Positions 1-64,000 of a stretch of DNA of 64,000 bases are shown one piece after another (within the stretch, counting starts at the first letter, position 1; the number at the start of each line of letters is the position of its first letter). The position numbers and the translations under genes are program-made. This DNA comes from Fundidesulfovibrio agrisoli (GTDB lineage Bacteria; Desulfobacterota; Desulfovibrionia; Desulfovibrionales; Desulfovibrionaceae): NCBI RefSeq assembly GCF_022808715.1, contig NZ_JAKZKX010000004.1, positions 124,001 to 188,000 on the forward strand, written 5' to 3'. A model generated the notes under the pieces. The model had not been told where the DNA came from and did not search any database. It saw only the letters and a program-made list of their open reading frames with translations.

Positions 1-400
1 CGTGCAGGGTGGGGACGTTGTCGCAGGTGATGCCGATGAGCACGGTGTCATGCTTCTCGAAGACTTCGCGGGCCAGGTTGTAGCCGGGCCACTGCCCGGA
101 GCAGACCGGAGTCCAGGCCGCGGGCACGAAGGTGAGCAGCACGTTCTTCTTGCCCGCGTACTGGGCCAGGCTCACCCGGGAGCCGGCGATGGTGGGCAGG
201 GAGAAGTCCGGGGCCTTGTCCCCCACGGCCACGCGCAGGGTGCTGTCCACGGGTTTGAGGGTGCCTGGGTTGAAGATCAGCTCGGGCGGCACCTGCGTCT
301 GGCAGAGCCCCGGGGATGCCGCGAACAGGCCGGGCAGAAGCGTGGCCAGCAGCAGGCCCGCGAACCACAGACGCGCGGAGGGCAGGGCGGTGGCGATCAT
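1..400 (-). CDS. Exported peroxiredoxin (AhpC/TSA family), 3' end cut by window edge
   Basis: This gene runs off the left edge, so only the first 133 codons are visible. The ATG overlaps the TGA of the preceding thioredoxin-fold gene (ATGA at 397-400), which indicates translational coupling. Residues 8-32 form a hydrophobic signal peptide or membrane anchor. The mature part starts with a typical peroxiredoxin strand (VGDKAPDFSLP) and then carries AAWTPVCSGQ, the peroxidatic-cysteine loop of the AhpC/TSA family (P-V-C with a following polar residue). The family reduces peroxides using thiol donors. Its position after FdhAB and a thioredoxin-like protein suggests periplasmic peroxide defence or redox maintenance; that link is an inference. 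Whether a resolving cysteine exists cannot be seen. Confidence 0.85.
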   Translation of the reverse strand, partial: MIATALPSARLWFAGLLLATLLPGLFAASPGLCQTQVPPELIFNPGTLKPVDSTLRVAVGDKAPDFSLPTIAGSRVSLAQYAGKKNVLLTFVPAAWTPVCSGQWPGYNLAREVFEKHDTVLIGITCDNVPTLH

Positions 401-1053
401 TTCTTCTTTCCCTTGGCCTTGGCTTCGGGCTTCGTGTCCTGGACGGGGGCCGGTTTGGCTCCGGTCTTGGCCTGGACGGAGTCGAGGAAGGCTTTGGGGG
501 AGGTCATGCAGCCCAGTGACTCGTCAACGATGGTGAAACCGTCCGGCCCGCGCGAGAGGATGTAGTAGAAGGGCGTGCCCACCTGGCCCAGGGACTTGTA
601 GGCGGTGAAGTCCTTGTCCTGGAAGAGTGGGAAGTCCACCTTGAACTTGTCGCGGTAGATGGCCACCTCGAAATCGGAGTTGCCCGCCCCGAGCCCCACC
701 ATGGCCACGCTGCCGGCCAGGCCCCGCTCGCGGATGAGGGCGTTGGCCTCCACCAGGGCCGGGCCCTCCTTCTGGCAGAAGGGGCAGTACATGGAGAAGA
801 CCACCAGGACCACGGTGTCGGCCTTGATGTCGGCCAGGCGGAAGCTTTTGGCCCCGGGCTTGAGGCCCAGCTGCGCGGCCTCCTGGGGCGTGAACGGCCC
901 TTGGAGCACCAGGTCCGGGAAGGCCTGGCCCACGGGCAGGGGGCGCATCTCGGGGGATTGCGAGGCGTTGGCGGCCCAGGCCGCGCCGTTTGCGGCCATG
1001 GCCGCAAACAGGGCCAACACGGCCCAGACGAGTGTGCTGCGGAAATATTTCAT
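397..1053 (-). CDS. Exported thioredoxin-fold protein with CPFC motif
   Basis: A 218-residue protein. The start at 1053 is chosen because it directly opens a signal peptide (about residues 1-27, ending AAWAA); upstream in-frame codons run into the hairpin-rich spacer. A TlpA/ResA-type redoxin core follows, with the redox motif CPFC preceded by VFSMY, and a cis-Pro loop at QVGTPFYYI. The tail is rich in Lys, Ala and Pro. The family exchanges disulfides in the periplasm, for example in cytochrome or metalloenzyme maturation. It lies downstream of fdhAB and overlaps the next peroxiredoxin by four bases, so the two redox proteins are probably made together. Whether they share the fdh transcript is doubtful, because a strong terminator-like cluster lies in between. 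Confidence 0.85.
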   Translation of the reverse strand: MKYFRSTLVWAVLALFAAMAANGAAWAANASQSPEMRPLPVGQAFPDLVLQGPFTPQEAAQLGLKPGAKSFRLADIKADTVVLVVFSMYCPFCQKEGPALVEANALIRERGLAGSVAMVGLGAGNSDFEVAIYRDKFKVDFPLFQDKDFTAYKSLGQVGTPFYYILSRGPDGFTIVDESLGCMTSPKAFLDSVQAKTGAKPAPVQDTKPEAKAKGKKK

Positions 1054-1244
1054 GGAGTCACCGTCCCGGTGGTTTTTAATATAATAACGGAACAGGCCCG
1101 AAGCTTCCACTGGGATTTCTCCGTGTTGTGAAACGGCGTCACGGAGAAAGTAAGGCGGCGCGACCGCCTGCTGGCGAAAACCGGTTGGGAGGTCCAATCC
1201 TGCCGGAAACCGCCGCAGAGCGGGCACGCCGCCTTTTGTAAAAA

Positions 1245-1322
1245 AAACGCCGGCATCGCCCCTGCGGGAGGGGTGAAGCCCCGGCCGCGCCCCGTCGGGC
1301 GCGGCCGGGGAAACCGGCGTTT
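1245..1322 (-). terminator. Nested terminator hairpins downstream of fdhB
   Basis: An inner 14-bp perfect stem (1279-1292 with 1297-1310, loop CGTC) is flanked by an outer 9-bp stem (1245-1253 with 1314-1322). Read on the minus strand, the outer stem ends in a run of T at 1241-1247, as expected for Rho-independent termination of the fdhAB transcript. The plus strand also carries a short T run at 1320-1323, so the element could work in both directions. Confidence 0.75.
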
Positions 1323-1331
1323 TGCTTGCAT

Positions 1332-1360
1332 CGCCGGGAACAAGTGGGGTGTTCCCGGCG
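1332..1360. repeat. Perfect 11-bp inverted repeat next to the fdhB stop
   Basis: CGCCGGGAACA (1332-1342) pairs perfectly with TGTTCCCGGCG (1350-1360) across a 7-base loop. It sits just after fdhB and before the nested terminator. It may stabilise the 3' end of the mRNA or be part of the same terminator complex. It lacks its own T tract. Confidence 0.6.
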
Positions 1361-1386
1361 GTCATGCCGTCATCGGCTTCCGGGGG

Positions 1387-2112
1387 TTAGCCCCGAGCCT
1401 GGTTGCGCAGGCCCAGCACGGCGTCCAGGGCCGCGAAGCGGGTGACGGGGCCGGCGCTGTCCGCGTCCGCCATGAGCGTGGCGTGGTAGAGCCGGGGTTC
1501 GTGCTCGGTGAGGAACACCACGCGGACCTGCTCCCAATCCACAAGGACGGCCTTGGGGTTGGTCTGCTTCAGGGCCTCGAAGCGCTTCTTTGCCATGGCC
1601 AGCATCTCGTCCCGCTCACCGAAGTTCATGGCTCCGGTGGGGCAGGTCTTGACGCAGGCGGGCAGCATCCCGGCCGTCACGCGGTCGTTGCACATGTCGC
1701 ACTTGGACATCACCTTGGTGGCGGGGTCCTGCCGGGGGATGTCGTAGGGGCAGGCACCGCGCACCACGTCGAAGGGCAGGCCCTTGGTCTTCTCGGTGAA
1801 GACCACGGCACCGGTCGCCTTGTCCTGGGTGATGGCGTCCTTGACGATGGAGTCGGCGGCGTCCTTGCAAGGCGGCTCCACGCAGTGCCGGCACTGGTCC
1901 GGCAGGAAGAGCCACTTGAAGTCGTCGCGCGAGCCCACTTCCTTCATGCGCACCACTTTGAGCGTCACGAAGGACATGTCGGGCGGGTTCTGGTGGGAAC
2001 CCGTGTTCTTGGTCTGCTCCGCGGGGAGCTGCTTCCACTGTTTGCAGGCGATCTGGCATCCGCGGCAGGCGGTGCAGCGGGAGAGATCGACGAAGAAGGT
2101 CTTGCCTGACAT
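1387..2112 (-). CDS. fdhB: Formate dehydrogenase beta (iron-sulfur) subunit
   Basis: A 241-residue ferredoxin-like subunit. It opens with MSGKTFFVDLSRCTACRGCQ, a classic CxxCxxC 4Fe-4S site, and further cysteine clusters follow around residues 70-80 (QCRHCVEPPC), 120-140 (GACPYD and SKCDMCNDR) and 155 (CVKTCPTGAM), enough for several clusters. It transfers electrons from the molybdopterin/tungstopterin subunit toward periplasmic cytochromes in Desulfovibrio-type enzymes. There is no signal peptide; family members travel with FdhA by Tat hitchhiking. The gap to fdhA is only 14 bases and contains the GGGAGG Shine-Dalgarno. No membrane gamma subunit or dedicated cytochrome gene is adjacent, consistent with a soluble two-subunit enzyme. 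Confidence 0.93.
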   Translation of the reverse strand: MSGKTFFVDLSRCTACRGCQIACKQWKQLPAEQTKNTGSHQNPPDMSFVTLKVVRMKEVGSRDDFKWLFLPDQCRHCVEPPCKDAADSIVKDAITQDKATGAVVFTEKTKGLPFDVVRGACPYDIPRQDPATKVMSKCDMCNDRVTAGMLPACVKTCPTGAMNFGERDEMLAMAKKRFEALKQTNPKAVLVDWEQVRVVFLTEHEPRLYHATLMADADSAGPVTRFAALDAVLGLRNQARG

Positions 2113-2126
2113 GGTCGATTACCTCC

Positions 2127-5100
2127 CTAAGCCTTTTTCACGTTGACCATGAAGGCCTTGGTCTCGGGAATGCCGGTGTTGGGGTCGCCCACGGAGGCCG
2201 TGAGCAGGTTGGCGGAGTCGCCGCCGTCCTTGGGGTAGACCCAACCGAAGTGCCAGGGGATGCCGACCATGTGCACGGTCTGACCCATGACCTGCATGGG
2301 GCGCATGCGCTCCGTGACGATGGCGATGGCCCAGAGGCTGCCGCGCGCGGACTCCACGGTGCACTTGTCGCCGCCCTTGATGCCGCGCAGTGCGGCCAGC
2401 TCGGGGCTCATCTCCACGAACATCTGGGGTTCGGCTTCCAGCAGCCAGGGGGTCCAGCGGGTCATGACGCCCGTCTGCCAGTGCTCGGTGACCCGGTAGG
2501 TGGAGCAGATGAACGGGAAGCGCGGGTCGCAGGAGGCGTGGCCTTCCCTGTTGCCCGTGAACTTGAGCGCCGTGGGGTTGTTCAGCACCTTGGAGAACGG
2601 ATGCTCCGGAATGGGGCATTCCATGGGCTCGTAGTGCTCGGGGAAGGGGCCGTCGTTGCGGCCGGGGCCGTAGAGCTGGGCGAAGCCTTCGGTGGTCATG
2701 ATGAAGGCGTACTTGCCCTTCTCGTCGGCCATCGGCGGCCACGGGCCGTCGGGCACGTCGCCCACCCACTTGCCGTCCTGCCATTCGATGACCGGCTTGG
2801 TGGGCTGGTAGGGCTTGCCCTGCGGGTCCACGGAGGCGCGGTTGTAGATGATGCGGCGGTTCACCGGCCAGCACCAGGTCCAGCCCGGGTACAGGCCGAT
2901 CTTCTCCTGCATGGGGGTCTGGGTCTTGTCGCGGCGGGCGGCCATGTTCTTGTCGGTGTAGGAACCGGCGTAGATCCAGTTGCCGGAGCAGGTGGAGCCG
3001 TCGTCCTGGAGCAGGGCGAAGCTGGGCACCGGGTCGCCGGCCTTGTAGGTCTTGTCGCCGATGGTCTTCTCGCTCAGGAAGTAGCCGTTGATCAGCTTGG
3101 CCACCTTGTGGGGGTCGAAGACGTGATTGGTGGCGATGTCCCAATTGAGATTGACGATGGGATCGGGGAAGACGGCCTTTTTGTCCTTGGCGTACAGGCC
3201 CTTGATCTTCTCGAAGAGCTCATAGATCAGGTCGCCGTCGGGCTTGGTGCCGCCCAGCGGCGCCGGGCCGGGGTAGCGCCACTGCATCCAGCGGCCCGAG
3301 TTGGAGATGGAGCCTTCCTTCTCGATGGAGACGCAGCAGGGCAGGAAGAAGACCTCGGTCTTGATCTTCTTGGGATCCATGCCAGGGCCCTTCCAGAAGG
3401 AGGCGGTCTCGGTGTCGAAGATGTTCACCGTGACCATCCAGTCCAGCTTGGTCATGGCCTCGCGCACCTTGCCGCAGTTGGCGGTGGAGGCGGCGGGGTT
3501 CTGGCCCCAGGCGAAGAAGCCCTTGAAGGCGCCCTTGTACATCTCGTCGAAGAGGGTCAGCCAGGAGTAGTCCTTGCCGTCTTCGACCTTGGGCAGCCAC
3601 TTGTAGGCATCCTCAGGCTTCTGCTTGGGGTAGATGGCCTTGAGGTAGCTGGCCAGGTACTTGGGCCTGTTGCCCCACCAGTTGATGGACTTGGGGTCCT
3701 TGCTGACGGGGGTGTTCTTCTCGTTGTAGGTCTTGAGCTCCTGCATGGAGGCCGCGGGCGTGGGCACGTAGCCGGGCAGGATGTGGAAGAGCAGGCCCTG
3801 GTCCGTGGAGCCCTGGACGTTGGCTTCGCCGCGCAGAGCGTTGATGCCGCCGCCCGCCACGCCGATGTTGCCCAGCAGCAGCTGGATGATGGACATAGCG
3901 CGGATGTTCTGCACGCCCACGGTGTGCTGGGTCTGGCCCATGGCGTAGAGCATGGTGCCGGTCTTCTCGGGCGCGCCGGTGGCGCCGTAGAGCTTGTAGC
4001 ACTGCTCCAGCTTGTCCTGGGCGCAGCCGGTGATGTCGGAGACGGCCTTGAGCGTATAGCGCTCGTAGTGCTTCTTCATCAGCTGGTAGACGCAGCGGGG
4101 GTTCTGCAGGGAGGGATCCTTCTTGACGATCCCCGCCTCGTCCTTGGCGAAGGCCCACTTGGACTTGTCGTAGGCCTTCTTCTCGGCGTTGTAGCCCGAG
4201 AACATGCCGTCCTTGAAGTCGTAGGCGTCGCCCACGATGAAGGAGGCGTTGGTGTAGTTGACCACATAGTCCTTGAACATGAGGTCGTTGGCCAGGATGT
4301 AGCTGATGAAGCCGCCGAAGAAGGCGATGTCCGATCCGGAGCGGATCGGGGCGTAGAAGTCCGCCTTGCCGGCCGTCTTGGTGAAGCGGGGGTCGACGCA
4401 GATGAGCTTGCCGCCCGCGTCCTTGGCCCGCATGATCCACTTGAAGGAAATGGGGTGGTTTTCGGCGGGGTTGGAGCCGATTACAAAAATACAATCACTG
4501 TTCTTAAGGTCGATCCAGTGGTTGGTCATCGCACCGCGTCCGAACGACTCTGCCAGAGCCGCTACAGTTGCGCTGTGTCAGATACGGGCCTGATGTTCGA
4601 TGTATGTAAGGCCCAAGGCACGGAGCATCTGCTGGTAGATCCAGCACTCCTCGTTGTCCATGGCGGCCGAGCCCACGGAGGCGATGGCTTCCAGGCGGTT
4701 GACGGTCTGGCCTTTGGCGTCCTTGGCGATGAAGGCCGCGTCGCGCACTTTCTTCACGCGCTTGGCGATCTCGTCCAGGGCCCACTCGTAGCTCTTCACC
4801 TGCCACTTGTCCGAGTTGGGGGCGCGGTAGAGCACCTTGGTGATGCGCTTGTCGTTCTCGGTGAGCTGCCAGATGGAGGCGCCCTTGGGGCACAGGGACC
4901 CTTCGTTGATGGGATGGTCCGGGTCGCCTTCCACGTTCACGGCGCGGCCCTTGCCTTCCAAGCCGGTGGAGACGATCAGGCCGCAGCCCACGGAGCAGTA
5001 GCAGCACACCGAGGTGGTCTGCTTGCTGCCCTTGAGCTTGGACAGATCAGCCGCCGCCTGGACCGTGGTCAGGTCCAGGCCCAGACCGCCGAAGGCGGTA

Positions 5101-5153
5101 AAGGCCACGGTGGCGGCGCTCAGTTTAAGAAATTCTCGCCTTTCAAGAGACAT
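2127..5153 (-). CDS. fdhA: Formate dehydrogenase alpha subunit, selenocysteine-containing, Tat-exported
   Basis: The protein is 1008 residues long if the in-frame TGA at 4578-4580 is read as selenocysteine (residue 192). The ATG at 5153 is preceded by AGGAGGGAG and begins a twin-arginine signal (ERREFLKLS). Residues around 55-90 hold the 4Fe-4S site CCYCSVGC with a later SLCPKG. The Sec codon is followed by His, and the continuing sequence (ESFGRGAMTNHWIDL) matches formate dehydrogenases, where Sec and the next His sit at the Mo/W site. The remainder is a molybdopterin oxidoreductase with a C-terminal dinucleotide-binding domain. It oxidises formate to CO2 (or the reverse) in the periplasm. 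A naive reading would split it into two genes. The length and Sec192 match my memory of Desulfovibrio vulgaris FdhA. Confidence 0.95.
4545..4580 (-). other. Selenocysteine TGA codon with candidate bacterial SECIS hairpin
   Basis: On the minus strand the TGA at 4580-4578 sits between codons for Ile and His. Sixteen bases later the mRNA can form a 6-bp stem (4561-4556 with 4550-4545, one G-U pair) with a five-base loop, UGGCA. A smaller stem (ACAG/CUGU) lies between. Bacterial SECIS elements lie within the coding region directly after the UGA, as here. The loop does not copy the E. coli fdhF loop, which is normal outside enterobacteria. Confidence 0.75.
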
Positions 5154-5536
5154 ACTCTCCCTCCTGCCAAGAGGTTGCATCAGCCTGCACGGGTCTGACG
5201 GTTGAGGGTAAGCTGAAGCTCGATTCCCCAGGGACGCACGGGATCGCAGACCGCAGGCGGCTTGTCCGTTGCCCGCCGCGCCCGGGTGGGCGCGAGAGCG
5301 ATGCGGGCGGCACGGAACAGCGCCGCGTCCACGCCGAGGCCCAGGCCGCAGAAGGCCGGAAGCTCACGGGAGGACTTGGCAGCGGTGTGCCTGTCTGAAT
5401 CTGGTTTCCTCATAGTCCATGTGGCTATGCATAGATGGAAGAAAGAACAACCCGTGCCGGGCTTGCTCACGTTTTGACACCAAACGGTCACGGAGGGGAG
5501 AGAGGCGAAGGGGCTTGCGGCTTTGGGGGATGCGGG
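5154..5536. other. Intergenic region upstream of fdhA
   Basis: This 383-base stretch separates fdhA from the GGDEF gene. It should hold the fdhA promoter and leader. It contains a 7-bp GC-rich hairpin (5277-5283 with 5288-5294). No reading frame in it has convincing start signals or protein features. I could not identify a clear sigma-70 or sigma-54 promoter. Confidence 0.4.
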
Positions 5537-6727
5537 TCAGGCCACGCCGGCCTCGGCCGACGCCACGCGGTTCCTGCCGTCGGATTTGGCCTTGTAGAGC
5601 TGGCGGTCGGCCAGGGCCACGAGATCCTTCGGGGAGCCGTCCCCCGTGCAAAGGGCGGTGACCAGGCCGATGCTGGCGGTGATGCGGTCGGCGCTGCGGG
5701 ACATGTCGTGCGGGATCGCCAGGCCCCGGATGGCCCGCAGAATCTCTTCGGCGATGCCAAGGGCCCCCTTCGGGTCCGTGGCGGGCAGGATGCAGGCGAA
5801 CTCCTCGCCGCCGTAGCGCGCCGCAAGGTCATCCGCGCGTGACGCGCAGGCCGTCAGGACGTCGCCGATGCGCCGCAGGCAGTCGTCGCCCTCGGGGTGC
5901 CCGTAGCGGTCGTTGAATTCCTTGAAGTGGTCGATATCCAGGATCAGCAGGGAGAGGGGGGCCCCTGAGCGCGTGTGGCGCGCATACTCCCTGGCCAGCG
6001 CCTCCTCGAAGTGGCCCCTGTTGGCGATGCCCGTCAGCCAGTCGGTCCTGCTCAGGGCCGCGAGCTTCCGGTTGGATTCCTGGAGGTCGCGCTGGGCCAT
6101 CATGAGTTCGTAGTCGCCCCTCTCGCGGGAGAGCAGCACCAGGCTGAACCCGCTGGCGAGCATCAAGCTGTAGATGGCGGGCTGCACGAACACTTCCAGG
6201 AAGGAGTGGAAGGCGGGCATCCCCTGGCCGTCCGGCATGAGGGCGAGCACGGTCAGCCAGAGGAACATGGCCGCCAGCATGGCGAAGCCGGCGCCCAAGG
6301 TGCGGCGCAGCCCGTGGCCGAACCGACCCGGACGCAGCAGGGCGGCCGCCGGAATGGCGTAGAAGACGACATGCAGCAGGAAGACGGTGGCGGTTCTGCC
6401 AGGGGGGGGCAGGAACCAAGTGGCGGCGCAGGCGGCGAGAATGCCCGCCAATGCGGCCAGGCGCAGGCGGCGCGGCGAGTCGGAGCCGGTGATGTGCAGC
6501 ACGGCCCAGGCCTCGTAGGCGCAACCCGCGAGCAGAAGGCTGTTGGCCGTCAGCACGGTGAAATAGTCCGGGCCGGGCCCCAGCTTGCCAAGCAGCAGCG
6601 ACCCGGTGCCTTGCAGGGCTTTCGCCGTGACCAGGTACGGGATGGTTTGCTCGCGGGGCTTGCCGTACTGGAAAATGACGAGCAGCAGACAAAAGACGTA
6701 CGATCCAATTGCCAGGTGCGATATCAT
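5537..6727 (-). CDS. Membrane-anchored diguanylate cyclase (GGDEF)
   Basis: A 396-residue protein. The first ~200 residues contain six to seven hydrophobic segments, a membrane sensor of unknown input, followed by a short helical linker (QRDLQESNRKLAALSRTD) and a GGDEF domain from about residue 225. The active motif is intact (RYGGEEFACILP). An RxxD inhibitory site (RADD) lies five residues before it, so product feedback is expected. It makes cyclic di-GMP from two GTP. The next gene on the same strand is a PilZ/YcgR-like protein, so producer and effector may work together. The Shine-Dalgarno (GGAAC) is weak. Confidence 0.9.
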   Translation of the reverse strand: MISHLAIGSYVFCLLLVIFQYGKPREQTIPYLVTAKALQGTGSLLLGKLGPGPDYFTVLTANSLLLAGCAYEAWAVLHITGSDSPRRLRLAALAGILAACAATWFLPPPGRTATVFLLHVVFYAIPAAALLRPGRFGHGLRRTLGAGFAMLAAMFLWLTVLALMPDGQGMPAFHSFLEVFVQPAIYSLMLASGFSLVLLSRERGDYELMMAQRDLQESNRKLAALSRTDWLTGIANRGHFEEALAREYARHTRSGAPLSLLILDIDHFKEFNDRYGHPEGDDCLRRIGDVLTACASRADDLAARYGGEEFACILPATDPKGALGIAEEILRAIRGLAIPHDMSRSADRITASIGLVTALCTGDGSPKDLVALADRQLYKAKSDGRNRVASAEAGVA

Positions 6728-6787
6728 TTCTTGGTTCCGATGGGGCGCCGAAAGCCTCCGTTTCAGGGGCGGACAGTCGCTTGGCGG

Positions 6788-7492
6788 TCAGTTCTTGCCG
6801 GGGTTGTCCAGCAGGGCCTCGATGGCTTCCAGGCGGGTCATGAATTCGGCGAGGGCGCTCTGGCTGTCGGCGTCCTCCTCGTCGAAGCGGGCGCTCACGA
6901 AGCGGCCCTGGCCCTGGTCCTGGATGTTGACCACCTCTGTGCTCAGGCGCAGGGGGGTGAGCGAATCCAGCGAGATGCTCAGTTCTGCCTTGTCGCCGGA
7001 CATGAGGTTCACGATCTTCTGTTTCTGGAACATGTCCAAGAGCAGCCTGCACCCGCCCCGGCTCACATCCACCATGAAGGCCTGGGAGTTGAAGAAGTCG
7101 TTGCCCAGGATGCCGGGTATCAGGCAGCGCACGCGCTTGTGGCTGCGAAGCTGCAGCCGCTCAGTGGAGGTCGGGTAGGAGAGCACCAGCAGCGGCGCGG
7201 GCTTGAAGATGGCCGAGATGACCTCGCAGCTGAAGCCGTAGAGCTCCCCCTCGGACTCCATGCGCAGGGTCAGCACGGCCCCCGCCGTGGCCATGCGCAG
7301 GATGCCCGGCACCATGGGCAGCTTGAGGATGAAGCAGTCGTAGGGGTCGGTGCCGATGATGCGGCCCCAGTAGCGCTGCGGGTCCGTGGGTATTTGCACC
7401 ATCACGGACTGCCCCGGCTTGAAGGCAAGGAACATGCCCAGCTCGCGCTTGCTGCGCCTGGGCTGCCGGAGGGCGTTGTCGGTGTCGGCCAT
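6788..7492 (-). CDS. PilZ-domain c-di-GMP effector (YcgR-like)
   Basis: A 234-residue protein. An N-terminal YcgR-N-like beta domain (about residues 20-110, PGQSVMVQIPTDPQRYWGRI) precedes a PilZ domain whose two c-di-GMP signatures are visible: RSHKRVRC (RxxxR) near residue 120 and DVSRGGCRL (D/NxSxxG) near residue 147. Proteins of this build brake flagella or regulate secretion when c-di-GMP is bound. The ATG at 7492 is preferred over a TTG 18 bases upstream; neither has a good Shine-Dalgarno. It is transcribed just upstream of, and in the same direction as, the GGDEF gene, with about 60 bases between them. Confidence 0.85.
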   Translation of the reverse strand: MADTDNALRQPRRSKRELGMFLAFKPGQSVMVQIPTDPQRYWGRIIGTDPYDCFILKLPMVPGILRMATAGAVLTLRMESEGELYGFSCEVISAIFKPAPLLVLSYPTSTERLQLRSHKRVRCLIPGILGNDFFNSQAFMVDVSRGGCRLLLDMFQKQKIVNLMSGDKAELSISLDSLTPLRLSTEVVNIQDQGQGRFVSARFDEEDADSQSALAEFMTRLEAIEALLDNPGKN

Positions 7493-7613
7493 GGCGCGCA
7501 AGGTAGCCAAACTGCCGGTGGGCGCAAGTGTTTTCCGTTGTGGTCCGAGAAAAGAATAGTGACGGTTCTGTGGCGGTTATCGGGCATTCCGGGAGGAAAT
7601 CCAGCCCGGCAAC

Positions 7614-7644
7614 AAAAAAGCCCGGGGCTTTCGCCCCGGGCTTT
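7614..7644. terminator. Bidirectional Rho-independent terminator after ald
   Basis: Left arm AAAGCCCGGGGC and right arm GCCCCGGGCTTT form a perfect 12-bp stem around TTTC. The minus strand ends in six T (7614-7619 complement), which suits termination of ald; the plus strand ends in TTT. Confidence 0.85.
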
Positions 7645-7667
7645 GGTCGTCTGTAACGCGGAAAGGC

Positions 7668-8771
7668 CTACAGGGCTTCCGCGGGGGGCACAGAGGCGAT
7701 GTTGAAGGCTTCGCCCACGGCCTTGTAGGTGAGCAGGCCCTTGTGGGTGTTCAGACCGGGCAGCAGGCTGGAGTCTTCGCGCAGGGCGTCCAGGCCCTTG
7801 TTGGCCAGCTTCATGGCGTAGGGCAGGGTCTGGTTGGTCAGGGCGAAGGTGGAGGTGCGGGGCACGGCGCCGGGCATGTTGGCCACGCCGTAGTGCACCA
7901 CGCCGTCGATGACGTAGGTGGGGTCGGAGTGGGTGGTGGGCTTGATGGTCTCGACGCAGCCGCCCTGGTCGACGGAGACGTCGACGATCACGGAGCCTTC
8001 CTTCATCACCTTGAGCATGTCGCGGGTGACCAGGTGCGGGGCCTTGGCGCCCACGATGAGCACCGCGCCCACCACCAGGTCGGCCTGGGCCACGGCTTCC
8101 CAGATGTTGGGCTCGGTGGAGGTGATGGTGGTCAGGCGGCCGCCGAACACGTCGTCCAGATACTGCAGGCGCTTGTGGGACACGTCCATCATGGTCACCT
8201 TGGCGCCGAAGCCCAGGGCGATCTTGGCGGCGTTGGTGCCGACCACGCCGCCGCCCAGCACCACCACGTTGCCGGGGGCCACGCCGGGCACGCCGCCCAG
8301 CAGGATGCCGCGGCCGCCCTGGTACTTCTCCAGGCAGTGTGCGCCGACCTGGGGAGCCATGCGGCCCGCCACTTCGGACATGGGGGTCAGCAGGGGCAGG
8401 CTGCCGTCGGGGAGCTGCACGGTCTCGTAGGCGATGCCGGTGCACTTGGAGTCGAGCAGGGCGCGGGTCAGGCCCTCGGCGGCGGCCAGGTGCAGGTAGG
8501 TGAACAGCAGCAGGTCGGGGCGCAGGAAGCCGTACTCGCTGGGGATGGGCTCCTTGACCTTGACGACCATCTGAGCGCCCCAGGCCTTCTCGGCGGAGAC
8601 CAGGGCGGCCCCGGCCTTCACGTATTCCTCGTTGGTCAGGCCGCTGCCGATGCCCGCGCCTTCCTCGACCAGAACGGTGTGGCCGGCGCGCACCAGGGAG
8701 GCGACGCCGCCAGGGGTCATGGCAACGCGGTTTTCCTGCGGTTTGATTTCCTTGGGGATGCCGATGATCAT
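7668..8771 (-). CDS. ald: Alanine dehydrogenase
   Basis: A 367-residue protein, the usual family length. It begins [20 protein letters not shown], the alanine dehydrogenase/PNT N-terminus. Pyruvate- and catalysis-related residues are in place: Lys in VVKVKEP (about residue 74) and His in LFTYLHLAA (about 96). The NAD-binding Rossmann site is [17 protein letters not shown] near residue 170. It interconverts L-alanine and pyruvate plus ammonia with NAD, linking alanine to carbon and nitrogen metabolism. The start is set by homology and follows AAGGAC about 13 bases upstream. It is probably monocistronic: a terminator follows closely and a promoter candidate lies about 110 bases upstream. Confidence 0.95.
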
Positions 8772-9179
8772 GGAAGTGAGTCCTTGTTGAGGGTTCCTGC
8801 CTGAAATTCGCCCGACACGCTTCGGCGGGGGTGCCCCGGCCGGTGAAAATGACATGTTTGTCGATCCGGACGAGCTGATTGATGACCGGAGCCGGTGGCA
8901 ATGTCAACGAACAAAATGAGCGTGAATCCGGTTTTAGCGTTCCGCTCACAGGATTATTCGCCATTGCGAAGAGTTGCGCCCGGAGTTGGCGCGAAAAAAA
9001 TTTCCACCGTGTTCGTGAATGGTTAGCGTTCCGCAGAGCGGAACGGGGCGCGGTTTCAGCCTGGGCCGCCGCGTTTGAGCCGCGTGGCTATTGGTACGGG
9101 CGGCAAGCGCCGTCTCGCCGAGTGCCTTCGTGACGCGAACGACGTTCGGGGGCTGTGGGGCCGAGAAGGCGAAGCAGGC
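8772..9179. other. Intergenic region upstream of ald
   Basis: About 410 bases between ald and the terminator of the carboxypeptidase gene. The part nearest ald carries the promoter candidate described separately. The rest (about 8930-9180) has no open frame with credible start signals. Confidence 0.4.
8879..8907 (-). promoter_or_regulatory. Candidate ald promoter with embedded inverted repeat
   Basis: On the minus strand TTGACA (8907-8902) is a perfect -35 box, followed after 17 bases by CATCAA (8884-8879), a moderate -10. The spacer holds the inverted repeat ACCGG-AG-CCGGT (8885-8896), a possible operator. Transcription would start about 100 bases before the ald ATG. Confidence 0.45.
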
Positions 9180-9209
9180 AAAAAAAAGCGCCCCGGTTGG
9201 CGGGGCGCT
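9180..9209 (-). terminator. Rho-independent terminator of the D,D-carboxypeptidase gene
   Basis: A 9-bp perfect stem (9187-9195 with 9201-9209, loop of five) is followed on the minus strand by a run of seven or more T (9180-9187). It lies about 50 bases after the stop of the carboxypeptidase gene. Confidence 0.88.
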
Positions 9210-9256
9210 GTCGCTTTGCGGTGAGGGTTGCCGAGGCGATGGCGTAGGGCGGGGGC

Positions 9257-10303
9257 TCAGGATTTCCTGTGCTTGCCCTTCTGCTTTCTGGGTGTCGGTG
9301 CGGGCGCGGTTGCGGTGTCGGTGGCGGCCTTCTCGAAGCCGTAGTCCAGCAGGCGGGTGGTCTCCACCTGGCGGGCGATGGGGTTGCGCGCGCCGAGCAC
9401 CACCGCGATCAGGCGCGTGTTGCCGCGCTTGGCCGTGGCCGTGATGTTGTAGCCCGAGGCGCAGACGAAGCCCGTCTTGAGGCCGTCGGCCCCTTCGTAG
9501 CAGCTGAGCAGGGAGTTGGCGTTGTGGTGCGTCTGCCCGTGGTAGGTGTGCGAGGTCATGGAGTGGATGGCCAGGGATTCCGGGAAGCGCCGCAGATAGG
9601 CGGCAGAGAGCGCGGCGATGTCGTGCGCCGTGGAGAACTGGCCCGTGGCGGGCAGGCCGTTGGGGTTCTTGAACACGCTGCGGCTCATGCCCAGGCTTCT
9701 TGCGGTGGCGTTCATCTGGGCCACGAACTTCCGGGAGTCGCCCTTGCCCATGTATTCGGCCACGGCGATGCAGGCGTTGTTGGCCGAAACCACGCTGATG
9801 CCCCGGATGATCTCGGAAAGGGGAACCTTCTCCCCCTTGTACAGCGACATGGTGGACCCGCCCGTGCGGATGGCCAGGGCGGAGACCGGTATGGGGGTGC
9901 TGTCCTTGATGCGGCCCTGGGCCAGGGCTTCGCGGATCAGGTAGAGCGTGAGGACCTTGGTGATGGACGCGGGCGGGATGCGTTCGTCGGGGTTCTGGGT
10001 GTAGTAGACCTTCCCGTTGCTCATGTTCATGAGGTAGGCGGCCTTGACGTTCAGGTGGAAGCCTTGCTGGGCCGAGGCCGCCGCCGCTTTCCGGGATGAT
10101 TTGGAGCGCTTGCCCTGTTTGCCGCCGGATTTGGCCTTCGTGCGGGACGCACTCTTGGCCTCATGGGTGGCATCGGCCTGTTTGTGTTTCGATTTCGAGG
10201 CCGCGAAGCTTTCCGCGGGATGCCAGGCGGCCAGAAGGAAGAGGCACAGAACCAGGCACAAGAGTCTGGCCGGAGATGCAATGAAGACTGTACGCTGATG
10301 CAT
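9257..10303 (-). CDS. D-alanyl-D-alanine carboxypeptidase (peptidase S11)
   Basis: A 348-residue exported serine peptidase. A signal peptide (about residues 1-34) is followed by a Lys/Ser/Ala-rich linker (residues 35-80) and the S11 penicillin-binding fold. The three active-site motifs are present: SxxK in PASITKVL, SxN in VSANNAC, and KTG in DGLKTGF. It trims the terminal D-alanine from peptidoglycan stem peptides and so limits cross-linking. It has no obvious C-terminal amphipathic anchor; the end is a basic tail (PRKQKGKHRKS). The charged linker and tail may bind the wall or membrane surface. A terminator follows directly. Confidence 0.93.
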   Translation of the reverse strand: MHQRTVFIASPARLLCLVLCLFLLAAWHPAESFAASKSKHKQADATHEAKSASRTKAKSGGKQGKRSKSSRKAAAASAQQGFHLNVKAAYLMNMSNGKVYYTQNPDERIPPASITKVLTLYLIREALAQGRIKDSTPIPVSALAIRTGGSTMSLYKGEKVPLSEIIRGISVVSANNACIAVAEYMGKGDSRKFVAQMNATARSLGMSRSVFKNPNGLPATGQFSTAHDIAALSAAYLRRFPESLAIHSMTSHTYHGQTHHNANSLLSCYEGADGLKTGFVCASGYNITATAKRGNTRLIAVVLGARNPIARQVETTRLLDYGFEKAATDTATAPAPTPRKQKGKHRKS

Positions 10304-10359
10304 GGGTCGAGAATACGGTTAGGGCCCGGTTTGGTCAATTAAGGAAAAGCCGGAATGCT

Positions 10360-10941
10360 CTAAGGCTTCGGCGGCCCGGCCACGATCATCTCGGCCAGGG
10401 TCATGTCCACCTTGGGGGCCTGGTTGCGCCTGCTGCCCAGGAATTCCATCTCCAGCGCGGCCAGCTCGCGGTAGAGCGGGGTGCGGTCCATGCGTTCGTG
10501 GGCGCTGTCGCCGATGGCCTCCATGCAGACCGGGCAGCCGGGAAACTGCCTGATCCCGGAGCGGGAGAGGAACATGTTGGGCACGCCGTAGAGCCTGCAG
10601 ATCATCAGGCGGTGCTGGTAGATGCCGCAGCGGCCCTCGTCGTTCACGGGGCACATCACGCGCGGAATCTCGCCCGCGGCCAGGGCCTGCCCGGCTTGGA
10701 GAACGTTCTCCCGGGCGCGCTGGATGTAGAGGGCGCGCTTCTCTTCCGGCAGGGCCTCCAGGCCGTCCCAGAGGTAGCGCCACTCGATGTGGGTGTGGTG
10801 CTGGAAGTGGCTCACGCAGCAGTTCTGCGTGCAGCCTTCGCAAGTGAACCCCTCCGGGGAGGAGGATGCGTAGGCCTTGGCCATCTGGTCGTAGAGCGCG
10901 GCGAGGCGCTTGAGCAGCACGCGCTTGCTGGTGAATTTCAT
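10360..10941 (-). CDS. Cysteine-cluster protein (YkgJ/UPF0153-like metal-binding)
   Basis: A 193-residue soluble protein with the cysteine pattern CEGCTQNCC near residue 35, followed by single cysteines in VMCPVNDEGRCGIY and MICRLYG and a late PGCPVC. This CxxCxxxCC pattern marks the YkgJ-type family thought to bind zinc or an iron-sulfur cluster; function is unknown. The ATG at 10941 is chosen because upstream codons are Arg/Pro-rich and unlike the rest of the protein. A second member of the broad family is encoded at 61125-61703, where the metal-site cysteines are arranged differently. Confidence 0.75.
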   Translation of the reverse strand: MKFTSKRVLLKRLAALYDQMAKAYASSSPEGFTCEGCTQNCCVSHFQHHTHIEWRYLWDGLEALPEEKRALYIQRARENVLQAGQALAAGEIPRVMCPVNDEGRCGIYQHRLMICRLYGVPNMFLSRSGIRQFPGCPVCMEAIGDSAHERMDRTPLYRELAALEMEFLGSRRNQAPKVDMTLAEMIVAGPPKP

Positions 10942-11160
10942 ACGTTTTGAGACCTTGCGGCGGACTGGCCCGCCGGATGGGATGTTTGCGGGCGGGAAGA
11001 TACAAGGATGGGGCCGGGAATGGAAGGGGTTTGCGCGCCGCACGCGGCAACGGACGCACGCCGGGCCTTTGCGGGCGGCTCTGCCCGGCCCGGCTCGATC
11101 AGGCACGATCAGGCAAGGATCGGCCTGACGCGGGCTGATCTGGGCAGGCCAAGCCCGGGC

Positions 11161-11709
11161 TCAGTCGCGGGCGAGCAGGGCGGCCAGCTTCTCCACGCAG
11201 TGCTCCACGCAGGCGTTCACGTCCAGGGCGTCGGTGCAGACGTGGAAGTCGCAGGCCGCCAGGTACAGCGGCTCGCGCTCTGCGTACACGTCCGCCAGGG
11301 AGAGCCCGGCCGGGCGCACGAAGGCCCTGCCCGAGGCGTCGCGCACGCGATCAAGGAAGGTGTCCAGTTCGATGCGCAGGTGGATCACGGGGCCAAGCGA
11401 CTTGAGGCGGGCCATGGCGGCCTTGCTGTAGACCACGCTTCCGCCCGTGGAGATGACCGTGCGCTTGACCCCCAGCGTGGAGACCACGGCCTCCTCCACG
11501 GCCATGAAGCCGGGGAGGCCGCGTTCGTCCAGAATGGTCTGCAGGGGTTGGCCCCAGGTGGATTCGATGAGCCGGTCCGTGTCCAGGTGGGCCCAGTCCA
11601 GGCGCGCGGCCAGGGCCTCGCCCAGGGTGGACTTGCCCGCCCCGGCGATGCCGATCAGGCTCACGCACTGCTCGTCGGTAATGCGCCCGATGGGGGCGAA
11701 TTCCGCCAT
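11161..11709 (-). CDS. Shikimate-kinase-like P-loop kinase
   Basis: A 182-residue protein with the shikimate kinase outline: Walker A GIAGAGKST, DTD motif (LDTDRLIE), a GG loop (STGGSVVY) and the late R-x-P-L-Y element (EREPLYLAACDF). Two substrate-site features differ from true shikimate kinases as I know them: the GGG triplet is GGS, and the FR..E motif reads FMAVEE, so the shikimate-binding Arg is missing. It probably phosphorylates another small molecule. It starts three bases after livF stops and is likely transcribed from the liv operon. No aromatic pathway gene is nearby. Confidence 0.7.
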   Translation of the reverse strand: MAEFAPIGRITDEQCVSLIGIAGAGKSTLGEALAARLDWAHLDTDRLIESTWGQPLQTILDERGLPGFMAVEEAVVSTLGVKRTVISTGGSVVYSKAAMARLKSLGPVIHLRIELDTFLDRVRDASGRAFVRPAGLSLADVYAEREPLYLAACDFHVCTDALDVNACVEHCVEKLAALLARD

Positions 11710-11712
11710 GGA

Positions 11713-12435
11713 TCACCCGCCCAGGTAGGCTTTCTTCACCTCGGGGTTGTCGCGCAGTTCGTCGCAGGGGCCCTCGGCCACGATGCGCCCGGTGTCCAGC
11801 ACGTAGCCCCTGTGGGCGAAGTCCAGTGCCAGGCGGGCGTTCTGCTCCACCAGGAGGATGGTCATGCCCTGCTGGTTGAGGCGCTTGAGCGAGCGGAACA
11901 TGTCGTACATCAGAAGCGGGGCCAGGCCCATGCTGGGCTCGTCCAGCAGGATGAACTCCGCGCCGCTCATCAGGGCGCGGCTCACGGCCAGCATCTGCTG
12001 CTCGCCGCCGGAGAGCGACTCGGCGCGCTGCTTGCGGCGCTCGCCCAGGCGGGGGAACAGCTCGAACACGAAGTCCAGGTCGCGGGGGAGGTTCTCCTTG
12101 TCCTTGCGGGCGTAGGTGGCCAGGGTCAGGTTGTCCATGACCGAGAGGTTGCCGAAGATGTGGCGGCCTTCGGGCACCAGGACCATGTGCAGGTTGGCCA
12201 CCACCAGGTGCGCGGGCATGTTGAGCAGGCTCGCGCCGTCGAAGGCGATGTCGCCCTGGATCACCTTGGGGCCTTCGGGCGGCCCCAGGCGGGCGATGGA
12301 GAGCAGCGTGGTGGTCTTGCCCGCGCCGTTGGCCCCGATGAGGGTGACGATCTCGCCCTTGTTCACGGTGAAGGAGACGCCGTGCAGGGCCTCGATGTTG
12401 CCGTATTTGACCTTCAGATTCGTGACGGAAAGCAT
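11713..12435 (-). CDS. livF: ABC transporter ATPase, branched-chain amino acid type
   Basis: A 240-residue ATPase with Walker A GANGAGKTT, signature ESLSGGEQQML, Walker B FILLDEPSMGL and the switch His region (LLVEQNA). The short LivF length and GLAPLLM segment fit the second ATPase of LIV-type importers. The ATG overlaps the TGA of livG by one base (TGATG at 12433-12437), so translation is coupled. With LivG it powers uptake through LivHM. Confidence 0.93.
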   Translation of the reverse strand: MLSVTNLKVKYGNIEALHGVSFTVNKGEIVTLIGANGAGKTTTLLSIARLGPPEGPKVIQGDIAFDGASLLNMPAHLVVANLHMVLVPEGRHIFGNLSVMDNLTLATYARKDKENLPRDLDFVFELFPRLGERRKQRAESLSGGEQQMLAVSRALMSGAEFILLDEPSMGLAPLLMYDMFRSLKRLNQQGMTILLVEQNARLALDFAHRGYVLDTGRIVAEGPCDELRDNPEVKKAYLGG

Positions 12436-13202
12436 CAGATGGCCTCGTCTCCCAGGTACGCCTTGATGACCGTGGGATTGTTGCGGATGTCCTCGGGGGT
12501 GCCCTCGGCGATGGTGGCGCCGAAGTCGATGACCTTGATCCACTGGCACAGGCTCATGACCACCGTCATCTGGTGTTCGATCATCCAGATGGCCAGGTCG
12601 AACTCCTTGTGGATCCATTCGATGAGCTTGATGAGCTCCACCACGTCCGTGGAGGGCAGGCCCGCCGCGGGCTCGTCCAGCAGGAGCAGCTTGGGCTTGG
12701 TGGAGAGCGCGCGGGCTATCTCCACCTTGCGCTGGATGCCGTAGGAGAGGTTGGGCGGGAACTCGTTGGCCAGGTCCTTCATGCCCATGAACTCCAGGAG
12801 CTCCATGGCCGTGCGCTCGATGGCGGCCTCGCGGTCGGCGTAGCGCCGGGTGCGCAGCAGGGCGTCCGCCAGGGAGTAGCCCAGGCGGTAGTGCTGGCTG
12901 ACGCGGATGTTGTCGAGCACGGTCATGTCGTTCCAGAGCCGGATGTTCTGGAAGGTGCGGGCCACGCCCAGGGAGGTCACCTGGTGGGGCTTCATGCCCC
13001 GGGTGTCCACCCCGTTGATCGTGATGGAGCCGGTGGTGGGCTGGTAGAACCCGCTGACCAGGTTGAACACGGTGGTTTTGCCCGCCCCGTTGGGGCCGAT
13101 GAGGGCGTTGAGCTCGCGGCCTTCCATGGTCACCGAGAAGTCGTTGACCGCGATGAGCCCGCCGAAACGCTGGGTGAGATCTTTGATTTCGAGCAGGGCC
13201 AT
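12435..13202 (-). CDS. livG: ABC transporter ATPase, branched-chain amino acid type
   Basis: A 255-residue ATPase: Walker A GPNGAGKTT, signature region NLSYGIQRKVEIARAL (an LSYG variant of LSGGQ normal for LivG), Walker B LLLLDEPAAGL. It is the larger LivG-type subunit with the extra segment after Walker A (RTFQNIRLWNDMTV). It lies two bases after livM and is overlapped by livF. It belongs to the five-gene importer livKHMGF. Confidence 0.93.
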   Translation of the reverse strand: MALLEIKDLTQRFGGLIAVNDFSVTMEGRELNALIGPNGAGKTTVFNLVSGFYQPTTGSITINGVDTRGMKPHQVTSLGVARTFQNIRLWNDMTVLDNIRVSQHYRLGYSLADALLRTRRYADREAAIERTAMELLEFMGMKDLANEFPPNLSYGIQRKVEIARALSTKPKLLLLDEPAAGLPSTDVVELIKLIEWIHKEFDLAIWMIEHQMTVVMSLCQWIKVIDFGATIAEGTPEDIRNNPTVIKAYLGDEAI

Positions 13203-13204
13203 GG

Positions 13205-14221
13205 CTATTTGAACCTATAGAAGCGCTTGAGTTTGGGGAACACGTCGGAGAGCTCGCGGTTGCCCATGATGCCCTCGGGCCGGAACTGCATGAGCAGGAT
13301 CAGCAGAAGCGGGATGGCGACCCACTTGAGCTGCTCCAGCGGCTTGAGGAACTCCAGCAGGATCGCGAACACGATGGCCGAGAGCACCGAACCCGAGAGC
13401 GAACCCATGCCGCCCAGGTAGACCATCACCAGGCACTCCGTGGAGCGCAGGATGGTGAAGGAGGCCGGGTTCACGAAGCTGATGAGGTAGGCGTAGAGCC
13501 CGCCCGCCAGCCCCGCCAGCCCCGAGGAGAGCATGAAGGCGATGAGCTTCATCTTGTTGGTGTTCACGCTCATGATCTCGGCGGCCACTTCGTCCTGGTG
13601 GATGGCCATGACGCCCTTGCCGTAGGTGGAGTACACGAAGCGGCGCAGGATCCAGATGGTGAAGGTGACGCCAAGGAAGATCCAGACCAGCATCCAGGGG
13701 ATGGGGGCCATGGAGTCCATGCCCTGGACGATCTTGCCCATGCCCGCGAAGCCTCTGGGGCCGCCCACGGCTTCGACGTTCTCGATGGCGCTCTTGATGA
13801 TGTAGCTGGCCGCCAGGGTGATGACCGCCAGGTAGTCGCCGCGCGTCTTGAAGGAGGGGACGGCCACCACCAGCCCGGCCAGCGCCGCCGCGATGAAGCC
13901 CGCGGCCAGGATGATCGGGAAGGCGAAGGGCGTGAGCGCCATGGGCAGCCAGGGCTGGCCGAACACCTGGTCCGGCACGAAGAGGAAGACCCCCGCGACG
14001 GACGAGGTGTAGGCCCCCACGGCCATGAACCCCGCGTGGCCGCAGGAGAACTCGCCCATGTAGCCGTTGACCAGGTTCAGGCTGGCTGAAAGGATGATAT
14101 AGATGCCCATCGTGCACAGGAATGTGACGCCGTACTGGCCCAGCAGGCCTACGTGGGGCATGGCCACCATGAGAAAGAGCAGGGCGCAGAGCGCCGCGGG
14201 TACTGTGATGCGGTTTCCCAT
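13205..14221 (-). CDS. livM: Branched-chain amino acid ABC transporter permease LivM
   Basis: A 338-residue inner-membrane permease with about eight to nine hydrophobic segments. It contains family features such as SLNLVNGYMGEFSCGHAGFMAVGAY and GGPRGFAGMG. The start at 14221 (MGNRITVP) follows the livH stop by two bases. The sequence upstream in the same frame overlaps livH and is not part of it. It forms the membrane channel together with LivH. Confidence 0.93.
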   Translation of the reverse strand: MGNRITVPAALCALLFLMVAMPHVGLLGQYGVTFLCTMGIYIILSASLNLVNGYMGEFSCGHAGFMAVGAYTSSVAGVFLFVPDQVFGQPWLPMALTPFAFPIILAAGFIAAALAGLVVAVPSFKTRGDYLAVITLAASYIIKSAIENVEAVGGPRGFAGMGKIVQGMDSMAPIPWMLVWIFLGVTFTIWILRRFVYSTYGKGVMAIHQDEVAAEIMSVNTNKMKLIAFMLSSGLAGLAGGLYAYLISFVNPASFTILRSTECLVMVYLGGMGSLSGSVLSAIVFAILLEFLKPLEQLKWVAIPLLLILLMQFRPEGIMGNRELSDVFPKLKRFYRFK

Positions 14222-14223
14222 GG

Positions 14224-15348
14224 CTATATCTTCGTGGTTTTGGGTTTGCCGAAGAGGCCGGTGGGCTTCCAGGTCAGGATGCCCAGCAGGATGGTGAAGC
14301 TGATCAGGTCGCGCAGCTCCGAGCTGAACACCGCCGCCACGATGACCTCCAGGAAGGCCAGCAGGAACCCGCCGACGAAGGCGCCGCGGATGTCGCCGAT
14401 GCCGCCCACCACCGCCGCCACGAAGGCCTTCCAGCCCACCAGCGCGCCCATGAAGGGGTCGAGCACGGGGAAGTTCATGGCGTAGAGCATGCCCGCCATG
14501 CCCGCCATGGAGGAGCCCAGGAAGAAGGTGAACACGATCACCGCGTCCAGGGGGATGCCCATGAGCGGCACCGCGAACTTGTCGTAGGAGACGGCCCGCA
14601 TGGCCATGCCCAGCTTGGTGCGGGTCACGATCCATTGCAGGAGCGCGAACATCAGGAAGCTCGCGGCGATGGCCGTGAGCTTGGTGATCGAAATCTTGGC
14701 CCCGGCCACGTCGAACACGACGCGCGGCAGGAGCGTGGGGTAGGAGAGGCGGCTCGTGCCAAGCAGCGAGAGGTTGCCGTACTCCAGGATGATGCCCATC
14801 ATGAGCGCCGTGATGACCACGTAGAGCCGGTTGGCGCCCTTGAGCCTGAGCGGCTTGTAGGCCACGCGCTCGATGAACACTCCCACCACCGAGGTGAGGA
14901 TCATTGTCAGGGGCATGGTGACTGCGAAGACCAGGATCTTGTCCGCCCCGGTCTCGAGCTTCATGCCCTGGCCCCAGTAGTAGATGGCGGCCGTGACGGT
15001 GATGAAGATGCCCCCGAGGATGGCGGGGTAGCTGTAGTTCTTCCGCCCGGGGGCCTGCGGCTTCTTCTTGATGGCGAAGGAGACCGCGGCCGTGACGATG
15101 AGGGCGAAGAACCCGGCGAACACCAGCTTCACCATGATGGGCGAGTTGGGCGGGATCAGCGCGTGCTGCCCCATGATGTAGGTGGCGGCGAAGAAGGCGA
15201 TGTAGGCCCCCACCATGAAGATGTCGCCGTGGGCGAAGTTGATGAGCAGCAGCACGCCGTAGACCAGGCAATAGCCCAGGGCGATGAGGGAGTAGTAGCT
15301 CCCCAGCTGCAAGGCGTTGAGCGCCTGTTGGATGACGGTTTCGAGCAT
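14224..15348 (-). CDS. livH: Branched-chain amino acid ABC transporter permease LivH
   Basis: A 374-residue permease. The start MLETVIQQALNALQLGSYY is the typical LivH opening; the GGACAGG stretch upstream serves as ribosome site. Hydrophobic segments include YCLVYGVLLLINFAHGDIFM, characteristic of LivH. It is about 70 residues longer than the E. coli protein: an insert around residues 65-125 (KKKPQAPGRKNYSYPAI) adds two membrane segments. It is separated from livK by a strong hairpin. Confidence 0.92.
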   Translation of the reverse strand: MLETVIQQALNALQLGSYYSLIALGYCLVYGVLLLINFAHGDIFMVGAYIAFFAATYIMGQHALIPPNSPIMVKLVFAGFFALIVTAAVSFAIKKKPQAPGRKNYSYPAILGGIFITVTAAIYYWGQGMKLETGADKILVFAVTMPLTMILTSVVGVFIERVAYKPLRLKGANRLYVVITALMMGIILEYGNLSLLGTSRLSYPTLLPRVVFDVAGAKISITKLTAIAASFLMFALLQWIVTRTKLGMAMRAVSYDKFAVPLMGIPLDAVIVFTFFLGSSMAGMAGMLYAMNFPVLDPFMGALVGWKAFVAAVVGGIGDIRGAFVGGFLLAFLEVIVAAVFSSELRDLISFTILLGILTWKPTGLFGKPKTTKI

Positions 15349-15401
15349 GACCTGTCCCGAGGCTGACGGATTATGGGCCGAGGATGCAGTGAACAACAAA
15401 A

Positions 15402-15433
15402 ACGGGCGCGGGGGATCGCTCCCCCGCGCCCGT
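15402..15433 (-). terminator. Strong hairpin between livK and livH
   Basis: A perfect 14-bp stem (15402-15415 with 15420-15433, loop TCGC) followed on the minus strand by TTTTTGTTG. It resembles a partial terminator or mRNA-stabilising hairpin. It would let the binding protein be made in excess over the membrane subunits, as in many LIV operons. Confidence 0.8.
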
Positions 15434-15442
15434 GCGGGGCGG

Positions 15443-16606
15443 TTACGGACAGACGGACTCGTGGAAGGTGAATTCACCCTTGTCGCTGATCTTGACGATC
15501 ACGGCGCACTTGATGGGGTCGCCGGTCTTGCCGTCGAAGCTCATCTTGCCGGTGATGCCGGCGTAGTCGCGCATGGTGGCCATGGCGTTGCGCAGGGCCT
15601 CGCGGTCCTTGGGGAGGTCGCCGGAGATGGCGCCCATCTTCTGGATGGCGGCCAGAACCATGCCGGTGGCGTCCCAGGTCAGGGCGCCCACGTCGTCGGG
15701 GATCTGCTTGAACTTGGCGTTGAAGGCGTCGATGAATTCCTTGGTGGCGCCCTTTGCGCCGGCGGCGGCGTAGTGGGTGACGAAGTACTGGCCTTTGCAG
15801 TCGTCGCCGCACAGGGCCATCAGCTCGGCGGAGCCCCAGGAGTCGGAACCCAGGATGGGGCCGGTGTAGCCCAGCTCGCGGGCCTGCTTAACGATCAGGG
15901 GCACTTCGTTGTAGTACTGGGGGGTGAACAGGACGTCGGGCTTGGCCTTGATGATCTTGGTCAGCTGGGCCGAGAAGTCCACGTCCTTGGTGGTGAAGGT
16001 TTCATAGGCGACCACGGAGCCGGGGCCGTTCAGCTTCTCGAAATCCTTCTTGAAGAACTCGGAGAGGCCCTTGGGGTAGTCGGAGGCCACGTCGAAGAGC
16101 ACGGCGGCCTTCTTGGCCTTCAGCTGCTCGGTGGCGAACTTGGCGGCCACGGGGCCCTGGAAGTCGTCGAGGAAGCAGGCGCGGAAAACGTAGGGGCGGT
16201 CGAGGGTGGTCTTGGGGTTGGTGGACCAGCCCGAGATCATCACGGTCTTGTTGTTGTTGGCCACTTCGGCGGCGGGGATGGCGCGGCCGGAACCCTGGGG
16301 GCCGACCATGGCCAGCACCTTCTCGCCCTCGATCAGCTTCAGAGCGGCGTTCACGGCAGACTCGGCCTTAGCCTCGTTGTCCACGTAGACGAAGTCCAGC
16401 ATGTACTTCTTGCCGCCAACGTCGAGGCCGCCAGCGCCGTTGACCTTCTCCTTGAGCATCTCGGCCGCGTCCTTGCTCATCTCGCCGACCTTGGGGATGT
16501 CGCCGGTGAGGGGGATGTTGAAGCCGATTTTGATGGTGTCGGCGCCAAAGGCGGCAGCCGGGAAGGCGAATGCCGCGACCAGCAAGGCAACGAGGAGTTT
16601 TTTCAT
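15443..16606 (-). CDS. livK: Branched-chain amino acid ABC transporter substrate-binding protein
   Basis: A 387-residue periplasmic protein. The signal peptide MKKLLVALLVAAFAFPAAAFG is cleaved near residue 22. The mature start DTIKIGFNIPLTGDIPKVGE and the later GPQGSGRAIPAAEVA loop are typical of the Leu/Ile/Val-binding family. It captures the substrate for LivHMGF; the exact ligand cannot be read from sequence and could be another amino acid or a small carboxylate. Two cysteines (ALCGDDC) near residue 280 may form a disulfide. Shine-Dalgarno GGAG precedes the ATG. Confidence 0.92.
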   Translation of the reverse strand: MKKLLVALLVAAFAFPAAAFGADTIKIGFNIPLTGDIPKVGEMSKDAAEMLKEKVNGAGGLDVGGKKYMLDFVYVDNEAKAESAVNAALKLIEGEKVLAMVGPQGSGRAIPAAEVANNNKTVMISGWSTNPKTTLDRPYVFRACFLDDFQGPVAAKFATEQLKAKKAAVLFDVASDYPKGLSEFFKKDFEKLNGPGSVVAYETFTTKDVDFSAQLTKIIKAKPDVLFTPQYYNEVPLIVKQARELGYTGPILGSDSWGSAELMALCGDDCKGQYFVTHYAAAGAKGATKEFIDAFNAKFKQIPDDVGALTWDATGMVLAAIQKMGAISGDLPKDREALRNAMATMRDYAGITGKMSFDGKTGDPIKCAVIVKISDKGEFTFHESVCP

Positions 16607-16928
16607 TGACCGCTCCGTAGTTGAGGTTTGCGGACGTCCTCGGCGGGAGGACAACACCCCGGGCACACGCCACCCGGTTGGCCGAATCTCAATATCCGAA
16701 TCGCACAAGGAAAAAAAGTACAAAAATGCAAAAAACCCCTGATTCCCGGGATGCAGACTTTCAAAAATGCGGCAATGGCCAGCTGCGGGCCAGGATGATG
16801 AGACAAAATCCAATAGCCCGGATTGCCTGCCAAAGCAACTGGCTGTAGGGTGGTTCGGCGTTGTCTTCCGCGCGCCTTTTGGTTACCACCACACCACCCG
16901 ACGAACCGGACGGCCAGGAGGTGCCATC
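16607..16928. promoter_or_regulatory. Divergent regulatory region between livK and gmhA
   Basis: About 320 bases with an AT-rich block at 16700-16780 that must contain the liv promoter. On the minus strand the nine-base word GCATTTTTG occurs twice (about 16767 and 16727), a possible operator pair. The gmhA ribosome site AGGAGG is at 16916-16921. No protein-coding frame is credible here. Confidence 0.45.
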
Positions 16929-17546
16929 GTGACAGCAGACGCCCTGGAACTGGTCCTGGAACACGCCCGCGAGGGGGCCGAGCTGCGGGAGCGCTTCTTC
17001 CGCGACAACGCCCAGGCCGTGGTGGCGGTGGGGCGCACCCTGGCCCTGTGCCTGGCGCGCGGCGGCAAGATCCTCTTCTGCGGCAACGGGGGCTCCGCCT
17101 CCGACTGCCAGCACCTGGCCGCGGAGTTCGTGAACCGCTTCCAGCTGGAGAGGCCGCCCCTGCCCGCCCTGGCCTTGACCACGGACACGTCCATACTTAC
17201 TGCCATCGGCAACGACTACGGGTTCGATCTGGTTTTCGCCAAGCAGGTGCAGGCCCTGGGCCGTGCCGGCGACGTGCTGGTGGGCATATCCACCTCGGGC
17301 AACAGCCCCAACGTGCTGGCGGCCATGCGCGCCGCTCGCGAGAAGGGGCTGACCACCGTGGGCATGGCCGGGCGCAACGGGGCCATCGTGGGCCTTTCGG
17401 ACCACGCCCTGCTGGTGCCGCACACGGTGACGGCGCTGATCCAGGAAGTGCACATCGCCGCCGGGCACATGCTCTGCAAGCTGGCGGACCACTATCTTTT
17501 CGAAGCTGTGGCGGAGCTTAAGCCCTGGCTGGACCAGAAGGCCTGA
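16929..17546 (+). CDS. gmhA: Phosphoheptose isomerase (SIS domain)
   Basis: A 205-residue protein starting at GTG 16929, seven bases after a perfect AGGAGG. It has the GmhA pattern: ILFCGNGGSASDCQHLAAEF, the SIS loop GISTSGNSPNVL, and the C-terminal QEVHIAAGHMLC. It converts sedoheptulose 7-phosphate to glycero-manno-heptose 7-phosphate for LPS inner core. It heads a plus-strand run with an FmdB-type protein and hemC. It fits the many envelope-glycan genes in the window. Confidence 0.93.
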   Translation: MTADALELVLEHAREGAELRERFFRDNAQAVVAVGRTLALCLARGGKILFCGNGGSASDCQHLAAEFVNRFQLERPPLPALALTTDTSILTAIGNDYGFDLVFAKQVQALGRAGDVLVGISTSGNSPNVLAAMRAAREKGLTTVGMAGRNGAIVGLSDHALLVPHTVTALIQEVHIAAGHMLCKLADHYLFEAVAELKPWLDQKA

Positions 17547-17567
17547 GCGCGCCGCCAAGGAGAACAC

Positions 17568-17810
17568 ATGCCCATCTATGAATATCGCTGCGAGGACTGC
17601 GGCTGCGACTTCGAGGAGCTCGTCTTCGGCGACAGGAAGCCTCCGTGCCCCAAGTGCGGCTCCGCCAACACCGGCAAGCTCATGAGCGCCTGCCGCCACA
17701 CCGCCGGGCACAACCCCGGCGGCTACCAGGGCAACACCGTGCCTGCCTCGGTGCCTTCGGGCGGGGGCTGCGCCGGATGTTCCGGCGGGAGCTGTTCGAC
17801 GTGCAAATGA
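17568..17810 (+). CDS. FmdB-type zinc-ribbon protein
   Basis: An 80-residue protein beginning [17 protein letters not shown] with a second CxxC (PPCPKCGS), the FmdB-type zinc ribbon. A C-terminal Cys/Gly-rich tail ([15 protein letters not shown]) adds further metal ligands. Named from a putative regulator of formamidase, the family's real role is unknown. The ribosome site is AAGGAGAAC. The stop overlaps the hemC start (ATGA, 17807-17810). Confidence 0.88.
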
Positions 17811-18745
17811 CCATCACAATTGCCACCAGGGGAAGCAAGCTGGCCCTTTGGCAGGCCAACCACATCAAGTCCCTGCTGGAGGCCGAACACCCGGGCCTCA
17901 CGGTGGAGCTGCTCATCCTCAAGACCCAGGGCGACAAGATCCTGGACGTCCCCCTGGCCAAGGTGGGCGGCAAGGGCCTGTTCGTGAAGGAGATCGAGGA
18001 AGCCCTGGCCGACGGCCGGGCCGACCTGGCCGTGCACTCCATGAAGGACGTGCCCGTGGAGCGCCACGAGGGCCTGGTGCTGGACGCCATCCCCCAGCGC
18101 GAGGACCACGCGGACATGCTGCTCTCCGTGCATTACGCCAGCCTCGAAGCCCTGCCCCGGGGGGCCAGCGTCGGCACCTCCAGCCTGCGCAGGCAGGCCC
18201 AACTGCTGGCCATCCGCCCGGACCTGGACATCCGCATGCTGCGCGGCAACCTGGACACGCGCGTGAACAAGCTGCTCGAGGGCCAGTACGACGCCATCGT
18301 GGTGGCCGCCGCCGGGCTCAACCGCCTGGGCATCACCGCGCCGCACATGGTGCGCCTGGGCCCGCCCGAGTTCCTGCCCGCCGTGGCCCAGGGAGCCCTG
18401 GGCCTGGAGCGCCGCGCTGCCGACGAGCGCGTGGCCGCCCTGACCGCCTTTCTGGACCACCCCGGCACCCGCGACGCCGTGCTGGCCGAGCGCGCCTTCC
18501 TGGAGCGGCTCCAGGGCGGCTGCCAGGTGCCCATCGCCGGTTCCGCCCGGGTGGAAGGGGACCAGCTGGTGCTGACCGGGCTGGTGGCGGACCCCGAGGG
18601 ATCGGCGCTCATCCGCGCCGAGCTCTCCGCCCCGCGCGGCGAGGCCGAGGCGCTGGGCCGGGCCGTGGCCGAAGAGGTGCTGGCGCGGGGGGCGGACGAA
18701 ATCCTGGCGCGCATGTACGAGGCCGGGGCCCCGGCAGGCAAGTGA
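17807..18745 (+). CDS. hemC: Porphobilinogen deaminase (hydroxymethylbilane synthase)
   Basis: A 312-residue enzyme beginning [17 protein letters not shown]. Substrate-binding arginines ([24 protein letters not shown]) and the dipyrromethane cofactor Cys ([11 protein letters not shown], about residue 240) are present. It joins four porphobilinogens into hydroxymethylbilane for heme, siroheme and cobalamin. The start overlaps the zinc-ribbon gene by four bases. cobT with its B12 riboswitch lies 2 kb away, on the other strand. Confidence 0.96.
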
Positions 18746-18777
18746 GCCGCCCCAGGGCTGACGGAACCCGCTGACCC

Positions 18778-20244
18778 ATGCGACCCAATCCCCTGACGCG
18801 CCTGCTCTGGCTGGCGGCCATGTTCGCGACCATGGCCGTGGTCTGCGCCATGAGCTTCGTCAGCGCCTTCAACGCCCACCCTGACGAGAAGGACCACGTG
18901 GGCGCGGGCCGCTATTACATGGAATACTGGGACCCCCCGAAGGTGGGCGACGAGCGCGCCCGGGGGGCCTACAGCAACTACGGCGTCTCCTACCTCAACC
19001 AGTTGGACGCCGTGTACTTCTTCGCGGGCAAGTTCGCCCGCGCGGTGGTGCCTCTGGCCGGGAAGGACTACCTGGCCCTGCGCCTGTTCAACGTCTGCCT
19101 GCTGGGCTGGCTGATGCTGCTGTTCTGGCGGCTCACGCCGCCGTACCGCGTCAGCTTCCTGCCGCTCTTCATCTCGCCGCAGATCTGGTACATCTTCAGT
19201 TATTTCAACGGCGACGCCCTGCCGTTGGCCCTGAGCTTCCTGGCGGTGTTCCTGGTCTGCCGCCTTCTGGAGCAGACCGACGCCCTCTCGGGCCTGACGC
19301 CCGGCGCGTTCGAGGACGTGGTGGCCTCCCACGCCCAGATGATGAACGTCACGGGCGGCAGCCCGGACGCGGGCGTTCGCACCGGCACGCTGGTCAAGCT
19401 GGGGCTGGTGCTCGGGCTGCTGACCGTCTCCAAGCAGAACTACTACGTGTTCCTGGCCTTCTTCCTGTGCTTCTGGGCGGTGGCCGTGGCGGCGGCGCGG
19501 CGGCCCGCGCTGGGGCTGCGCCAGGCCCTCCTGGTGGTCGCGCTGCTGGCGGGGGTGCTGGGCCTGCGCCTGGGCGTGGACGCCTGGGTGGTGGGGCACC
19601 AGCCGCCGGACGCCGTGTACAAGGCCGCCGAACAGCTTGCCGCCGAAGACTTCAAGCCCTCCAAACAAGCGGAGGGGAAGGGCTTCTGGGGCATGAACAT
19701 GCGCGCCCAGGGCCTGAGCTTCCAGGAAATGTTCACCAAGTGGAACTGGCACATCTGGACGCAGCGCACCAGCTTCGGGGTCTACGGCTACATGAAGATC
19801 TACGCCCCGCTGCTGTTCTACCGCTACATCACCTGGATGCTCTACGCCCTGCTGGCCGCTTCGCTGCTGCCCGCGCTGCTGGCCAGGCCCGCTGGCCCGG
19901 AGCCCGACAGGGCCAGCCGGGAGTCGGGCCTCATGGCCATCCCCACGCCGGACGTTCCGGCCGGAGCCGGGCAAGGCAGGCTCGTCCGCTGGGCGCTTGC
20001 AGGGGTGTTCCTGATTTTCGCCGGGCTGACCGTGGCCCAGTCCTTCTGGCACTCCTGGACGGCCGACTTCCAGGCCCAGGGACGCTACTTCTTCCCCATC
20101 CTGGGCATGCTGGGCAGCCTGCTGGCCTGTTTCGCCGTGCCCTACCGCCGCTTCCAGCCGCTGGTCTGGATCGTGGGGGCCTGCATGTGGGGCATGTCCA
20201 TGTGGAGCTTCGTGACCGTGGGGCTGGAGCGCATCGCGCGCTGA
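18778..20244 (+). CDS. Large multi-pass membrane protein (DUF2142/GT-C-like)
   Basis: A 488-residue protein with about ten hydrophobic segments. After the first segment comes AHPDEKDHVGAGRYY, an acidic/His motif in the first external loop, and later YFNGDALPLAL. This layout resembles DUF2142 and other GT-C-type glycosyltransferases, where acidic residues in the first loop are catalytic. Function would be sugar transfer from a lipid donor on the periplasmic side; this is inference. It follows hemC by 32 bases. Confidence 0.5.
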   Translation: MRPNPLTRLLWLAAMFATMAVVCAMSFVSAFNAHPDEKDHVGAGRYYMEYWDPPKVGDERARGAYSNYGVSYLNQLDAVYFFAGKFARAVVPLAGKDYLALRLFNVCLLGWLMLLFWRLTPPYRVSFLPLFISPQIWYIFSYFNGDALPLALSFLAVFLVCRLLEQTDALSGLTPGAFEDVVASHAQMMNVTGGSPDAGVRTGTLVKLGLVLGLLTVSKQNYYVFLAFFLCFWAVAVAAARRPALGLRQALLVVALLAGVLGLRLGVDAWVVGHQPPDAVYKAAEQLAAEDFKPSKQAEGKGFWGMNMRAQGLSFQEMFTKWNWHIWTQRTSFGVYGYMKIYAPLLFYRYITWMLYALLAASLLPALLARPAGPEPDRASRESGLMAIPTPDVPAGAGQGRLVRWALAGVFLIFAGLTVAQSFWHSWTADFQAQGRYFFPILGMLGSLLACFAVPYRRFQPLVWIVGACMWGMSMWSFVTVGLERIAR

Positions 20245-20284
20245 ACCGGAAAAACGGGGGGAACCGAGGCGGGAAGGCGTCTGG

Positions 20285-20479
20285 CTAGACGATTTCGTTG
20301 ACCACGTGGCCCACGATGTTCTCCTGGAGAACGTGGATCACCTGGTCGGCGGGCGGGGTGGGCACGAGCACGTGCCCGGCCGGGGCGGCGAAGAATTCGC
20401 CGGCCGGGTGGGCCGTGATGGCGTCCGGCGAGTGCACCAGGCCGTCGTAGGTTGCGAAATGGACCAGGCCGTCGTTCAT
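20285..20479 (-). CDS. Small uncharacterised protein, 64 residues
   Basis: A possible 64-residue acidic protein (begins MNDGLVHFATYDGLVHSP). GGAG lies 8 bases before the ATG. It contains an internal near-repeat, DGLVHFA and DGLVHSP, at residues 3 and 13. I do not recognise a family. It lies between the cobT stop and the convergent membrane-protein gene, so it may be expressed with cobT or alone. Confidence 0.45.
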   Translation of the reverse strand: MNDGLVHFATYDGLVHSPDAITAHPAGEFFAAPAGHVLVPTPPADQVIHVLQENIVGHVVNEIV

Positions 20480-20511
20480 GTCCGGGCTCCGGTTCGAATT
20501 GCGGACGATAG

Positions 20512-20542
20512 AAGGGACGATCCCCGTTGGGGGCCGTCCCTT
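20512..20542. terminator. Hairpin between cobT and the small ORF
   Basis: AAGGGACG (20512-20519) pairs with CGTCCCTT (20535-20542), with an inner TCCCC/GGGGG stem between. No T tract follows on the minus strand, so termination is uncertain; it may be an RNA-processing or stability element. Confidence 0.5.
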
Positions 20543-20593
20543 TCCATATAGGGCCTTCGCCCGGGTTTGTCATCCCCTCGCCGGGGCTGGCGC

Positions 20594-21670
20594 TCAGGCT
20601 TCCGAGGTGCTCACCCCGGCCTGCGCGAACGTGGCCATTTCGTTGTAGATTGCCGCTCCGGCCCGCAGCACGGTCAGGGCCAGGGCCGCCCCGGTGCCCT
20701 CGCCCAGGCGCAGGCCCAGGTCCAGCAGGGGGGATGCGCCCACGAGGCGCATGATCTTCTGGTGGCCCGGCTCGGCCGAGGCGTGGCTGAAGAAGCAGTA
20801 GTCCAGCACGGCGGGGTTCATCTTCCAGGCCGACACAAAGGCCGCGGAGGAGATGAAGCCGTCCACCAGCACGGCCATGCGGTTGGCCGCCGCGCCCAGG
20901 ATCAGGCCCGCCAGGCAGGCGATTTCGCAACCGCCCAGCGCGGCCAGAATCTCCACGGGGTCGCCCGAGGCCAGGGCCTTGGCGTTCGCCTGCATGCTCT
21001 TCTCGATCACCTGGGCCTTGCGGGCCACGCCCTCGGCGTTCAGGCCCGTGCCGGGGCCGGTGACCTCCACCGGGGCCATGCCCAGGAAGGCGCAGTAGAG
21101 CGCGGTGGAGGGGGTGGTGTTGGCGATGCCCATATCCCCGGTGCCCAGCACCCGGTAGCCCGCCGAGGCGGCCTTTCCCGCCAGGGAGGCGCCCAGCATC
21201 AGGGCCTGGAGGCACTGCTCCGTGCTCATGGCCGGGCCCTGGGCCATGTTGGCGGTGCCCTGCATGACCTTGGCCTGCAACAGCATGGGGTGCTCGGGGA
21301 ACTCGCCGCCCGCGCACCCGGCGTCCACCACGCGCAGCTCCGCCCCGGCCTGGCGGGCCAGCACGTTGATGCCAGCGCCGCCGCCCACGAAGTTGAGCAC
21401 CATCTGGCGGGTGACCTCCTGCGGGAAGAGGCTCACGCCTTCGGCGGCCACGCCGTGGTCGCCCGCGCAGGTGAAGATCACGGCCGGGTCGGCCTTGGGG
21501 GCTTGGCCGCCCTGGATCAAGAACAGGCGGAGGGCCATCTCCTCCAGGCGGCCGAGGCTGCCCTGGGGCTTGGTCAGGCTGTCCAGATGGGCCTGGGCCT
21601 TGGCGGCCAGGGCGGAATCCACGGGGGCGATGCGGGCGAGCAGGGCGTCGAAGTCGCTGCGGGAAGTCAT
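20594..21670 (-). CDS. cobT: Nicotinate-nucleotide:dimethylbenzimidazole phosphoribosyltransferase
   Basis: A 358-residue enzyme, usual length. It carries LTKPQGSLGRLEE near the N-terminus, FTCAGDHGVAAEGVS, and the C-terminal LGEGTGAALAL segment with the catalytic Glu. It makes alpha-ribazole phosphate, activating the lower ligand of cobalamin. A cobalamin riboswitch with its own terminator lies in the 5' leader, so the gene should be shut off when B12 is plentiful. The TGA is followed by a short gap and hairpin. Confidence 0.95.
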   Translation of the reverse strand: MTSRSDFDALLARIAPVDSALAAKAQAHLDSLTKPQGSLGRLEEMALRLFLIQGGQAPKADPAVIFTCAGDHGVAAEGVSLFPQEVTRQMVLNFVGGGAGINVLARQAGAELRVVDAGCAGGEFPEHPMLLQAKVMQGTANMAQGPAMSTEQCLQALMLGASLAGKAASAGYRVLGTGDMGIANTTPSTALYCAFLGMAPVEVTGPGTGLNAEGVARKAQVIEKSMQANAKALASGDPVEILAALGGCEIACLAGLILGAAANRMAVLVDGFISSAAFVSAWKMNPAVLDYCFFSHASAEPGHQKIMRLVGASPLLDLGLRLGEGTGAALALTVLRAGAAIYNEMATFAQAGVSTSEA

Positions 21671-21718
21671 GGTCTATCCTTTGATACCGGCTGATGCCGG
21701 GTTCGGGAAAACAAAAAA

Positions 21719-21747
21719 TCCCTTGGCCCCGGTAAGGGGTCAAGGGA
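21719..21747 (-). terminator. Riboswitch expression-platform terminator before cobT
   Basis: A 12-bp stem (21747-21736 with 21730-21719, loop TTACC, one G-T pair) followed on the minus strand by six T (21718-21713). It lies between the B12 aptamer and the cobT start, as expected for a transcriptional off-switch. Confidence 0.88.
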
Positions 21748-21782
21748 TCGCCGTTGCCATAGGTCCAATCCGCGAAACAAGT

Positions 21783-21921
21783 CCGGCCGTCCGTCTTCAG
21801 GCTCGCGCGTCATCCTCCGCCCGCCCTTCCCATCCCCGAAGGGGACAGTGGTTCGCGAGCATCGTCTTCGCTTACTGCGGCGGGACCGCCACGGATTCGC
21901 ACCGTGTTCCGTAACGGCCGG
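21783..21921 (-). ncRNA. Cobalamin (B12) riboswitch
   Basis: Read on the minus strand, the region holds the conserved blocks of the cobalamin aptamer: ACACGGTGCGAATCCGTGGC, CGGTCCCGCCGCAGTAA, CCACTG, TGGGAAGG and a GGATGA block, then GAGCCTGAAGACGG as the B12-box equivalent. The 8-bp closing helix P1 is formed by 21921-21914 with 21790-21783 (CCGGCCGT with ACGGCCGG). It controls cobT. Confidence 0.93.
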
Positions 21922-21978
21922 AGATGGCAGGGCAAGGGCTATACGCCCCGCCCTCGGCTGTCAAGTGCGGGCCGCCTT

Positions 21979-23322
21979 TCAGACCGGGCAGGCGCAGGCC
22001 CCGGGCGCGTTCACCACGCGGTTCTGGCCCGTGGAGTCGAGCACCTGCTGCCAGAAGTTGGAGGTGAGGTCCATGAGCTTTCGCTCCACCGTGACCAGGG
22101 GCAGGGGCACGTGGGCCGGGATGTCGTGGATTTCCGTGACCATCAGTCCGGTCTTGCCGGCCATGCCCGCGTGCACGGCCATGGTCCCCAGCATGTTGCA
22201 GTGGGCCCGGTCCGAGGCCCCGGCGGGCACGGAGCGGATGATGTAGCTGGGGTCGATGAATTTCACGGACATGGGCAGGCGGTCCTTGAAGTAGCGCTTC
22301 ATCTCCTTGAGGAGCAGGCCGCAGATGTCGCCCAGGATGCGGTTGCCCGAGGCGTCCGTGAGCCCGGATTCGGGCAGCAGGTGCTGGCCCGCGCCCTCGG
22401 CCACAACCACCACGGCGTGGCCCCGTCGCTTGAGCCTGGCCTCCAGGGTGGGCAGGAACCCGGCGGGCCCCTCCAGCGTGAAGGGCTGTTCGGGCACCAG
22501 CACGAAGTTGACCTCCTTGATGGCCAGGGCCGCCGCCGCTGCGATGAAGCCGGACTCGCGCCCCATGAGCTTGACCATGCCCACGCCGTAGGGCGCGCCC
22601 AGGGCCTCCACGTGGGCGCAGCGGATGGCCTCCACGGCCTTCTCCACGGCGGTGTCGAAGCCGAAGGTGCAGTTGACGAAGTGGATGTCGTTGTCGATGG
22701 TCTTGGGCACGCAGACCACGGCGATCTTCAGCCCGCGCTTGGTGGTGACCCCGTGGATGGCCTGGGCCGCGCGCATGGTGCCCACACCGCCCAGCATGAA
22801 GAGCACGCCCACGTTGAGCCTCTCCAGGGCGTCCACCACGTCCTCGGGGTTCTGCGGCCCGCGCGAGGAGCCGAGCACCGTGCCCCCGAACTCGTGGATG
22901 TCGGCCACGTTGGCCGGGGTCAGCTCCATGACGTCGGGGCTCGATTTGGGGATGAAGCCCGCCAGGCCGTAGCGCACGCCCAGGATGGCGGAGATGTCGT
23001 AGCCGTGGTGCGCCTCCATGACGATGGAGCGGATCACGTCGTTGACGCCCGGGCAGATGCCCCCGCAAGTCACCACCGCGCACTTGGTCTTGGGCGGGTC
23101 GAAATAGATGTTGGCGCGCGGCCCGCCCTGCTGGAACACGGGGGAGGTGGGGTTGGTGTCGCCAGGCCTGTAGGCCACGTCCAGCAGGACCCCGTGGTCG
23201 TCGCTGACGAACAAGGAGCCCTTGCGCGGGTTGGGGATCTTTGCGGGGCCGAGCGTGGGGATGCGGGTGTCGTCGGCGGAGAGGCTGGGCCACGGCTGGC
23301 CGAAACGGTCGCATTCGTGCAT
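21979..23322 (-). CDS. 6-phosphofructokinase family enzyme with altered metal-site residue
   Basis: A 447-residue PFK of the longer type common in deltaproteobacteria. It shows TCGGICPGVNDVIRS, the catalytic VPKTIDNDIHF (Asp base and metal Asp present, Lys before TID as in PPi-type enzymes), and the substrate segment MGRESGFIA. The motif normally GGDGT is GGVGT here (GTG codon near 22786): the Asp that binds Mg-nucleotide/PPi is replaced by Val. Phosphoryl donor and even activity are therefore uncertain. The ATG has GAGG ten bases upstream. Confidence 0.85.
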   Translation of the reverse strand: MHECDRFGQPWPSLSADDTRIPTLGPAKIPNPRKGSLFVSDDHGVLLDVAYRPGDTNPTSPVFQQGGPRANIYFDPPKTKCAVVTCGGICPGVNDVIRSIVMEAHHGYDISAILGVRYGLAGFIPKSSPDVMELTPANVADIHEFGGTVLGSSRGPQNPEDVVDALERLNVGVLFMLGGVGTMRAAQAIHGVTTKRGLKIAVVCVPKTIDNDIHFVNCTFGFDTAVEKAVEAIRCAHVEALGAPYGVGMVKLMGRESGFIAAAAALAIKEVNFVLVPEQPFTLEGPAGFLPTLEARLKRRGHAVVVVAEGAGQHLLPESGLTDASGNRILGDICGLLLKEMKRYFKDRLPMSVKFIDPSYIIRSVPAGASDRAHCNMLGTMAVHAGMAGKTGLMVTEIHDIPAHVPLPLVTVERKLMDLTSNFWQQVLDSTGQNRVVNAPGACACPV

Positions 23323-23386
23323 GGTGGGCCTCGTCGTCGTGGTTTGGTTCGGGTCCGTCCAGTCAATACCCCGGGGTAACAACAAG

Positions 23387-24376
23387 ATGCAAGCCAAACG
23401 CTCCACCACATTCTTCTTCATCCCCCCCGTGCGCAAGCCCGCAGGGGGCGTGGCGGTGATCTACCGCATGGCGGCCTTCCTGCACGAGGCCGGGCACGAG
23501 GTGCGCCTGGCCCTGCGCGAAAAGGCGGTCTGGCGGCCCGACGCGCCCGACCTGCCCGAGGTGGATGCGGCCGATAGCGGCGTTGGCCCCGGCGACGTGT
23601 GGGTGGTGCCCGAGGGCTGGGTCAACGGCCTGGCGCCCGGGCTCGCGGCAAAGGCGCGCTGTTTCTCCTACGTGCAGAACTGGGCCTACCTGTTCACCGG
23701 CCTGCCCCCGGGGGTGGACTGGCGCAGCCTGCCCGTGGAGTTGCTGGCCGTGTCGCGCCCCGTGGCCTGGTTCATGCGCGAGGCCCTGGGGGTGGACGCC
23801 CCCATCCTGCGCCCGGGCATCGACCTGGAGCTGTTCCGCACCCCGGAGGCCAAGCCAGGCAAGCTCACCGTTGCCTGGATGCCCCGCAAGAACAAGGCCC
23901 TGGCCGAGCAGGTCCGCGCGGTGGTCCAGGCGCGCGGCCACACGGACCCGGAGTGGCTGGAGATCGGCGGCATGGATCAGGCCGGGGTGGCCGCCGCCCT
24001 GGGCCGCAGTCACGTCTTCCTGGCCTCGGGGTTTCCCGAGGGCTGCCCCCTGCCGCCGCTGGAGGCCATGGCCTGCGGGGCCATCCCCGTGGGCTTCGCG
24101 GGTCTGGGCGGCTGGGACTACATGCGCCAGGCCGGGGAGGGCGGCTGCCCGCCCCCGTGTCCCGTGGACGACGTGCCCTGGGGCGGCAACGGATTCTTCG
24201 CCTACGACAACGACGTGATGGGCGCGGCCCTGGGCCTGGAGAGGGCCCTGAACCTCTGGCGCGCTGGCGGGCCGGAGCTGGCCGCCGTGCTGGGCAACTG
24301 CGCCCGCACGGCCCGCGCCTACGGGCTCGGGCCGCAGCGGCAGGCCGTGCTCGATTTCTGGGACGGCCTGCGTTAA
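23387..24376 (+). CDS. Glycosyltransferase, GT4-like
   Basis: A 329-residue protein. The N-terminal half has the GT-B sign of nucleotide-free acceptor domain (RKPAGGVAVIYRMAAFLHEAGHEV), and the C-terminal half has the donor-site stretch GFPEGCPLPPLEAMACGAIPV with the E-x7-E-like motif. It would transfer a sugar from a nucleotide donor to a surface glycan on the cytoplasmic side. It precedes a Wzy/WaaL-like gene by 13 bases. The ribosome site is weak. Confidence 0.8.
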   Translation: MQAKRSTTFFFIPPVRKPAGGVAVIYRMAAFLHEAGHEVRLALREKAVWRPDAPDLPEVDAADSGVGPGDVWVVPEGWVNGLAPGLAAKARCFSYVQNWAYLFTGLPPGVDWRSLPVELLAVSRPVAWFMREALGVDAPILRPGIDLELFRTPEAKPGKLTVAWMPRKNKALAEQVRAVVQARGHTDPEWLEIGGMDQAGVAAALGRSHVFLASGFPEGCPLPPLEAMACGAIPVGFAGLGGWDYMRQAGEGGCPPPCPVDDVPWGGNGFFAYDNDVMGAALGLERALNLWRAGGPELAAVLGNCARTARAYGLGPQRQAVLDFWDGLR

Positions 24377-24389
24377 AAGCCCCTGGCCC

Positions 24390-26354
24390 ATGCGACGCAA
24401 CACCTTCACCACCAGCCTGGCGGCGGCCTTCCTGGCCGTCAACGCGGCGCTTTCCGGCTTCCTGCTCTGGGACATGGGGCCGCGCGTGCGTCTGGCCGCG
24501 CTGCTCTGGGCCGCGGCCTGCGCGGCCTGCGTGCGCTGGAGGAGCTTGGCGGGATACCTGACGGCGGCCCTTGGCGCGGGGCTGATCTTCTTCGGCTATC
24601 AATCCTATTCGGCCCACGCCCAGGTGCTGCACTTCCTGGTGAGCTGCCTCGCGCTCGCCCTGCTGGCCCAGCCCGCCTCGAACGTTTCCTGGGGGCCGTT
24701 GCGCGTCTGGACCGCGGCCTTCGCCGCCGTGATGCTCTGCGGCGTCCTGACGCTGCCCCTGGGCGAGCTGGCCCGCGCGTTCATCGACTTCGGCCCAAAG
24801 GACTGGGCGCGGCTGGTGTTCTACAGCACGGCGGACAGCAGCTTCTACGCCTTCGCGGCCATGGACCGCCTGGCCGTGTACACCCTGTTCGCCTGGGCTC
24901 TCTCACGCCTGGAGGACGCCGGGCCGCAGACGGCGCTGCTGCGCGGCGTGGCCGCCGGCATCCCGGCGGCGCTGGTCTTCGGGCTGGCCGAGTTCTTCCT
25001 GGCCAAGGGCCGGGCCTTCGCCATGAGCGACAGGCTGACCTCGCTCTTCCTCAACCCCGGCTGGTTCGCGGAGTACGTCTGCGTGGGCTTCCCCTTCCTG
25101 CTCCTGCTGGGCAGGAAATGGGGCAGGTTCGTGCTCTACGGGCTCCTGGCCCTGGCCCTGGCCGCCATGGTGCTGACCATGGCCCGCGCGGCCTGGCTGG
25201 TCTCGGGGCTGCTGGCCGTGGCGCTCATCGTGGCCGACACGGGCCGCTTCGACCTCTTCGCCCTGCATTACAAGCGCATGCTGCGCGGCGCTCTGCTGGG
25301 CGTGGCCGTGGTGGGCGTGGTGGCGGCGGGAGTCTACGGCTTCCTGGCGGCCACCAAGATATCGCTGCTCAACTTCCCCCTGGCCACCATGATAACCCAG
25401 CGCCTGGAGCTCTTCCTGGACACCCCGCGCCCCACGGTGTTCCGCAGCGGCCTGCTCATAGGCCAGGAGGCCCCCCTTGCGGGCATGGGCTATGAGACCT
25501 ACGCCTGGCACTATCACAAGCTCATGGCCGTGGAGTCGAGCGCCCTGGCCAAGGCCATTCCGGCGGACGCCGAGGCCTTCGAGGCCACCCACAACCTCTA
25601 CATCCAGATTTTCGCGGGCGGGGGCGCGCTGGGGCTTGGCCTGTGGCTGCTGCTGGCGTTCAGGGCGGGCCGGCTGTGCCTGATCCGCCACCGGCGGCGG
25701 GCCGACCCGGCCAGCCTGGCCGCGCTGCTGGCCCTGGGGGCCTTCCACCTGTTCGGCTTCTTCCAGGAGATGATCTACATTCCGGCGGTGTGGCTGCTCT
25801 TCTTTGGCGTGCTGGCCTACTGCCTGCGCCTGGAGGACGAGGAGGGCGGCTGGCTGGCGGAGTTCACCGCGCGCCGGGGCCGCGATCTGGCCGCGCTGGC
25901 GGTGTGCCTGGCGCTGCTGGCGGACCTTTTCAACGCCGGTCAGGCGGTCACGGCCGCCCGCTACGGCCTCGGCGGCTACGCGCAGGCAGGGCCCGCGCGC
26001 CTGCAAGGGCTTTCAGCCCCGGAACTGGTGGAAGGGCGCACCGTGCGCTGGAGCTGCGGGGCCTCAACTTGGCCCCTTGCCGGACCTGGGCCCTGGACTT
26101 ATCTGGTCGGGACGCCGCACCCGGACCTGGCGGCCAACCCGGTGGGCGTGGAACTGCTCGCGGGGGGGCGCATTGTGGCCAAGGCGGTGCTGGACGCCTC
26201 CACCGGGCGTCACGCCAGCCTGACCATCCCGGCGGGGGCGGCCAAAGAGGGTGAGATTGTGGGCGTCCGGGTTTCCAGACAGTATTTCCCGCTGCAATCC
26301 GGCATCAAGGACCACCGCGCCCTCGGCGTGTGGATCGGCGGACCGGGCCTGTGA
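24390..26354 (+). CDS. O-antigen polymerase/ligase-like membrane protein (Wzy_C)
   Basis: A 654-residue protein with about twelve hydrophobic segments. Around residue 395 is ATHNLYIQIFAGGGALGLGLWL, the periplasmic His/Asn loop typical of Wzy_C O-antigen ligases. An earlier MARAAWLVSG segment carries conserved Arg. After the last membrane segment there is an unusual ~130-residue soluble C-terminal part of beta-rich appearance, not usual for WaaL. It would polymerise or attach a lipid-linked glycan at the periplasmic face. It is next to a GT4 gene. Confidence 0.8.
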   Translation: MRRNTFTTSLAAAFLAVNAALSGFLLWDMGPRVRLAALLWAAACAACVRWRSLAGYLTAALGAGLIFFGYQSYSAHAQVLHFLVSCLALALLAQPASNVSWGPLRVWTAAFAAVMLCGVLTLPLGELARAFIDFGPKDWARLVFYSTADSSFYAFAAMDRLAVYTLFAWALSRLEDAGPQTALLRGVAAGIPAALVFGLAEFFLAKGRAFAMSDRLTSLFLNPGWFAEYVCVGFPFLLLLGRKWGRFVLYGLLALALAAMVLTMARAAWLVSGLLAVALIVADTGRFDLFALHYKRMLRGALLGVAVVGVVAAGVYGFLAATKISLLNFPLATMITQRLELFLDTPRPTVFRSGLLIGQEAPLAGMGYETYAWHYHKLMAVESSALAKAIPADAEAFEATHNLYIQIFAGGGALGLGLWLLLAFRAGRLCLIRHRRRADPASLAALLALGAFHLFGFFQEMIYIPAVWLLFFGVLAYCLRLEDEEGGWLAEFTARRGRDLAALAVCLALLADLFNAGQAVTAARYGLGGYAQAGPARLQGLSAPELVEGRTVRWSCGASTWPLAGPGPWTYLVGTPHPDLAANPVGVELLAGGRIVAKAVLDASTGRHASLTIPAGAAKEGEIVGVRVSRQYFPLQSGIKDHRALGVWIGGPGL

Positions 26355-26370
26355 GTCCCAAAGACGGGCG

Positions 26371-26835
26371 CTAGTCCCTCGGGCGCACCGCGACGTTGCG
26401 GGCGAAGACCCGCAGCTCGTTGAGCAGGCGCAGGCCCGTCTCCCGAATGCCGGAGCTGCGCGTACTGGAGCTCAGGTTCTCAAGCATCTTGAGGTCGGTT
26501 TCGAGGTAGAGGCTGGTGTAGGCCTGTGTTTCGGCAAGCCTCTGGCGCGCCAGTGATCTGTCCTCTGGCTGTCGGATCTGCGCGGCCAGGTCTGAGAGCT
26601 GGGCCAGGGCGTGGGCGCGCACGGCGTAGGTCATGGCCACGGCGGTGAAGTAGTTGCAGGCGTTGATGTCGCTGGTGCTGTCCGCCTCACGGGCCATTCG
26701 GGAGGCCTTGTCGGCAAGTTCCTCGAAGTGGCGCTGCGAGACCTGGTAATGCTTGGGCTCCGCGTGTGCCTGGGCTGCCAGCCCGATGGCCGCGAGCGCC
26801 AGGGCCGCTGCCAGATACATTCTGGGGTGCTGCAT
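26371..26835 (-). CDS. Exported helical protein of unknown function
   Basis: A 154-residue protein. Signal peptide residues 1-24 end AQAHAEP. The mature part is all-helical in appearance, with heptad-like spacing and few aromatic residues (FEELADKASRMAREAD). Ribosome site GGGGAA is 6-8 bases before the ATG. I recognise no family. It is convergent with the Wzy-like gene and divergent from the deacetylase. Confidence 0.65.
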   Translation of the reverse strand: MQHPRMYLAAALALAAIGLAAQAHAEPKHYQVSQRHFEELADKASRMAREADSTSDINACNYFTAVAMTYAVRAHALAQLSDLAAQIRQPEDRSLARQRLAETQAYTSLYLETDLKMLENLSSSTRSSGIRETGLRLLNELRVFARNVAVRPRD

Positions 26836-27213
26836 CGTGTTTCCCCGCTTAAGCAGCGGACGGGACTGCCGCTTCCGGGGAGTCTCGCCGCGATGACAAA
26901 TTATTTCAGATAGATAGTGTGAGGCAGCCGACCGGAGCCGGCGGCGCGACACTAACAGGTTGCCTGGAGGGGTCAAGCGGCTGCGGGCCGCAAGCCCTGG
27001 GTGGTCGCAAAAGCACAGTGATGTAAGCTGGTTGGCCGCTCGCATTGATTTCAGGACCATTTTGTTGTATCGGACGTCCGGGGAAGACACCTCGGACGTC
27101 GCCCAAGGCTGTATCGGGTCCAACCTGGTCCGGCATTTGCATATGAAGCGGCGAGCCTGCGCCGTCCCCGAGTTCCTGGGGCGGCAGCGGGTACCGCAAC
27201 GGAGTATTGGACC
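26836..27213. promoter_or_regulatory. Divergent intergenic region with paired palindromic sites
   Basis: The word CGGACGTC occurs at 27071-27078 and 27093-27100, exactly 22 bp apart (two helix turns); the first copy is extended into the perfect palindrome CGGACGTCCG (27071-27080). Together they also form an 8-bp hairpin. They lie about 115-145 bases before the deacetylase ATG, a plausible operator position. Nothing else stands out in this stretch. Confidence 0.4.
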
Positions 27214-28278
27214 ATGCAACGACGTAAATTCCTCGGTGCGCTCGCCGGGCTGACCGCCGCGCTCGGAACCGGCCTCGCACCCGGCGCCATCACCGCGCCC
27301 TCCGCCCAAGCGGCGGAGTCCCGTCTCCCAAAAGGAATGATGACCTTCACCTTCGACGACGGCATCGTGACCAACTACACCAAAGCCTTCCCCATTCTGC
27401 GCAAGCGCAACCAGCTTGCCACGGTGGGCATCGTGGCCAGCAGGGTCACATCGGGCAACAACGACTACATGGACATCTCCCAGGTGCGGGAGCTGCAGGA
27501 GGCAGGCTGGGAAGTGGCCTCCCACAGCCTCACCCACACCCGCCCCATCTCCATCCCCAGGACCTACGCCCAGGAGCGGATCCAGGGCTGGCACCTGGAC
27601 GCCAAGCGGGTGGACCACTACCAGGCCCAGTACGAATACGACCTCATCTCCGGGATCTATCAGGACGAGATGCCCCTGACGCCGGTGGAAAGCGCGGACC
27701 AGGTGGACGCCAACAAAGGCTCCTACTGGTACGACAGGACCATCGCCGAACTCCACGTGCACCCCTACCGCGCCCTGCCGGCCCAGTCGCTGGACATCCG
27801 CGCGGGCTCCTACCAGCGCGAGCTGGAGCAGTCCCGGCAGATCCTGCGCGAGGCGGGCTTCAACGTGGACACCTTCATCGCCCCCTACAACTACTGGACC
27901 GACGACGTGGAGGCCATGAGCGTGGACTACTACGCCAGGGCCTGCACCGGGCGCGACTCCGACAACCGCCCGGCCACCTTCGATCCCTACGCCATCAAGC
28001 GCTTCATGGTGCACGAGCACGACACTATGCAGTCGCTCAGCCACATCATCAGGGACCACTGCCTGCAGTACGGCGGGTGGGTGGTGCTGTGCTTCCACGG
28101 CGTGGGCGAGTCGCTCGGCTGGGAGCCCTATTCCCCGGAAAACCTCGATGCGCTCTGCCAGTGGATCAACTCCGAGGGCATCCCCGTGGTCACGGTGCGC
28201 GAAGGCGCCCGGATCATGCAGGAGCTCCAGCGCAAGAGCGGGCAACGCATCAAAACGGTGAGCAAGAAGGATTCCTAA
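27214..28278 (+). CDS. Tat-exported polysaccharide deacetylase (NodB domain)
   Basis: A 354-residue protein. It begins MQRRKFLGALAGLTAALG, a twin-arginine signal, cleaved near residue 34. The NodB domain starts MMTFTFDDG (catalytic Asp and metal Asp) and continues with VASHSLTH (HxxxH, metal His pair). A ~90-residue insertion follows before the barrel resumes (FIAPYNYW). It removes N- or O-acetyl groups from a surface glycan in the periplasm. Tat export of a NodB protein is less common and suggests folding or metal loading before export. The next glycosyltransferase starts five bases on. Confidence 0.85.
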   Translation: MQRRKFLGALAGLTAALGTGLAPGAITAPSAQAAESRLPKGMMTFTFDDGIVTNYTKAFPILRKRNQLATVGIVASRVTSGNNDYMDISQVRELQEAGWEVASHSLTHTRPISIPRTYAQERIQGWHLDAKRVDHYQAQYEYDLISGIYQDEMPLTPVESADQVDANKGSYWYDRTIAELHVHPYRALPAQSLDIRAGSYQRELEQSRQILREAGFNVDTFIAPYNYWTDDVEAMSVDYYARACTGRDSDNRPATFDPYAIKRFMVHEHDTMQSLSHIIRDHCLQYGGWVVLCFHGVGESLGWEPYSPENLDALCQWINSEGIPVVTVREGARIMQELQRKSGQRIKTVSKKDS

Positions 28279-28282
28279 GAGG

Positions 28283-29443
28283 ATGCGCAAACTCAAGGTG
28301 GTGGTCGGCGGTTATGCTGTCGGGTTTCCCCTCGGCGGCCAGGTGTGGATGCTCATGCACATGCTCAAGGGGCTCAGCCGCCTGGGGCATGAGGTCATCT
28401 TCCTGGAAGACACGGCCGAGTGGGCGCTGCCCTTCGACCCCAACCGGGGTTACGCCTCGGCCGAATCCAGCCACGGGCGCAAGGTTCTCGCCGAGGCCAT
28501 GGAGGCCATCGGCCTGGGCGGGCGCTGGGCCTACAACTCCATCTTCGAGAACACGCTCTGGGGCATGGAGCGCGGAGACCTCGAGAGCTTCTGCTCCAGC
28601 GCGGACCTGTTCCTGAACGTCTCCGGCGTCATCCCCCTGCGCGATGCCTACATGAAGGCGAAGGTGCGGGCCATCATCGACACGGACCCCATCTTCACCC
28701 AATCCAAGATCGCGGGCGACGACTGGACCAGGGACTACTACAAGCGCCACGACGTCTTCTTCACCGTGGGTTGCAACATCCCCACCGGCTCCACCGGCGT
28801 CGACCTCGCGGGCATCGACTATGTGCCCCTGTGCGTGCCCGTGGTGCTGGACATGTGGCCCATGCGCGACACCCCGGGCCAGGCCTTCACCACCATCGGC
28901 AGTTGGGACGCCCAGGGCCGCGACATCGTGCACGAGGGCAAGCGGCTCTCATGGCGCAAGTGCGAGAAGTACGAGCGCATCATCGACCTGCCCGGCACGC
29001 TCCCCGGCGTGGTGCTCGACCTGACAATGAGCGGCATGAAGGAGGACGCCCGGCGCTTCGCTGAACACGGCTGGAACGTGCGCGACGCCCTGCTGCTCTC
29101 CAAGGACATCTGGGCCTATCACGACTACATCCTCGACTCGAAGGGCGAGTTCACAGTGGCCAAGGAGCAGAACATCCAGCTGAAATCCGGCTGGTTCTCG
29201 GACCGCTCCGCCACCTACCTGGCCGCCGGGCGCCCCGTCATCGTTGAGGATACCGGCTTCGGCACCTACCTGCCCGTGGGCGAGGGGCTGGTGACCTTCG
29301 ACGGCGTGGACAACGCCAAGGCCGCCATCGAGAACGTGCTGGCCGACTACCCGCGCCACCGCGCGGGCGCGAGGCGCATCGCCGAGGAGTTCTTCGATTC
29401 CGACAAGGTGCTCACCGGGTTGCTCGCCGCCTGCGGCTTCTGA
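28283..29443 (+). CDS. Putative glycosyltransferase (GT-B)
   Basis: A 386-residue cytoplasmic protein. Residues 1-40 (VVGGYAVGFPLGGQVWMLMHMLKGL) look like the first Rossmann half of a GT-B fold, and near residue 310 is SGWFSDRSATYLAAGRPVIV followed by EDTGFGTYLPVGEGL, a conserved donor-side segment of a glycosyltransferase subgroup. Specificity is unknown. It lies four bases after the deacetylase stop and ends with a strong terminator, so the two genes form a short operon. Confidence 0.65.
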   Translation: MRKLKVVVGGYAVGFPLGGQVWMLMHMLKGLSRLGHEVIFLEDTAEWALPFDPNRGYASAESSHGRKVLAEAMEAIGLGGRWAYNSIFENTLWGMERGDLESFCSSADLFLNVSGVIPLRDAYMKAKVRAIIDTDPIFTQSKIAGDDWTRDYYKRHDVFFTVGCNIPTGSTGVDLAGIDYVPLCVPVVLDMWPMRDTPGQAFTTIGSWDAQGRDIVHEGKRLSWRKCEKYERIIDLPGTLPGVVLDLTMSGMKEDARRFAEHGWNVRDALLLSKDIWAYHDYILDSKGEFTVAKEQNIQLKSGWFSDRSATYLAAGRPVIVEDTGFGTYLPVGEGLVTFDGVDNAKAAIENVLADYPRHRAGARRIAEEFFDSDKVLTGLLAACGF

Positions 29444-29467
29444 TCCCGGACCTCTGAAAACCATCTG

Positions 29468-29498
29468 GCCGCGACGCCCAAGGCGTCGCGGCTTTTTT
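29468..29498 (+). terminator. Rho-independent terminator after the deacetylase/glycosyltransferase operon
   Basis: An 11-bp perfect stem (29468-29478 with 29482-29492, loop CAA) followed by six T (29493-29498). Confidence 0.93.
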
Positions 29499-29531
29499 GT
29501 GGTTTTTCAGGGGGCAGGGCGGTTGCCTCCC

Positions 29532-29563
29532 TGGACAGCCTGGAAATCGGGCTTATATATAAA
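29532..29563 (+). promoter_or_regulatory. Strong sigma-70-type promoter candidate for a non-coding RNA
   Basis: TGGACA (29532-29537) resembles the -35 box, and the AT-rich TATATATAAA run (29554-29563) gives several possible -10 boxes (TATATA at 16- or 18-base spacing). Transcription would start near 29568. Confidence 0.6.
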
Positions 29564-29567
29564 GCGT

Positions 29568-29786
29568 GAGGCCGTCAGCCTCCAACAGGTAACGGAGGGG
29601 TGAGCGAAATAACCAGTTGCTACCATACCAGCGCACAGAGGCGCATTGGAACCGGGAAGCAATAATTCGCACTGATAAGAGCCACACCTGAAGGTAGGTG
29701 AGCATGTCGGCAATCCGACTCCGGCGCTAACAGCTTCCCAGGGAATTTCCGAAAGGGCGACCACAGAATGGCCGCCCTTCTTTTTT
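29568..29786 (+). ncRNA. Free-standing structured RNA, candidate 6S RNA
   Basis: A ~220-base transcript unit bounded by the promoter above and its own terminator, with no credible reading frame. It folds into a 5' hairpin (GAGGC/GCCTC), then a closing stem GGGAAGC (29654-29660) with GCTTCCC (29733-29739) extended by flanking pairs, and inside it the block GGTAGGTGAGCATG (29693-29706) followed by a GTCGG-CAAT-CCGAC hairpin. From memory, E. coli 6S RNA has GGUUGGUGAGCAUG followed by a CUCGG/CCGAG hairpin at the same relative place. The match and stand-alone transcription support 6S; the enclosing stem is shorter than in standard 6S, so identity is uncertain. Confidence 0.5.
29753..29786 (+). 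terminator. Terminator of the candidate 6S-like RNA
   Basis: AAGGGCG (29753-29759) pairs with CGCCCTT (29773-29779), extended by an inner CC/GG pair, and is followed by C and six T (29781-29786). Confidence 0.85.
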
Positions 29787-29893
29787 GCGTCGATGCGGGC
29801 TTGGTCGCTGCCCCGCGGAGGCCGCTGGCTGCTCCCCGGGCGCCATGAGGCCGGGCGATGCGGCGGGGCGCGCACCGCCGCCGGGGAATCCTG

Positions 29894-31309
29894 TTACAAC
29901 CAATGTTTGAACATGATGGAGAAGGACTCCTTGAGGCGTTCGCCCTCGGGCCTCGTTTTCCATGCATCGAGGGTTATCTCGTCGGACTCGCCCAGGTCCT
30001 TCTCGAAGACATCCTGCAAAGCGTCAGCGAAGTCCTTCCCCAGGATGATCGCATTGACCTCATCGTTCTTCAGCAGGCTCAACGTATCAAGGTTGCTCGA
30101 CCCCACGGTGGACAGGACGTTGTCGAAGACGGCCGTCTTGGCATGGAGCATCCTGTCGCGGCGCTCGAACAACTGGACGCCGGCTTCAAGCAAACGTTGA
30201 TAGTAATGCCTGCTGGCGTAGTAGGTCATCTTTGAATCACTGATGTGCGGGAGGAGGATCTTTACATCGACGCCGCGGCTCGCCGCTTCCGTGAGCGCCT
30301 GCAGCATCTGCTTGTCGATCACGAAATACGGCGTGGTGATGTAGATCGAGTTGCTGGCATGGGCGATCGCTGAAATGTACATCAGGTAGATGAGTCTGTT
30401 GTTCTCTCCTGGCAGGCTGCCGATGACCCTGACAAGCGTCTTCCCGGCCAGTTTCATGTTCGGGAAGTAGTTCCTCTCCGGGAGGGCCGGCCCTTCCTCG
30501 CGTTCCCAACTCTGGAGGAACAGTTTCTGGACCTGCGACACGGCCGGTCCCTCGATCTGCAGGTGGGTGTCCCGCCAGGGGCCGCCTTGTCTGCCGTTGC
30601 TGAAGAAGGTGCCGGAGTAGACGTTGCTGATGTTGACCCCGCCGGTGAAGGCGACGGTTCCGTCCACGACGAGGATCTTGCGGTGGTCGCGGTGGGTCGG
30701 CTGCCAGGATCTTCCGGCATGCACCTTCCCCGGACTCATTGGGTTGAATTCCAGCACGAGGATTCCGGCGTCCCTAAGCCGCTGGAAGAACCCAGGAGGC
30801 GTGTTCCTTGAGCCGTAGCTGTCGTACATCAGGTTGACCTGCACCCCTTGGGAGGCCTTGCGCATCAGGGCGTAGGCGAACGTCGCGCCGATCTCGTCGT
30901 TGTCGAGGATGAATGTCTCGAAGTTGATGCTGTCCTTGGCGTTCTCGATGGCCTTGAGCATGGCCGCGTAGGTGGCCTCGCCGTCGATCAGCAGGGTGAC
31001 CTTGTTCCCGGCTTCCAGCGGGATGTCGCTGATGGACTGCATCGACTGGATGTGGCGCTGCAGTATCTCCGTACCGTCGACCTTGTTCTCCATGCTCCTG
31101 ATGATGGCCTTGCTTTGCCTGGGCGGGAGTATCTTTTGATTCTTCTTGATTATCGGCGTGACATCGTCCTCAGGGTCGTCAGCGTGCAGCACCTTGTTGG
31201 CGTCAGGCAGGGAGGCGCATCCGCACGTCGCGGCGACGCACAGGATCAGGCAAATATTGCGGAGATACATACAGGTGGTCGCAAGGGATGCCCTGGTTGC
31301 ACAGATCAT
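29894..31309 (-). CDS. Phospholipase D/cardiolipin synthase-like exported protein
   Basis: A 471-residue protein with two HKD motifs: HRDHRKILVVDG near residue 220 and MLHAKTAVFDN near residue 400, each followed by the expected Gly/Ser-rich strand (FTGGVN, VGSSN). The N-terminus is hydrophobic and ends in ATCGCASL, a possible lipobox, so it may be an envelope lipoprotein rather than the usual membrane-bound cardiolipin synthase. It would move or hydrolyse phosphatidyl groups. The start at 31309 is supported by AGAGGT seven bases upstream. Codon choice looks less GC-biased than in neighbours. Confidence 0.85.
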   Translation of the reverse strand: MICATRASLATTCMYLRNICLILCVAATCGCASLPDANKVLHADDPEDDVTPIIKKNQKILPPRQSKAIIRSMENKVDGTEILQRHIQSMQSISDIPLEAGNKVTLLIDGEATYAAMLKAIENAKDSINFETFILDNDEIGATFAYALMRKASQGVQVNLMYDSYGSRNTPPGFFQRLRDAGILVLEFNPMSPGKVHAGRSWQPTHRDHRKILVVDGTVAFTGGVNISNVYSGTFFSNGRQGGPWRDTHLQIEGPAVSQVQKLFLQSWEREEGPALPERNYFPNMKLAGKTLVRVIGSLPGENNRLIYLMYISAIAHASNSIYITTPYFVIDKQMLQALTEAASRGVDVKILLPHISDSKMTYYASRHYYQRLLEAGVQLFERRDRMLHAKTAVFDNVLSTVGSSNLDTLSLLKNDEVNAIILGKDFADALQDVFEKDLGESDEITLDAWKTRPEGERLKESFSIMFKHWL

Positions 31310-31770
31310 CGACAGTACCTCTGGCCGCCGCCGGCGCGGCGGTGTGCTTGGAAGCTGACTAACCAATTGGAAACTTTGCTGATGATAACAGTTTGATCCA
31401 TACCCGGATATTCAGTTGATTACAACAACCACCCGGGATTTTGCTGCTTCGCGAGTTCAAGCCGTTCCCGGGAAATGAAAGACGGATCTCGTTGGACCGC
31501 GTGGCGGCGCTCCGCTTCCAGGCTGAAAGGGCTTGGCGATGGGGCGCGCTTTCCGGGGATTTGGCTGGTGTGGAGGATGGCTCGGCTTCCAGTCCGACGG
31601 CCGGAGTCGGGTGCACGCGCCCTTGGCCCGGCACGCCTGGCAGATGCGCCTGTTCCCTTCCCGGACCTCGTATTTTCGCGGCGAGGCGGTCCGCCTGGCC
31701 CACGTGGGGTCATTCTCCCCGCTGGGGCCGCCGCGCACCCCATCCCCCACCAGACTCCCGGTGCATGCGA
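31310..31770. other. Intergenic region with no recognisable gene
   Basis: About 460 bases upstream of the phospholipase-D-like gene. Several open frames overlap here but all are Pro/Arg-rich, lack ribosome sites and resemble no protein family. The GC content drops at the phospholipase end, where that gene's promoter must lie. Confidence 0.4.
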
Positions 31771-31817
31771 GTGTAAAAAACGTAATCGGCGTGGTTCATG
31801 AAAGTGAAAAAAACGTA
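31771..31817 (+). promoter_or_regulatory. Pair of direct repeats, candidate activator sites
   Basis: GTGTAAAAAACGTA (31771-31784) and GTGAAAAAAACGTA (31804-31817) match at 13 of 14 bases and are 33 bp apart (three helix turns). A weaker third copy (TGGAAAAAACAT) is at 31832-31843. They lie about 60-110 bp upstream of the sigma-54 site, the usual distance for enhancer-binding proteins. Confidence 0.5.
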
Positions 31818-31878
31818 CTTTCGTATTCGCCTGGAAAAAACATCGGCCAAAATGGCCTGTTCGCGGGAGTTTTGAGTT

Positions 31879-31893
31879 TGGCACGGTTGATGC
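31879..31893 (+). promoter_or_regulatory. Candidate sigma-54 (-24/-12) promoter
   Basis: TGGCACGGTTGATGC has the -24 GG (31880-31881) and -12 GC (31892-31893) separated by exactly ten bases, with the full TGGCAC box. The predicted start near 31905 gives a ~70-base leader for the Lys/Ala/Thr-rich protein gene. Confidence 0.6.
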
Positions 31894-31973
31894 TTTATGC
31901 TGTGCGTTCGTGATTGCGGCTCATAGTGAGCGGCGGCGAACTTAATAACAGTCTACAATCTGGAGTCTGAGTC

Positions 31974-32471
31974 ATGAAACGCATTCTTGCTTGCAGTGTT
32001 GCCTGTGCCATGTTGCTGAGCGCCCCTGTTGTTTTCGCCGCAAACGACGCCGCTGCGCCTGCCGATGCGTCCAAGACGGTGAAGCAGGAGGCCTCCGTGG
32101 AGGCCAAGAAGACCGTGGACGTCAAGCCCGCGACCGCTGCGGAGAAGAAGGCCGCGCTTCCTGTGGAGACCAAGGCCGCCACGCCCGACAAGGCCCCGGC
32201 GAAGACCGAAACCACCAAGGCCGTGGAGACCAAGGCCGAGACTCCGGCCGTCAAGGCTCTGGAGGTCAAGACCGTCAAGGCGGAGCCGGTGAAGGCCCCC
32301 GAGGTCAAGGAGACCACGGCCGCCCCGGTGAAGGCCGAGAAGGCCAAGACCGCCAAGACCATGGAGACCAAGGCCCCCAAGGCCGCGCCTGCCAAGGCCC
32401 CCGAAGCCAAGGCCGAAACCGCCAAGACGGTGAGCGCAGTCCCCGCCGACAAGGCAATCAAGACCAACTAA
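31974..32471 (+). CDS. Exported Lys/Ala/Thr-rich low-complexity protein
   Basis: A 165-residue protein. Signal peptide residues 1-22 (MKRILACSVACAMLLSAPVVFA). The mature 140 residues consist almost entirely of Ala, Lys, Thr, Pro, Glu and Val in irregular repeats of the form A-P-x-K-A or E-T-K-A (for example KAVETKAETPAVKA, KAPEVKETTAAPVKA), with no aromatic residue and no cysteine. It is probably disordered and strongly charged, perhaps binding peptidoglycan, LPS or polyanions in the periplasm. I recognise no family. It has its own sigma-54-type promoter and upstream repeats, and GGAG twelve bases before the ATG. Confidence 0.75.
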   Translation: MKRILACSVACAMLLSAPVVFAANDAAAPADASKTVKQEASVEAKKTVDVKPATAAEKKAALPVETKAATPDKAPAKTETTKAVETKAETPAVKALEVKTVKAEPVKAPEVKETTAAPVKAEKAKTAKTMETKAPKAAPAKAPEAKAETAKTVSAVPADKAIKTN

Positions 32472-32645
32472 CGCCCAAAACCACTGCCGGGCGGGTTCAC
32501 CACGAACCCGCCCGGCGGCGGGAAGGCATAAAGGGAAACGCCGGAGACTCCGATAAGACCGGCAGGAACGGGCGGCAGCCGGGGAGGAACCCCGGCACGC
32601 CGCATGCATTTCCGGGGCAAGCCCGGGTGATCGACGGAGGCAGCC

Positions 32646-32798
32646 ATGAAAGCCGTGAAGCTGCGCAACTACCTGCAACACATACTTAATCCCGCACACG
32701 TCTATTGCCGCCTGCGCGACCTGGGGCTGGGCCGCGTCAAGGCCCGTAGAATGACCAGGGTCTACGCCCGCATCTACTCCCTCACCTGGCTGGCCTGA
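32646..32798 (+). CDS. Small basic protein, 50 residues
   Basis: A very short frame with a strong ribosome site: GGAGG at 32636-32640, five bases before the ATG. The 50-residue product is basic (about 11 Arg/Lys) with aromatic residues and reads like a folded helical peptide (KLRNYLQHILNPAHVYCRLRDL), ending with a hydrophobic stretch SLTWLA. No family is known to me. It lies 175 bases after the Lys/Ala/Thr-rich gene and could be co-transcribed. A small regulatory or DNA-binding protein is possible. Confidence 0.65.
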   Translation: MKAVKLRNYLQHILNPAHVYCRLRDLGLGRVKARRMTRVYARIYSLTWLA

Positions 32799-32941
32799 GC
32801 CCCCTCCCACCCGGGCGGGGGCCGCATCATCCCCTCACCCTTGACCTTCCCCCGCATTGCCTCCAGAATGCGCCCGCACCTGACGCCCCTGCACGGGGCT
32901 TCACGGTTTTTGAGCGCCTTGTGCGATCCCGGAGGATCTTC

Positions 32942-33613
32942 ATGTTTGCCGGCCTTAAGATGCGTAAGGATTTCAGAACGATCAGCTCGCAGGCTGCCCT
33001 TTCCGAGGCGGCCAGAATGTTTGAACGCGAGCGCATTTGGGTGGTGCTCGCCATCGACGAAGGCCGCCTGGTGGGGTATCTGCGCCGCGAGGAAGTCAGC
33101 GCCGCGCTCCCGGCCCAGCCCGCCGGGGCGCGCATCGTCGAGGACAGCTTCCAGGCCCGTCGGCTCACCGTGGCCATGGCCATGCGCAAGAACATCATGC
33201 CCGTGCTCCCCGAGACCGAGATCGAGGCCGCCGCGCGCATCATGCACGACAGCGGCCTGGCCGCGCTCGCGGTGGTGGACGCAAAAGGCGAGATGCTCGG
33301 CTACCTCAATCACGAGGTCATGCTCGAGGTGCTCGTGGACGACATGGGCGGGGCCAAGGGCGGCTGCCGTCTCGTGTTCGAAGCCGAGGATAGGCCCGGC
33401 GTGCTGCACGAGGTCGCGGGAGTGGCCTGCAGGCGCAACGTGAACATCATTTCCACCAGCGTCTTCCGCCACGGGGACCGCAGCATGGTCGTGCTGCGCC
33501 TGGACGGCGGGGACGACGACCGGCAGGTCCGCCGGGAGATAGAGTCCCTGGGCTACAGGCTGGAGAACCCCGGGGACTTCACCTCCGAATGGACGCAGGA
33601 GAACATCCAATGA
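32942..33613 (+). CDS. CBS-pair and ACT domain regulatory protein
   Basis: A 223-residue protein. Residues about 1-130 hold two CBS motifs (TISSQAALSEAARMFERERIWVVLAIDEGRLVGYL and MPVLPETEIEAAARIMHDSGLAALAVVD); residues about 140-210 form an ACT domain (RLVFEAEDRPGVLHEVAGVACRRNVNI). The build fits a sensor of adenine nucleotides and an amino acid. GGAGG precedes the ATG at 32942 and rules out an upstream GTG. It heads a four-gene operon: the next gene overlaps by four bases, and two more follow. Confidence 0.85.
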   Translation: MFAGLKMRKDFRTISSQAALSEAARMFERERIWVVLAIDEGRLVGYLRREEVSAALPAQPAGARIVEDSFQARRLTVAMAMRKNIMPVLPETEIEAAARIMHDSGLAALAVVDAKGEMLGYLNHEVMLEVLVDDMGGAKGGCRLVFEAEDRPGVLHEVAGVACRRNVNIISTSVFRHGDRSMVVLRLDGGDDDRQVRREIESLGYRLENPGDFTSEWTQENIQ

Positions 33614-34074
33614 GACGAGCCATCGCATCGGTCCTGGCCCTGATTCTGGCGGCCGCCCTGGCCCTGCCCGCCCAGGCCGCCATGCGCGACGAACCCAAGG
33701 ACTTCCGGGGGATCCCCTTCGGCAAGCGCTTCAACCCCGGCAACACCTTCGCCTGCGAGATGGACTCGGAGGAAGGCCTGCGCTGCACCCGCGCCGGCGA
33801 CGACAAGCACCTCTGCGGCGTGCCGCTCAAGTCCCTGAGCTACCTGTTCATGTACCACTACCTCTTCACCGTGGACATGGAGGTGGACGGGCAGGAGGGC
33901 TTCGACACGATCGTGAAGGAGCTGACCGCCCGCCACGGCAAGCCCACCCCCCAGAGCGGCGGAACCAGCATGATAACGGGCAGGAACGTGGACATCATGC
34001 TCTATTACGACGCCGCCAGGCACACCGGCGAGATCGGCTACGTGTTCAAGAACCTGCCCTGCCCGGTGGAGTAG
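33610..34074 (+). CDS. Exported small protein of unknown function
   Basis: A 154-residue protein with a signal peptide (MRRAIASVLALILAAALALPAQA). The mature part has four cysteines (FACEMD, LRCTRA, HLCGVP and PCPVE near the end), likely two disulfides, and a compact alpha/beta look (DFRGIPFGKRF, SYLFMYHYLFTVDM). I know no family name. The ATG overlaps the stop of the CBS-ACT gene (ATGA at 33610-33613), so the two are coupled. Confidence 0.7.
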   Translation: MRRAIASVLALILAAALALPAQAAMRDEPKDFRGIPFGKRFNPGNTFACEMDSEEGLRCTRAGDDKHLCGVPLKSLSYLFMYHYLFTVDMEVDGQEGFDTIVKELTARHGKPTPQSGGTSMITGRNVDIMLYYDAARHTGEIGYVFKNLPCPVE

Positions 34075-34080
34075 GCGGCC

Positions 34081-34647
34081 ATGCTCCGGCTGCTCGCGCG
34101 TGACAAACTGCTCTGGGCGGCCGGGGCGCTGATCGCCCTGCTCATCGCCGGAGCCGTGTTGCTCAAGCCTTCCGCCCCGGACATCGGGAGCGATGTCCCG
34201 CTGGCGGGCAGGCAGGCCCAGGCCGAGCCCGGGCAGGACCCGGCCCTGGCGGCGGTGGTCAACGGCACTTTTCCGGCGCTTGACGCCGATTTGACGTTGG
34301 GCAAGGCCTTCGCCGCCTACCGTTGGTTCTCGGGCGAGCCCAAGTGGCTGGCGCGCGGCGCGGCCGGGAGCAGGCTGGTGGGTGTCACGGCCGTGCTTGA
34401 AGTCCCCGCCGCGGCGGCCAGATTGGGCGTGGGCTCCAGCGCGGCGGCGGTGCTCTACGTGGCCGAGTTCGAGGTCTCGCCGGACGGCGCATCCTTCAGG
34501 CCGGTGCTCTCCGCGCTGGAGGTGCGCGACGCCTCCAACAGGCTCCTGACGCGCTTTCCTGACCCGGAGTTCGTGCTCGTTCGCCGGGTGATGCGCGGGC
34601 TGGAGCCCGCCCTGGACCTGCCCGGCCAGCACAGGAAGGCCCCATGA
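34081..34647 (+). CDS. Membrane-anchored protein of unknown function
   Basis: A 188-residue protein. One N-terminal membrane segment (residues 10-28) is followed by a periplasmic domain with Ala/Gly-rich strands (AVLYVAEFEVSPDGASFRPVL) that could be an immunoglobulin-like or lipocalin-like fold. No signature motif is visible. It starts six bases after the previous gene and overlaps the next gene by four bases (34644-34647), so it is in the same coupled operon. Confidence 0.65.
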   Translation: MLRLLARDKLLWAAGALIALLIAGAVLLKPSAPDIGSDVPLAGRQAQAEPGQDPALAAVVNGTFPALDADLTLGKAFAAYRWFSGEPKWLARGAAGSRLVGVTAVLEVPAAAARLGVGSSAAAVLYVAEFEVSPDGASFRPVLSALEVRDASNRLLTRFPDPEFVLVRRVMRGLEPALDLPGQHRKAP

Positions 34648-35681
34648 ATTCGATCCTCTGCCTGGATATCGGCAGCGGCACTCAGGACGCGCTGCTCTAC
34701 CGGCCCGGCATCCCCCTGGAGAACTGCCCCAAGTTCGTGCTGCCCGCCCCGGCCCGCATGGTGGCGGCCCGCATAGCGGAGCTCACCAAGCGTGGGGCGC
34801 CCCTCCACCTGCACGGGCGCAACATGGGCGGCGGCTTCTTCAAGGCCGTGAAGGCCCACCTGGCCGCCGGACTGGCCGTGAGCGCCCACCCCCGTGCCGC
34901 CCTGGCCCTCACGGACGACCCGCCCTCCCTGGAGCGCCACGGCATATTCCTGAGCGACCGCTGCCCGGCCGGGCACGTGGCCGTGCACCAGGCCGACTAC
35001 GACCCCGCCTTCTGGCAGGGCCTGCTGGCCCAGGCCGGGCTGGAGCCGCCGGACCTGGTGCTGGCCTGCGCGCAGGACCATGGGCACCACCCCGGTCAGT
35101 CCAGCCGCATCGGGCGCTTCAGGCTCTGGCAGGGCGCGCTGGAGCGCACCTCCGGCAGGCTGGAGGACATGCTCTACGCCGTTCCCCCCGCCGAGTTCAC
35201 GCGCCTGGCCGAAGTGCACGACGCCACAGGCGGAGGCCCCGTGATGGACACGGGGCCGGCCGCCGCCCTGGGCGCGCTCTTCGACCCCGAGGTGCGCAGC
35301 AGCTCCGAGGAGGAGGGCGCCCTGATCGTGAACATGGGCAACAGCCACATTCTGGGCCTGCTGGTGTACCAAGGCCGCTTGTTCGGCGTGTTCGAGCACC
35401 ACACGGGCATGCTTCCGCCGGATGAGCTGGTGCGCCACCTGGAGCGCTTCCGTGCGGGCGAGCACATCCACGAGGAGGTGTTCTCCTCCGGCGGGCACGG
35501 CAGCGCCGTGCGCGCACTGCCCTCCACGTTCCGGGCCACCTACGTCATCGGGCCTCGCCGCGCGGACATCCCCGGGCTGAAGGCCGTCCACCCCGCCCCC
35601 GGCGGGGACATGATGCTCACGGGCTGCTTCGGCCTGCTTGCCGCCTGGAAGCACACCCGGGGCGAGGCTCAGGCTGGCTGA
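34644..35681 (+). CDS. DUF1786 protein (ASKHA-type, putative PFL-activase-associated)
   Basis: A 345-residue protein starting MNSILCLDIGSGTQDALLY, a phosphate-1 loop of the ASKHA (actin/Hsp70) ATPase type. Later it has IVNMGNSHILGLLVYQGRLFGVFEHHTGML, a second conserved region. This matches the DUF1786 family, annotated elsewhere as putative pyruvate-formate-lyase-activating enzyme, though it lacks a radical-SAM cluster. A nucleotide-dependent role is likely. Ends 25 bases before a strong terminator. It is the last gene of the CBS-ACT operon. Confidence 0.75.
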   Translation: MNSILCLDIGSGTQDALLYRPGIPLENCPKFVLPAPARMVAARIAELTKRGAPLHLHGRNMGGGFFKAVKAHLAAGLAVSAHPRAALALTDDPPSLERHGIFLSDRCPAGHVAVHQADYDPAFWQGLLAQAGLEPPDLVLACAQDHGHHPGQSSRIGRFRLWQGALERTSGRLEDMLYAVPPAEFTRLAEVHDATGGGPVMDTGPAAALGALFDPEVRSSSEEEGALIVNMGNSHILGLLVYQGRLFGVFEHHTGMLPPDELVRHLERFRAGEHIHEEVFSSGGHGSAVRALPSTFRATYVIGPRRADIPGLKAVHPAPGGDMMLTGCFGLLAAWKHTRGEAQAG

Positions 35682-35705
35682 TCCCCGGATCTTCCAAAAA
35701 GTGAA

Positions 35706-35738
35706 AACGCCCCCGGCATCTGGCATGCCGGGGGCGTT
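35706..35738. terminator. Bidirectional terminator hairpin
   Basis: A perfect 14-bp stem (35706-35719 with 35725-35738, loop CTGGC). It separates the convergent operon ends of the DUF1786 and Ntn-hydrolase genes; the T tracts are short. Confidence 0.75.
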
Positions 35739-35765
35739 CGACGTTTGTGGGCCGGCTCGGCGGGG

Positions 35766-36773
35766 CTACTGCCGGGCGGGAGCGCCGGGCAGCGGCAGGT
35801 CCGGGAAGGCCGGGTCCGAGGCCAGGAGCTGGCTGGTGCCGGGGGGCGTGCGCTCCCAGAAGGTTCTGTTCAGGGGGAGGCGCATGATCCAGGGCCGCTG
35901 CGGGTCGCCCCAACTGCGCACCATGAGCAGCGGCGGGCCTTCGGTCGGGATCTCGGCCATGAAGGCCGCCAGGGTCCGGGTGGAGGTGGGCTTGGAGCCG
36001 GTGCGGAAAACGGAGTCGTCAGGCCCTTGCGAGGTGTCCATGCCCAGGCGCTCGAACTCCTCAAGGCTGTGGCTCTTGGAGCGGGCCAGCATGGCCTTGA
36101 TGCCTTCCAGCCGGGCCGTGCTGCTGCGGCCCACCGTGACGTTGGCCGAGGCCAGCTCCGGGGCCAGGAAGTGGTTGGTGTGGATGAGCGTGCCGCCGCG
36201 CATGGCGGGCCCCCGGCCCGTGGGAACGTTCTCCCGCACGGCCACGGCCCCTTCCGGGGCCACCTCCACCCAGGCCGTCTTGGTGGAGTCGGCCAGCATG
36301 TAGATAACGGGGGCGTGCTCCCCGAACCATTCCCGGTTGGCCAGGGCCTCGCCCACGGACCCGCAGCCGTTCAGCAGCCGGGCGGTCAGGGCCTTCACCC
36401 CGGAGGGAACCTTGCGCTGATCCTTGGGGACGCTCCCTGCCGTGGCGCTGACGATGGCCAGCCCGGCCTCGTTCATGCCCGCCACCAGGGTCTGCCTGCC
36501 GTCCACCAGGGCGTAGAGCCCCACATAGGCCAGGCCCCGGTCGGGGCGCACCAGCACCAGGCGCGACCAGGAGTCGGGCGCGAAGTCCCGGTTCTTGGCC
36601 AGCAGCGAACCGCCGCCCGGGACGTCGCCCACGGCGGACCAGAGCGTGCAGGCCCAGCCCCGCGCCGGGAGCGCGCACAGGGCCAGCGCGGCCAGCAAGA
36701 GCGAACAGAGCCCGCGCCGCGAAGGACGCGGGCGGGCCGGCCGCACTTGCGGGGACAACGTGAAGTCGCACAC
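35766..36773 (-). CDS. Exported Ntn hydrolase with N-terminal Cys (choloylglycine hydrolase/C45-like)
   Basis: A 335-residue protein. The start is a GTG at 36773 with GGAGG eight bases upstream; a more distant ATG at 36824 lacks a ribosome site. Residues about 1-37 form a signal peptide ending ARGWA, and cleavage would expose Cys as first residue (CTLWSAVG), the N-terminal nucleophile of Ntn hydrolases. Family features KNRDFAPDSW, YALVDGRQTLVAGMNEAGLAIV and THTNH-like ILIHTNHF are present. It would cleave amide bonds of an unknown compound (bile acid-, penicillin- or acyl-homoserine lactone-like). It is exported, unlike many relatives. Confidence 0.8.
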   Translation of the reverse strand: MCDFTLSPQVRPARPRPSRRGLCSLLLAALALCALPARGWACTLWSAVGDVPGGGSLLAKNRDFAPDSWSRLVLVRPDRGLAYVGLYALVDGRQTLVAGMNEAGLAIVSATAGSVPKDQRKVPSGVKALTARLLNGCGSVGEALANREWFGEHAPVIYMLADSTKTAWVEVAPEGAVAVRENVPTGRGPAMRGGTLIHTNHFLAPELASANVTVGRSSTARLEGIKAMLARSKSHSLEEFERLGMDTSQGPDDSVFRTGSKPTSTRTLAAFMAEIPTEGPPLLMVRSWGDPQRPWIMRLPLNRTFWERTPPGTSQLLASDPAFPDLPLPGAPARQ

Positions 36774-36843
36774 GTCAAACGCCTCCGCTGTCTCCGGGGA
36801 AAACCCGGGATGGTTGGTTCGCATCCGCCGGGGCGGTACGGCG

Positions 36844-37167
36844 CTAGCCGAAGATGCAGACGTACTGGGCCAGTCCTTCCTCGACCACCATCTCGAAGGA
36901 GGTGTTGGCCGGGATGGAGAAGGACTGCCCGGGGCCGTAGGTGCCCCATTCGTCCTCGCCGTCAACCTTGGCCCGGACGCTGCCCGCGATGATCTCCATG
37001 ATCTCGGGGTCGCCGGTGGTGAAGGTGTAGCTGCCGGACTGGCACACGCCCAGGGAGCGGCGCACGCCGTTTGCGTCGGTGATGGAGTGGCTGACGACCT
37101 TGCCCTGGAAGAAGACGTTGGCCAGGGCCTTGGCGTCGACATTCTTGAAGATCTCGGGGGACTGCAT
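36844..37167 (-). CDS. ppnP: Pyrimidine/purine nucleoside phosphorylase PpnP-like
   Basis: A 107-residue cupin protein matching the PpnP/YaiE (DUF1255) family along its length: VFFQGKVVSHSITDANGVRRSLGV and the cupin strand GEDEWGTYGPGQSFSIPANTSF. In E. coli the homologue phosphorolyses several nucleosides. It is preceded by AGGAGG. The next genes upstream on the strand are unrelated in role, and the spacing (33 bases) allows co-transcription with the YPDG-repeat gene. Confidence 0.85.
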   Translation of the reverse strand: MQSPEIFKNVDAKALANVFFQGKVVSHSITDANGVRRSLGVCQSGSYTFTTGDPEIMEIIAGSVRAKVDGEDEWGTYGPGQSFSIPANTSFEMVVEEGLAQYVCIFG

Positions 37168-37200
37168 GGTGCTGGGGCCTCCTGTAGGTTGAGCGGACGG

Positions 37201-38136
37201 TCACATGCCGCAGTTGTAGCTGATGGGGCCGAGGATATCCATGAGCAGCCTGCCCACCTTGAATTCGTGGCCCTGCATCGGGAACTCCTCGACGAGGTCG
37301 GTTCCGAAGGCCACCTTGCCCGGCGGGAAGGAAATCCGCAAGGGCACGGTCTCCTGAACGCGCTCGTCGCAGAGGCTGGGGGTGCGGTCCGGGGCGAAAG
37401 TCCTGGTGGAGCCGTCGGGCAGGGTCACCTGCACGGTGTTCATGGGGGCGGCGATGGATTCGACGGAACCGTCGGGGGCGAAGCACAGCGAGTTGCAGTC
37501 CCCGTGGATGCCCAGGGCGTCGGGATCGAAGGCCTCGATCCTGCCGATGGGCGTGGGCACGCCGAGCATCTTCTCCGGCTCGAAGGAGCGCAGCTGCCCG
37601 CCGGGGTGGAAGGCGATGCCCACCCGGACGCGCTGGCGGCCGACAGGGGTGTCGATCTCCACCGCCTCGCCGGGCCAGAGCGTCACGCTGCGCAGCTGCC
37701 CGCCGGGGTGGAACTGCACGCCCACCATGCGCGCGGTGATCTCGCCCGCCGGGGTCTGGAGGGTCAGGGGCTCGCACAGGGCGGCCTCCTCCTTCTCGGT
37801 CCAGTAGCCGGAGAGCTTGCCGTTGAGCGGGAAGACGCGGCGCAGGCTGCCGTCGGGGTAGAAGTTGAGCATCTCGGCCAGGATCTCGCCCAGGGGCGTG
37901 GCCACGGGCGTGCGGGTCTCCAGGGCGACGCCGCGCAGGGTGCCGTCGGGGTAGAACAGCAGGGGCTCCACCTTGGGGCGGCGCATGTCGTCCGTGGAGT
38001 GCTGGGGCGTGAGCCTGCCCCAGGGAGTGTCCAGGGTGTTGGGGCCTTCGGGAACGCAGGAGATCACGGCCCCCTGCGCGTCGGTCTCAATATGGGTCAC
38101 GGAGTTCAGGACTCCGTAGCGCGTCTCGATCTTCAT
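37201..38136 (-). CDS. YPDG-repeat protein of unknown function
   Basis: A 311-residue protein built of repeated beta-type units of 25-40 residues with a core F-Y/H-P-D/G-G-x-L-R: FYPDGTLRG, FYPDGSLRR, FHPGGQLRS (twice) and FAPDGSVES. Between them sit TPLGEI, TPAGEI and TPVGRQ elements, so the unit alternates TPxG and xPDGxLR. It resembles toxin/MORN-like or WG-like repeat proteins in outline, but I recognise no family. No signal peptide or membrane segment is seen. ATG 38136 is preferred over a GTG three codons upstream; GAGAGGTGA lies directly upstream. Confidence 0.7.
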   Translation of the reverse strand: MKIETRYGVLNSVTHIETDAQGAVISCVPEGPNTLDTPWGRLTPQHSTDDMRRPKVEPLLFYPDGTLRGVALETRTPVATPLGEILAEMLNFYPDGSLRRVFPLNGKLSGYWTEKEEAALCEPLTLQTPAGEITARMVGVQFHPGGQLRSVTLWPGEAVEIDTPVGRQRVRVGIAFHPGGQLRSFEPEKMLGVPTPIGRIEAFDPDALGIHGDCNSLCFAPDGSVESIAAPMNTVQVTLPDGSTRTFAPDRTPSLCDERVQETVPLRISFPPGKVAFGTDLVEEFPMQGHEFKVGRLLMDILGPISYNCGM

Positions 38137-38329
38137 GGGAGTCACCTCTCGGGCATGATCGTGCAGGTTGCGGAAAATGTCAAAATATGCCCGGATCGGG
38201 GCCTGCGCAAGCCGCCTGTCGGCCCCTGCCGGGAGCTCCCGGGCGGCTGGGTGATAAATAGTGAAAAATCAAGCCAAAAAGCACACGGTACGCGTTGAAA
38301 TGCGTTTGACTTGCGGATAAGAGGCTTTC

Positions 38330-39871
38330 ATGCCGGGAAAGACGATACTCTTCGTGGCCCAAGCCCACACCATCACTCCGCTGTTCGGGCATTTCAAGGA
38401 TGCCGGAATGGAGGCGGGCATTGCGGACACGCTCTCCGGCGCGCTGGCCTTCATCCGCAAGTCCGGCCCGTGCCTGGTGTTCAGCCAGGCCAAGATCGGC
38501 GGGGCCTACAACGCGGGGGCGCTGCTGGCCGCCGGGCGCGACGCGGACGAATTCCCCCCCGTGATCGTCTTCTCCGACCGGGGCACCGCCCAGGAGGCCC
38601 AGGCCTTCATGGAGCAGGGCGCCCGCGACTACTGGCTGGAGCCCCTGCTCTGGGAGAAGATCCTGGCCGTGCTCCCCGGCGTGGAGACCTGCGTGGAGGA
38701 CGCCGCCGATACGGCGGTTCAGGCCCAGGCTCCCCTGGCGGCCGCCGCCGCCATGTCGCAGGTCCAGCAGGGCATGCCCCAGGCCCATACGGCGAGCCCT
38801 CCGCCTGCGCAGCCCGCGCCCGCCCGGGCCGCATCGCCCGGTGTGGTGGGGGAGCGCTTCGCCATCATCGGCGGCCACCCGGCCGTGCTGCGCGTGCTGG
38901 CCCTGGCCCGGCAGGTGGCGCGCTCCAAGGCCACGGTGCTCATTTCCGGCGAGTCCGGCACCGGCAAGGAGATGTTCGCCCGCTTCCTGCACGCCCACTC
39001 CGACCGGGCGGGCAAGCCCTTCGTGGCGCTCAACTGCGCGGCCCTGCCCGAGCACCTGCTGGAGAGCGAGCTCTTCGGCCACGAGAAGGGGGCCTTCACC
39101 GGGGCCATCGCCAAGAAGCTGGGCAAGTTCGAGCTGGCCGCCGGGGGCACCATCCTGCTCGACGAGATTTCCGAGATGGAGCTGGCCCTGCAGGCCAAGC
39201 TGCTGCGCGTGCTGCAGGAGGGCGAGTTCGACCGCGTGGGCGGCACCGAGACCGTGCGCGTGGACGTGCGCGTGCTGGCCACCACCAACCGCCGCCTGGA
39301 GCAGTACGTGGAGGAAGGCAAGTTCCGGCAGGACCTCTACTACCGGCTCAACGTCATTCCGCTGAAGCTGCCGCCCCTGCGCGAGCGCGGGGAGGACATC
39401 CTGGCCCTGGCCGCCTTCTTCGTGGACAAGAACTGCAAGGCCTACGGCCTGCCGCGCCTGGCCTTCTCGCACGAGGCGCGGGACTGGCTGCTTGCCTACG
39501 AGTGGCCCGGCAACGTGCGCGAGCTGCAGAACCTGATGGAGCGCGCGGTGCTGCTGGCCGGCAACGGCCCCATCGAAAAGGTGCACTTCCTGCTCGAAGG
39601 GGACGACTTCCCCCTGGCCGAGGAGCCGCCCGTGACCATGGAGCGGGTGACCTCCCTGATGGAGCCCGCCGCCTCCCTGCCGGACGACGGGGGAAGGGGC
39701 ATGCCCCCGGGCATCGTGCCCCTGGACGTGCTGGAGCGGGAGATGATCCTCAAAAGCCTGGACCAGACCGCGGGCAACAGGACCCAGGCGGCCCTGCTGC
39801 TGGGCATCTCCGTGCGCACCCTGCGCAACAAGCTCTCGGAATACCGCCAGCAGGGCATGGAAGTCCGCTAG
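38330..39871 (+). CDS. Sigma-54-dependent activator with degenerate receiver domain
   Basis: A 513-residue protein. Residues 1-120 have the length and hydrophobic pattern of a CheY-like receiver, but the acidic pocket (VAQA for VDDD), the phospho-Asp position (VFSQAKIGG for LLDLxMPG) and the Lys (DYWLEPL) are all changed, so it cannot be phosphorylated normally. The AAA+ domain is intact: Walker [17 protein letters not shown] loop for sigma-54 contact, Walker B DEISEM, and arginine finger. The C-terminus has a Fis-type helix-turn-helix ([19 protein letters not shown]). It should activate sigma-54 promoters in response to an unknown signal. No kinase gene is adjacent. Confidence 0.9.
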
Positions 39872-40190
39872 GCTCCGCCGGGCGGCCTCTTTGCTTCCGG
39901 GCCTCCACCCCTGACCGCATCATGTTCCGATATCCGGGTGAGCGGAGCGTGCGATGTGAAGTGCGCGTGCCAGCAGTTCACGAGGGCGGTCGTTTTATCA
40001 AGCGAACCACGCGAGAACCGTAACGCGCCAGCTGTTTCCGATGCCTGACCGGCTGAGTCTCCCCCCCCCGCCTGACACCACCACGCCCGTAAAGGCACCG
40101 TGCAGCCGGTGCTTCCGGCGCTGGAGCGCACCACGTAAAATCGGTGAATTTCTGTTGTGAAAGCGGGTGAAGGCGCTTCACCCGTGAGTG
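39872..40190. other. Convergent intergenic region
   Basis: About 320 bases between two convergent genes. It has no credible reading frame. A hairpin near its right end is described separately. Confidence 0.4.
40164..40184 (-). terminator. Hairpin after the GGDEF/EAL gene
   Basis: A perfect 9-bp stem, CGGGTGAAG (40164-40172) with CTTCACCCG (40176-40184), loop GCG. On the minus strand it is followed by CTTTC, a weak T run. It lies just after the stop of the GGDEF/EAL gene. Confidence 0.55.
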
Positions 40191-42182
40191 CTAGAACCCG
40201 GCGTAGCCATGGCTCCCGCGCGAGCGGACCCGCCGCACCATCTCCAGCGCCTCCTGGGCGGTGAGCGGCCTGAGCGAGCCGTCCAGCGCCCCTTGGCCAA
40301 GCGGCCCCTGCGGGCCGAGAACGGCCTCCCTGCTCAGGGTGTGCTCCTGCGCCTCCAGGCCCAGGGAGTCGGCCACCTTTCGCAGGCAGGCCGCCTTGAC
40401 CTCTTGGTCGGCCTCGGGGGAGGCGGCGTCCTCGACACAGGGGTCGATGCGCATGCTGTCGATGAGCTCCGGGTGCTGGCCCAGGAAGCTGAAGAAGCGC
40501 TCCCCGAAGTCCCCCACGCAGAGCCTGACCCCGAACTTCTTCAACCGCCTGAGCTGCTCCGTGAGCCGCTCGGTGGATTCGAGCAGGCTGTGCTCGGGCA
40601 CCTCCAGGCGCAGGGCGCTGCCGGGGAGCCCCAGGTTCTGCAACGTCTCCTCCACTGCGTCGGGTATGCCGGAGCGGGGCACCAGGGACCGCCCCAGGTG
40701 CATGGTCAGGGCCAGGCCGCCGCAACCTGATTCCTCCCGCCAGGTGGCCAGTTGGGCCAGGCCTTCCGAGAGCGTGCGCTCCCACAGCTCCCACTCCAGG
40801 CTGGAGTGCTTGGCCAGGTTCCACAACTGCTTGCCGTAGATGAAGCCGCCCTGGCCGTCGTCCCAGGCGGGCACGGCCTCGAACCCTGTAAGGTTCGGCC
40901 CCTGCGCCGCGAAGGTTGGCACGAACAGCGCGGTGGTGCGGCCCGCGTGCAGTGCGCTGCGCAGCCGGGCCACGTGGGTGGTTCTGGATCGCTCCAGGGC
41001 GCGAAGCGCCTTGCAGTACACGCGGATGCGGTCCCGCCCGGCCTGCTTGGCGGCCTGCATGGCCACGTCGGCCTGCTCGATGAGCTCCTCAGGGGTGCTC
41101 AGGGAGCTGGGGCCGAAGGCCAGCCCGAAGCTGGCGCTGATGCCCAGGGAGAAGCCCTCCAGGTCCAGCGATTCGCCCAGGTTGGCGCGCACCCGCTTGA
41201 TGATGCGCACGGCCTCGCCGGGGCTGGTGAGGTCCTCCAGGAGGATGACGAACTCGTCGCCTCCGATGCGGGCCACGGTGTCCAGCTCGCGCAGGCCCTC
41301 CTGCACGCGCCTGCCCGTCTCCACAAGAAGGGCGTCGCCCGCGGCGTGGCCCAGATGGTCGTTGACGAGTTTGAAGCGGTCCAGATCCATGAAGGCGACG
41401 CAGAAGGCGGCGTTCTCCTGGTTGCGGTTCCGGCGCATGCCGCGGCGGATGGCCTGCATGATGCGGTCGCGAATGAGGGTGCGGTTGGGCAGGCCGGTGA
41501 GGGCGTCGTGCAGGGTCTGGTGCTTGAGCTGCTCCTCCACGGCGCGGCGGCGCTCGATTTCTCGGCGCAGGCTCCGCCGGGAGCGCTCCAGGTCGCGCAC
41601 GCGGTCCTTGAGTTGGGCGTTGGCGGAGCGCCACAGGCTGTAAAGCTCCACGCTCTCCAGCAGGGCGGCTGTGTTGCGCAGCACGATGGTCACCAGCTTG
41701 AGCGGGGCGTCCTGGATGGTCTTCACCTCCTGGTCCAGCAGGCCCAGGAGGATGCCCCGGATGCGCGAAGGCGTGCTCAGGGTGTGCACGAAGAGCTCGC
41801 CCTTGCCGGACTTGGGCGTGGTGAACACGGGCCCATCGCGGTGCAGGGCCCAGGGCGCGGACCCGGTTTCGGCCAGGTGGGCCATCTCCCGCTCGAAGAA
41901 GCGCCTGCGCGAGGGCGGCCAGCACTTGGCCAGGTTGAAGCCGCCGCCGGGTTCGCGGATGAGGTAGTAGGCAAGCGCCTTCATGGGCACCAGGCCCCTG
42001 ACGCGCTGGGCGGAGTCGGCCAGGACCTGGGCCGGGTTGTGCATGGAGCGGGGTGTGGCCCCGACGCCCATGGCCGTGGCGAGCTCAAGGGCTTCCATGG
42101 TCAGGCAATATGCCTGCTCCATGGCTTCGAGGCGTTGTTTGGGGCTGGCCCTGCGGGGTCTGCTCTCGGCCTGGCTAGCCAT
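40191..42182 (-). CDS. GGDEF protein with degenerate EAL domain
   Basis: A 663-residue soluble protein. Residues about 20-180 look GAF-like, followed by a coiled segment (SANAQLKDRVRDLERSRRSLRREIERRRAVEEQ) and a GGDEF domain with intact ARIGGDEFVILL. The last ~250 residues are EAL-like in spacing but have lost the motifs: GFEAVPAWDD for the EALLR start, VPEHSLLES for the Glu site, GDFGERFFSF for DDFGTG. It probably makes c-di-GMP and senses it, or is only a diguanylate cyclase. Its start overlaps the HDOD gene by eight bases, so both are made together. Confidence 0.85.
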   Translation of the reverse strand: MASQAESRPRRASPKQRLEAMEQAYCLTMEALELATAMGVGATPRSMHNPAQVLADSAQRVRGLVPMKALAYYLIREPGGGFNLAKCWPPSRRRFFEREMAHLAETGSAPWALHRDGPVFTTPKSGKGELFVHTLSTPSRIRGILLGLLDQEVKTIQDAPLKLVTIVLRNTAALLESVELYSLWRSANAQLKDRVRDLERSRRSLRREIERRRAVEEQLKHQTLHDALTGLPNRTLIRDRIMQAIRRGMRRNRNQENAAFCVAFMDLDRFKLVNDHLGHAAGDALLVETGRRVQEGLRELDTVARIGGDEFVILLEDLTSPGEAVRIIKRVRANLGESLDLEGFSLGISASFGLAFGPSSLSTPEELIEQADVAMQAAKQAGRDRIRVYCKALRALERSRTTHVARLRSALHAGRTTALFVPTFAAQGPNLTGFEAVPAWDDGQGGFIYGKQLWNLAKHSSLEWELWERTLSEGLAQLATWREESGCGGLALTMHLGRSLVPRSGIPDAVEETLQNLGLPGSALRLEVPEHSLLESTERLTEQLRRLKKFGVRLCVGDFGERFFSFLGQHPELIDSMRIDPCVEDAASPEADQEVKAACLRKVADSLGLEAQEHTLSREAVLGPQGPLGQGALDGSLRPLTAQEALEMVRRVRSRGSHGYAGF

Positions 42183-43428
42183 GTTCGTCGAGCAGGATGT
42201 GCCCGATGTCGTCGAGTTGGCGCTCGCCTTGGGCTGCCGCCGCGCCGAGCGCCGAGAGCGGGATGTTCATCTGCTCCCAGGCTTCGGGGATCAGGGGCGG
42301 GGCGGCCGGAGCGCCGCTTGCGCCCATGTGCAGGGTGTGGGCCATCAGGTCGGCCAGGTGCACCAGGGCGGCGTCCTGGCTGCTGGTGCGCGGGTCGTAG
42401 GCGTGGTGGTCCGCCACGGCGTGCTCCAGGGCCGGGGGGAAGCGCCAGGCCTGCAGCAGCCTGGAGCCGAGCGCGGCGTGGTCGAACCCCCAGGCCTCGC
42501 GTTCGGCTTCGGCCAGGGAGATGTCCTCCTCTTCGGCCAGGGCGATGGCCTGGGCCACGAGGGCCGGGTGGTTCTTGAGCATTATCAGGCGGCCCACGTC
42601 GTGCAGGAGCCCGGCCACGAAGCAGCGCTCCTCGTTGGGGTGGCCCGCGGTCACGGCCAGCAGGCGGGCCAGCACCCCGCAGGAGAGGCAGTGCTTCCAG
42701 AAGGAGCGCATGTCCAGGATGTCGCGGGGAATGTCGGAGAAGTAGCTTATCATGGAGACGCCCAGGGCCAGGCTGGTCAGGCGGTTGGCCCCCACCACGG
42801 TCACGGCGCGGTCGATGGTCTCCACGGGCTCGGGGAAGCTGTAGAGCGCGGAGTTGACCAGCTTGAGCAGCTTCGCGGAGAGGGCGGTGTCCTTGCCGAT
42901 GATGGAGGCCACGTAGCCGTAGGAGACGTTGGGGTTCTTGAGCGCCTCCAGGGTCTGGATGACCACCTGGGGCAGGGTGGCCAGCTTGCCGGCGCCGCTG
43001 GTGAGCTTGGCGATGCTCGGGCGCTTGCGCGGGTCGGGGGTGCGGGCCGCCGCCACCGGTGGGGTGGGCCTGGGGGCGCTGAAGGAGCCCTGCGGCGCAT
43101 GGCCGGACTGGATCATCTGGATCACGGCCACGCGGGCCAGTTCCTCGGCCGCCGGGTGGGCCGTGCCGCTCAGGCGCAGGCGCTGCGCGGCCTCGCGGGT
43201 ATAGGCCTGGGCGCGCTCGGGGCCGAGCAGCTCAAGGCGCTTGCGGTCCAGCTCGGCCTGGCTCTGGCCCTGGATGGCGACCTCGGTGACCCCCCAGAAC
43301 TTGAGCGTCTGGATGGAAAGCTCGTCGAGCCCGATGCCCTCGGAGAACAAAAGGCGGCCCTGGCGGCTGCGCGCGTCGGACGCCAGCACCATGCCGGGTT
43401 GCAAGTCCTCGATGTAGACCGTGCCCAT
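42175..43428 (-). CDS. HDOD domain signalling protein
   Basis: A 417-residue protein. Residues 1-60 resemble a small N-terminal beta region (QPGMVLASDARSRQGRLLFSEG) often seen in HD-type phosphodiesterases. The HDOD domain spans about 150-350 with LPQVVIQTLEALKNPNVSYGYVASIIGKD and the HD pair in VAGLLHDVGRLIM. HDOD proteins usually lack enzymatic activity and act in signalling. It starts 12 bases after GGAGAAC-like ribosome sequence. It is upstream of and overlaps the GGDEF gene. Confidence 0.88.
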   Translation of the reverse strand: MGTVYIEDLQPGMVLASDARSRQGRLLFSEGIGLDELSIQTLKFWGVTEVAIQGQSQAELDRKRLELLGPERAQAYTREAAQRLRLSGTAHPAAEELARVAVIQMIQSGHAPQGSFSAPRPTPPVAAARTPDPRKRPSIAKLTSGAGKLATLPQVVIQTLEALKNPNVSYGYVASIIGKDTALSAKLLKLVNSALYSFPEPVETIDRAVTVVGANRLTSLALGVSMISYFSDIPRDILDMRSFWKHCLSCGVLARLLAVTAGHPNEERCFVAGLLHDVGRLIMLKNHPALVAQAIALAEEEDISLAEAEREAWGFDHAALGSRLLQAWRFPPALEHAVADHHAYDPRTSSQDAALVHLADLMAHTLHMGASGAPAAPPLIPEAWEQMNIPLSALGAAAAQGERQLDDIGHILLDEHG

Positions 43429-43569
43429 AGTTCTCCTGCTTTCAGCCTATTGCGGTTCTCCGTTCATTTCCGATAGCCCACATGGGCTTCGCATGCAAGA
43501 TTGCCCCCGAAAATCGCGGAAGGTTCGCCAGGGTTTGCAGCGGCCTGGTTTTGGGGTATCCAGCCTCGC

Positions 43570-44766
43570 ATGGCGGCGCCCACGACCTTCAACATACTGA
43601 TGTACTCCCACGACACCTACGGGCTCGGGCACATCCGCAGGACCATGGCCATAGCGAGCCACCTGCGGCGCACGGGCGTCAACGTGCTCATCCTCACCGG
43701 GTCGCCCCTGGTGGGCCGGTTCGACTTCCCCGAAGGGGTGGACTTCGTGCGCATCCCTGGGATGATCAAGAAGACCAACGACGAATACCTGCCTCTTTCC
43801 GTTCGCATGAGCGCGGCCCACGCCCTGAACATCCGGCGCAACATCATCGTTGCCACGGCCAAGGCCTTCCAGCCGCACCTCTTCATAGTGGACAAGGCCC
43901 CCCTGGGCCTCAAGAAGGAGGTGCTGCCCACGCTCAAGTGGCTCAAGCGCCGCCTGCCGCAATGCCGCACCATCCTGGGCCTGCGGGACATCATGGACGA
44001 CGCCGAGTCCACCAGGAAGGACTGGCGCGACAAGGGCATCTACGACGTGCTGGACCGCTTCTACTCCGAGATATGGGTCTACGGAAACCGCGACTACTAC
44101 GACCCCATCGCGGAATACGAGATCCCCGAGGCCGTTGGCGCCAAGATGTTCTTCACGGGCTACATCCCCCGGGCCCTGCCCAAGCGGGGCAAGATGCTGG
44201 AGATGCGCCAGGAGGAGCACCTGCACCAGAAGGAGCGCCTGGTGCTTGTGACCACGGGCGGCGGCGGCGACGGCTACCCCCTCATGGACGCCTACCTGAG
44301 CATGCTCGAAAACATGGAGAACCCGCCCTTCCGCTCCATCCTGGTCTCGGGGCCGTTCATGCCCAAGCCCATGCGCGAGGAGGTGCACCGCCGGGCCAAG
44401 AAGCTCAAGGCGCACTTCTACCACTTCCACAGGCGCATGGAGGCGCTCATGGGCCTGGCCGACGTGGTGGTCTCCATGGGCGGCTACAACACCACCTGCG
44501 AAATACTTTCCCTGCGCAAGCCCTCCCTGGTCGTCCCCCGCGAGGAGCCCCGGCTGGAGCAACGCATCCGGGCCGAGGTGTTCAAGAGCCACGGGCTCAT
44601 CGACTTCCTGCCCTGGGCCGACCTGACCCCGGAGAACCTGGGCCAGAAGGTGGGCGCGCTCATCGCCAACCCCCAGTCCTGCTGCCGGGGCATCGAGGGC
44701 TTCACGTTCACCGGGCTGGAGGCCATCTCCTCCCGTCTGGCCGAGTTCAGGGGGCTGCATCCATGA
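43570..44766 (+). CDS. MurG/GT28-like glycosyltransferase
   Basis: A 398-residue GT-B protein, first of a coupled six-gene cassette. The N-terminus NILMYSHDTYGLGHIRRTMAIASHLRR has the glycine-rich acceptor loop, and the C-terminal half reads TTGGGGDGYPL then VSMGGYNTTCEILSLRKPSLVVP, the donor-site signature of GT28/MurG-type enzymes. Length is about 40 residues above MurG. The ATG at 43570 has only a weak GGGG upstream. Its stop overlaps the next start (ATGA at 44763-44766). It resembles the gene at 47703-48863, which shares the YNTT motif. Confidence 0.85.
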   Translation: MAAPTTFNILMYSHDTYGLGHIRRTMAIASHLRRTGVNVLILTGSPLVGRFDFPEGVDFVRIPGMIKKTNDEYLPLSVRMSAAHALNIRRNIIVATAKAFQPHLFIVDKAPLGLKKEVLPTLKWLKRRLPQCRTILGLRDIMDDAESTRKDWRDKGIYDVLDRFYSEIWVYGNRDYYDPIAEYEIPEAVGAKMFFTGYIPRALPKRGKMLEMRQEEHLHQKERLVLVTTGGGGDGYPLMDAYLSMLENMENPPFRSILVSGPFMPKPMREEVHRRAKKLKAHFYHFHRRMEALMGLADVVVSMGGYNTTCEILSLRKPSLVVPREEPRLEQRIRAEVFKSHGLIDFLPWADLTPENLGQKVGALIANPQSCCRGIEGFTFTGLEAISSRLAEFRGLHP

Positions 44767-45995
44767 AGCGCCCCGTTCTGGGGATGATCCTCAAAGGCTA
44801 TCCGCGCATTTCCGAGACGTTCATATCCAACGAGATCGAGCTGCTGGAGGCCCAGGGCTTCGACATCCGCATCCTCTCCATGCGCCACCCCCGCGAGGAC
44901 TTCACGCACGAGTCGGTCAAGCGCATCAAGGCCCCCAGGCACTACCTGCCCGAGACCATCCAGGGCAACGCGGGCAGGCTCCTGGCCGCCAACCTGCTCT
45001 GCGCCCTGCGCTCGCCCGCGCGCTACGCCAGGGGCCTGGCGGAGATGCTCAGGCGCATCGTCCGCACCCGCAAGGCCACCACGGCCAAGCACCTGCTCCA
45101 GGCCGGGTATCTGGCCGCGCGGGTGCTGCCCGGCTCCGGGGTCACGCACCTGCACGCGCACTTCGCGCACTCGCCCACCTCGGTGGCCGTTTTCACGTCT
45201 CTGCTTACGGGGCTGCCCTACAGCTTCACCGCCCACGCCAAGGACATCTACACCCAGGACCCGGCCCGCCTCACCGAGAAGATCGCCGGGGCGCGCTTCG
45301 TGGCCACCTGCACCGGCTACAACAAGGACTACCTGGCGAAGCTCAATCCGAACGGCACGCCCATCCACCGGGTCTACCACGGCATCGACGTGCGCCTGTT
45401 CTCGCCCGTGGCGCATAGGCACAAAAGCGGCGAGGCCTTCGAGATACTCACCGTGGCCCGGCTGACGCCGAAAAAAGGCCTGCCCACGGTGCTGCGCGCC
45501 GTGGCGGAGCTGGTGAGGCGCGGCCACCCCGTGCGCCACACCATCATCGGCACCGGCGAGGAGAGAGAGGCCCTCCAGTCCCTGGCCGGGGAGTTGGGGA
45601 TCAGCGATGCGATCGACTGGCTTGGCGTGCAGGCCCACGAGGTGGTGGTTGCGCGCATGAGCCGGGCGGACCTGTTCCTGCTGGGCTGCGAGGTCAGCGG
45701 CAACGGGGACCGCGACGGCATCCCCAACGTGCTGGTGGAGGCCATGGCCATGGGCCTGCCCGTGGCGGCAACCGCCGTCTCGGCCATCCCGGAGCTGATC
45801 GTGGACGGCGAGCACGGGCTGCTGGTCCCCCCCGGGGACCACCTGGCCCTGGCCGATGCGGCCGAGCGCCTGCTCACCGACGAGGCGCTGCGGGCCATAG
45901 TGATCCCCGCCGCGCTGGAGCGCGTGCGCGAAAATTTCGACAACCGCAGGCTCGTGGGCGAGCTGGCCGCGATCTTCCGCGCAGCCATGTCATGA
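44763..45995 (+). CDS. GT4 glycosyltransferase
   Basis: A 410-residue GT-B protein. GT4 features: ILKGYPRISETFISNEIELLEAQG, LHAHFAHSPTSVAVF and ...YSFTAHAKDIY in the N-domain, then EILTVARLTPKKGLPTVLRA and IPNVLVEAMAMGLPVAATAVSAIPELI in the donor domain (E-x7-E). This subgroup transfers hexoses to polysaccharide intermediates. It overlaps both neighbours by four bases. Confidence 0.9.
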   Translation: MKRPVLGMILKGYPRISETFISNEIELLEAQGFDIRILSMRHPREDFTHESVKRIKAPRHYLPETIQGNAGRLLAANLLCALRSPARYARGLAEMLRRIVRTRKATTAKHLLQAGYLAARVLPGSGVTHLHAHFAHSPTSVAVFTSLLTGLPYSFTAHAKDIYTQDPARLTEKIAGARFVATCTGYNKDYLAKLNPNGTPIHRVYHGIDVRLFSPVAHRHKSGEAFEILTVARLTPKKGLPTVLRAVAELVRRGHPVRHTIIGTGEEREALQSLAGELGISDAIDWLGVQAHEVVVARMSRADLFLLGCEVSGNGDRDGIPNVLVEAMAMGLPVAATAVSAIPELIVDGEHGLLVPPGDHLALADAAERLLTDEALRAIVIPAALERVRENFDNRRLVGELAAIFRAAMS

Positions 45996-47116
45996 AGGCC
46001 GCCTTCTATTCCCCGTTCAAGCCCCTGGACCACCCCCGGCCCTCCGGCGACCAGACCACGGCGCTGGGCCTGACCGCGCACCTGCGCGCCAAGGGCCACA
46101 CGGTCGAGGTCGCCAGCCGCTTCCGGGCCCGCCACCTGGCGGAGCGCCCCTGGCTGTGGCCCCGGGCGTTCTGGGAGGCCTGGCGCGCGGGTAAAACACA
46201 CGCGGACGTCTGGCTGACGCACCACGCCTATTACAAATCCCCCGACGTGATCGGGCCGTGGGCCGCCCGGCGCATGGGCGTTCCCTACGCCGTGTTCCAG
46301 GGAATCTATTCCACCAAGCGGCGCAAGAATCTCACCACACGCCTTGGCTTCGAGCTCAACCGCCGCTCCCTGCTGGCCGCTGACGTGGTGTTCTCCAACC
46401 GCAGGCTGGACGTGGAGAACCTGCGCCGCCTGCTGCCCGAGGAGAAGATCGTCTACGTGGCCCCCGGCATCGACCCCGAGGCCTTCCGGCGCGACCCGGG
46501 CGCGGGCGCTGCGCTGAGGGAAAGCCTGGGCGCGGGCGGCAGGCCCGTGATCGCCTGCGTGGCCATGATGCGCGACGACGTGAAGGCCCAGGGCCTGCGC
46601 TACCTCATCACCCGCTTGGGCCGCCTGGAGCGGGATTTTCTGCTGCTCTTGGCGGGCGACGGTGAGACCCGCCCCGAAATGGAGGCCCTGGCCCGGGAGC
46701 ATCTGCCCGGCCGCTCGGCCTTCGTGGGGCAGGTGCCGCGCGGCGAACTGGGCCGGATCTACAGCGCAGCGGACCTGTTCGTCTTCCCCGGCATCCGGGA
46801 GAGCCTGGGCATGGTCTACCTGGAGGCCCAGGCCGCCGGGTTGCCCGTGGTGGCCTTCGACAACGGCGGCATCCCCGAGGTGGCCGCCCACGGGGAGACG
46901 GGCTTTTTGACTCCTCCCTTCGACGACGAGGCCTTCCTGAGCGCGGTGGCCCGCCTTCTGGACGACGCAGCCATGTGCCAGGCCATGGGAGTGGCGGCCC
47001 GGCAATACGTGTGTGAAAAGCACGACGCCCGCCGCAACTTCGACGTGGTGGAGGAGCGCCTGCGCCTGCTGGTGGAGGAGCGCCGTAACGCCCGATATCC
47101 GGGGGGCAGGGCGTGA
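45992..47116 (+). CDS. GT4 glycosyltransferase
   Basis: A 374-residue GT-B protein with SGDQTTALGLTAHLRAKGHTVE-like N-domain (note PSGDQTTALGL), ADLFVFPGIRESLGMVYLEAQAAGLPVVAF as donor site and APGIDPEAF as hinge. It is clearly a different GT4 subgroup from the previous gene. Four-base ATGA overlaps at both ends make it part of the coupled cassette. The substrate is unknown. Confidence 0.9.
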   Translation: MKAAFYSPFKPLDHPRPSGDQTTALGLTAHLRAKGHTVEVASRFRARHLAERPWLWPRAFWEAWRAGKTHADVWLTHHAYYKSPDVIGPWAARRMGVPYAVFQGIYSTKRRKNLTTRLGFELNRRSLLAADVVFSNRRLDVENLRRLLPEEKIVYVAPGIDPEAFRRDPGAGAALRESLGAGGRPVIACVAMMRDDVKAQGLRYLITRLGRLERDFLLLLAGDGETRPEMEALAREHLPGRSAFVGQVPRGELGRIYSAADLFVFPGIRESLGMVYLEAQAAGLPVVAFDNGGIPEVAAHGETGFLTPPFDDEAFLSAVARLLDDAAMCQAMGVAARQYVCEKHDARRNFDVVEERLRLLVEERRNARYPGGRA

Positions 47117-47706
47117 GCGCGCTCATCGCCCTGGTGCGCCACGGCCGCACCGCCTGGAACGAGGAGCGCCGCATCCAGGGCCGGGCCGACTCCCCGCTGA
47201 CGGAGGATGGCGCGCGCGAGGTGGCCGCCTGGCCCGCAACCCTCGCGGGTTACGGCTTTTCAGCGCTCTATTCCAGCCCCATCGGGCGCGCCGCGCTCAC
47301 CGCCGAGGCCCTCGGCCGGGGGCTCGGGCTTTCGGTGCGCATGGAGCCTGGGCTCGTGGAGCAGGAGTTCGGCTCCTGGACCGGGCTTACCGTGCCCGAA
47401 CTGCGCTCGGCCGGGCTGCTCGCCCCGCAGGAGGCCGCAGGCTGGGCCTTCACCCCCCCGGGCGGGGAGGCGCGCACCGAGGTGCTGGCCCGCTCCTGGG
47501 AGGCCCTGTCGCGCCTTGGCCGCGCGCACGAGGGCCGGTCCATCCTGGCCGTGACCCACGAGGGCGTGGTCCGCGCCGTTCTCTACGCCCTGCTCGGGCG
47601 GGACTACCTGCCCACGGAGCCCAAAATCCTCGCCCCGCGCGCCCTGCACCTGCTGCGCGCCGAGGGCGGCTGCCTGGCCATCGAGGCCATGAACCTGCCG
47701 CTATGA
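47113..47706 (+). CDS. Histidine phosphatase (phosphoglycerate mutase-like)
   Basis: A 197-residue protein starting at GTG 47113, which overlaps the previous stop (GTGA). The catalytic motif is LVRHGRTAWNEERRIQGRADSPLTEDG, with LYSSPIGRAALTAEAL and the second catalytic His in LAVTHEGVVRAVL. It belongs to the RHG phosphatase branch rather than glycolytic mutase. Its place among glycosyltransferases suggests removal of phosphate from a sugar or lipid carrier intermediate. That role is an inference from context. Confidence 0.88.
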   Translation: MSALIALVRHGRTAWNEERRIQGRADSPLTEDGAREVAAWPATLAGYGFSALYSSPIGRAALTAEALGRGLGLSVRMEPGLVEQEFGSWTGLTVPELRSAGLLAPQEAAGWAFTPPGGEARTEVLARSWEALSRLGRAHEGRSILAVTHEGVVRAVLYALLGRDYLPTEPKILAPRALHLLRAEGGCLAIEAMNLPL

Positions 47707-48863
47707 ACATCGTCTTCTACTGCCAGCACGTGCTCGGCCTGGGGCACTACATGCGCAGCCTGGCCATCGTGCGGGCCCTGGCCCCGCACCGCGTCGTCTT
47801 CGTCACGGGCGGGCCGGACGTGCCCGCCGGGCTCGGCCCGCATGTTGTGCACGAGCGGCTGCCCGTGCTCAGCATGGACGAGGAATTCTCGCAGATGCTG
47901 GCCCAGGGCGACCCCGAGGCCGTCAAGTCGGAGCGCCGCGAGCGGCTGCTGGCCATCCTGGAGCGCGAGCGCCCGGACGCCTTCGTGGTGGAGCTCTATC
48001 CCTTCGGCAGGCGGGCCTTCGAATTCGAGCTGGTCCCGGCGCTGCAGGCCATCCGGGAAGGCGCCTTCGGCAGGCCCCGGGTGCTGTGCAGCCTGCGCGA
48101 CATCCTGGTGGAGAAGGCCGACCCCGGGAAGTACCAGGCCCGCGTGCTCAAGCGGCTCGAGGAATTCTTCGACGGCTTGCTGGTGCACTCCGACCCGGCG
48201 CTCTTCCCCCTGGAGGAGACCTTCCCCCGCGCCCGTGAGATTACCATTCCGGTTGAATACACCGGGTTCGTGGTGGAGCGGCCCACCCCCGGAGCCCGGG
48301 AGCGCGTGCGCGCGGAACTGGGCCTGACCATTGGGGATACGCTCATCGTGGCCAGCGCCGGTGGCGGCAAGGTGGGCTCCGAGCTGCTGTTCTCGGCGGT
48401 GGCCGCCTACCCGTTGCTTACGCTTTTCCCGGAACCGCGCCTGGAGGTTTTCAGCGGACCGTTCCTTGACGAAACGGTCTATAAGCGGTTAGGGGCCGAT
48501 GCCTGCCCGCACTCGGGCATCCGGGTGTCCCGATTCGCCGGGAACTTCCCCGACCTCCTGGCCGGAGCTGATGTCTCCCTGTCGCTGGCCGGATACAACA
48601 CGACGATGAACGTCCTCGCTGCCGGGGTTCCGGCGCTGGTCTGGCCTTTCGCCCAGAACCGTGAGCAGTCCATGCGCGCGCTGCGGTTGCAGTCCATGGG
48701 CGCGCTGGGCGTTCTCGGGCAGGCCGACCTGGAGCCGGCCCGCCTGGCCCGGCTCGTGGAGGCCCTGGCCCGCGGGGGCCGCCCCGAAGGGGGCTGCCCG
48801 GTGCGCCTGGACGGCGCGGAGCGGGCCGCGCGGTTGATCCTCCACGGACAACGGCGGCTGTAA
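47703..48863 (+). CDS. MurG/GT28-like glycosyltransferase
   Basis: A 386-residue GT-B protein: CQHVLGLGHYMRSLAIVRAL at the N-terminus, VASAGGGKVGSELL and LSLAGYNTTMNVLAAGVPALVWPF in the donor domain. It parallels the first gene of the cassette (GLGH and YNTT motifs) but is clearly diverged. ATGA overlap with the phosphatase gene. It ends 29 bases before the deacetylase. Confidence 0.85.
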   Translation: MNIVFYCQHVLGLGHYMRSLAIVRALAPHRVVFVTGGPDVPAGLGPHVVHERLPVLSMDEEFSQMLAQGDPEAVKSERRERLLAILERERPDAFVVELYPFGRRAFEFELVPALQAIREGAFGRPRVLCSLRDILVEKADPGKYQARVLKRLEEFFDGLLVHSDPALFPLEETFPRAREITIPVEYTGFVVERPTPGARERVRAELGLTIGDTLIVASAGGGKVGSELLFSAVAAYPLLTLFPEPRLEVFSGPFLDETVYKRLGADACPHSGIRVSRFAGNFPDLLAGADVSLSLAGYNTTMNVLAAGVPALVWPFAQNREQSMRALRLQSMGALGVLGQADLEPARLARLVEALARGGRPEGGCPVRLDGAERAARLILHGQRRL

Positions 48864-48892
48864 CATTCTAACCAACGGCATCTCAGGTTTCC

Positions 48893-49687
48893 ATGATCGT
48901 CTCCAACAATGTCTCTCCCATTTGGCTGGCCATCCCCGACAACTACCGCACCCGGCTGATCCAGGCCGCCGAACTGGGCCTGTCCCAGGCTCCGGGCGGA
49001 CGCGCCCAGGTGTTCTTCCGCGCCGACGACGTTGCCGTGCCCGGCAACAGCTTCACCAAAATGGTGGGCATCTTCCGCGAGGGCGGCGCGCCCCTGTGCA
49101 TGGCCACGGTGCCCTCCTGGCTGACGGTGAGCCGCTGGCAGGCCCTGCTCAAGGAGGCCCGCGAGGACGAACTGTTCTGCTGGTGCCAGCACGGCTGGAG
49201 GCACATGAATTTCGAGCCCGTGGGGCAGAAGAAGCGCGAGTTCGGCCAGGCCCGCCCCGCCAAGGACAAGCGCCTGGACCTGACCAAGGGCTTCAAGCGC
49301 CTGGGCGAGATCATGGAGCAGCGCTTCACCCCGGTGTTCAGCCCGCCCTGGAACCGTTGCGACGGCGAATCCATGGCCGCCATGCCCGCCATCGGCTTCA
49401 GGGGGCTCTCCCGCACCGTAGGGGCCGGGCCCAACCCTCCCGAAAACCTGCCGGACTTCCCCGTGCGCATGGACCTGCACACCCGCAAGGAGCCCGACCC
49501 CCAGGCCTCCCTCGAAGCCATGCTCGATGAAATGCGCCAGGGCCTGGCCAGCGGCCGCCTGGGCGTCATGCTGCATCACCAGCGCATGAACGACGCGGCG
49601 GGCGTGTTCCTGGCCGCCCTCATCAAGGAGCTGGGCGCGCTGAAGGTCGATTTCACCGATTTCAGGCGGCTGCTGGCCGCCAGCTAG
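48893..49687 (+). CDS. Polysaccharide deacetylase-like protein, cytoplasmic
   Basis: A 264-residue protein with the NodB metal triad: FFRADDVAVPG (Asp-Asp, near residue 43), CQHGWRHMNF (HxxxH near 103), and FSPPWNRCD where the domain continues. The usual TFDDG is replaced by FRADDV, and the fold appears compact. There is no signal peptide, so it acts in the cytoplasm, in contrast to the Tat enzyme at 27214-28278. It probably deacetylates a sugar in the precursor made by the four glycosyltransferases upstream. Confidence 0.8.
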   Translation: MIVSNNVSPIWLAIPDNYRTRLIQAAELGLSQAPGGRAQVFFRADDVAVPGNSFTKMVGIFREGGAPLCMATVPSWLTVSRWQALLKEAREDELFCWCQHGWRHMNFEPVGQKKREFGQARPAKDKRLDLTKGFKRLGEIMEQRFTPVFSPPWNRCDGESMAAMPAIGFRGLSRTVGAGPNPPENLPDFPVRMDLHTRKEPDPQASLEAMLDEMRQGLASGRLGVMLHHQRMNDAAGVFLAALIKELGALKVDFTDFRRLLAAS

Positions 49688-49745
49688 AGCCTAGCCTCCC
49701 GGGCTGCCAATGGCTTCCGCCATGATCGCGAAGCCGTGAAGGATT

Positions 49746-49881
49746 CCAAAGGAACGAAGTTCCTTTGGCGGGAGAGTGCAGAGAGGGCGGAGCCCTCTTT
49801 GCCCGCCGGAGGCGTCATTTCATAGCCGGTAGGCTGGTGCTGCGAGAGCCTCCGGCGGCCAAGGGGAGTTCCTCCCCTTGG
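49746..49881. repeat. Cluster of inverted repeats after the glycan cassette
   Basis: Three perfect hairpins in 136 bases: CCAAAGGAAC/GTTCCTTTGG (49746-49755 and 49759-49768), AGAGGGC/GCCCTCT (about 49781-49797), and CCAAGGGGAG/CTCCCCTTGG (49859-49868 and 49872-49881). In addition GCCGGAGGC (49805-49813) pairs with GCCTCCGGC (49848-49856). The layout resembles a dispersed REP-type intergenic element more than a single terminator. Confidence 0.6.
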
Positions 49882-49902
49882 AACCCCAATCGGGAGCCCC
49901 TC

Positions 49903-50346
49903 ATGCGAAACGCCTTCATCCTCGTGGCCTTCGTGGCCGGGGCCCTGGTGCCCATCCAGGCCGGGCTCAACATCCAGCTGCGCAAGGTGCTGGGCGACCC
50001 CGTCCAGGCCTCCTTCATCTCCTTCCTGGTGGGCACGCTGGCCCTGGGCGTCTACAGCCTGGCGGCCAGACACACCTGGCCCTCGCTTACGGAAATGGCC
50101 TCCACGCCGCTGTGGCTCTGGACGGGCGGGCTGATGGGCGCGGCGTTCGTCACGGCCACGATCCTGGTTGGCCCCAGGCTTGGGGCCGCCTCCATGACGG
50201 CCTTCATGCTCATGGGGCAGCTGGTGGCCTCCGTGGTGCTGGACCACTACTCCTTCGTGGGCTACCCGGAGCACCCCGTGAGCTGGGCGCGCCTGGCGGG
50301 CGTGGGGCTGTTGGCGCTGGGGGCCTGGATGATCAAAGCATTCTGA
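49903..50346 (+). CDS. YdcZ/DUF606-type small membrane protein
   Basis: A 147-residue protein with four to five hydrophobic helices, half the length of a full drug/metabolite transporter. The helices MRNAFILVAFVAGALVPIQAG and ...FISFLVGTLALGVYSL match the YdcZ (DUF606) family, a small DMT-like transporter that works as a dimer. Substrate unknown. GGGAGC precedes the ATG. No partner copy is nearby. Confidence 0.85.
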   Translation: MRNAFILVAFVAGALVPIQAGLNIQLRKVLGDPVQASFISFLVGTLALGVYSLAARHTWPSLTEMASTPLWLWTGGLMGAAFVTATILVGPRLGAASMTAFMLMGQLVASVVLDHYSFVGYPEHPVSWARLAGVGLLALGAWMIKAF

Positions 50347-50358
50347 TCTGGAGAGCGG

Positions 50359-51021
50359 TCAGCGCCGCTCGAACAGGGCGTCGGCCGCGCTCAGGTTCCC
50401 ATCCTCGTCGAACCAGGGGCGGTAGAGCCCCCGCACCCTGAAGCCCCGGCCCTCCATCCAGTCCATGAGCTCGCCCGCCAGGGGCTGGCCCTTGTACATC
50501 CCCGCGAAGGAAACCTCGCACAGCACCCCCCGCACTCCGCCCAGGAGGCCCTCCGCGCCGCGCAGGGCCTCCAGTTCGTAGCCCTGCAGGTCCAGCTTGA
50601 TGAGCTGGGGCGAGTCGCGCAGATCCTCGTCCAGGCGCACCACCTGCACCTCGACGCGCCGGGCCACGCCCATGGGTTTGTCAGGGTGTTTCTGCAGGAT
50701 GGCGTCAGGCTCCAGCAGGGAGGAGCACGTCGCGCTCTCCAGTTCGTTGATGACCAGGCGCGCGGGCGCGGAGCCCAATGCCGCCTCGCGCAGGCGCACC
50801 CGGGCGTCGTCCTTGAAGCGCTTGCCCAGTTTGCGGGCCAGGCGGGGCAAGGGTTCGTAGGCCACCACGGAGCCCAGCGGGAGCAGCTCCAGCAGGCGGG
50901 CCACGGTGCGGCCCTTGTTGGCTCCGCCGTCCACAATCAGGGGGCTGGCTGAACCGGCCAGTGCGGCCAGGGCGGGGAAGGGGTCCTCGACGGGGAAGAG
51001 GGGCCAGGTCGTGCTGTTCAT
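50359..51021 (-). CDS. FkbM-family methyltransferase
   Basis: A 220-residue SAM-dependent methyltransferase. Motif I is LIVDGGANKGRTVARLL (DxGxNxG), followed by VVAYEPLPRLARKL, and FkbM-type VVRLDEDLRDSPQLIKLDLQGYELEALRGAEGLL. The family O-methylates sugars or polyketides and is common in glycan clusters. Convergent with the YdcZ gene. Confidence 0.88.
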   Translation of the reverse strand: MNSTTWPLFPVEDPFPALAALAGSASPLIVDGGANKGRTVARLLELLPLGSVVAYEPLPRLARKLGKRFKDDARVRLREAALGSAPARLVINELESATCSSLLEPDAILQKHPDKPMGVARRVEVQVVRLDEDLRDSPQLIKLDLQGYELEALRGAEGLLGGVRGVLCEVSFAGMYKGQPLAGELMDWMEGRGFRVRGLYRPWFDEDGNLSAADALFERR

Positions 51022-51086
51022 GGCGGGGGAGAGTAGATGCCTCGCGGCCTGCGGGCAAGGGGAGAGGGAAAATCAATTTTGATATT

Positions 51087-51105
51087 GACAATGAGAATCG
51101 TTTTC
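51087..51105 (+). promoter_or_regulatory. Fur box
   Basis: GACAATGAGAATCGTTTTC matches the 19-base Fur consensus GATAATGATAATCATTATC at 15 positions. It lies 93 bases upstream of the TPR-like gene, whose transcription should therefore be repressed when iron is plentiful. Confidence 0.75.
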
Positions 51106-51197
51106 AGTTAACCATGGCCAACGGGACACGGAAAGGGCAAGGCCCGAGGCGCACGCCAGGTCAGCCCTCCGCCCCAGCAGACGAGAGGAGTACCGCC

Positions 51198-51611
51198 ATG
51201 ACAACCAGATCATCCATCGGCTCTTCGGAGCGCCCACGGGATATGTTTTCGAGCATCCTCAAGCCCCTGGCCCAGGCCCAGAGCGATAGCTGCGGCTGCG
51301 GCGGCGGATGCCGGGCCAAGGCCATGACCCGCCTGAACCGCGAGGGCATGGAGGCCTGTCAGGCCGGCGACTTCGCCGGGGCGGACAAGCTGCTCTCGCA
51401 GGCCATAGGCATGGCCCGCAAGGCCGGAGTGTCCATGTACGAGGCCAAGATGCGCAACAACCTGGGCCTGGTGCACCTGCTGGCCAGCCGCCCGGACGAC
51501 GCCCGGCGCGAATTCGGAGCCGCGCTGGACCTGGTGGCGGGCAAACTCGGGCGCGAGAACCCGCTGTACAAGAAGATCGAAGGCAACATGAGCCAGACCC
51601 GGGCCGCCTGA
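51198..51611 (+). CDS. Iron-regulated Cys-motif/TPR-like small protein
   Basis: A 137-residue cytoplasmic protein. The N-terminal part carries DSCGCGGGC (three Cys and a run of Gly, near residue 31), which could hold a metal. Two to three helical repeats follow (NREGMEACQAGDFAGADKLLSQAIGMARKAGVS and KMRNNLGLVHLLASRPDDARREFGAALDL), typical of TPR. The start at 51198 has AGAGGAG eight bases upstream. A Fur box lies in the promoter. The role is probably in iron stress; no known family name comes to mind. Confidence 0.75.
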   Translation: MTTRSSIGSSERPRDMFSSILKPLAQAQSDSCGCGGGCRAKAMTRLNREGMEACQAGDFAGADKLLSQAIGMARKAGVSMYEAKMRNNLGLVHLLASRPDDARREFGAALDLVAGKLGRENPLYKKIEGNMSQTRAA

Positions 51612-51720
51612 GGGCCGTAGCAAATTCCCTCCCACCGCCTTGCCGTAGGCCGGGTTTCGCGCGAGCCGTTCGCGCGGGGCCCGGCCGAACATTTCTGGAA
51701 AAATGAGAAACGCGCCCGGC

Positions 51721-53190
51721 TCAACCCGTGGGGTTCGAGCGCTCCGGGTGGCCCCGATGGGCGCGCTGCACGCTCATGACGAAGCAGGCCACGTTGTCCT
51801 TCTGCTCGAAGGTCAGCGAGCCGCCCATGGTGCGCAGCAGCCTGTGGCAGAAGGGCAGGCCGATGGTGTCGCCGCCTTCGTCGAAGGGCAGGAAGACCTT
51901 GTCCACGTCGGGCACGGGAGTGGCCTGTCCGCCGCAGACCTCCAGGTGCAGGAAACGCTCGCTCTCGAAGGTGCGCAGCCACATGCCGCCCTTTGGTGGC
52001 AGGTTGGCCAGGGTGGAGCGGATCAGGTTGATGACAACCTGTGTGAGCAGCTCCGCGTCCTCCTCCACTGTGGCCGAGGCGATGTCCTGGAGGAACCGGG
52101 GCGCGACGCCGTTGGCCTCCAGCTCCGGCGAGAGCAGGTCCAGGCATTTGCCCGCGATGGCCCCCAGGTCGCAGGGCTCGCGGTGGAGCTTCACGGGGCT
52201 CAGGTAGTCGCGGATGCGGTCCAGGATGCGCTCCAGGCGCTGGGCCTCGTCCAGGATCACCTGGGCCTCGGCGGATTCTGGCTGCTTTTTGACCAGCCTG
52301 CGCGCATACCCCGCGATGGAGACCAGCGGGTTGCGGATCTCGTGCGCCACCTCGGCGGAGATTGCGCCCAGGGTCTTCACCTTCTCCTTCTGAACCAGAT
52401 ATTTCTCCAGCATCAGCCGGTCGGTGATGTCGAGCACCACGCCCTCAACCTGGGGCCGCTCGCAGGTCGCGCCGCAAGGCGGCGTGGGAATGCTCTTGAT
52501 GATGCCGTGCACCACCCGGCCGGACTTGCGCAGCATCCGGCAGGTCTTGGAAAAGGCGAAGGCCCCGTCCTGCAGGCGCTGGTTCAGGCTGCCCCGCACG
52601 CGCTCGCGGTCCTCGGGGTGGATGCGCTCCAGGAACCAGCCCTCCCGGGTGCGGGCCTCTTCGGGGGTGAAGCCCAGCATGCCCATGCAGGCGCTGTTCA
52701 CGAACTGCACGTTCAGGTGGTCGTCCAGGCTGAAGATCATCAGCGGGATGTTGTGCACCAGGTTGGAGTAGCGGGCCTCGGCCCGGCGCACCTGGATGGT
52801 CAGCTCCCGGCGCTCCAGCACGGCGGACACCGCGTGGGCCAGCAGGTCGAAGCTCTCGATGGGCTTGATGATGTAGTCCCAGGCGCCGAGGCGGAAGGCG
52901 TGGATGGCGTCCTGGATGTCGGCGCGGCCGGAGATCACGATCACGGGGGTGTCGTCGCCGATGCGCCGTTTTTCCTCCAGGAAGGCCAGGCCGTCCATCA
53001 CCGGCATGCGCAGGTCCAGCAGAACGAGGTCGGGCTTGGTGGCGCTGAGGGCCACCAAACCCTCGATGCCGCTGCCGGCTTCGACGGCCTTGTAACCGGC
53101 ATCCTCTATCCAGGCCACGAGGGTGCTGCGGACGGCGATGTCGTCGTCCACGGTGAGGATGATGCGGGGGCTGGCTTCTTGCTGGGTCAT
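51721..53190 (-). CDS. Hybrid sensor histidine kinase, receiver-PAS-kinase
   Basis: A 489-residue protein with an N-terminal receiver (LTVDDDIAVRSTL, phospho-Asp in VLLDLRMPV, Lys in IIKPI), a PAS domain (residues about 140-250), a HisKA helix with AHEIRNPLVSI, and an ATPase region. The N box is present in LIRSTLANLPP, but the G1 box normally D-x-G-x-G reads VCGGQAT, and the G2 region reads GDTIGLPF. Kinase activity may thus be reduced. The unusual order, receiver first, suggests a phosphorelay member. GAGGGG precedes the ATG at 53190. Confidence 0.85.
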   Translation of the reverse strand: MTQQEASPRIILTVDDDIAVRSTLVAWIEDAGYKAVEAGSGIEGLVALSATKPDLVLLDLRMPVMDGLAFLEEKRRIGDDTPVIVISGRADIQDAIHAFRLGAWDYIIKPIESFDLLAHAVSAVLERRELTIQVRRAEARYSNLVHNIPLMIFSLDDHLNVQFVNSACMGMLGFTPEEARTREGWFLERIHPEDRERVRGSLNQRLQDGAFAFSKTCRMLRKSGRVVHGIIKSIPTPPCGATCERPQVEGVVLDITDRLMLEKYLVQKEKVKTLGAISAEVAHEIRNPLVSIAGYARRLVKKQPESAEAQVILDEAQRLERILDRIRDYLSPVKLHREPCDLGAIAGKCLDLLSPELEANGVAPRFLQDIASATVEEDAELLTQVVINLIRSTLANLPPKGGMWLRTFESERFLHLEVCGGQATPVPDVDKVFLPFDEGGDTIGLPFCHRLLRTMGGSLTFEQKDNVACFVMSVQRAHRGHPERSNPTG

Positions 53191-53313
53191 GTGCGTCCCC
53201 TCGGAAGAGGCTGACTCCATCAATGGGCGAAATCGGGGGTTATGGCAAGAGGCGCACATAAAAGGGGGGCCGGATGGCCCCCCTTTGTGCGTCAGGCGGG
53301 ATGCGGCTCGACC

Positions 53314-53661
<348 letters not shown>

Positions 53662-55278
53662 CTAGCGGTGGGTCTTGTTCACGGAGAAGTCGGGGTAGGC
53701 GGTGACGCCGACTTCCGCCTCGTCCAGGCCGTCGCGCTCGATCTCGGGGCTCACGCGCAGCTTCACGAACACGTTGAGCACCTTGAAGAAGACGAAGAAG
53801 GCCACGAAGACGAAGATGAAGTTGGTCAGCACGCCGATGCACTGGGCCATGAACTGGCCGGAATCGCCGTAGAGCAGGCCCTTCACGGTGCCCTCGACGG
53901 TGTTCAGGGCGTCGCCGTAGGTGCCGTCCGCGAAGATGCCCACGGCCAGCAGGCCCCAGGCGCCGTTGACGCCGTGCACCGAGATGGCGCCCACGGGGTC
54001 ATCCACCTTCAGGGTGCGGTCGACGAAGAAGACGCTCACGCACAGCAGCACGCCGGCGATCAGGCCGATGATGATGGCCGAGGAGGCGTTGACGAAGGCG
54101 CAGGGGGCCGTGATGGCGACCAGGGCCGCCAGCAGGCCGTTGGCGGCCATGGAGGCGTCGGGTTTGCCGTAGACGAGCCACATGTACAGCAGGGCGGAGA
54201 AGGAACCAGCGGCGGAGGCCAGCATGGTGTTGGTGGCCACGATGCCGATGCGCAGGTCGGAACCGGCCAGGGTGGAGCCGGCGTTGAAGCCGAACCAGCC
54301 GAAGGCCAGGATCAGGCAGCCGGCAATGGCCATGGGGATGTGATGGCCGGGGATGGCGTTGACCTTGCCGCCGGGGCCGTACTTGCCGAGGCGGGGTCCG
54401 AGGCAGATGGCGCCCGCCAGGGCCGCCACGCCGCCGGTCATGTGCACGACGGAGGAGCCCGCGAAGTCGACGACGCCGTGGCCCAGGCTGAAGTTCTTGC
54501 CCAGCGTGGAGAGCCAGCCGCCGCCCCACACCCAGTTGGCGTACAGGGGGTAGATGAACATGGACATGTAGAAGCCGTAGATCACGAAGGATTTGAAGGT
54601 CCAACGTTCGGCCATGGAGCCGGTGGGGATGGTCACGGCGGTGTCCATGAAGACCATCTGGAAGAGGAACATGGTGAAGATGGCCACGTCATAGGCGTCG
54701 CCCCCAAGCAGGAAGCCCTTGAGGCCGAAGAGGCCGAAGTCCTTCCCGAAGAGGGTGATGGCGAACTCGGTGTCCATGGTGCCGCCGCCGCCCAGGGTGA
54801 CGAAGGGGCCCGCGCCGCCCATCTGCAGGGCGTAACCGGTGAGCCAGTAGCCGAGCATGCCGATGCCGTAGACCATGAAGTTCATGGTCATGGTGTGGGC
54901 GGCGTTCTTGGCGCGGGTGAAGCCGGTCTCGGCCAGGGCGAAGCCCAGCTGCATAAACATGACCAGGAAGCCGCAGACCAGCGTCCAGACGAAGTTGATG
55001 GAGATCTTGTTCTTGCCCGCAGCCTCGGCGGCTTTGGCGGCAAGGGGCTCCTTCTCGCTCATGGCGGCGAGCTCTTCCTTGGTGGGCGCGTTGGCCGCGT
55101 AGCCGATGATGTCAGCGGCGGTGCCGAGGGTGGCGCCGGTCGGATCGGGCTTGGCCGGTTCGGCGGCGGCCTCGGCGGCGGGGGCTTCAGGTTTGGCGTC
55201 CTGGGCCATGGCGGCCAAGGGCAGGCACGCCAGGCTGAACATTACGCTCAGGACGAGGCACGAGAGGAGCTTTTTCAT
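53662..55278 (-). CDS. amtB: Ammonium transporter with long N-terminal periplasmic extension
   Basis: A 538-residue protein. A signal peptide (residues 1-26, ending AAMAQ) and a ~65-residue Ala/Pro/Glu/Lys-rich segment precede the 11-helix Amt core. The pore His pair is in SSVVHMTGG and ISVHGVNGAWG. The family usually has a shorter N-terminus. It is paired with the PII gene. Its divergent partner is a second amtB. Confidence 0.95.
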   Translation of the reverse strand: MKKLLSCLVLSVMFSLACLPLAAMAQDAKPEAPAAEAAAEPAKPDPTGATLGTAADIIGYAANAPTKEELAAMSEKEPLAAKAAEAAGKNKISINFVWTLVCGFLVMFMQLGFALAETGFTRAKNAAHTMTMNFMVYGIGMLGYWLTGYALQMGGAGPFVTLGGGGTMDTEFAITLFGKDFGLFGLKGFLLGGDAYDVAIFTMFLFQMVFMDTAVTIPTGSMAERWTFKSFVIYGFYMSMFIYPLYANWVWGGGWLSTLGKNFSLGHGVVDFAGSSVVHMTGGVAALAGAICLGPRLGKYGPGGKVNAIPGHHIPMAIAGCLILAFGWFGFNAGSTLAGSDLRIGIVATNTMLASAAGSFSALLYMWLVYGKPDASMAANGLLAALVAITAPCAFVNASSAIIIGLIAGVLLCVSVFFVDRTLKVDDPVGAISVHGVNGAWGLLAVGIFADGTYGDALNTVEGTVKGLLYGDSGQFMAQCIGVLTNFIFVFVAFFVFFKVLNVFVKLRVSPEIERDGLDEAEVGVTAYPDFSVNKTHR

Positions 55279-55940
55279 ACCTTACCTCCAAACAATATAC
55301 TCAATGGATTTACGCTTTTGTCCAAGTCGGCATGTTGAGTCGAACGATTTGTTCAACATTCTGTTATTTATGAAGAATCTATGGGTGCGAGCATGTGATT
55401 CCCCCTTGTCGAACCAGGGCGCGGCTTCACGCTGCCCTCCCAACGCGCCTCACTGAGGCAAGTCGTCCTTCGGAGCGGTAGCCGAAAAAAGCAGTTGGTT
55501 TGTGTCTATATCGTTAAGATGCTCAATTCAAGACTAAATTACCACTTTTGTAAATTTCAAAAAGGAAAGGTAAGCGGGGTGACACAAAGGACATGGGGCA
55601 TCGCCCGGGTGGCGGATTTCCTGGGAAATCGGCGGCTCTGCGCGCAAATTATCAGTCTGGACGATGAGTTGTTTCGAGGTGGTCAGGAGGGGGGATCACC
55701 CGGATGGCATGCGCGGAGCGCCCTGGGCAGCCCAGGTGCATACAATTTTGAATGAGTTTTGAAAATTGAGCGAAGCTTACAAAAAATACTTGCAAAAGTG
55801 TAAAAACAGCTCTAGTCATGAAGCCGTGCAGCCGACCGGGCGGAACAGGCAGGAGCGTCCGGTAGGGAAAACGGCCAGCGCAGGTCCCCGGCAGGACAGC
55901 CCTGCCGGGGGGCCACCCACGAAAACAGGAGGACATCTAT
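55279..55940. promoter_or_regulatory. Long divergent region between two ammonium transporter genes
   Basis: About 660 bases, with two AT-rich segments (about 55290-55390 and 55490-55580) and another near 55740-55810, in contrast to the flanking genes. No reading frame in it has protein-like composition. It should hold both promoters and nitrogen control sites. I could not place a confident -24/-12 site. A hairpin near the right end is listed separately. Confidence 0.5.
55886..55910 (+). promoter_or_regulatory. Leader hairpin before the second amtB
   Basis: A perfect 10-bp stem: CCCCGGCAGG (55886-55895) with CCTGCCGGGG (55901-55910), loop ACAGC. No T tract follows. It lies about 30 bases before the amtB start, just upstream of the AGGAGG ribosome site. 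It may affect translation or mRNA stability. Confidence 0.55.
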
Positions 55941-57152
55941 ATGAACGCGGCGGACACTGCATTTATCCTCGTATCGGCAGCCCTGGTGCTGCTCATGACC
56001 CCGGGCCTGGGCCTGTTCTACGGCGGCATGGTCCGCTCCAAGAACGTCCTGGCAACCTTGATGCACAGCTATGTGCTCATCGCCCTGATCTCCATCGAGT
56101 GGGCCATCCTCGGCTACACGATGGCCTTCGGCTCCGACATCGGCGGCCTGGTGGGCGGCCTGGACTACCTCAACCTGGCGGGCATGGATAAGCCCAACGA
56201 ACTGGCCAAGACCGTGCCTCATCTGGCCTTCATGGCCTTCCAGATGATGTTCGCGGTCATCACCCCGGCGCTTATCTCCGGCGCGTTCGCCGAGCGCATC
56301 AAATTCAGCGCGTTCCTGATCTTCAGCCTCATCTGGGCGGTCTGCATCTACAACCCGCTCGCCCACTGGGTCTGGGGCGGCGGCTGGCTGGGAACCCTGG
56401 GCGCGCTCGACTTCGCCGGCGGCGCGGTCGTCCACATGAGCTCCGGTGCTTCCGCCCTGGCCTTCGTGCTCTTCCTCGGCAAGCGCAAGAACTACGGTCG
56501 CGAGCCCTTCATTCCTCACAACCTGCCCATGACCATCCTCGGCGCGGGCATCCTGTGGTTCGGCTGGTTCGGCTTCAACGCCGGCAGCGCCCTCTCCGCC
56601 GGCGACCTGGCCTCCTCGGCCTTCGTCACCACGCACCTGGCCGCCTCCGCCGCCGCCCTCTCCTGGATACTGGCCGAGTGGGTGCACCGCGGCAAGCCCA
56701 CCACCCTGGGCCTGGCCTCCGGCGCGGTCGCCGGCCTGGTCGCCATCACCCCGGCCGCCGGCTTCGTCACCCCCATGTCCTCCATCGTGATCGGCCTGGT
56801 GGGCGGAGTGGTCTGCTACATGGGCGTGAACCTCAAGCACATGTTCCGGTACGACGACGCCCTGGACGTGGTGGGCGTGCACGGCCTGGGCGGCACCTGG
56901 GGCGCGCTGGCCACCGGCCTGTTCGCCACCAAGGCCGTGAACGATGCCGGCAACGACGGCCTGCTCTACGGCAACCCCGAGCTGCTCTGGAACCAGTTCG
57001 TCTCCGTGGTCGCCACCTGGGGCTTCTGCTTCGTGGGCACCCTGGTCATCCTCTTCGTGGTCAACATGATCGTGAAGGTGCGCGTCACCGAGCAGGACGA
57101 GGACAAGGGCCTGGACGTGAGCCAGCACGGCGAAACCGGCTACCAGAACTAA
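55941..57152 (+). CDS. amtB: Ammonium transporter
   Basis: A 403-residue Amt protein of standard length without signal extension. Conserved segments include LFYGGMVRSKNVLATLMHS, the pore His pair in GGAVVHMSSG and VGVHGLGGTWG, and WFGFNAGSALS. It starts with AGGAGG upstream. It is translated with the PII gene 12 bases on. Together with the divergent glnB-amtB pair it doubles the ammonium-sensing modules here. Confidence 0.96.
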   Translation: MNAADTAFILVSAALVLLMTPGLGLFYGGMVRSKNVLATLMHSYVLIALISIEWAILGYTMAFGSDIGGLVGGLDYLNLAGMDKPNELAKTVPHLAFMAFQMMFAVITPALISGAFAERIKFSAFLIFSLIWAVCIYNPLAHWVWGGGWLGTLGALDFAGGAVVHMSSGASALAFVLFLGKRKNYGREPFIPHNLPMTILGAGILWFGWFGFNAGSALSAGDLASSAFVTTHLAASAAALSWILAEWVHRGKPTTLGLASGAVAGLVAITPAAGFVTPMSSIVIGLVGGVVCYMGVNLKHMFRYDDALDVVGVHGLGGTWGALATGLFATKAVNDAGNDGLLYGNPELLWNQFVSVVATWGFCFVGTLVILFVVNMIVKVRVTEQDEDKGLDVSQHGETGYQN

Positions 57153-57164
57153 GGAGCGACCCCC

Positions 57165-57503
57165 ATGCGCAAGATCGAAATCATCACCCGGCCCTACAAG
57201 CTGGAAGACATCAAGAAGGCACTCACCGACGCGGGCGTGAAGGGCATGACCGTCTCCGAGGTCAAGGGCTTCGGCCGCCAGCGCGGGCACAAGGAAATCT
57301 ACCGCGGGGCGGAGTACCAGGTGGACTTCGTACCCAAGATCAAGATAGAGCTGGTCATCGACCAGGCCATCGTCCCCGCGGTGCTCAAAGCCGTGGAAGG
57401 CGCCGCCCGCACGGGCGAGGTGGGAGACGGCAAGATCTTCATCACCCCCGTGGAAGAAGTGGTGCGCATCCGCACCGGCGAAACGGGCAAAGACGCCATC
57501 TAA
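57165..57503 (+). CDS. glnK: Nitrogen regulatory protein PII (GlnK-type)
   Basis: A 112-residue PII protein. The T-loop (GHKEIYRGAEY) keeps the uridylylated Tyr51; the B loop is [11 protein letters not shown]. It follows amtB, as glnK does in most bacteria, and precedes glnD, which modifies it. It differs from the other PII in about a third of residues. Confidence 0.95.
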   Translation: MRKIEIITRPYKLEDIKKALTDAGVKGMTVSEVKGFGRQRGHKEIYRGAEYQVDFVPKIKIELVIDQAIVPAVLKAVEGAARTGEVGDGKIFITPVEEVVRIRTGETGKDAI

Positions 57504-57516
57504 CCGAACCAACACG

Positions 57517-57546
57517 AAAAGGGGCCGGACATCCGGCCCCTTTTTT
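57517..57546 (+). terminator. Terminator between glnK and glnD
   Basis: GGGGCCGGA (57521-57529) pairs with TCCGGCCCC (57532-57540) and is flanked by AAAA and six T (57541-57546). It may uncouple glnD from the amtB-glnK transcript, although glnD starts only nine bases later. Confidence 0.85.
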
Positions 57547-57555
57547 CATTTTCGT

Positions 57556-60135
57556 ATGGCAAAACACACACCCGGCGCTTTCGAGACGCTCAAGCTGGCC
57601 CGCCAGGAGATCCTGGCCCATCCGGACGCCACACTCTGCAGCAGGCTCAGCGAGGCCTTCGACGCCTATTTCAGGGCCCGGGTCGGCGAGATCCCGCCCC
57701 AGCGCACCCCCTTCGCGGTCATGGCCGTGGGCGGGTACGGGCGCTCGGAGCTCTGCCCCCGCTCGGACATCGACGTGCTCATCCTCTATAAGAGGTCCGT
57801 GCCGGGCGAAGCCAAGGAGCTCTCCCAGGCGGTCTTCTTTCCCCTGTGGGATCTCGGGCTGGAACTGGGTCACGGGGTGCGCTCCATTTCGGACTGCATC
57901 GACCTCTCCCGCAAGGACTGGCAGGTCTTCGCCTCCCTGCTGGACGTACGCCTCCTGGCGGGCGACGCCGCCGTCTTCGAGGAGTTCGTGGCCCGGCGCG
58001 ACAAGAAGCTGCTTCCGGGTTCGGCCAAGAATTTCAAGCAGTGGCTTGAGGCGCAGAACGCGACACGCTCCTCAACCTACGGCGACGCCTCGGGGATGCT
58101 GGAGCCCAACCTGAAGGAGGGCATGGGCGGCCTGCGCGACGTGCACCAGGTGCGCTGGCTGGATTTCCTCTCCCGGCGGGAGGGGGAGGGCCTGCCCCAG
58201 GACGACCTGGCCGTGCTGGATGCGCACCTGCGCTTTCTGCTCACGGTGCGCAACCACCTGCACCTGCTGGAGAGCCACAAGACCGACCGCCTGGGCCTGG
58301 ACGCCCAGCGCGAGCTGGCCCAGCGCCTGGGCTTCGTCGCTTCCGGCGAGATCCTGGCCGTCGAGGCGTTCATGGCCGAGCTGCACCGGGTCATGGCCGA
58401 GATACGCACCCTGCACCGGGCCACCTGGCCGCTGCTGGCCATGGAGCCGGGCCGCAAGCGCGCACCCCAGGTCGCCCTGGGCGGCTGCGCCGTCATGGGG
58501 CAGGAGGGCCTCGGCTTCGACCTGCCCCCGGGCAAGGGCGTGAGCCCGGAACAGATCCTGGAGATATTCGGCTACGCCTTGCGCCACGGCAAGGCCATGT
58601 CCCTGGCCGCGAGGCGCGCCATCGAGGCCGGGCTGCCGGACCTGGCCAGCTTCGCGGCCACGGCCGAGGGCGCGGCCCACGCCCGCGAGTTGCTGACCCG
58701 GGCCATGCTCCATCCCGGCAGCGAGGCCGCCCTGACCGACATGGTGGAGACCGGCGTGCTCGGCGCGCTCTTGCCCGAGTTCGCCCGCGTGCGCGACATG
58801 GTGCAGTACGACGTGTTCCACATCCACCCAGTGGGCCGCCACACCCTGGAGACCATCTTCGAGATCAAGCGCCTGGCCGACCCCGCCAGCCCCTACCACG
58901 CCCATTACGCTGCCCTGCCGCACCCCGAGCGGCTTTTCTGGGGCGCGCTCTGCCACGACATCGGCAAGGGCCTGGGCGGGGCCCACTCCGAGAAAGGCGC
59001 GGACATCGTGCGCGAGATGCTCGACCGTCTCGGCATGGGCGACGAGGCCCTCTCGGACATCTGCTTCCTGGTGCTCCGGCACCTGATGCTCGCGGACACG
59101 GCCTTCCGGCGCGACATCTCCGACCGCGACATCCTGGCCGAGTGCGCCCAGCGCACAGGCTCCGTGCAGCGCCTGGACATGCTCCTGCTGCTCACCGTAG
59201 CCGACTCCATGGCCACCGGGCCTTCTGCCTGGAACGACTGGAAGGCCAGCCTGCTGGGGGAGCTGTACGGCAAGGTGCGCGCCGCGCTCACGGGCGGCAA
59301 GCTCTTCGACCCCTCCGACGCCCAGCACATGATGGTGCTGCGCGACCACCTGCACGACAAGGCCCGGGGCCTCTTCAACCCCGAACGCCTGGAGGCCTGC
59401 CTGGACGCCATGCCCCCGCGCTACCTGCTCAGCCGCAAGCCCGAGAACATCCTGGGCGACCTGGCCCTGGTGGCGCAGCTGGAGGCCGACCTGGAGGATG
59501 ACTTCCGGCAGCGACCCTCCAGCGTGGCAGGGCGCGGCGTGGCCGTGGTGGAAACGATCCCCTATCCCGGCGGCGACGGCTGGAAGGTGACCCTGGCCGC
59601 CAAGCACCAGCCCTCGCTCTTCGCCACCGTGGCGGGCGTGCTGGCCCTGCACGACGTGAACATCCGCTCGGCCGAGTTCTTCCTCTGGAGCGACTCCACC
59701 GAGCTGCACGCCTACCAGACCTCCAACCCGCCGGACACCCTCTTCTCCGACGAACTCTGGGCCAGGGTGCGCCGGGCGGTCCGCTACGCGCTCACGGGAA
59801 AGCTCTCGCTTGATTACCGCATCCAGCAGAAGCGGGCCTCCCCCCTGACGCCCCGCCAGCCGGACATGGGCATCACCCCCGGCGTGGTGGTGGACAACGA
59901 CGGCTCGGACTCCTTCACCATCATCCAGGTGCGCGCGGGCGACCGCATCGGCCTGCTCTACGACATCGCCGTGGTTCTGGATTCCCTGGGCCTGGACGTG
60001 CGCATGGCCAAGATCGACACCCAGGGCCTGGACGTGTTCGACGTGTTCTTCGTGCGCGGCGAGAAAGGCCGCAAGATCACGGAAGGCGCCAAGCTGGAGG
60101 AGATCCGCCTGGCGCTGCTGGCGGCGGTCTCCTAG
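57556..60135 (+). CDS. glnD: Bifunctional uridylyltransferase/uridylyl-removing enzyme
   Basis: An 859-residue protein of full length. Nucleotidyltransferase motif GGYGRSELCPRSDIDVLIL (residues about 55-75), HD domain GALCHDIGKGLGGAHSEKG near 460, and two C-terminal ACT domains (GDGWKVTLAAKHQPSLFATVAGVL and FTIIQVRAGDRIGLLYDIAVVLDSL). It uridylylates PII when glutamine is low and removes UMP when it is high. Both PII genes lie immediately upstream or divergently, an unusually compact arrangement. Confidence 0.96.
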   Translation: MAKHTPGAFETLKLARQEILAHPDATLCSRLSEAFDAYFRARVGEIPPQRTPFAVMAVGGYGRSELCPRSDIDVLILYKRSVPGEAKELSQAVFFPLWDLGLELGHGVRSISDCIDLSRKDWQVFASLLDVRLLAGDAAVFEEFVARRDKKLLPGSAKNFKQWLEAQNATRSSTYGDASGMLEPNLKEGMGGLRDVHQVRWLDFLSRREGEGLPQDDLAVLDAHLRFLLTVRNHLHLLESHKTDRLGLDAQRELAQRLGFVASGEILAVEAFMAELHRVMAEIRTLHRATWPLLAMEPGRKRAPQVALGGCAVMGQEGLGFDLPPGKGVSPEQILEIFGYALRHGKAMSLAARRAIEAGLPDLASFAATAEGAAHARELLTRAMLHPGSEAALTDMVETGVLGALLPEFARVRDMVQYDVFHIHPVGRHTLETIFEIKRLADPASPYHAHYAALPHPERLFWGALCHDIGKGLGGAHSEKGADIVREMLDRLGMGDEALSDICFLVLRHLMLADTAFRRDISDRDILAECAQRTGSVQRLDMLLLLTVADSMATGPSAWNDWKASLLGELYGKVRAALTGGKLFDPSDAQHMMVLRDHLHDKARGLFNPERLEACLDAMPPRYLLSRKPENILGDLALVAQLEADLEDDFRQRPSSVAGRGVAVVETIPYPGGDGWKVTLAAKHQPSLFATVAGVLALHDVNIRSAEFFLWSDSTELHAYQTSNPPDTLFSDELWARVRRAVRYALTGKLSLDYRIQQKRASPLTPRQPDMGITPGVVVDNDGSDSFTIIQVRAGDRIGLLYDIAVVLDSLGLDVRMAKIDTQGLDVFDVFFVRGEKGRKITEGAKLEEIRLALLAAVS

Positions 60136-60211
60136 CGTCGGCGCGCCATGGGGGCGGGCGGCCTGCCGCGTGTTCCGCCAGGCCCCGCCGTTGGTTTCCA
60201 GCAGAAACGAA

Positions 60212-60275
60212 AGGGCCGCCCCTTGCGGAGCGGCCCTGGCCGTGCGTGCGGTAGGGCCGCCCTTGCGGACGGCCC
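60212..60275. repeat. Two near-identical hairpins after glnD
   Basis: AGGGCCGC (60212-60219) with GCGGCCCT (60230-60237), and GGGCCG (60254-60259) with CGGCCC (60270-60275); the loops also match (CCTTGCGGA). They are tandem copies of one element of about 26 bases. No T tract follows, so they may be processing or mRNA-stability elements rather than terminators. Confidence 0.6.
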
Positions 60276-60290
60276 ATGGCAGTGGTCGCC

Positions 60291-60650
60291 TTACGCGGCC
60301 TGTTTCTTTTCCCAGTCGCGCAGGGCGATCTTGAGCGCGCCAACCACAAAAGTGTCGCAGTCGTACTTGGGGTTGACCTTTTCGAGCTTGCTGCACAGAT
60401 CCTCGTTGGTGATGGGGTAGGCGTCGTAGATCGACATGCCCTTGACCATCTTGACCAGGGTGGTCAGGCAGGCGCGGCTGTAGCGGCAGCCGTCGACCTG
60501 GCCCCCGGCGTCGACAATGGTTTCATCGACGATCAGAAGCTGCATGCGGATGGACTTCTTGCAAGTCGTGCAGCCGTGAACGCCTTCGCAATTGTAATTA
60601 TCGAGCAAACGAAGTTCGCTGGAACAGGAGTTCCCGTGGACAGTGTCCAT
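60291..60650 (-). CDS. IscU/NifU-like iron-sulfur scaffold protein
   Basis: A 119-residue protein with the IscU fold pattern: GCTTCKKSIRMQLLIVDETIV (IscU has CGDVM...), VDGCRYSRACLTTLVKMVKGMSIYDAYPI, and the C-terminal KYDCDTFVVGALKIAL where IscU has IHCSILAEDAIKAAI. Cysteines sit at the three ligand positions, with extra Cys nearby (CEGVHGC, GCRYSRAC). The N-terminal ~25 residues are extra. It probably assembles or carries Fe-S clusters. There is no isc or nif gene nearby. GAGG six bases before the ATG at 60650 selects this start. Confidence 0.75.
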   Translation of the reverse strand: MDTVHGNSCSSELRLLDNYNCEGVHGCTTCKKSIRMQLLIVDETIVDAGGQVDGCRYSRACLTTLVKMVKGMSIYDAYPITNEDLCSKLEKVNPKYDCDTFVVGALKIALRDWEKKQAA

Positions 60651-61124
60651 AGAAGACCTCATAGTATATGGAAAAATAGTTCTGGATATGCCGCCGTCGC
60701 GCTGAACGCATGAAGGGCGGCACGACAACGCATGCCCGGAGGTGATGGGGTTAAATGTCCGGTGCGGAATGCGTAGCCGTCGCCTCAACCACTGCCGAGG
60801 CCGAGATACGACCGAGCGGCTGTGATCGTCAATAAAAAAGTGCCCACTGTGCGATTATTTTCACAAGCCACTCGCGGGCCGATATCGGCTGTGACCACGC
60901 AACCTGGCGTCATGACGAATGATTCACCTGGAATGTGCGGCGCCAGGCCGGGTATTCGGCCAGTTCCCGAGCGGGGGGGAGCAGGCCGCGGGAGTATTGG
61001 GTGGCCCAACTCAGGGCTCCGGGCAAAGCTTTCGGGCGATATGTTTTCCTGGCGGCGAGCCTCTCCGGGGTTGCCAGAGCGGGCCTGCGGTCATAATGGC
61101 AGTGCGGAGGCTCAAGGCGACACC
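60651..61124. other. Divergent intergenic region
   Basis: About 470 bases between the IscU-like gene and the Cys-cluster gene, holding both promoters. A TGTG...TCACA pair at 60848-60865 has eight bases between the arms instead of the six of Crp sites. No reading frame is credible. Confidence 0.35.
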
Positions 61125-61703
61125 GTGACCACAACTCCCGAATCATACGTCTGCGCCCAGTGCGCCGGGCTCGGCCCGACCTGCTGCAGGCTCGAACCCG
61201 GCCAGGAGGAGCTCTGCTTCCCCGTGTCGGAGCTCGAGCGCCAGCGCATCGTGGACGCCGCCCCCACCCTGGGGGGGCTCACCGGCGCCCCCAACACGGG
61301 GCCGTTTCTGGCGCACATGATGCGGCTCTTCCCCAGGGACAGGGCGCACATGGCCTCCCTGTTCCCTTCGCACGGGTCGCACCTGCGCCTGGCCACCAGG
61401 CCTGACGGCAGCTGCTCCTTCCTGGCGGCGGAGGGCTGCATCCTGCCCCGGGAGGTGCGTCCTTATTATTGCCGTCTGTTCCCGTTTTGGGTATCGGCAG
61501 GGGCCGTCGCCGCCTTTGACGCATCCGGGTGCCTGGCCTGCAAGCGCAGCAAGGGCGTGCGCGAGCTTCTGGCCCAGTTGGGCGTGAGCCATGCCGTGGT
61601 CCTCGACTTGCATGGGCGCATGCGTCTGGCCTGGGGAATGACCCCCTTCGAAGACGGCGAACTGCCCGCAAGGCTGAAGGATAGAGTGGGGAAAAATGCG
61701 TAA
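61125..61703 (+). CDS. Cysteine-cluster protein (YkgJ/UPF0153-like)
   Basis: A 192-residue protein starting at GTG 61125; the upstream in-frame stretch has no good ribosome site. Near the N-terminus is CAQCAGLGPTCC (CxxC...CC), with more Cys in EELCFPV, SCSFLAAEGCIL, YYCRLFPF and SGCLACKRS. This is the same broad metal-binding family as the gene at 10360-10941, with a different N-terminal spacing. Function unknown. It overlaps the PBP1A gene start by eight bases, so both should be co-translated. Confidence 0.75.
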   Translation: MTTTPESYVCAQCAGLGPTCCRLEPGQEELCFPVSELERQRIVDAAPTLGGLTGAPNTGPFLAHMMRLFPRDRAHMASLFPSHGSHLRLATRPDGSCSFLAAEGCILPREVRPYYCRLFPFWVSAGAVAAFDASGCLACKRSKGVRELLAQLGVSHAVVLDLHGRMRLAWGMTPFEDGELPARLKDRVGKNA

Positions 61704-63999
61704 AGCACTGTTGATATTTGCGATTCTTATCGTTCTGGGCATCCTGGGCGCCGGCCTGGGGCTGGTGGGCGTCTACTTCTGGGCCGCCAGCGACCTGCCG
61801 GGATTTAAGAACCTCACGGAATACAAGCCTCCGGTGGTTTCCACCGTCTACACCCACGACGGCAAGGTGCTGGGCAACCTCTTCGCGGAGAAGCGGTTCC
61901 TCTCCTCCCTGTCGGAGATGCCCCCATTCCTACCCAAGGCCTTCCTGGCCGCCGAGGACTCCTCCTTCTATCAGCACGAAGGCGTGGACCCGCTGGCCAT
62001 CTTCCGGGCCTTCATCAAGAACGTGCAGCACGGCGGCATGCGCCAGGGCGGCTCCACCATCACGCAGCAGCTGGTCAAGCGGCTGCTGCTCTCCCCTGAG
62101 AAGAGCCTCAAACGCAAGATCAAGGAAGCCATCCTGGCCTACCGCCTGGAGCGGTACCTCACCAAGGACGAGATCCTCACCATCTACCTCAACCAGATCT
62201 ACCTGGGCTCCCGCGCCTACGGCGTGGAGGCCGCGGCCCGCACCTACTTCGGCGTGCACGTGGGCCAGCTGACCATCGCCCAGGCCGCCATTCTGGCGGG
62301 CCTGCCCCAGGCCCCCAGCCGCTACAGCCCCCTGCGCGACTTCGAGGCCGCCAAGGCCCGCCAGCGCTACGTGCTGGGCCGCATGCTGGAGAACAACTGG
62401 ATCACCCAGCAGGAGCACGACGCCGCCCTCAAGGAGCAGCTCGTGTTCAAGAGCATGGACGACCAGCCCTCCTGGGGCGTGGGCGCCTACTACCTTGAAG
62501 AGGTGCGCCGCTGGCTCCTGGACAAGTACGGCGAGGACATGGTCTACACCGGCGGCCTCAAGGTGGTCACCGGCTGCGACCTGGTGCATCAGGAGGCGGC
62601 GGAGAAGGCCCTGCGCAAAGCCCTGGTGGATTCCTCCAAGCGCCGGGGCTGGAAGGGCACCCTGGACACCCTCACTCCGGACAAGTGGGCCGAGTTCCTG
62701 GCCCAGGACGTGAACCCTGAGCTGCTCAAGACCGGGCATTGGATCAAGGCGCTGGTCACCGAGGCCTCGGCCAAGGGGCTCACTGTCAAATACGGCAAGA
62801 GCGTCGGCTTCATCGACGCCAAGTTCCTGGGCTGGACCAGGGGCAAGGGCCCCAAGGCGGGCGAGGTGGTCTTCGTCTCGCTGGCCCCGCCCGACCCCAA
62901 GGCCAAGGCACCCAACCCCAAGGCTCCCAAGGCCGGGGAGGACCTCATCCTCCAGCAGGAGCCGGACGTGCAGGGGGCCTTCGTCTCCCTCGACCCCCGC
63001 GACGGCGTGGTGCTGGCCTGCGTGGGCGGCTTCTCCTTCGAGAAGAGCCAGTTCAACCGCGCCACCCAGGCCCTGCGCCAGTGCGGCTCGGCCTTCAAGC
63101 CCATCGTCTATTCGGCGGCCATCGACGAGGGCATGACCCCGGCCACCGTGGTCATGGACAGCCCCTTCGTCTACGAGGACCCGGTCACCCACAAGATCTG
63201 GAAACCCGAGAACTACGAGGGCGGTTTCCAGGGCCCCATGACCCTGCGCGCGGCCCTGGCGAAATCACGAAATCTCGTGACCATCCGGGTGGCCCAGCAG
63301 ATCGGCATCCAGAAGGTCATCAAGCGCGCCAAGGACATGGGCATCGACACCGAGCTGCCGCCCTACCTGCCCATCAGCCTGGGCGCGGCCTCCGTGCATC
63401 TGATAAACCTTTGCCAGGCCTACACCTCCTTCCCCAACGGCGGGCAGCAGGTGAAGCCGCGCTTCGTGATGAGCGTCCAGGGGCCCGACGGGCAGGACCT
63501 GTACCACTCCGAGCCGGAGTACCACGAGGCCATGTCGCCCCAGACGGCCTTCATCATGACCTCCATGCTGCGCGAAGTGGTGCGCGCGGGCACGGCCGGC
63601 AAGGCCATGGCCATCGGCAAGCCCATCGCGGGCAAGACCGGCACCACCAACGACGAGCAGGACGTCTGGTTCATCGGCTTCACCCCGTACCTGCTCTCCG
63701 GCGTGTACCTCGGGTTCGACCAGCCCCAGTCCATGGGCAAGGGCGAGGCGGGCGGCACGGCGGCCCTGCCGGCCTTCGTGGAATACCGCATGGCCGTGGA
63801 GCCCTATTACCCAACGGTGGACTTCGTCGCGCCCCCGGGCATCGTCTGGGCCAGCGTGGACGGCGTCTCCATGCCGTTCAAGGAAGGTCAGGACAAGTCG
63901 GCCTTCGCCGGCATCATCGGCGGGGAGGGCAACGTGAACTTCTCAGACCCCAACGCGCCGCTGGCCACGGGCGAGCAGCTTCTCAAACAGATGTACTAG
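61696..63999 (+). CDS. Bifunctional penicillin-binding protein 1A
   Basis: A 767-residue class A PBP, complete just at the window end. After one N-terminal membrane segment (residues 5-29) come GT51 motifs (EDSSFYQHEGVDP, GGSTITQQLVKRLLL, LNQIYLGSRAYG) and then the transpeptidase motifs SxxK (CGSAFKPIVYS), SxN (AKSRNLVTI) and KTG (AGKTGTTNDE). It polymerises and cross-links peptidoglycan in the periplasm. GGGGAAAA lies before the ATG, which overlaps the Cys-cluster gene. Confidence 0.95.
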   Translation: MRKALLIFAILIVLGILGAGLGLVGVYFWAASDLPGFKNLTEYKPPVVSTVYTHDGKVLGNLFAEKRFLSSLSEMPPFLPKAFLAAEDSSFYQHEGVDPLAIFRAFIKNVQHGGMRQGGSTITQQLVKRLLLSPEKSLKRKIKEAILAYRLERYLTKDEILTIYLNQIYLGSRAYGVEAAARTYFGVHVGQLTIAQAAILAGLPQAPSRYSPLRDFEAAKARQRYVLGRMLENNWITQQEHDAALKEQLVFKSMDDQPSWGVGAYYLEEVRRWLLDKYGEDMVYTGGLKVVTGCDLVHQEAAEKALRKALVDSSKRRGWKGTLDTLTPDKWAEFLAQDVNPELLKTGHWIKALVTEASAKGLTVKYGKSVGFIDAKFLGWTRGKGPKAGEVVFVSLAPPDPKAKAPNPKAPKAGEDLILQQEPDVQGAFVSLDPRDGVVLACVGGFSFEKSQFNRATQALRQCGSAFKPIVYSAAIDEGMTPATVVMDSPFVYEDPVTHKIWKPENYEGGFQGPMTLRAALAKSRNLVTIRVAQQIGIQKVIKRAKDMGIDTELPPYLPISLGAASVHLINLCQAYTSFPNGGQQVKPRFVMSVQGPDGQDLYHSEPEYHEAMSPQTAFIMTSMLREVVRAGTAGKAMAIGKPIAGKTGTTNDEQDVWFIGFTPYLLSGVYLGFDQPQSMGKGEAGGTAALPAFVEYRMAVEPYYPTVDFVAPPGIVWASVDGVSMPFKEGQDKSAFAGIIGGEGNVNFSDPNAPLATGEQLLKQMY

Positions 64000-64000
64000 C

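Follow-up and report, generated by a model that had tools for sequence, protein, structure and literature searches.

In the Nod factor pathway (NodC, NodB, NodA, and NodIJ), a NodB-fold deacetylase that lacks a signal acts on the sugar before ABC export, and both NodB and ArnD are cytoplasmic or cytoplasm-facing deacetylases. The mycothiol deacetylase MshB is an LmbE-type enzyme. In mycothiol synthesis, as described in PMC4360819, a glycosyltransferase puts GlcNAc on a phosphorylated acceptor, and a phosphatase and then a deacetylase follow. Here we analyze a window of 64,000 nucleotides from Fundidesulfovibrio agrisoli (Desulfobacterota), which holds six genes (A to F) apparently responsible for the cytoplasmic assembly in a glycan system of old origin and wide distribution that seems to be undescribed. 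The sequence-only reading of this DNA had not recognized the set as a known pathway, and we agree, as no curated model tested for such an identity reached its cut-off and the open-paper literature searches aimed at the gene set found no description of it.

Results

The cassette consists of six ORFs on the + strand, from 43570 to 49687, which encode in order a GT28, two GT4, a histidine phosphatase, a second GT28, and a NodB/CE4-fold protein (Table 1). The coordinates given for this coupled set were right, four exact 4-base overlaps joining the first five genes, and gene F starts after a gap of 29 bases. GC3 is 0.89–0.94 across all six genes. In a plain Kyte-Doolittle scan, none of the six proteins has a strongly hydrophobic N-terminus, and only within gene B does a window exceed 1.6, as a weak internal peak; this agrees with the claims that the deacetylase carries no signal and that the sugar steps apparently take place in the cytoplasm. 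There is no transporter gene inside the cassette, and a DMT_YdcZ membrane protein (Pfam) is encoded downstream of it, at 49915-50346.

Table 1. Features of the cassette and its flank (positions in the window)
Feature	Position	Strand	Description	Basis
Gene A	43570..44766	+	GT28-like GT-B glycosyltransferase, 398 aa	Pfam PF04101, alignment
Gene B	44763..45995	+	GT4 glycosyltransferase, 410 aa	Pfam; EpsE nearest curated model, below cut-off
Gene C	45992..47116	+	GT4 glycosyltransferase, 374 aa	Pfam, solved relatives
Gene D	47113..47706	+	Histidine phosphatase branch 1, 197 aa	Pfam PF00300, conserved residues
Gene E	47703..48863	+	Second GT28-like glycosyltransferase, 386 aa	Pfam PF04101
Gene F	48893..49687	+	Divergent NodB/CE4-fold deacetylase (predicted), 264 aa	Model fold, invariant residues
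A/B overlap	44763..44766	+	ATGA	Exact 4-base overlap
B/C overlap	45992..45995	+	ATGA	Exact 4-base overlap
C/D overlap	47113..47116	+	GTGA	Exact 4-base overlap
D/E overlap	47703..47706	+	ATGA	Exact 4-base overlap
FkbM-type methyltransferase	50359..51021	-	Convergent to the cassette	Pfam PF05050

The family labels of the first five proteins are confirmed by Pfam matches above the curated cut-offs. A and E belong to GT28, as both contain the Glyco_tran_28_C domain (PF04101; 50.4 and 32.3 bits, cut-off 22), and MurG is the best solved-structure sequence match for both profiles. They had been called MurG-like, and this description is correct for the domain but not for the murG model TIGR01133, with scores of 24.2 (A) and 23.4 bits (E) about ten times below the cut-off of 250.25, so we discarded a MurG identity for both. 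Glu311 of A, which we take to be the MurG-type ribose-binding Glu, is invariant (70/70 rows in an alignment of 72 rows), whereas E proteins have Asn or Asp in its place, Asn in the case of the window. Because of this replacement, the donor of E may differ from that of A, or its role may be unusual. A related GT28 pair occurs in Cyanobacteria.

B and C are GT4 proteins according to Glycos_transf_1 (115.5 and 111.4 bits, cut-off 26.4). The best NCBIfam models for B are EpsE and WcaL, both under their cut-offs, and none of the PEP-CTERM/XrtA or EPS EpsE cluster models (stp2, stp3, EpsE) exceeded its cut-off, the best being EpsE with gene B (173.3 bits out of 400); EpsE and PEP-CTERM equivalog identities were therefore rejected. 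The solved relatives of C by sequence include Tll1590, maltose-1-P synthase, the 'predicted glycosyltransferase' 3c48, presumably MshA, and BshA (5d00). C scored 70.6 bits with the MshA model (cut-off 462.5) and 86.1 with that of BshA (cut-off 273.7), so it is not an equivalog of either.

D belongs to branch 1 of the histidine phosphatase superfamily, with 157.1 bits to His_Phos_1 (PF00300) and conserved R9 and H10 (28/28 rows) and R59, E83, and H149 (29/29), which we take to be the catalytic Arg-His, Arg, Glu, and His. Its nearest solved structures are the phosphatase 1ebb/1h2e, then phosphoserine phosphatase 1 and glucosyl-3-phosphoglycerate phosphatase (4pz9). The alpha-ribazole phosphatase CobC was dropped as an identity, the score of D with TIGR03162 (103.2 bits) being under the cut-off of 162.9.

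F gave no Pfam or NCBIfam match at E 0.01, including the Pfam deacetylase profiles, and no PDB sequence match; its counterpart L206:7756-8526 also lacks a Pfam family. Nevertheless, an AlphaFold model of F (mean pLDDT 90.4) resembles CE4/NodB-fold deacetylases, with VIA-align Z values of 18.1 to 3rxz, 16.6 to 2c1i, and 15.6 to 8t0j (ArnD). Foldseek ranks a viral turret protein first by E-value, with CE4 deacetylases next. Moreover, D45, D46, H100, H104, and H228 are invariant (34/34 rows) and presumably correspond to the Asp and the two His that bind the metal in CE4 enzymes, the catalytic Asp, and the distal His. F is thus a predicted, divergent NodB/CE4-fold deacetylase, in line with the NodB-like label that it had received. 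By analogy with NodB and ArnD, the predicted absence of a signal is not odd in itself. F is like these enzymes in its signal-less NodB fold; unlike the Nod factor pathway, the cassette has neither a NodC-type GT2 nor NodA, and F, without a Pfam match, represents a separate divergent family.

The sample comprised 59 genomes from relatives, 198 from the phylum, and 398 from Pseudomonadota. As a contig scan anchored on E finds only E-bearing loci, searches anchored on A were added; G248 and G383, from the latter, were set aside before counting, and L262, whose contig is as long as that of L075, was counted once with it. Apart from the window, 12 Desulfobacterota loci have the order A-B-C-D-E-F, as do 8 of the 26 fetched Pseudomonadota loci, so that the arrangement, whose presence in other genomes had been left to be checked, exists in two phyla. 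All five recognized families are common, and sugar genes could in principle become neighbors by chance; nevertheless, the four 4-base overlaps and the keeping of the six-gene order between phyla, despite identities to a Pseudomonadota counterpart of only 35% for E and 29% for F, refute such a chance adjacency, to which we assign a negligible probability.

The set is also found in parts. D occurs without C in L067, L069, L070, L074, L076, L098, L215, L222, and L238, some of these loci being cut by contig ends. L209, L214, and other rhizobia-like loci have C but no D, so a strict dependency of C on D is not supported. F is absent in G030 and from the cassette of G054, and C-D-F stands alone, without A and E, in G008. 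C and F adjoin in 3 of the 26 Pseudomonadota loci and, by annotation, on three rhizobial plasmids. In Sinorhizobium medicae and S. meliloti, A, B, and E lie on plasmids, close to C and F (D was not seen), and plasmids of Rhizobium leguminosarum-type strains carry A-B-E. Since Rhizobium strain 3841 has its cassette genes on pRL11, we dropped the idea that they are RL2975-RL2977, a known Rhizobium desiccation-tolerance ABC operon (the term is used in PMC5596212).

In many relatives, the cassette runs directly into a module of an FtsX permease, a LolD-type ATPase, a giant FtsX permease, a DUF6785 protein, and a further protein of ~650 aa. In the genus of the window this module is on another contig (C1 in this genome), and an MsbA-like exporter with a cNMP-binding protein is on contig C15. 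Among the 59 relatives, a strong E match, the giant FtsX at E 0, and DUF6785 each occur in 17 genomes, and these are the same 17. For E, rows weaker than 1.2e-79 were set aside (17 of the 34 matching genomes, the best of these at 2.1e-7), and for the giant FtsX, those that did not reach E 0 (31 of 48, the best of these at 1.5e-8). The MsbA-like exporter was found in 16 of the 17 cassette genomes and in none of the 42 others, being absent only in G006, which is 66% complete. The association also holds within genera, with E, giant FtsX, DUF6785, and exporter all present in 2/5 genomes of genus g33 and 1/4 of genus g40. G008 has none of the transport loci. The giant FtsX was present in 15/15 named Desulfobacterota holders searched, some of which may be among the 59.

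In Pseudomonadota, the exporter lies inside 12 of the 26 fetched loci and was not seen within the fetched stretch of the other 14; it is also inside a Motiliproteus locus. Annotated rhizobial plasmids have an ABC gene of matching size and a cNMP-binding or Crp/Fnr-type gene beside A-B-E. The DUF6785 query, positive among the 59 relatives, gave no positive genome in the Pseudomonadota search. The sequence-only reading had noted that no export gene is included and had proposed to look for a partner transport gene. The former holds locally, but the suggestion of missing export is not supported: in related genomes the cassette is accompanied by two transport gene sets, one of them contiguous with it in many relatives, and because of this co-occurrence we reject the idea that no exporter belongs to it. 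Co-occurrence does not prove that these exporters carry the cassette product.

The exporter contains ABC_membrane and an ABC ATPase, as MsbA-type lipid exporters do, and among NCBIfam models its Desulfobacterota form (L252:7945-10473) fits MsbA best. However, it differs from them in its score (306.5 bits vs a TIGR02203 cut-off of 602), in the ATPase match, which is split in two by an insertion (residues ~362-470 and from ~680), and in the cNMP-binding protein as neighbor. The FtsX module resembles LolCDE/MacB lipoprotein or substrate extractors in combining FtsX-type permeases with a LolD-like ABC ATPase, the best NCBIfam model for the small permease being LolC/E (55 bits, cut-off 362). Unlike them, it adds a permease of ~1650 aa, near whose start a PA domain matches below threshold, together with a DUF6785/DUF6784 protein (Pfam) and the ~650-aa protein, which has no Pfam match. 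The latter was considered as a DUF6785 relative on a MAFFT identity of 21–22% and dropped, given a best BLASTP E of 4.3 and no Pfam match. The structure model of DUF6785 was poor (pLDDT 50.7 from 7 sequences) and was not used for a fold search.

Discussion

By analogy with mycothiol, we propose that the cassette assembles in the cytoplasm an amino-sugar oligosaccharide or glycolipid that is exported by the ABC system and whose synthesis includes a mycothiol-like step of transfer, dephosphorylation, and deacetylation, a reading to which we give an even chance. C would transfer an N-acetylhexosamine onto a small acceptor that bears a phosphate, D would remove this phosphate and F the acetyl group, following the logic of MshA, MshA2, and MshB, whereas A, B, and E would extend the chain. 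The MsbA-like exporter would then flip the short product, which in Desulfobacterota could be handled further by the FtsX/DUF6785 module. This logic is supported by the glucosyl-3-phosphoglycerate phosphatase among the relatives of D and by BshA and 3c48 among the solved relatives of C. The phosphatase had been placed in mid-pathway because of where its gene stands, but the order of genes is not that of reactions; it may still act there, given that C-D-F is also found as a unit of its own. The differences from mycothiol are the NodB fold of F instead of the LmbE type of MshB, three further glycosyltransferases, the co-occurring exporters, and the lack of a cysteine ligase in the cassette. Against our proposal are this different fold, the loci where C and D are not together or F is missing, G008 without transport loci, the Asn or Asp that replaces the Glu in E, and the 14 Pseudomonadota loci whose fetched stretch shows no exporter.

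Alternatively, the cassette could build on a lipid acceptor and yield a membrane glycolipid whose head group is an amino sugar; the MsbA-like exporter would flip it and the LolD/FtsX module would sort it. We consider this rather doubtful, even if GT28 and GT4 families include glycolipid synthases and the best models for the exporter and the small permease are MsbA and LolC/E, both below cut-off, as an unsystematic look showed no lipid-modifying gene tied to the cassette. The similarity of both GT28 profiles to MurG, which uses a polyprenyl-linked acceptor, and of B to EpsE and WcaL (again below cut-off) would fit a polyprenyl-linked repeat unit, from which a general flippase and polymerase encoded elsewhere make a surface polysaccharide, the transport loci serving something else. 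This is unlikely, since the cassette tracks the ABC loci genome by genome and neither flippase nor polymerase was present among the subset of recurrent neighbors run through Pfam. It is still less probable that the cassette makes a cofactor, an osmolyte, a secondary metabolite, or some other small and soluble pseudo-oligosaccharide: the GT4-phosphatase-deacetylase logic shared with mycothiol (PMC4360819) and the occurrence of C-D-F without A and E in G008 agree with it, but a purely internal product would need no transport loci, and these are present in 17/17 E-bearing relatives.

Extending our proposal of an exported amino-sugar product, we tentatively suggest, with less than even confidence, that the six-gene core of Desulfobacterota and Pseudomonadota (with the related GT28 pair in Cyanobacteria) could make an undescribed cell-envelope glycoconjugate, exported by a new MsbA-like subtype that would have a split ATPase and be coupled to a sensor of cyclic nucleotides. 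In Desulfobacterota the product would be moved on by a new trans-envelope machine of a LolD-type ATPase, the ~1650-aa FtsX permease, the DUF6785 protein, and the further membrane protein. If true, this would be the first pathway for the DUF6785 and giant FtsX families. The genes are thus no peculiarity of this window, as sulfate reducers hold all of them and Sinorhizobium plasmids most of them. Three loci that are unlinked here and yet are gained and lost together offer a handle on DUF6785, the giant FtsX, and an undescribed glycan. Furthermore, the copies on Sinorhizobium and Rhizobium plasmids are in hosts with easy genetics, and the link between core and exporter is directly testable.

Finally, the FkbM-type methyltransferase that converges on the cassette is a possible accessory gene. 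In one other genus (L124) a homologue with 47% identity sits after E; the 10 other loci tested gave no match, although in one of them, L242, an FkbM-family gene is annotated.

The cassette in the window

The six genes of the cassette lie on the plus strand of the window, in a genome of 3.9 Mb and 52 contigs. Pfam assigns a GT28 C-terminal domain to A and E, GT4 to B and C, and histidine phosphatase (branch 1) to D, in agreement with the labels that the sequence-only reading had given to these five genes. The coupling that it had described among them is also exact, with overlaps of four bases at all four junctions, while 29 bases separate E from F. F had no matches in Pfam, NCBIfam or PDB sequences; nevertheless, its model (pLDDT 90.4) adopts the NodB/CE4 deacetylase fold (Z 18.1 against 3rxz and 15.6 against ArnD, 8t0j), and D45, D46, H100, H104 and H228 are unchanged in the 34 aligned family rows, which bears out the NodB-like label proposed earlier. 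A Kyte-Doolittle scan found no signal-like N-terminus in any of the six, as had been claimed for F, and one weak internal hydrophobic peak in B. The closest named relative found for A belongs to a Desulfovibrionaceae MAG (84% identity).

A and E differ at one position. Glu311 of A, which we take from MurG to be the donor-ribose-binding Glu, is Glu in 70 of 70 rows, whereas at the matching place in E 24 of 26 Desulfobacterota rows have Asn, as do all 32 cyanobacterial rows that have a residue at this place; of the 23 Pseudomonadota rows, 18 have Asp. Because of this substitution, E may use a different donor or have an altered role.

Coordinates and loci of the cassette, its candidate partners and neighboring genes
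Feature	Genome or locus	Position	Strand
Cassette A-F	window	43570-49687	+
GGDEF-EAL and HDOD genes	window	40191-43428	-
FkbM methyltransferase; row continues to 60135	window	50359-51021	-
FtsX module	G000 (window's genome), C1	about 113.5-123.7 kb	
Exporter, with cNMP-binding neighbor	G000, C15	12347-14842	
C-D-F alone	G008, L261	6630-9316 (-)	
SpoIIE phosphatase, HATPase and STAS genes	L252	5462-7752	
Polysaccharide lyase and ABC importer set	L242 (Sinorhizobium medicae)	6563-7531 and 7936-13895	
E-F-E	L063	655-3756	
Long frame ending in A homologue	L233	10887-15221	-
A-B-C-D-E-F, E contig scan	L062 (window's genus), L065, L071, L073, L075		
A-B-C-D-E-F, further Desulfobacterota	L129, L130, L131, L133, L134		
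A-B-C-D-E-F, A-anchored phylum sample	L223, L224		

Spread of the cassette

A contig scan with E as query yielded 41 named loci in all, 22 of them cyanobacterial, one from a gammaproteobacterium (Motiliproteus) and the others from Desulfobacterota (titles with Desulfo- or "delta"). With the alignment of A as query, 198 genomes of the phylum were searched and strong matches were present in another 14 (G248, one weaker match, was excluded) and, besides Motiliproteus, in 30 genomes among 398 Pseudomonadota (G383, one weak match, was excluded), of which 26 were compared (G408, G480, G528 and G610 were left out). The search for the same order that had been suggested earlier was thus positive: A-B-C-D-E-F is complete in 8 of these 26 loci and, all sources together, in 12 Desulfobacterota loci besides the window, including 2 of the 14 A-anchored ones. 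L262 has this order too, but its contig is as long as that of L075, and the two were taken as the same place and counted once. In the case of cyanobacteria, A and E are both present in 21 of 22 loci, together with B in some and other glycosyltransferases, and several loci encode a protein of ~620 aa that clusters with ABC proteins. In a tree of A (67 of 72 rows, the remainder being outside the length limits), 18 of 21 Desulfobacterota rows, including the window, grouped in a single supported clade, next to which lay 23 of 27 Pseudomonadota rows, and the 19 cyanobacterial rows formed a separate clade. Judged by this pattern and by its spread, the cassette looks old rather than recently imported.

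Candidate transport partners

The absence of an export gene noted in the sequence-only reading holds locally but not for the genome as a whole, since looking for a partner transport gene revealed two candidates. In many Desulfobacterota the cassette runs directly into an FtsX module. This comprises a small permease of the FtsX type, a LolD-like ATPase, a protein of ~1650 aa (giant FtsX) that ends in FtsX and, close to its start, matches a PA domain below threshold, a DUF6785/DUF6784 protein, and a hydrophobic ~650-aa protein with no Pfam matches. A DUF6785-like assignment of the last protein was dropped, as BLASTP shows no similarity between the two. In all seven genomes of the window's genus the module and E are on separate contigs.

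Among 59 related genomes, strong E (1.2e-79 or better; next genome 2.1e-7), giant FtsX (E-value 0; next genome 1.5e-8) and DUF6785 all occur in one identical set of 17. The second candidate, an MsbA-like ABC exporter (E <= 1e-60), is present in 16 of these 17 and in none of the other 42, the exception being a 66% complete genome. The probability of the perfect 17-of-59 match is 3.6e-15, and that of the 10-of-41-genera match 9e-10, both calculated as if genomes were independent and both made too small by kinship. However, E, giant FtsX, DUF6785 and the exporter are also jointly present or absent within genus g33, where 2 of 5 genomes have them, and within g40, where 1 of 4 does. Among the 33 genomes behind 34 of the 41 E-scan loci, some of which may overlap the 59, giant FtsX was found in 15 of 15 Desulfobacterota holders (fragmented in G354), and only weak partial matches in the 17 cyanobacteria and Motiliproteus. 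DUF6785 was found in none of 31 Pseudomonadota holders, in a search with no positive control within it.

The exporter (~840-920 aa) has an ATPase match interrupted by an insertion and adjoins a cNMP-binding protein. It lies inside the fetched locus in 12 of the 26 Pseudomonadota loci and was not seen in the fetched stretch of the other 14. According to annotation, rhizobial plasmids carry an equal-sized ABC gene and a cyclic-nucleotide-binding or Crp/Fnr-type gene beside A-B-E. The exporter query matched at 1e-30 in 26 of 28 chosen holder genomes, the two without being the cyanobacteria. At L252, SpoIIE phosphatase, HATPase and STAS genes, with homologues in L253, L254 and L256, adjoin the exporter and could possibly be a switch for it. 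At L242, genes annotated as a polysaccharide lyase and as an ABC importer set (ATPase, substrate-binding protein and two permeases) lie beside A-B-E and might take back product fragments.

Proposed pathway

From the folds, conserved residues, conserved order and co-occurrence, all directly observed, we infer, as the likeliest scheme, that C would attach an N-acetylhexosamine to an acceptor bearing a phosphate, D would remove this phosphate, F would deacetylate the sugar, A, B and E would extend the chain, and the exporters would move the product out. The proposed C, D and F steps have a precedent in mycothiol synthesis, in which, according to PMC4360819, the GlcNAc-Ins-P formed by MshA loses its phosphate through MshA2 and its acetyl group through MshB. 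The solved relatives of C include BshA, and those of D include a broad phosphatase, a phosphoserine phosphatase and, behind these two, a glucosyl-3-phosphoglycerate phosphatase. Alternatively, the product could be a glycolipid or a polyprenyl-linked unit. The earlier impression of an unrecognised pathway was sustained: the cassette matched none of the curated pathway models tested, and the open-access literature, to which the search was confined, yielded no description of it, although one is possible in subscription papers. The term DUF6785 was absent from the open-access papers searched. Cytoplasmic glycan assembly with ABC export is a known kind of system, and it is for the present combination that we found no description.

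Variant arrangements and flanking genes

F is missing in G030 and in the cassette of G054, and both D without C and C without D occur among the loci. In the fetched stretches of the A-anchored phylum sample, E is found in only 6 of 14 loci and giant FtsX in 3, so outside the window's order the set is either looser or split over the genome. G008 holds C, D and F in order without A, E, the FtsX module or an exporter match, and C and F are neighbors in rhizobia, which suggests that C-D-F is a sub-module.

At L063, two copies of E lie either side of F. At L233, the open frame of 1444 aa with an A homologue at its end contains, in addition, sequence that looks unrelated; it could represent a fusion or an artefact of the frame. 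In three draft cyanobacterial contigs (L093, L096 and L097), A and/or E are broken into two frames, perhaps by sequencing errors or decay. In the window, the GGDEF-EAL and HDOD genes overlap by 8 bases and their transcription points away from the cassette, which is followed by FkbM methyltransferase, hybrid sensor, ammonium transporter and GlnD genes. In genus g25 (L124) a similar row follows E, with an FkbM 47% identical to that of the window and, beyond it, frames that by eye resemble a sensor, Amt, PII and GlnD, so this downstream setting may be old.
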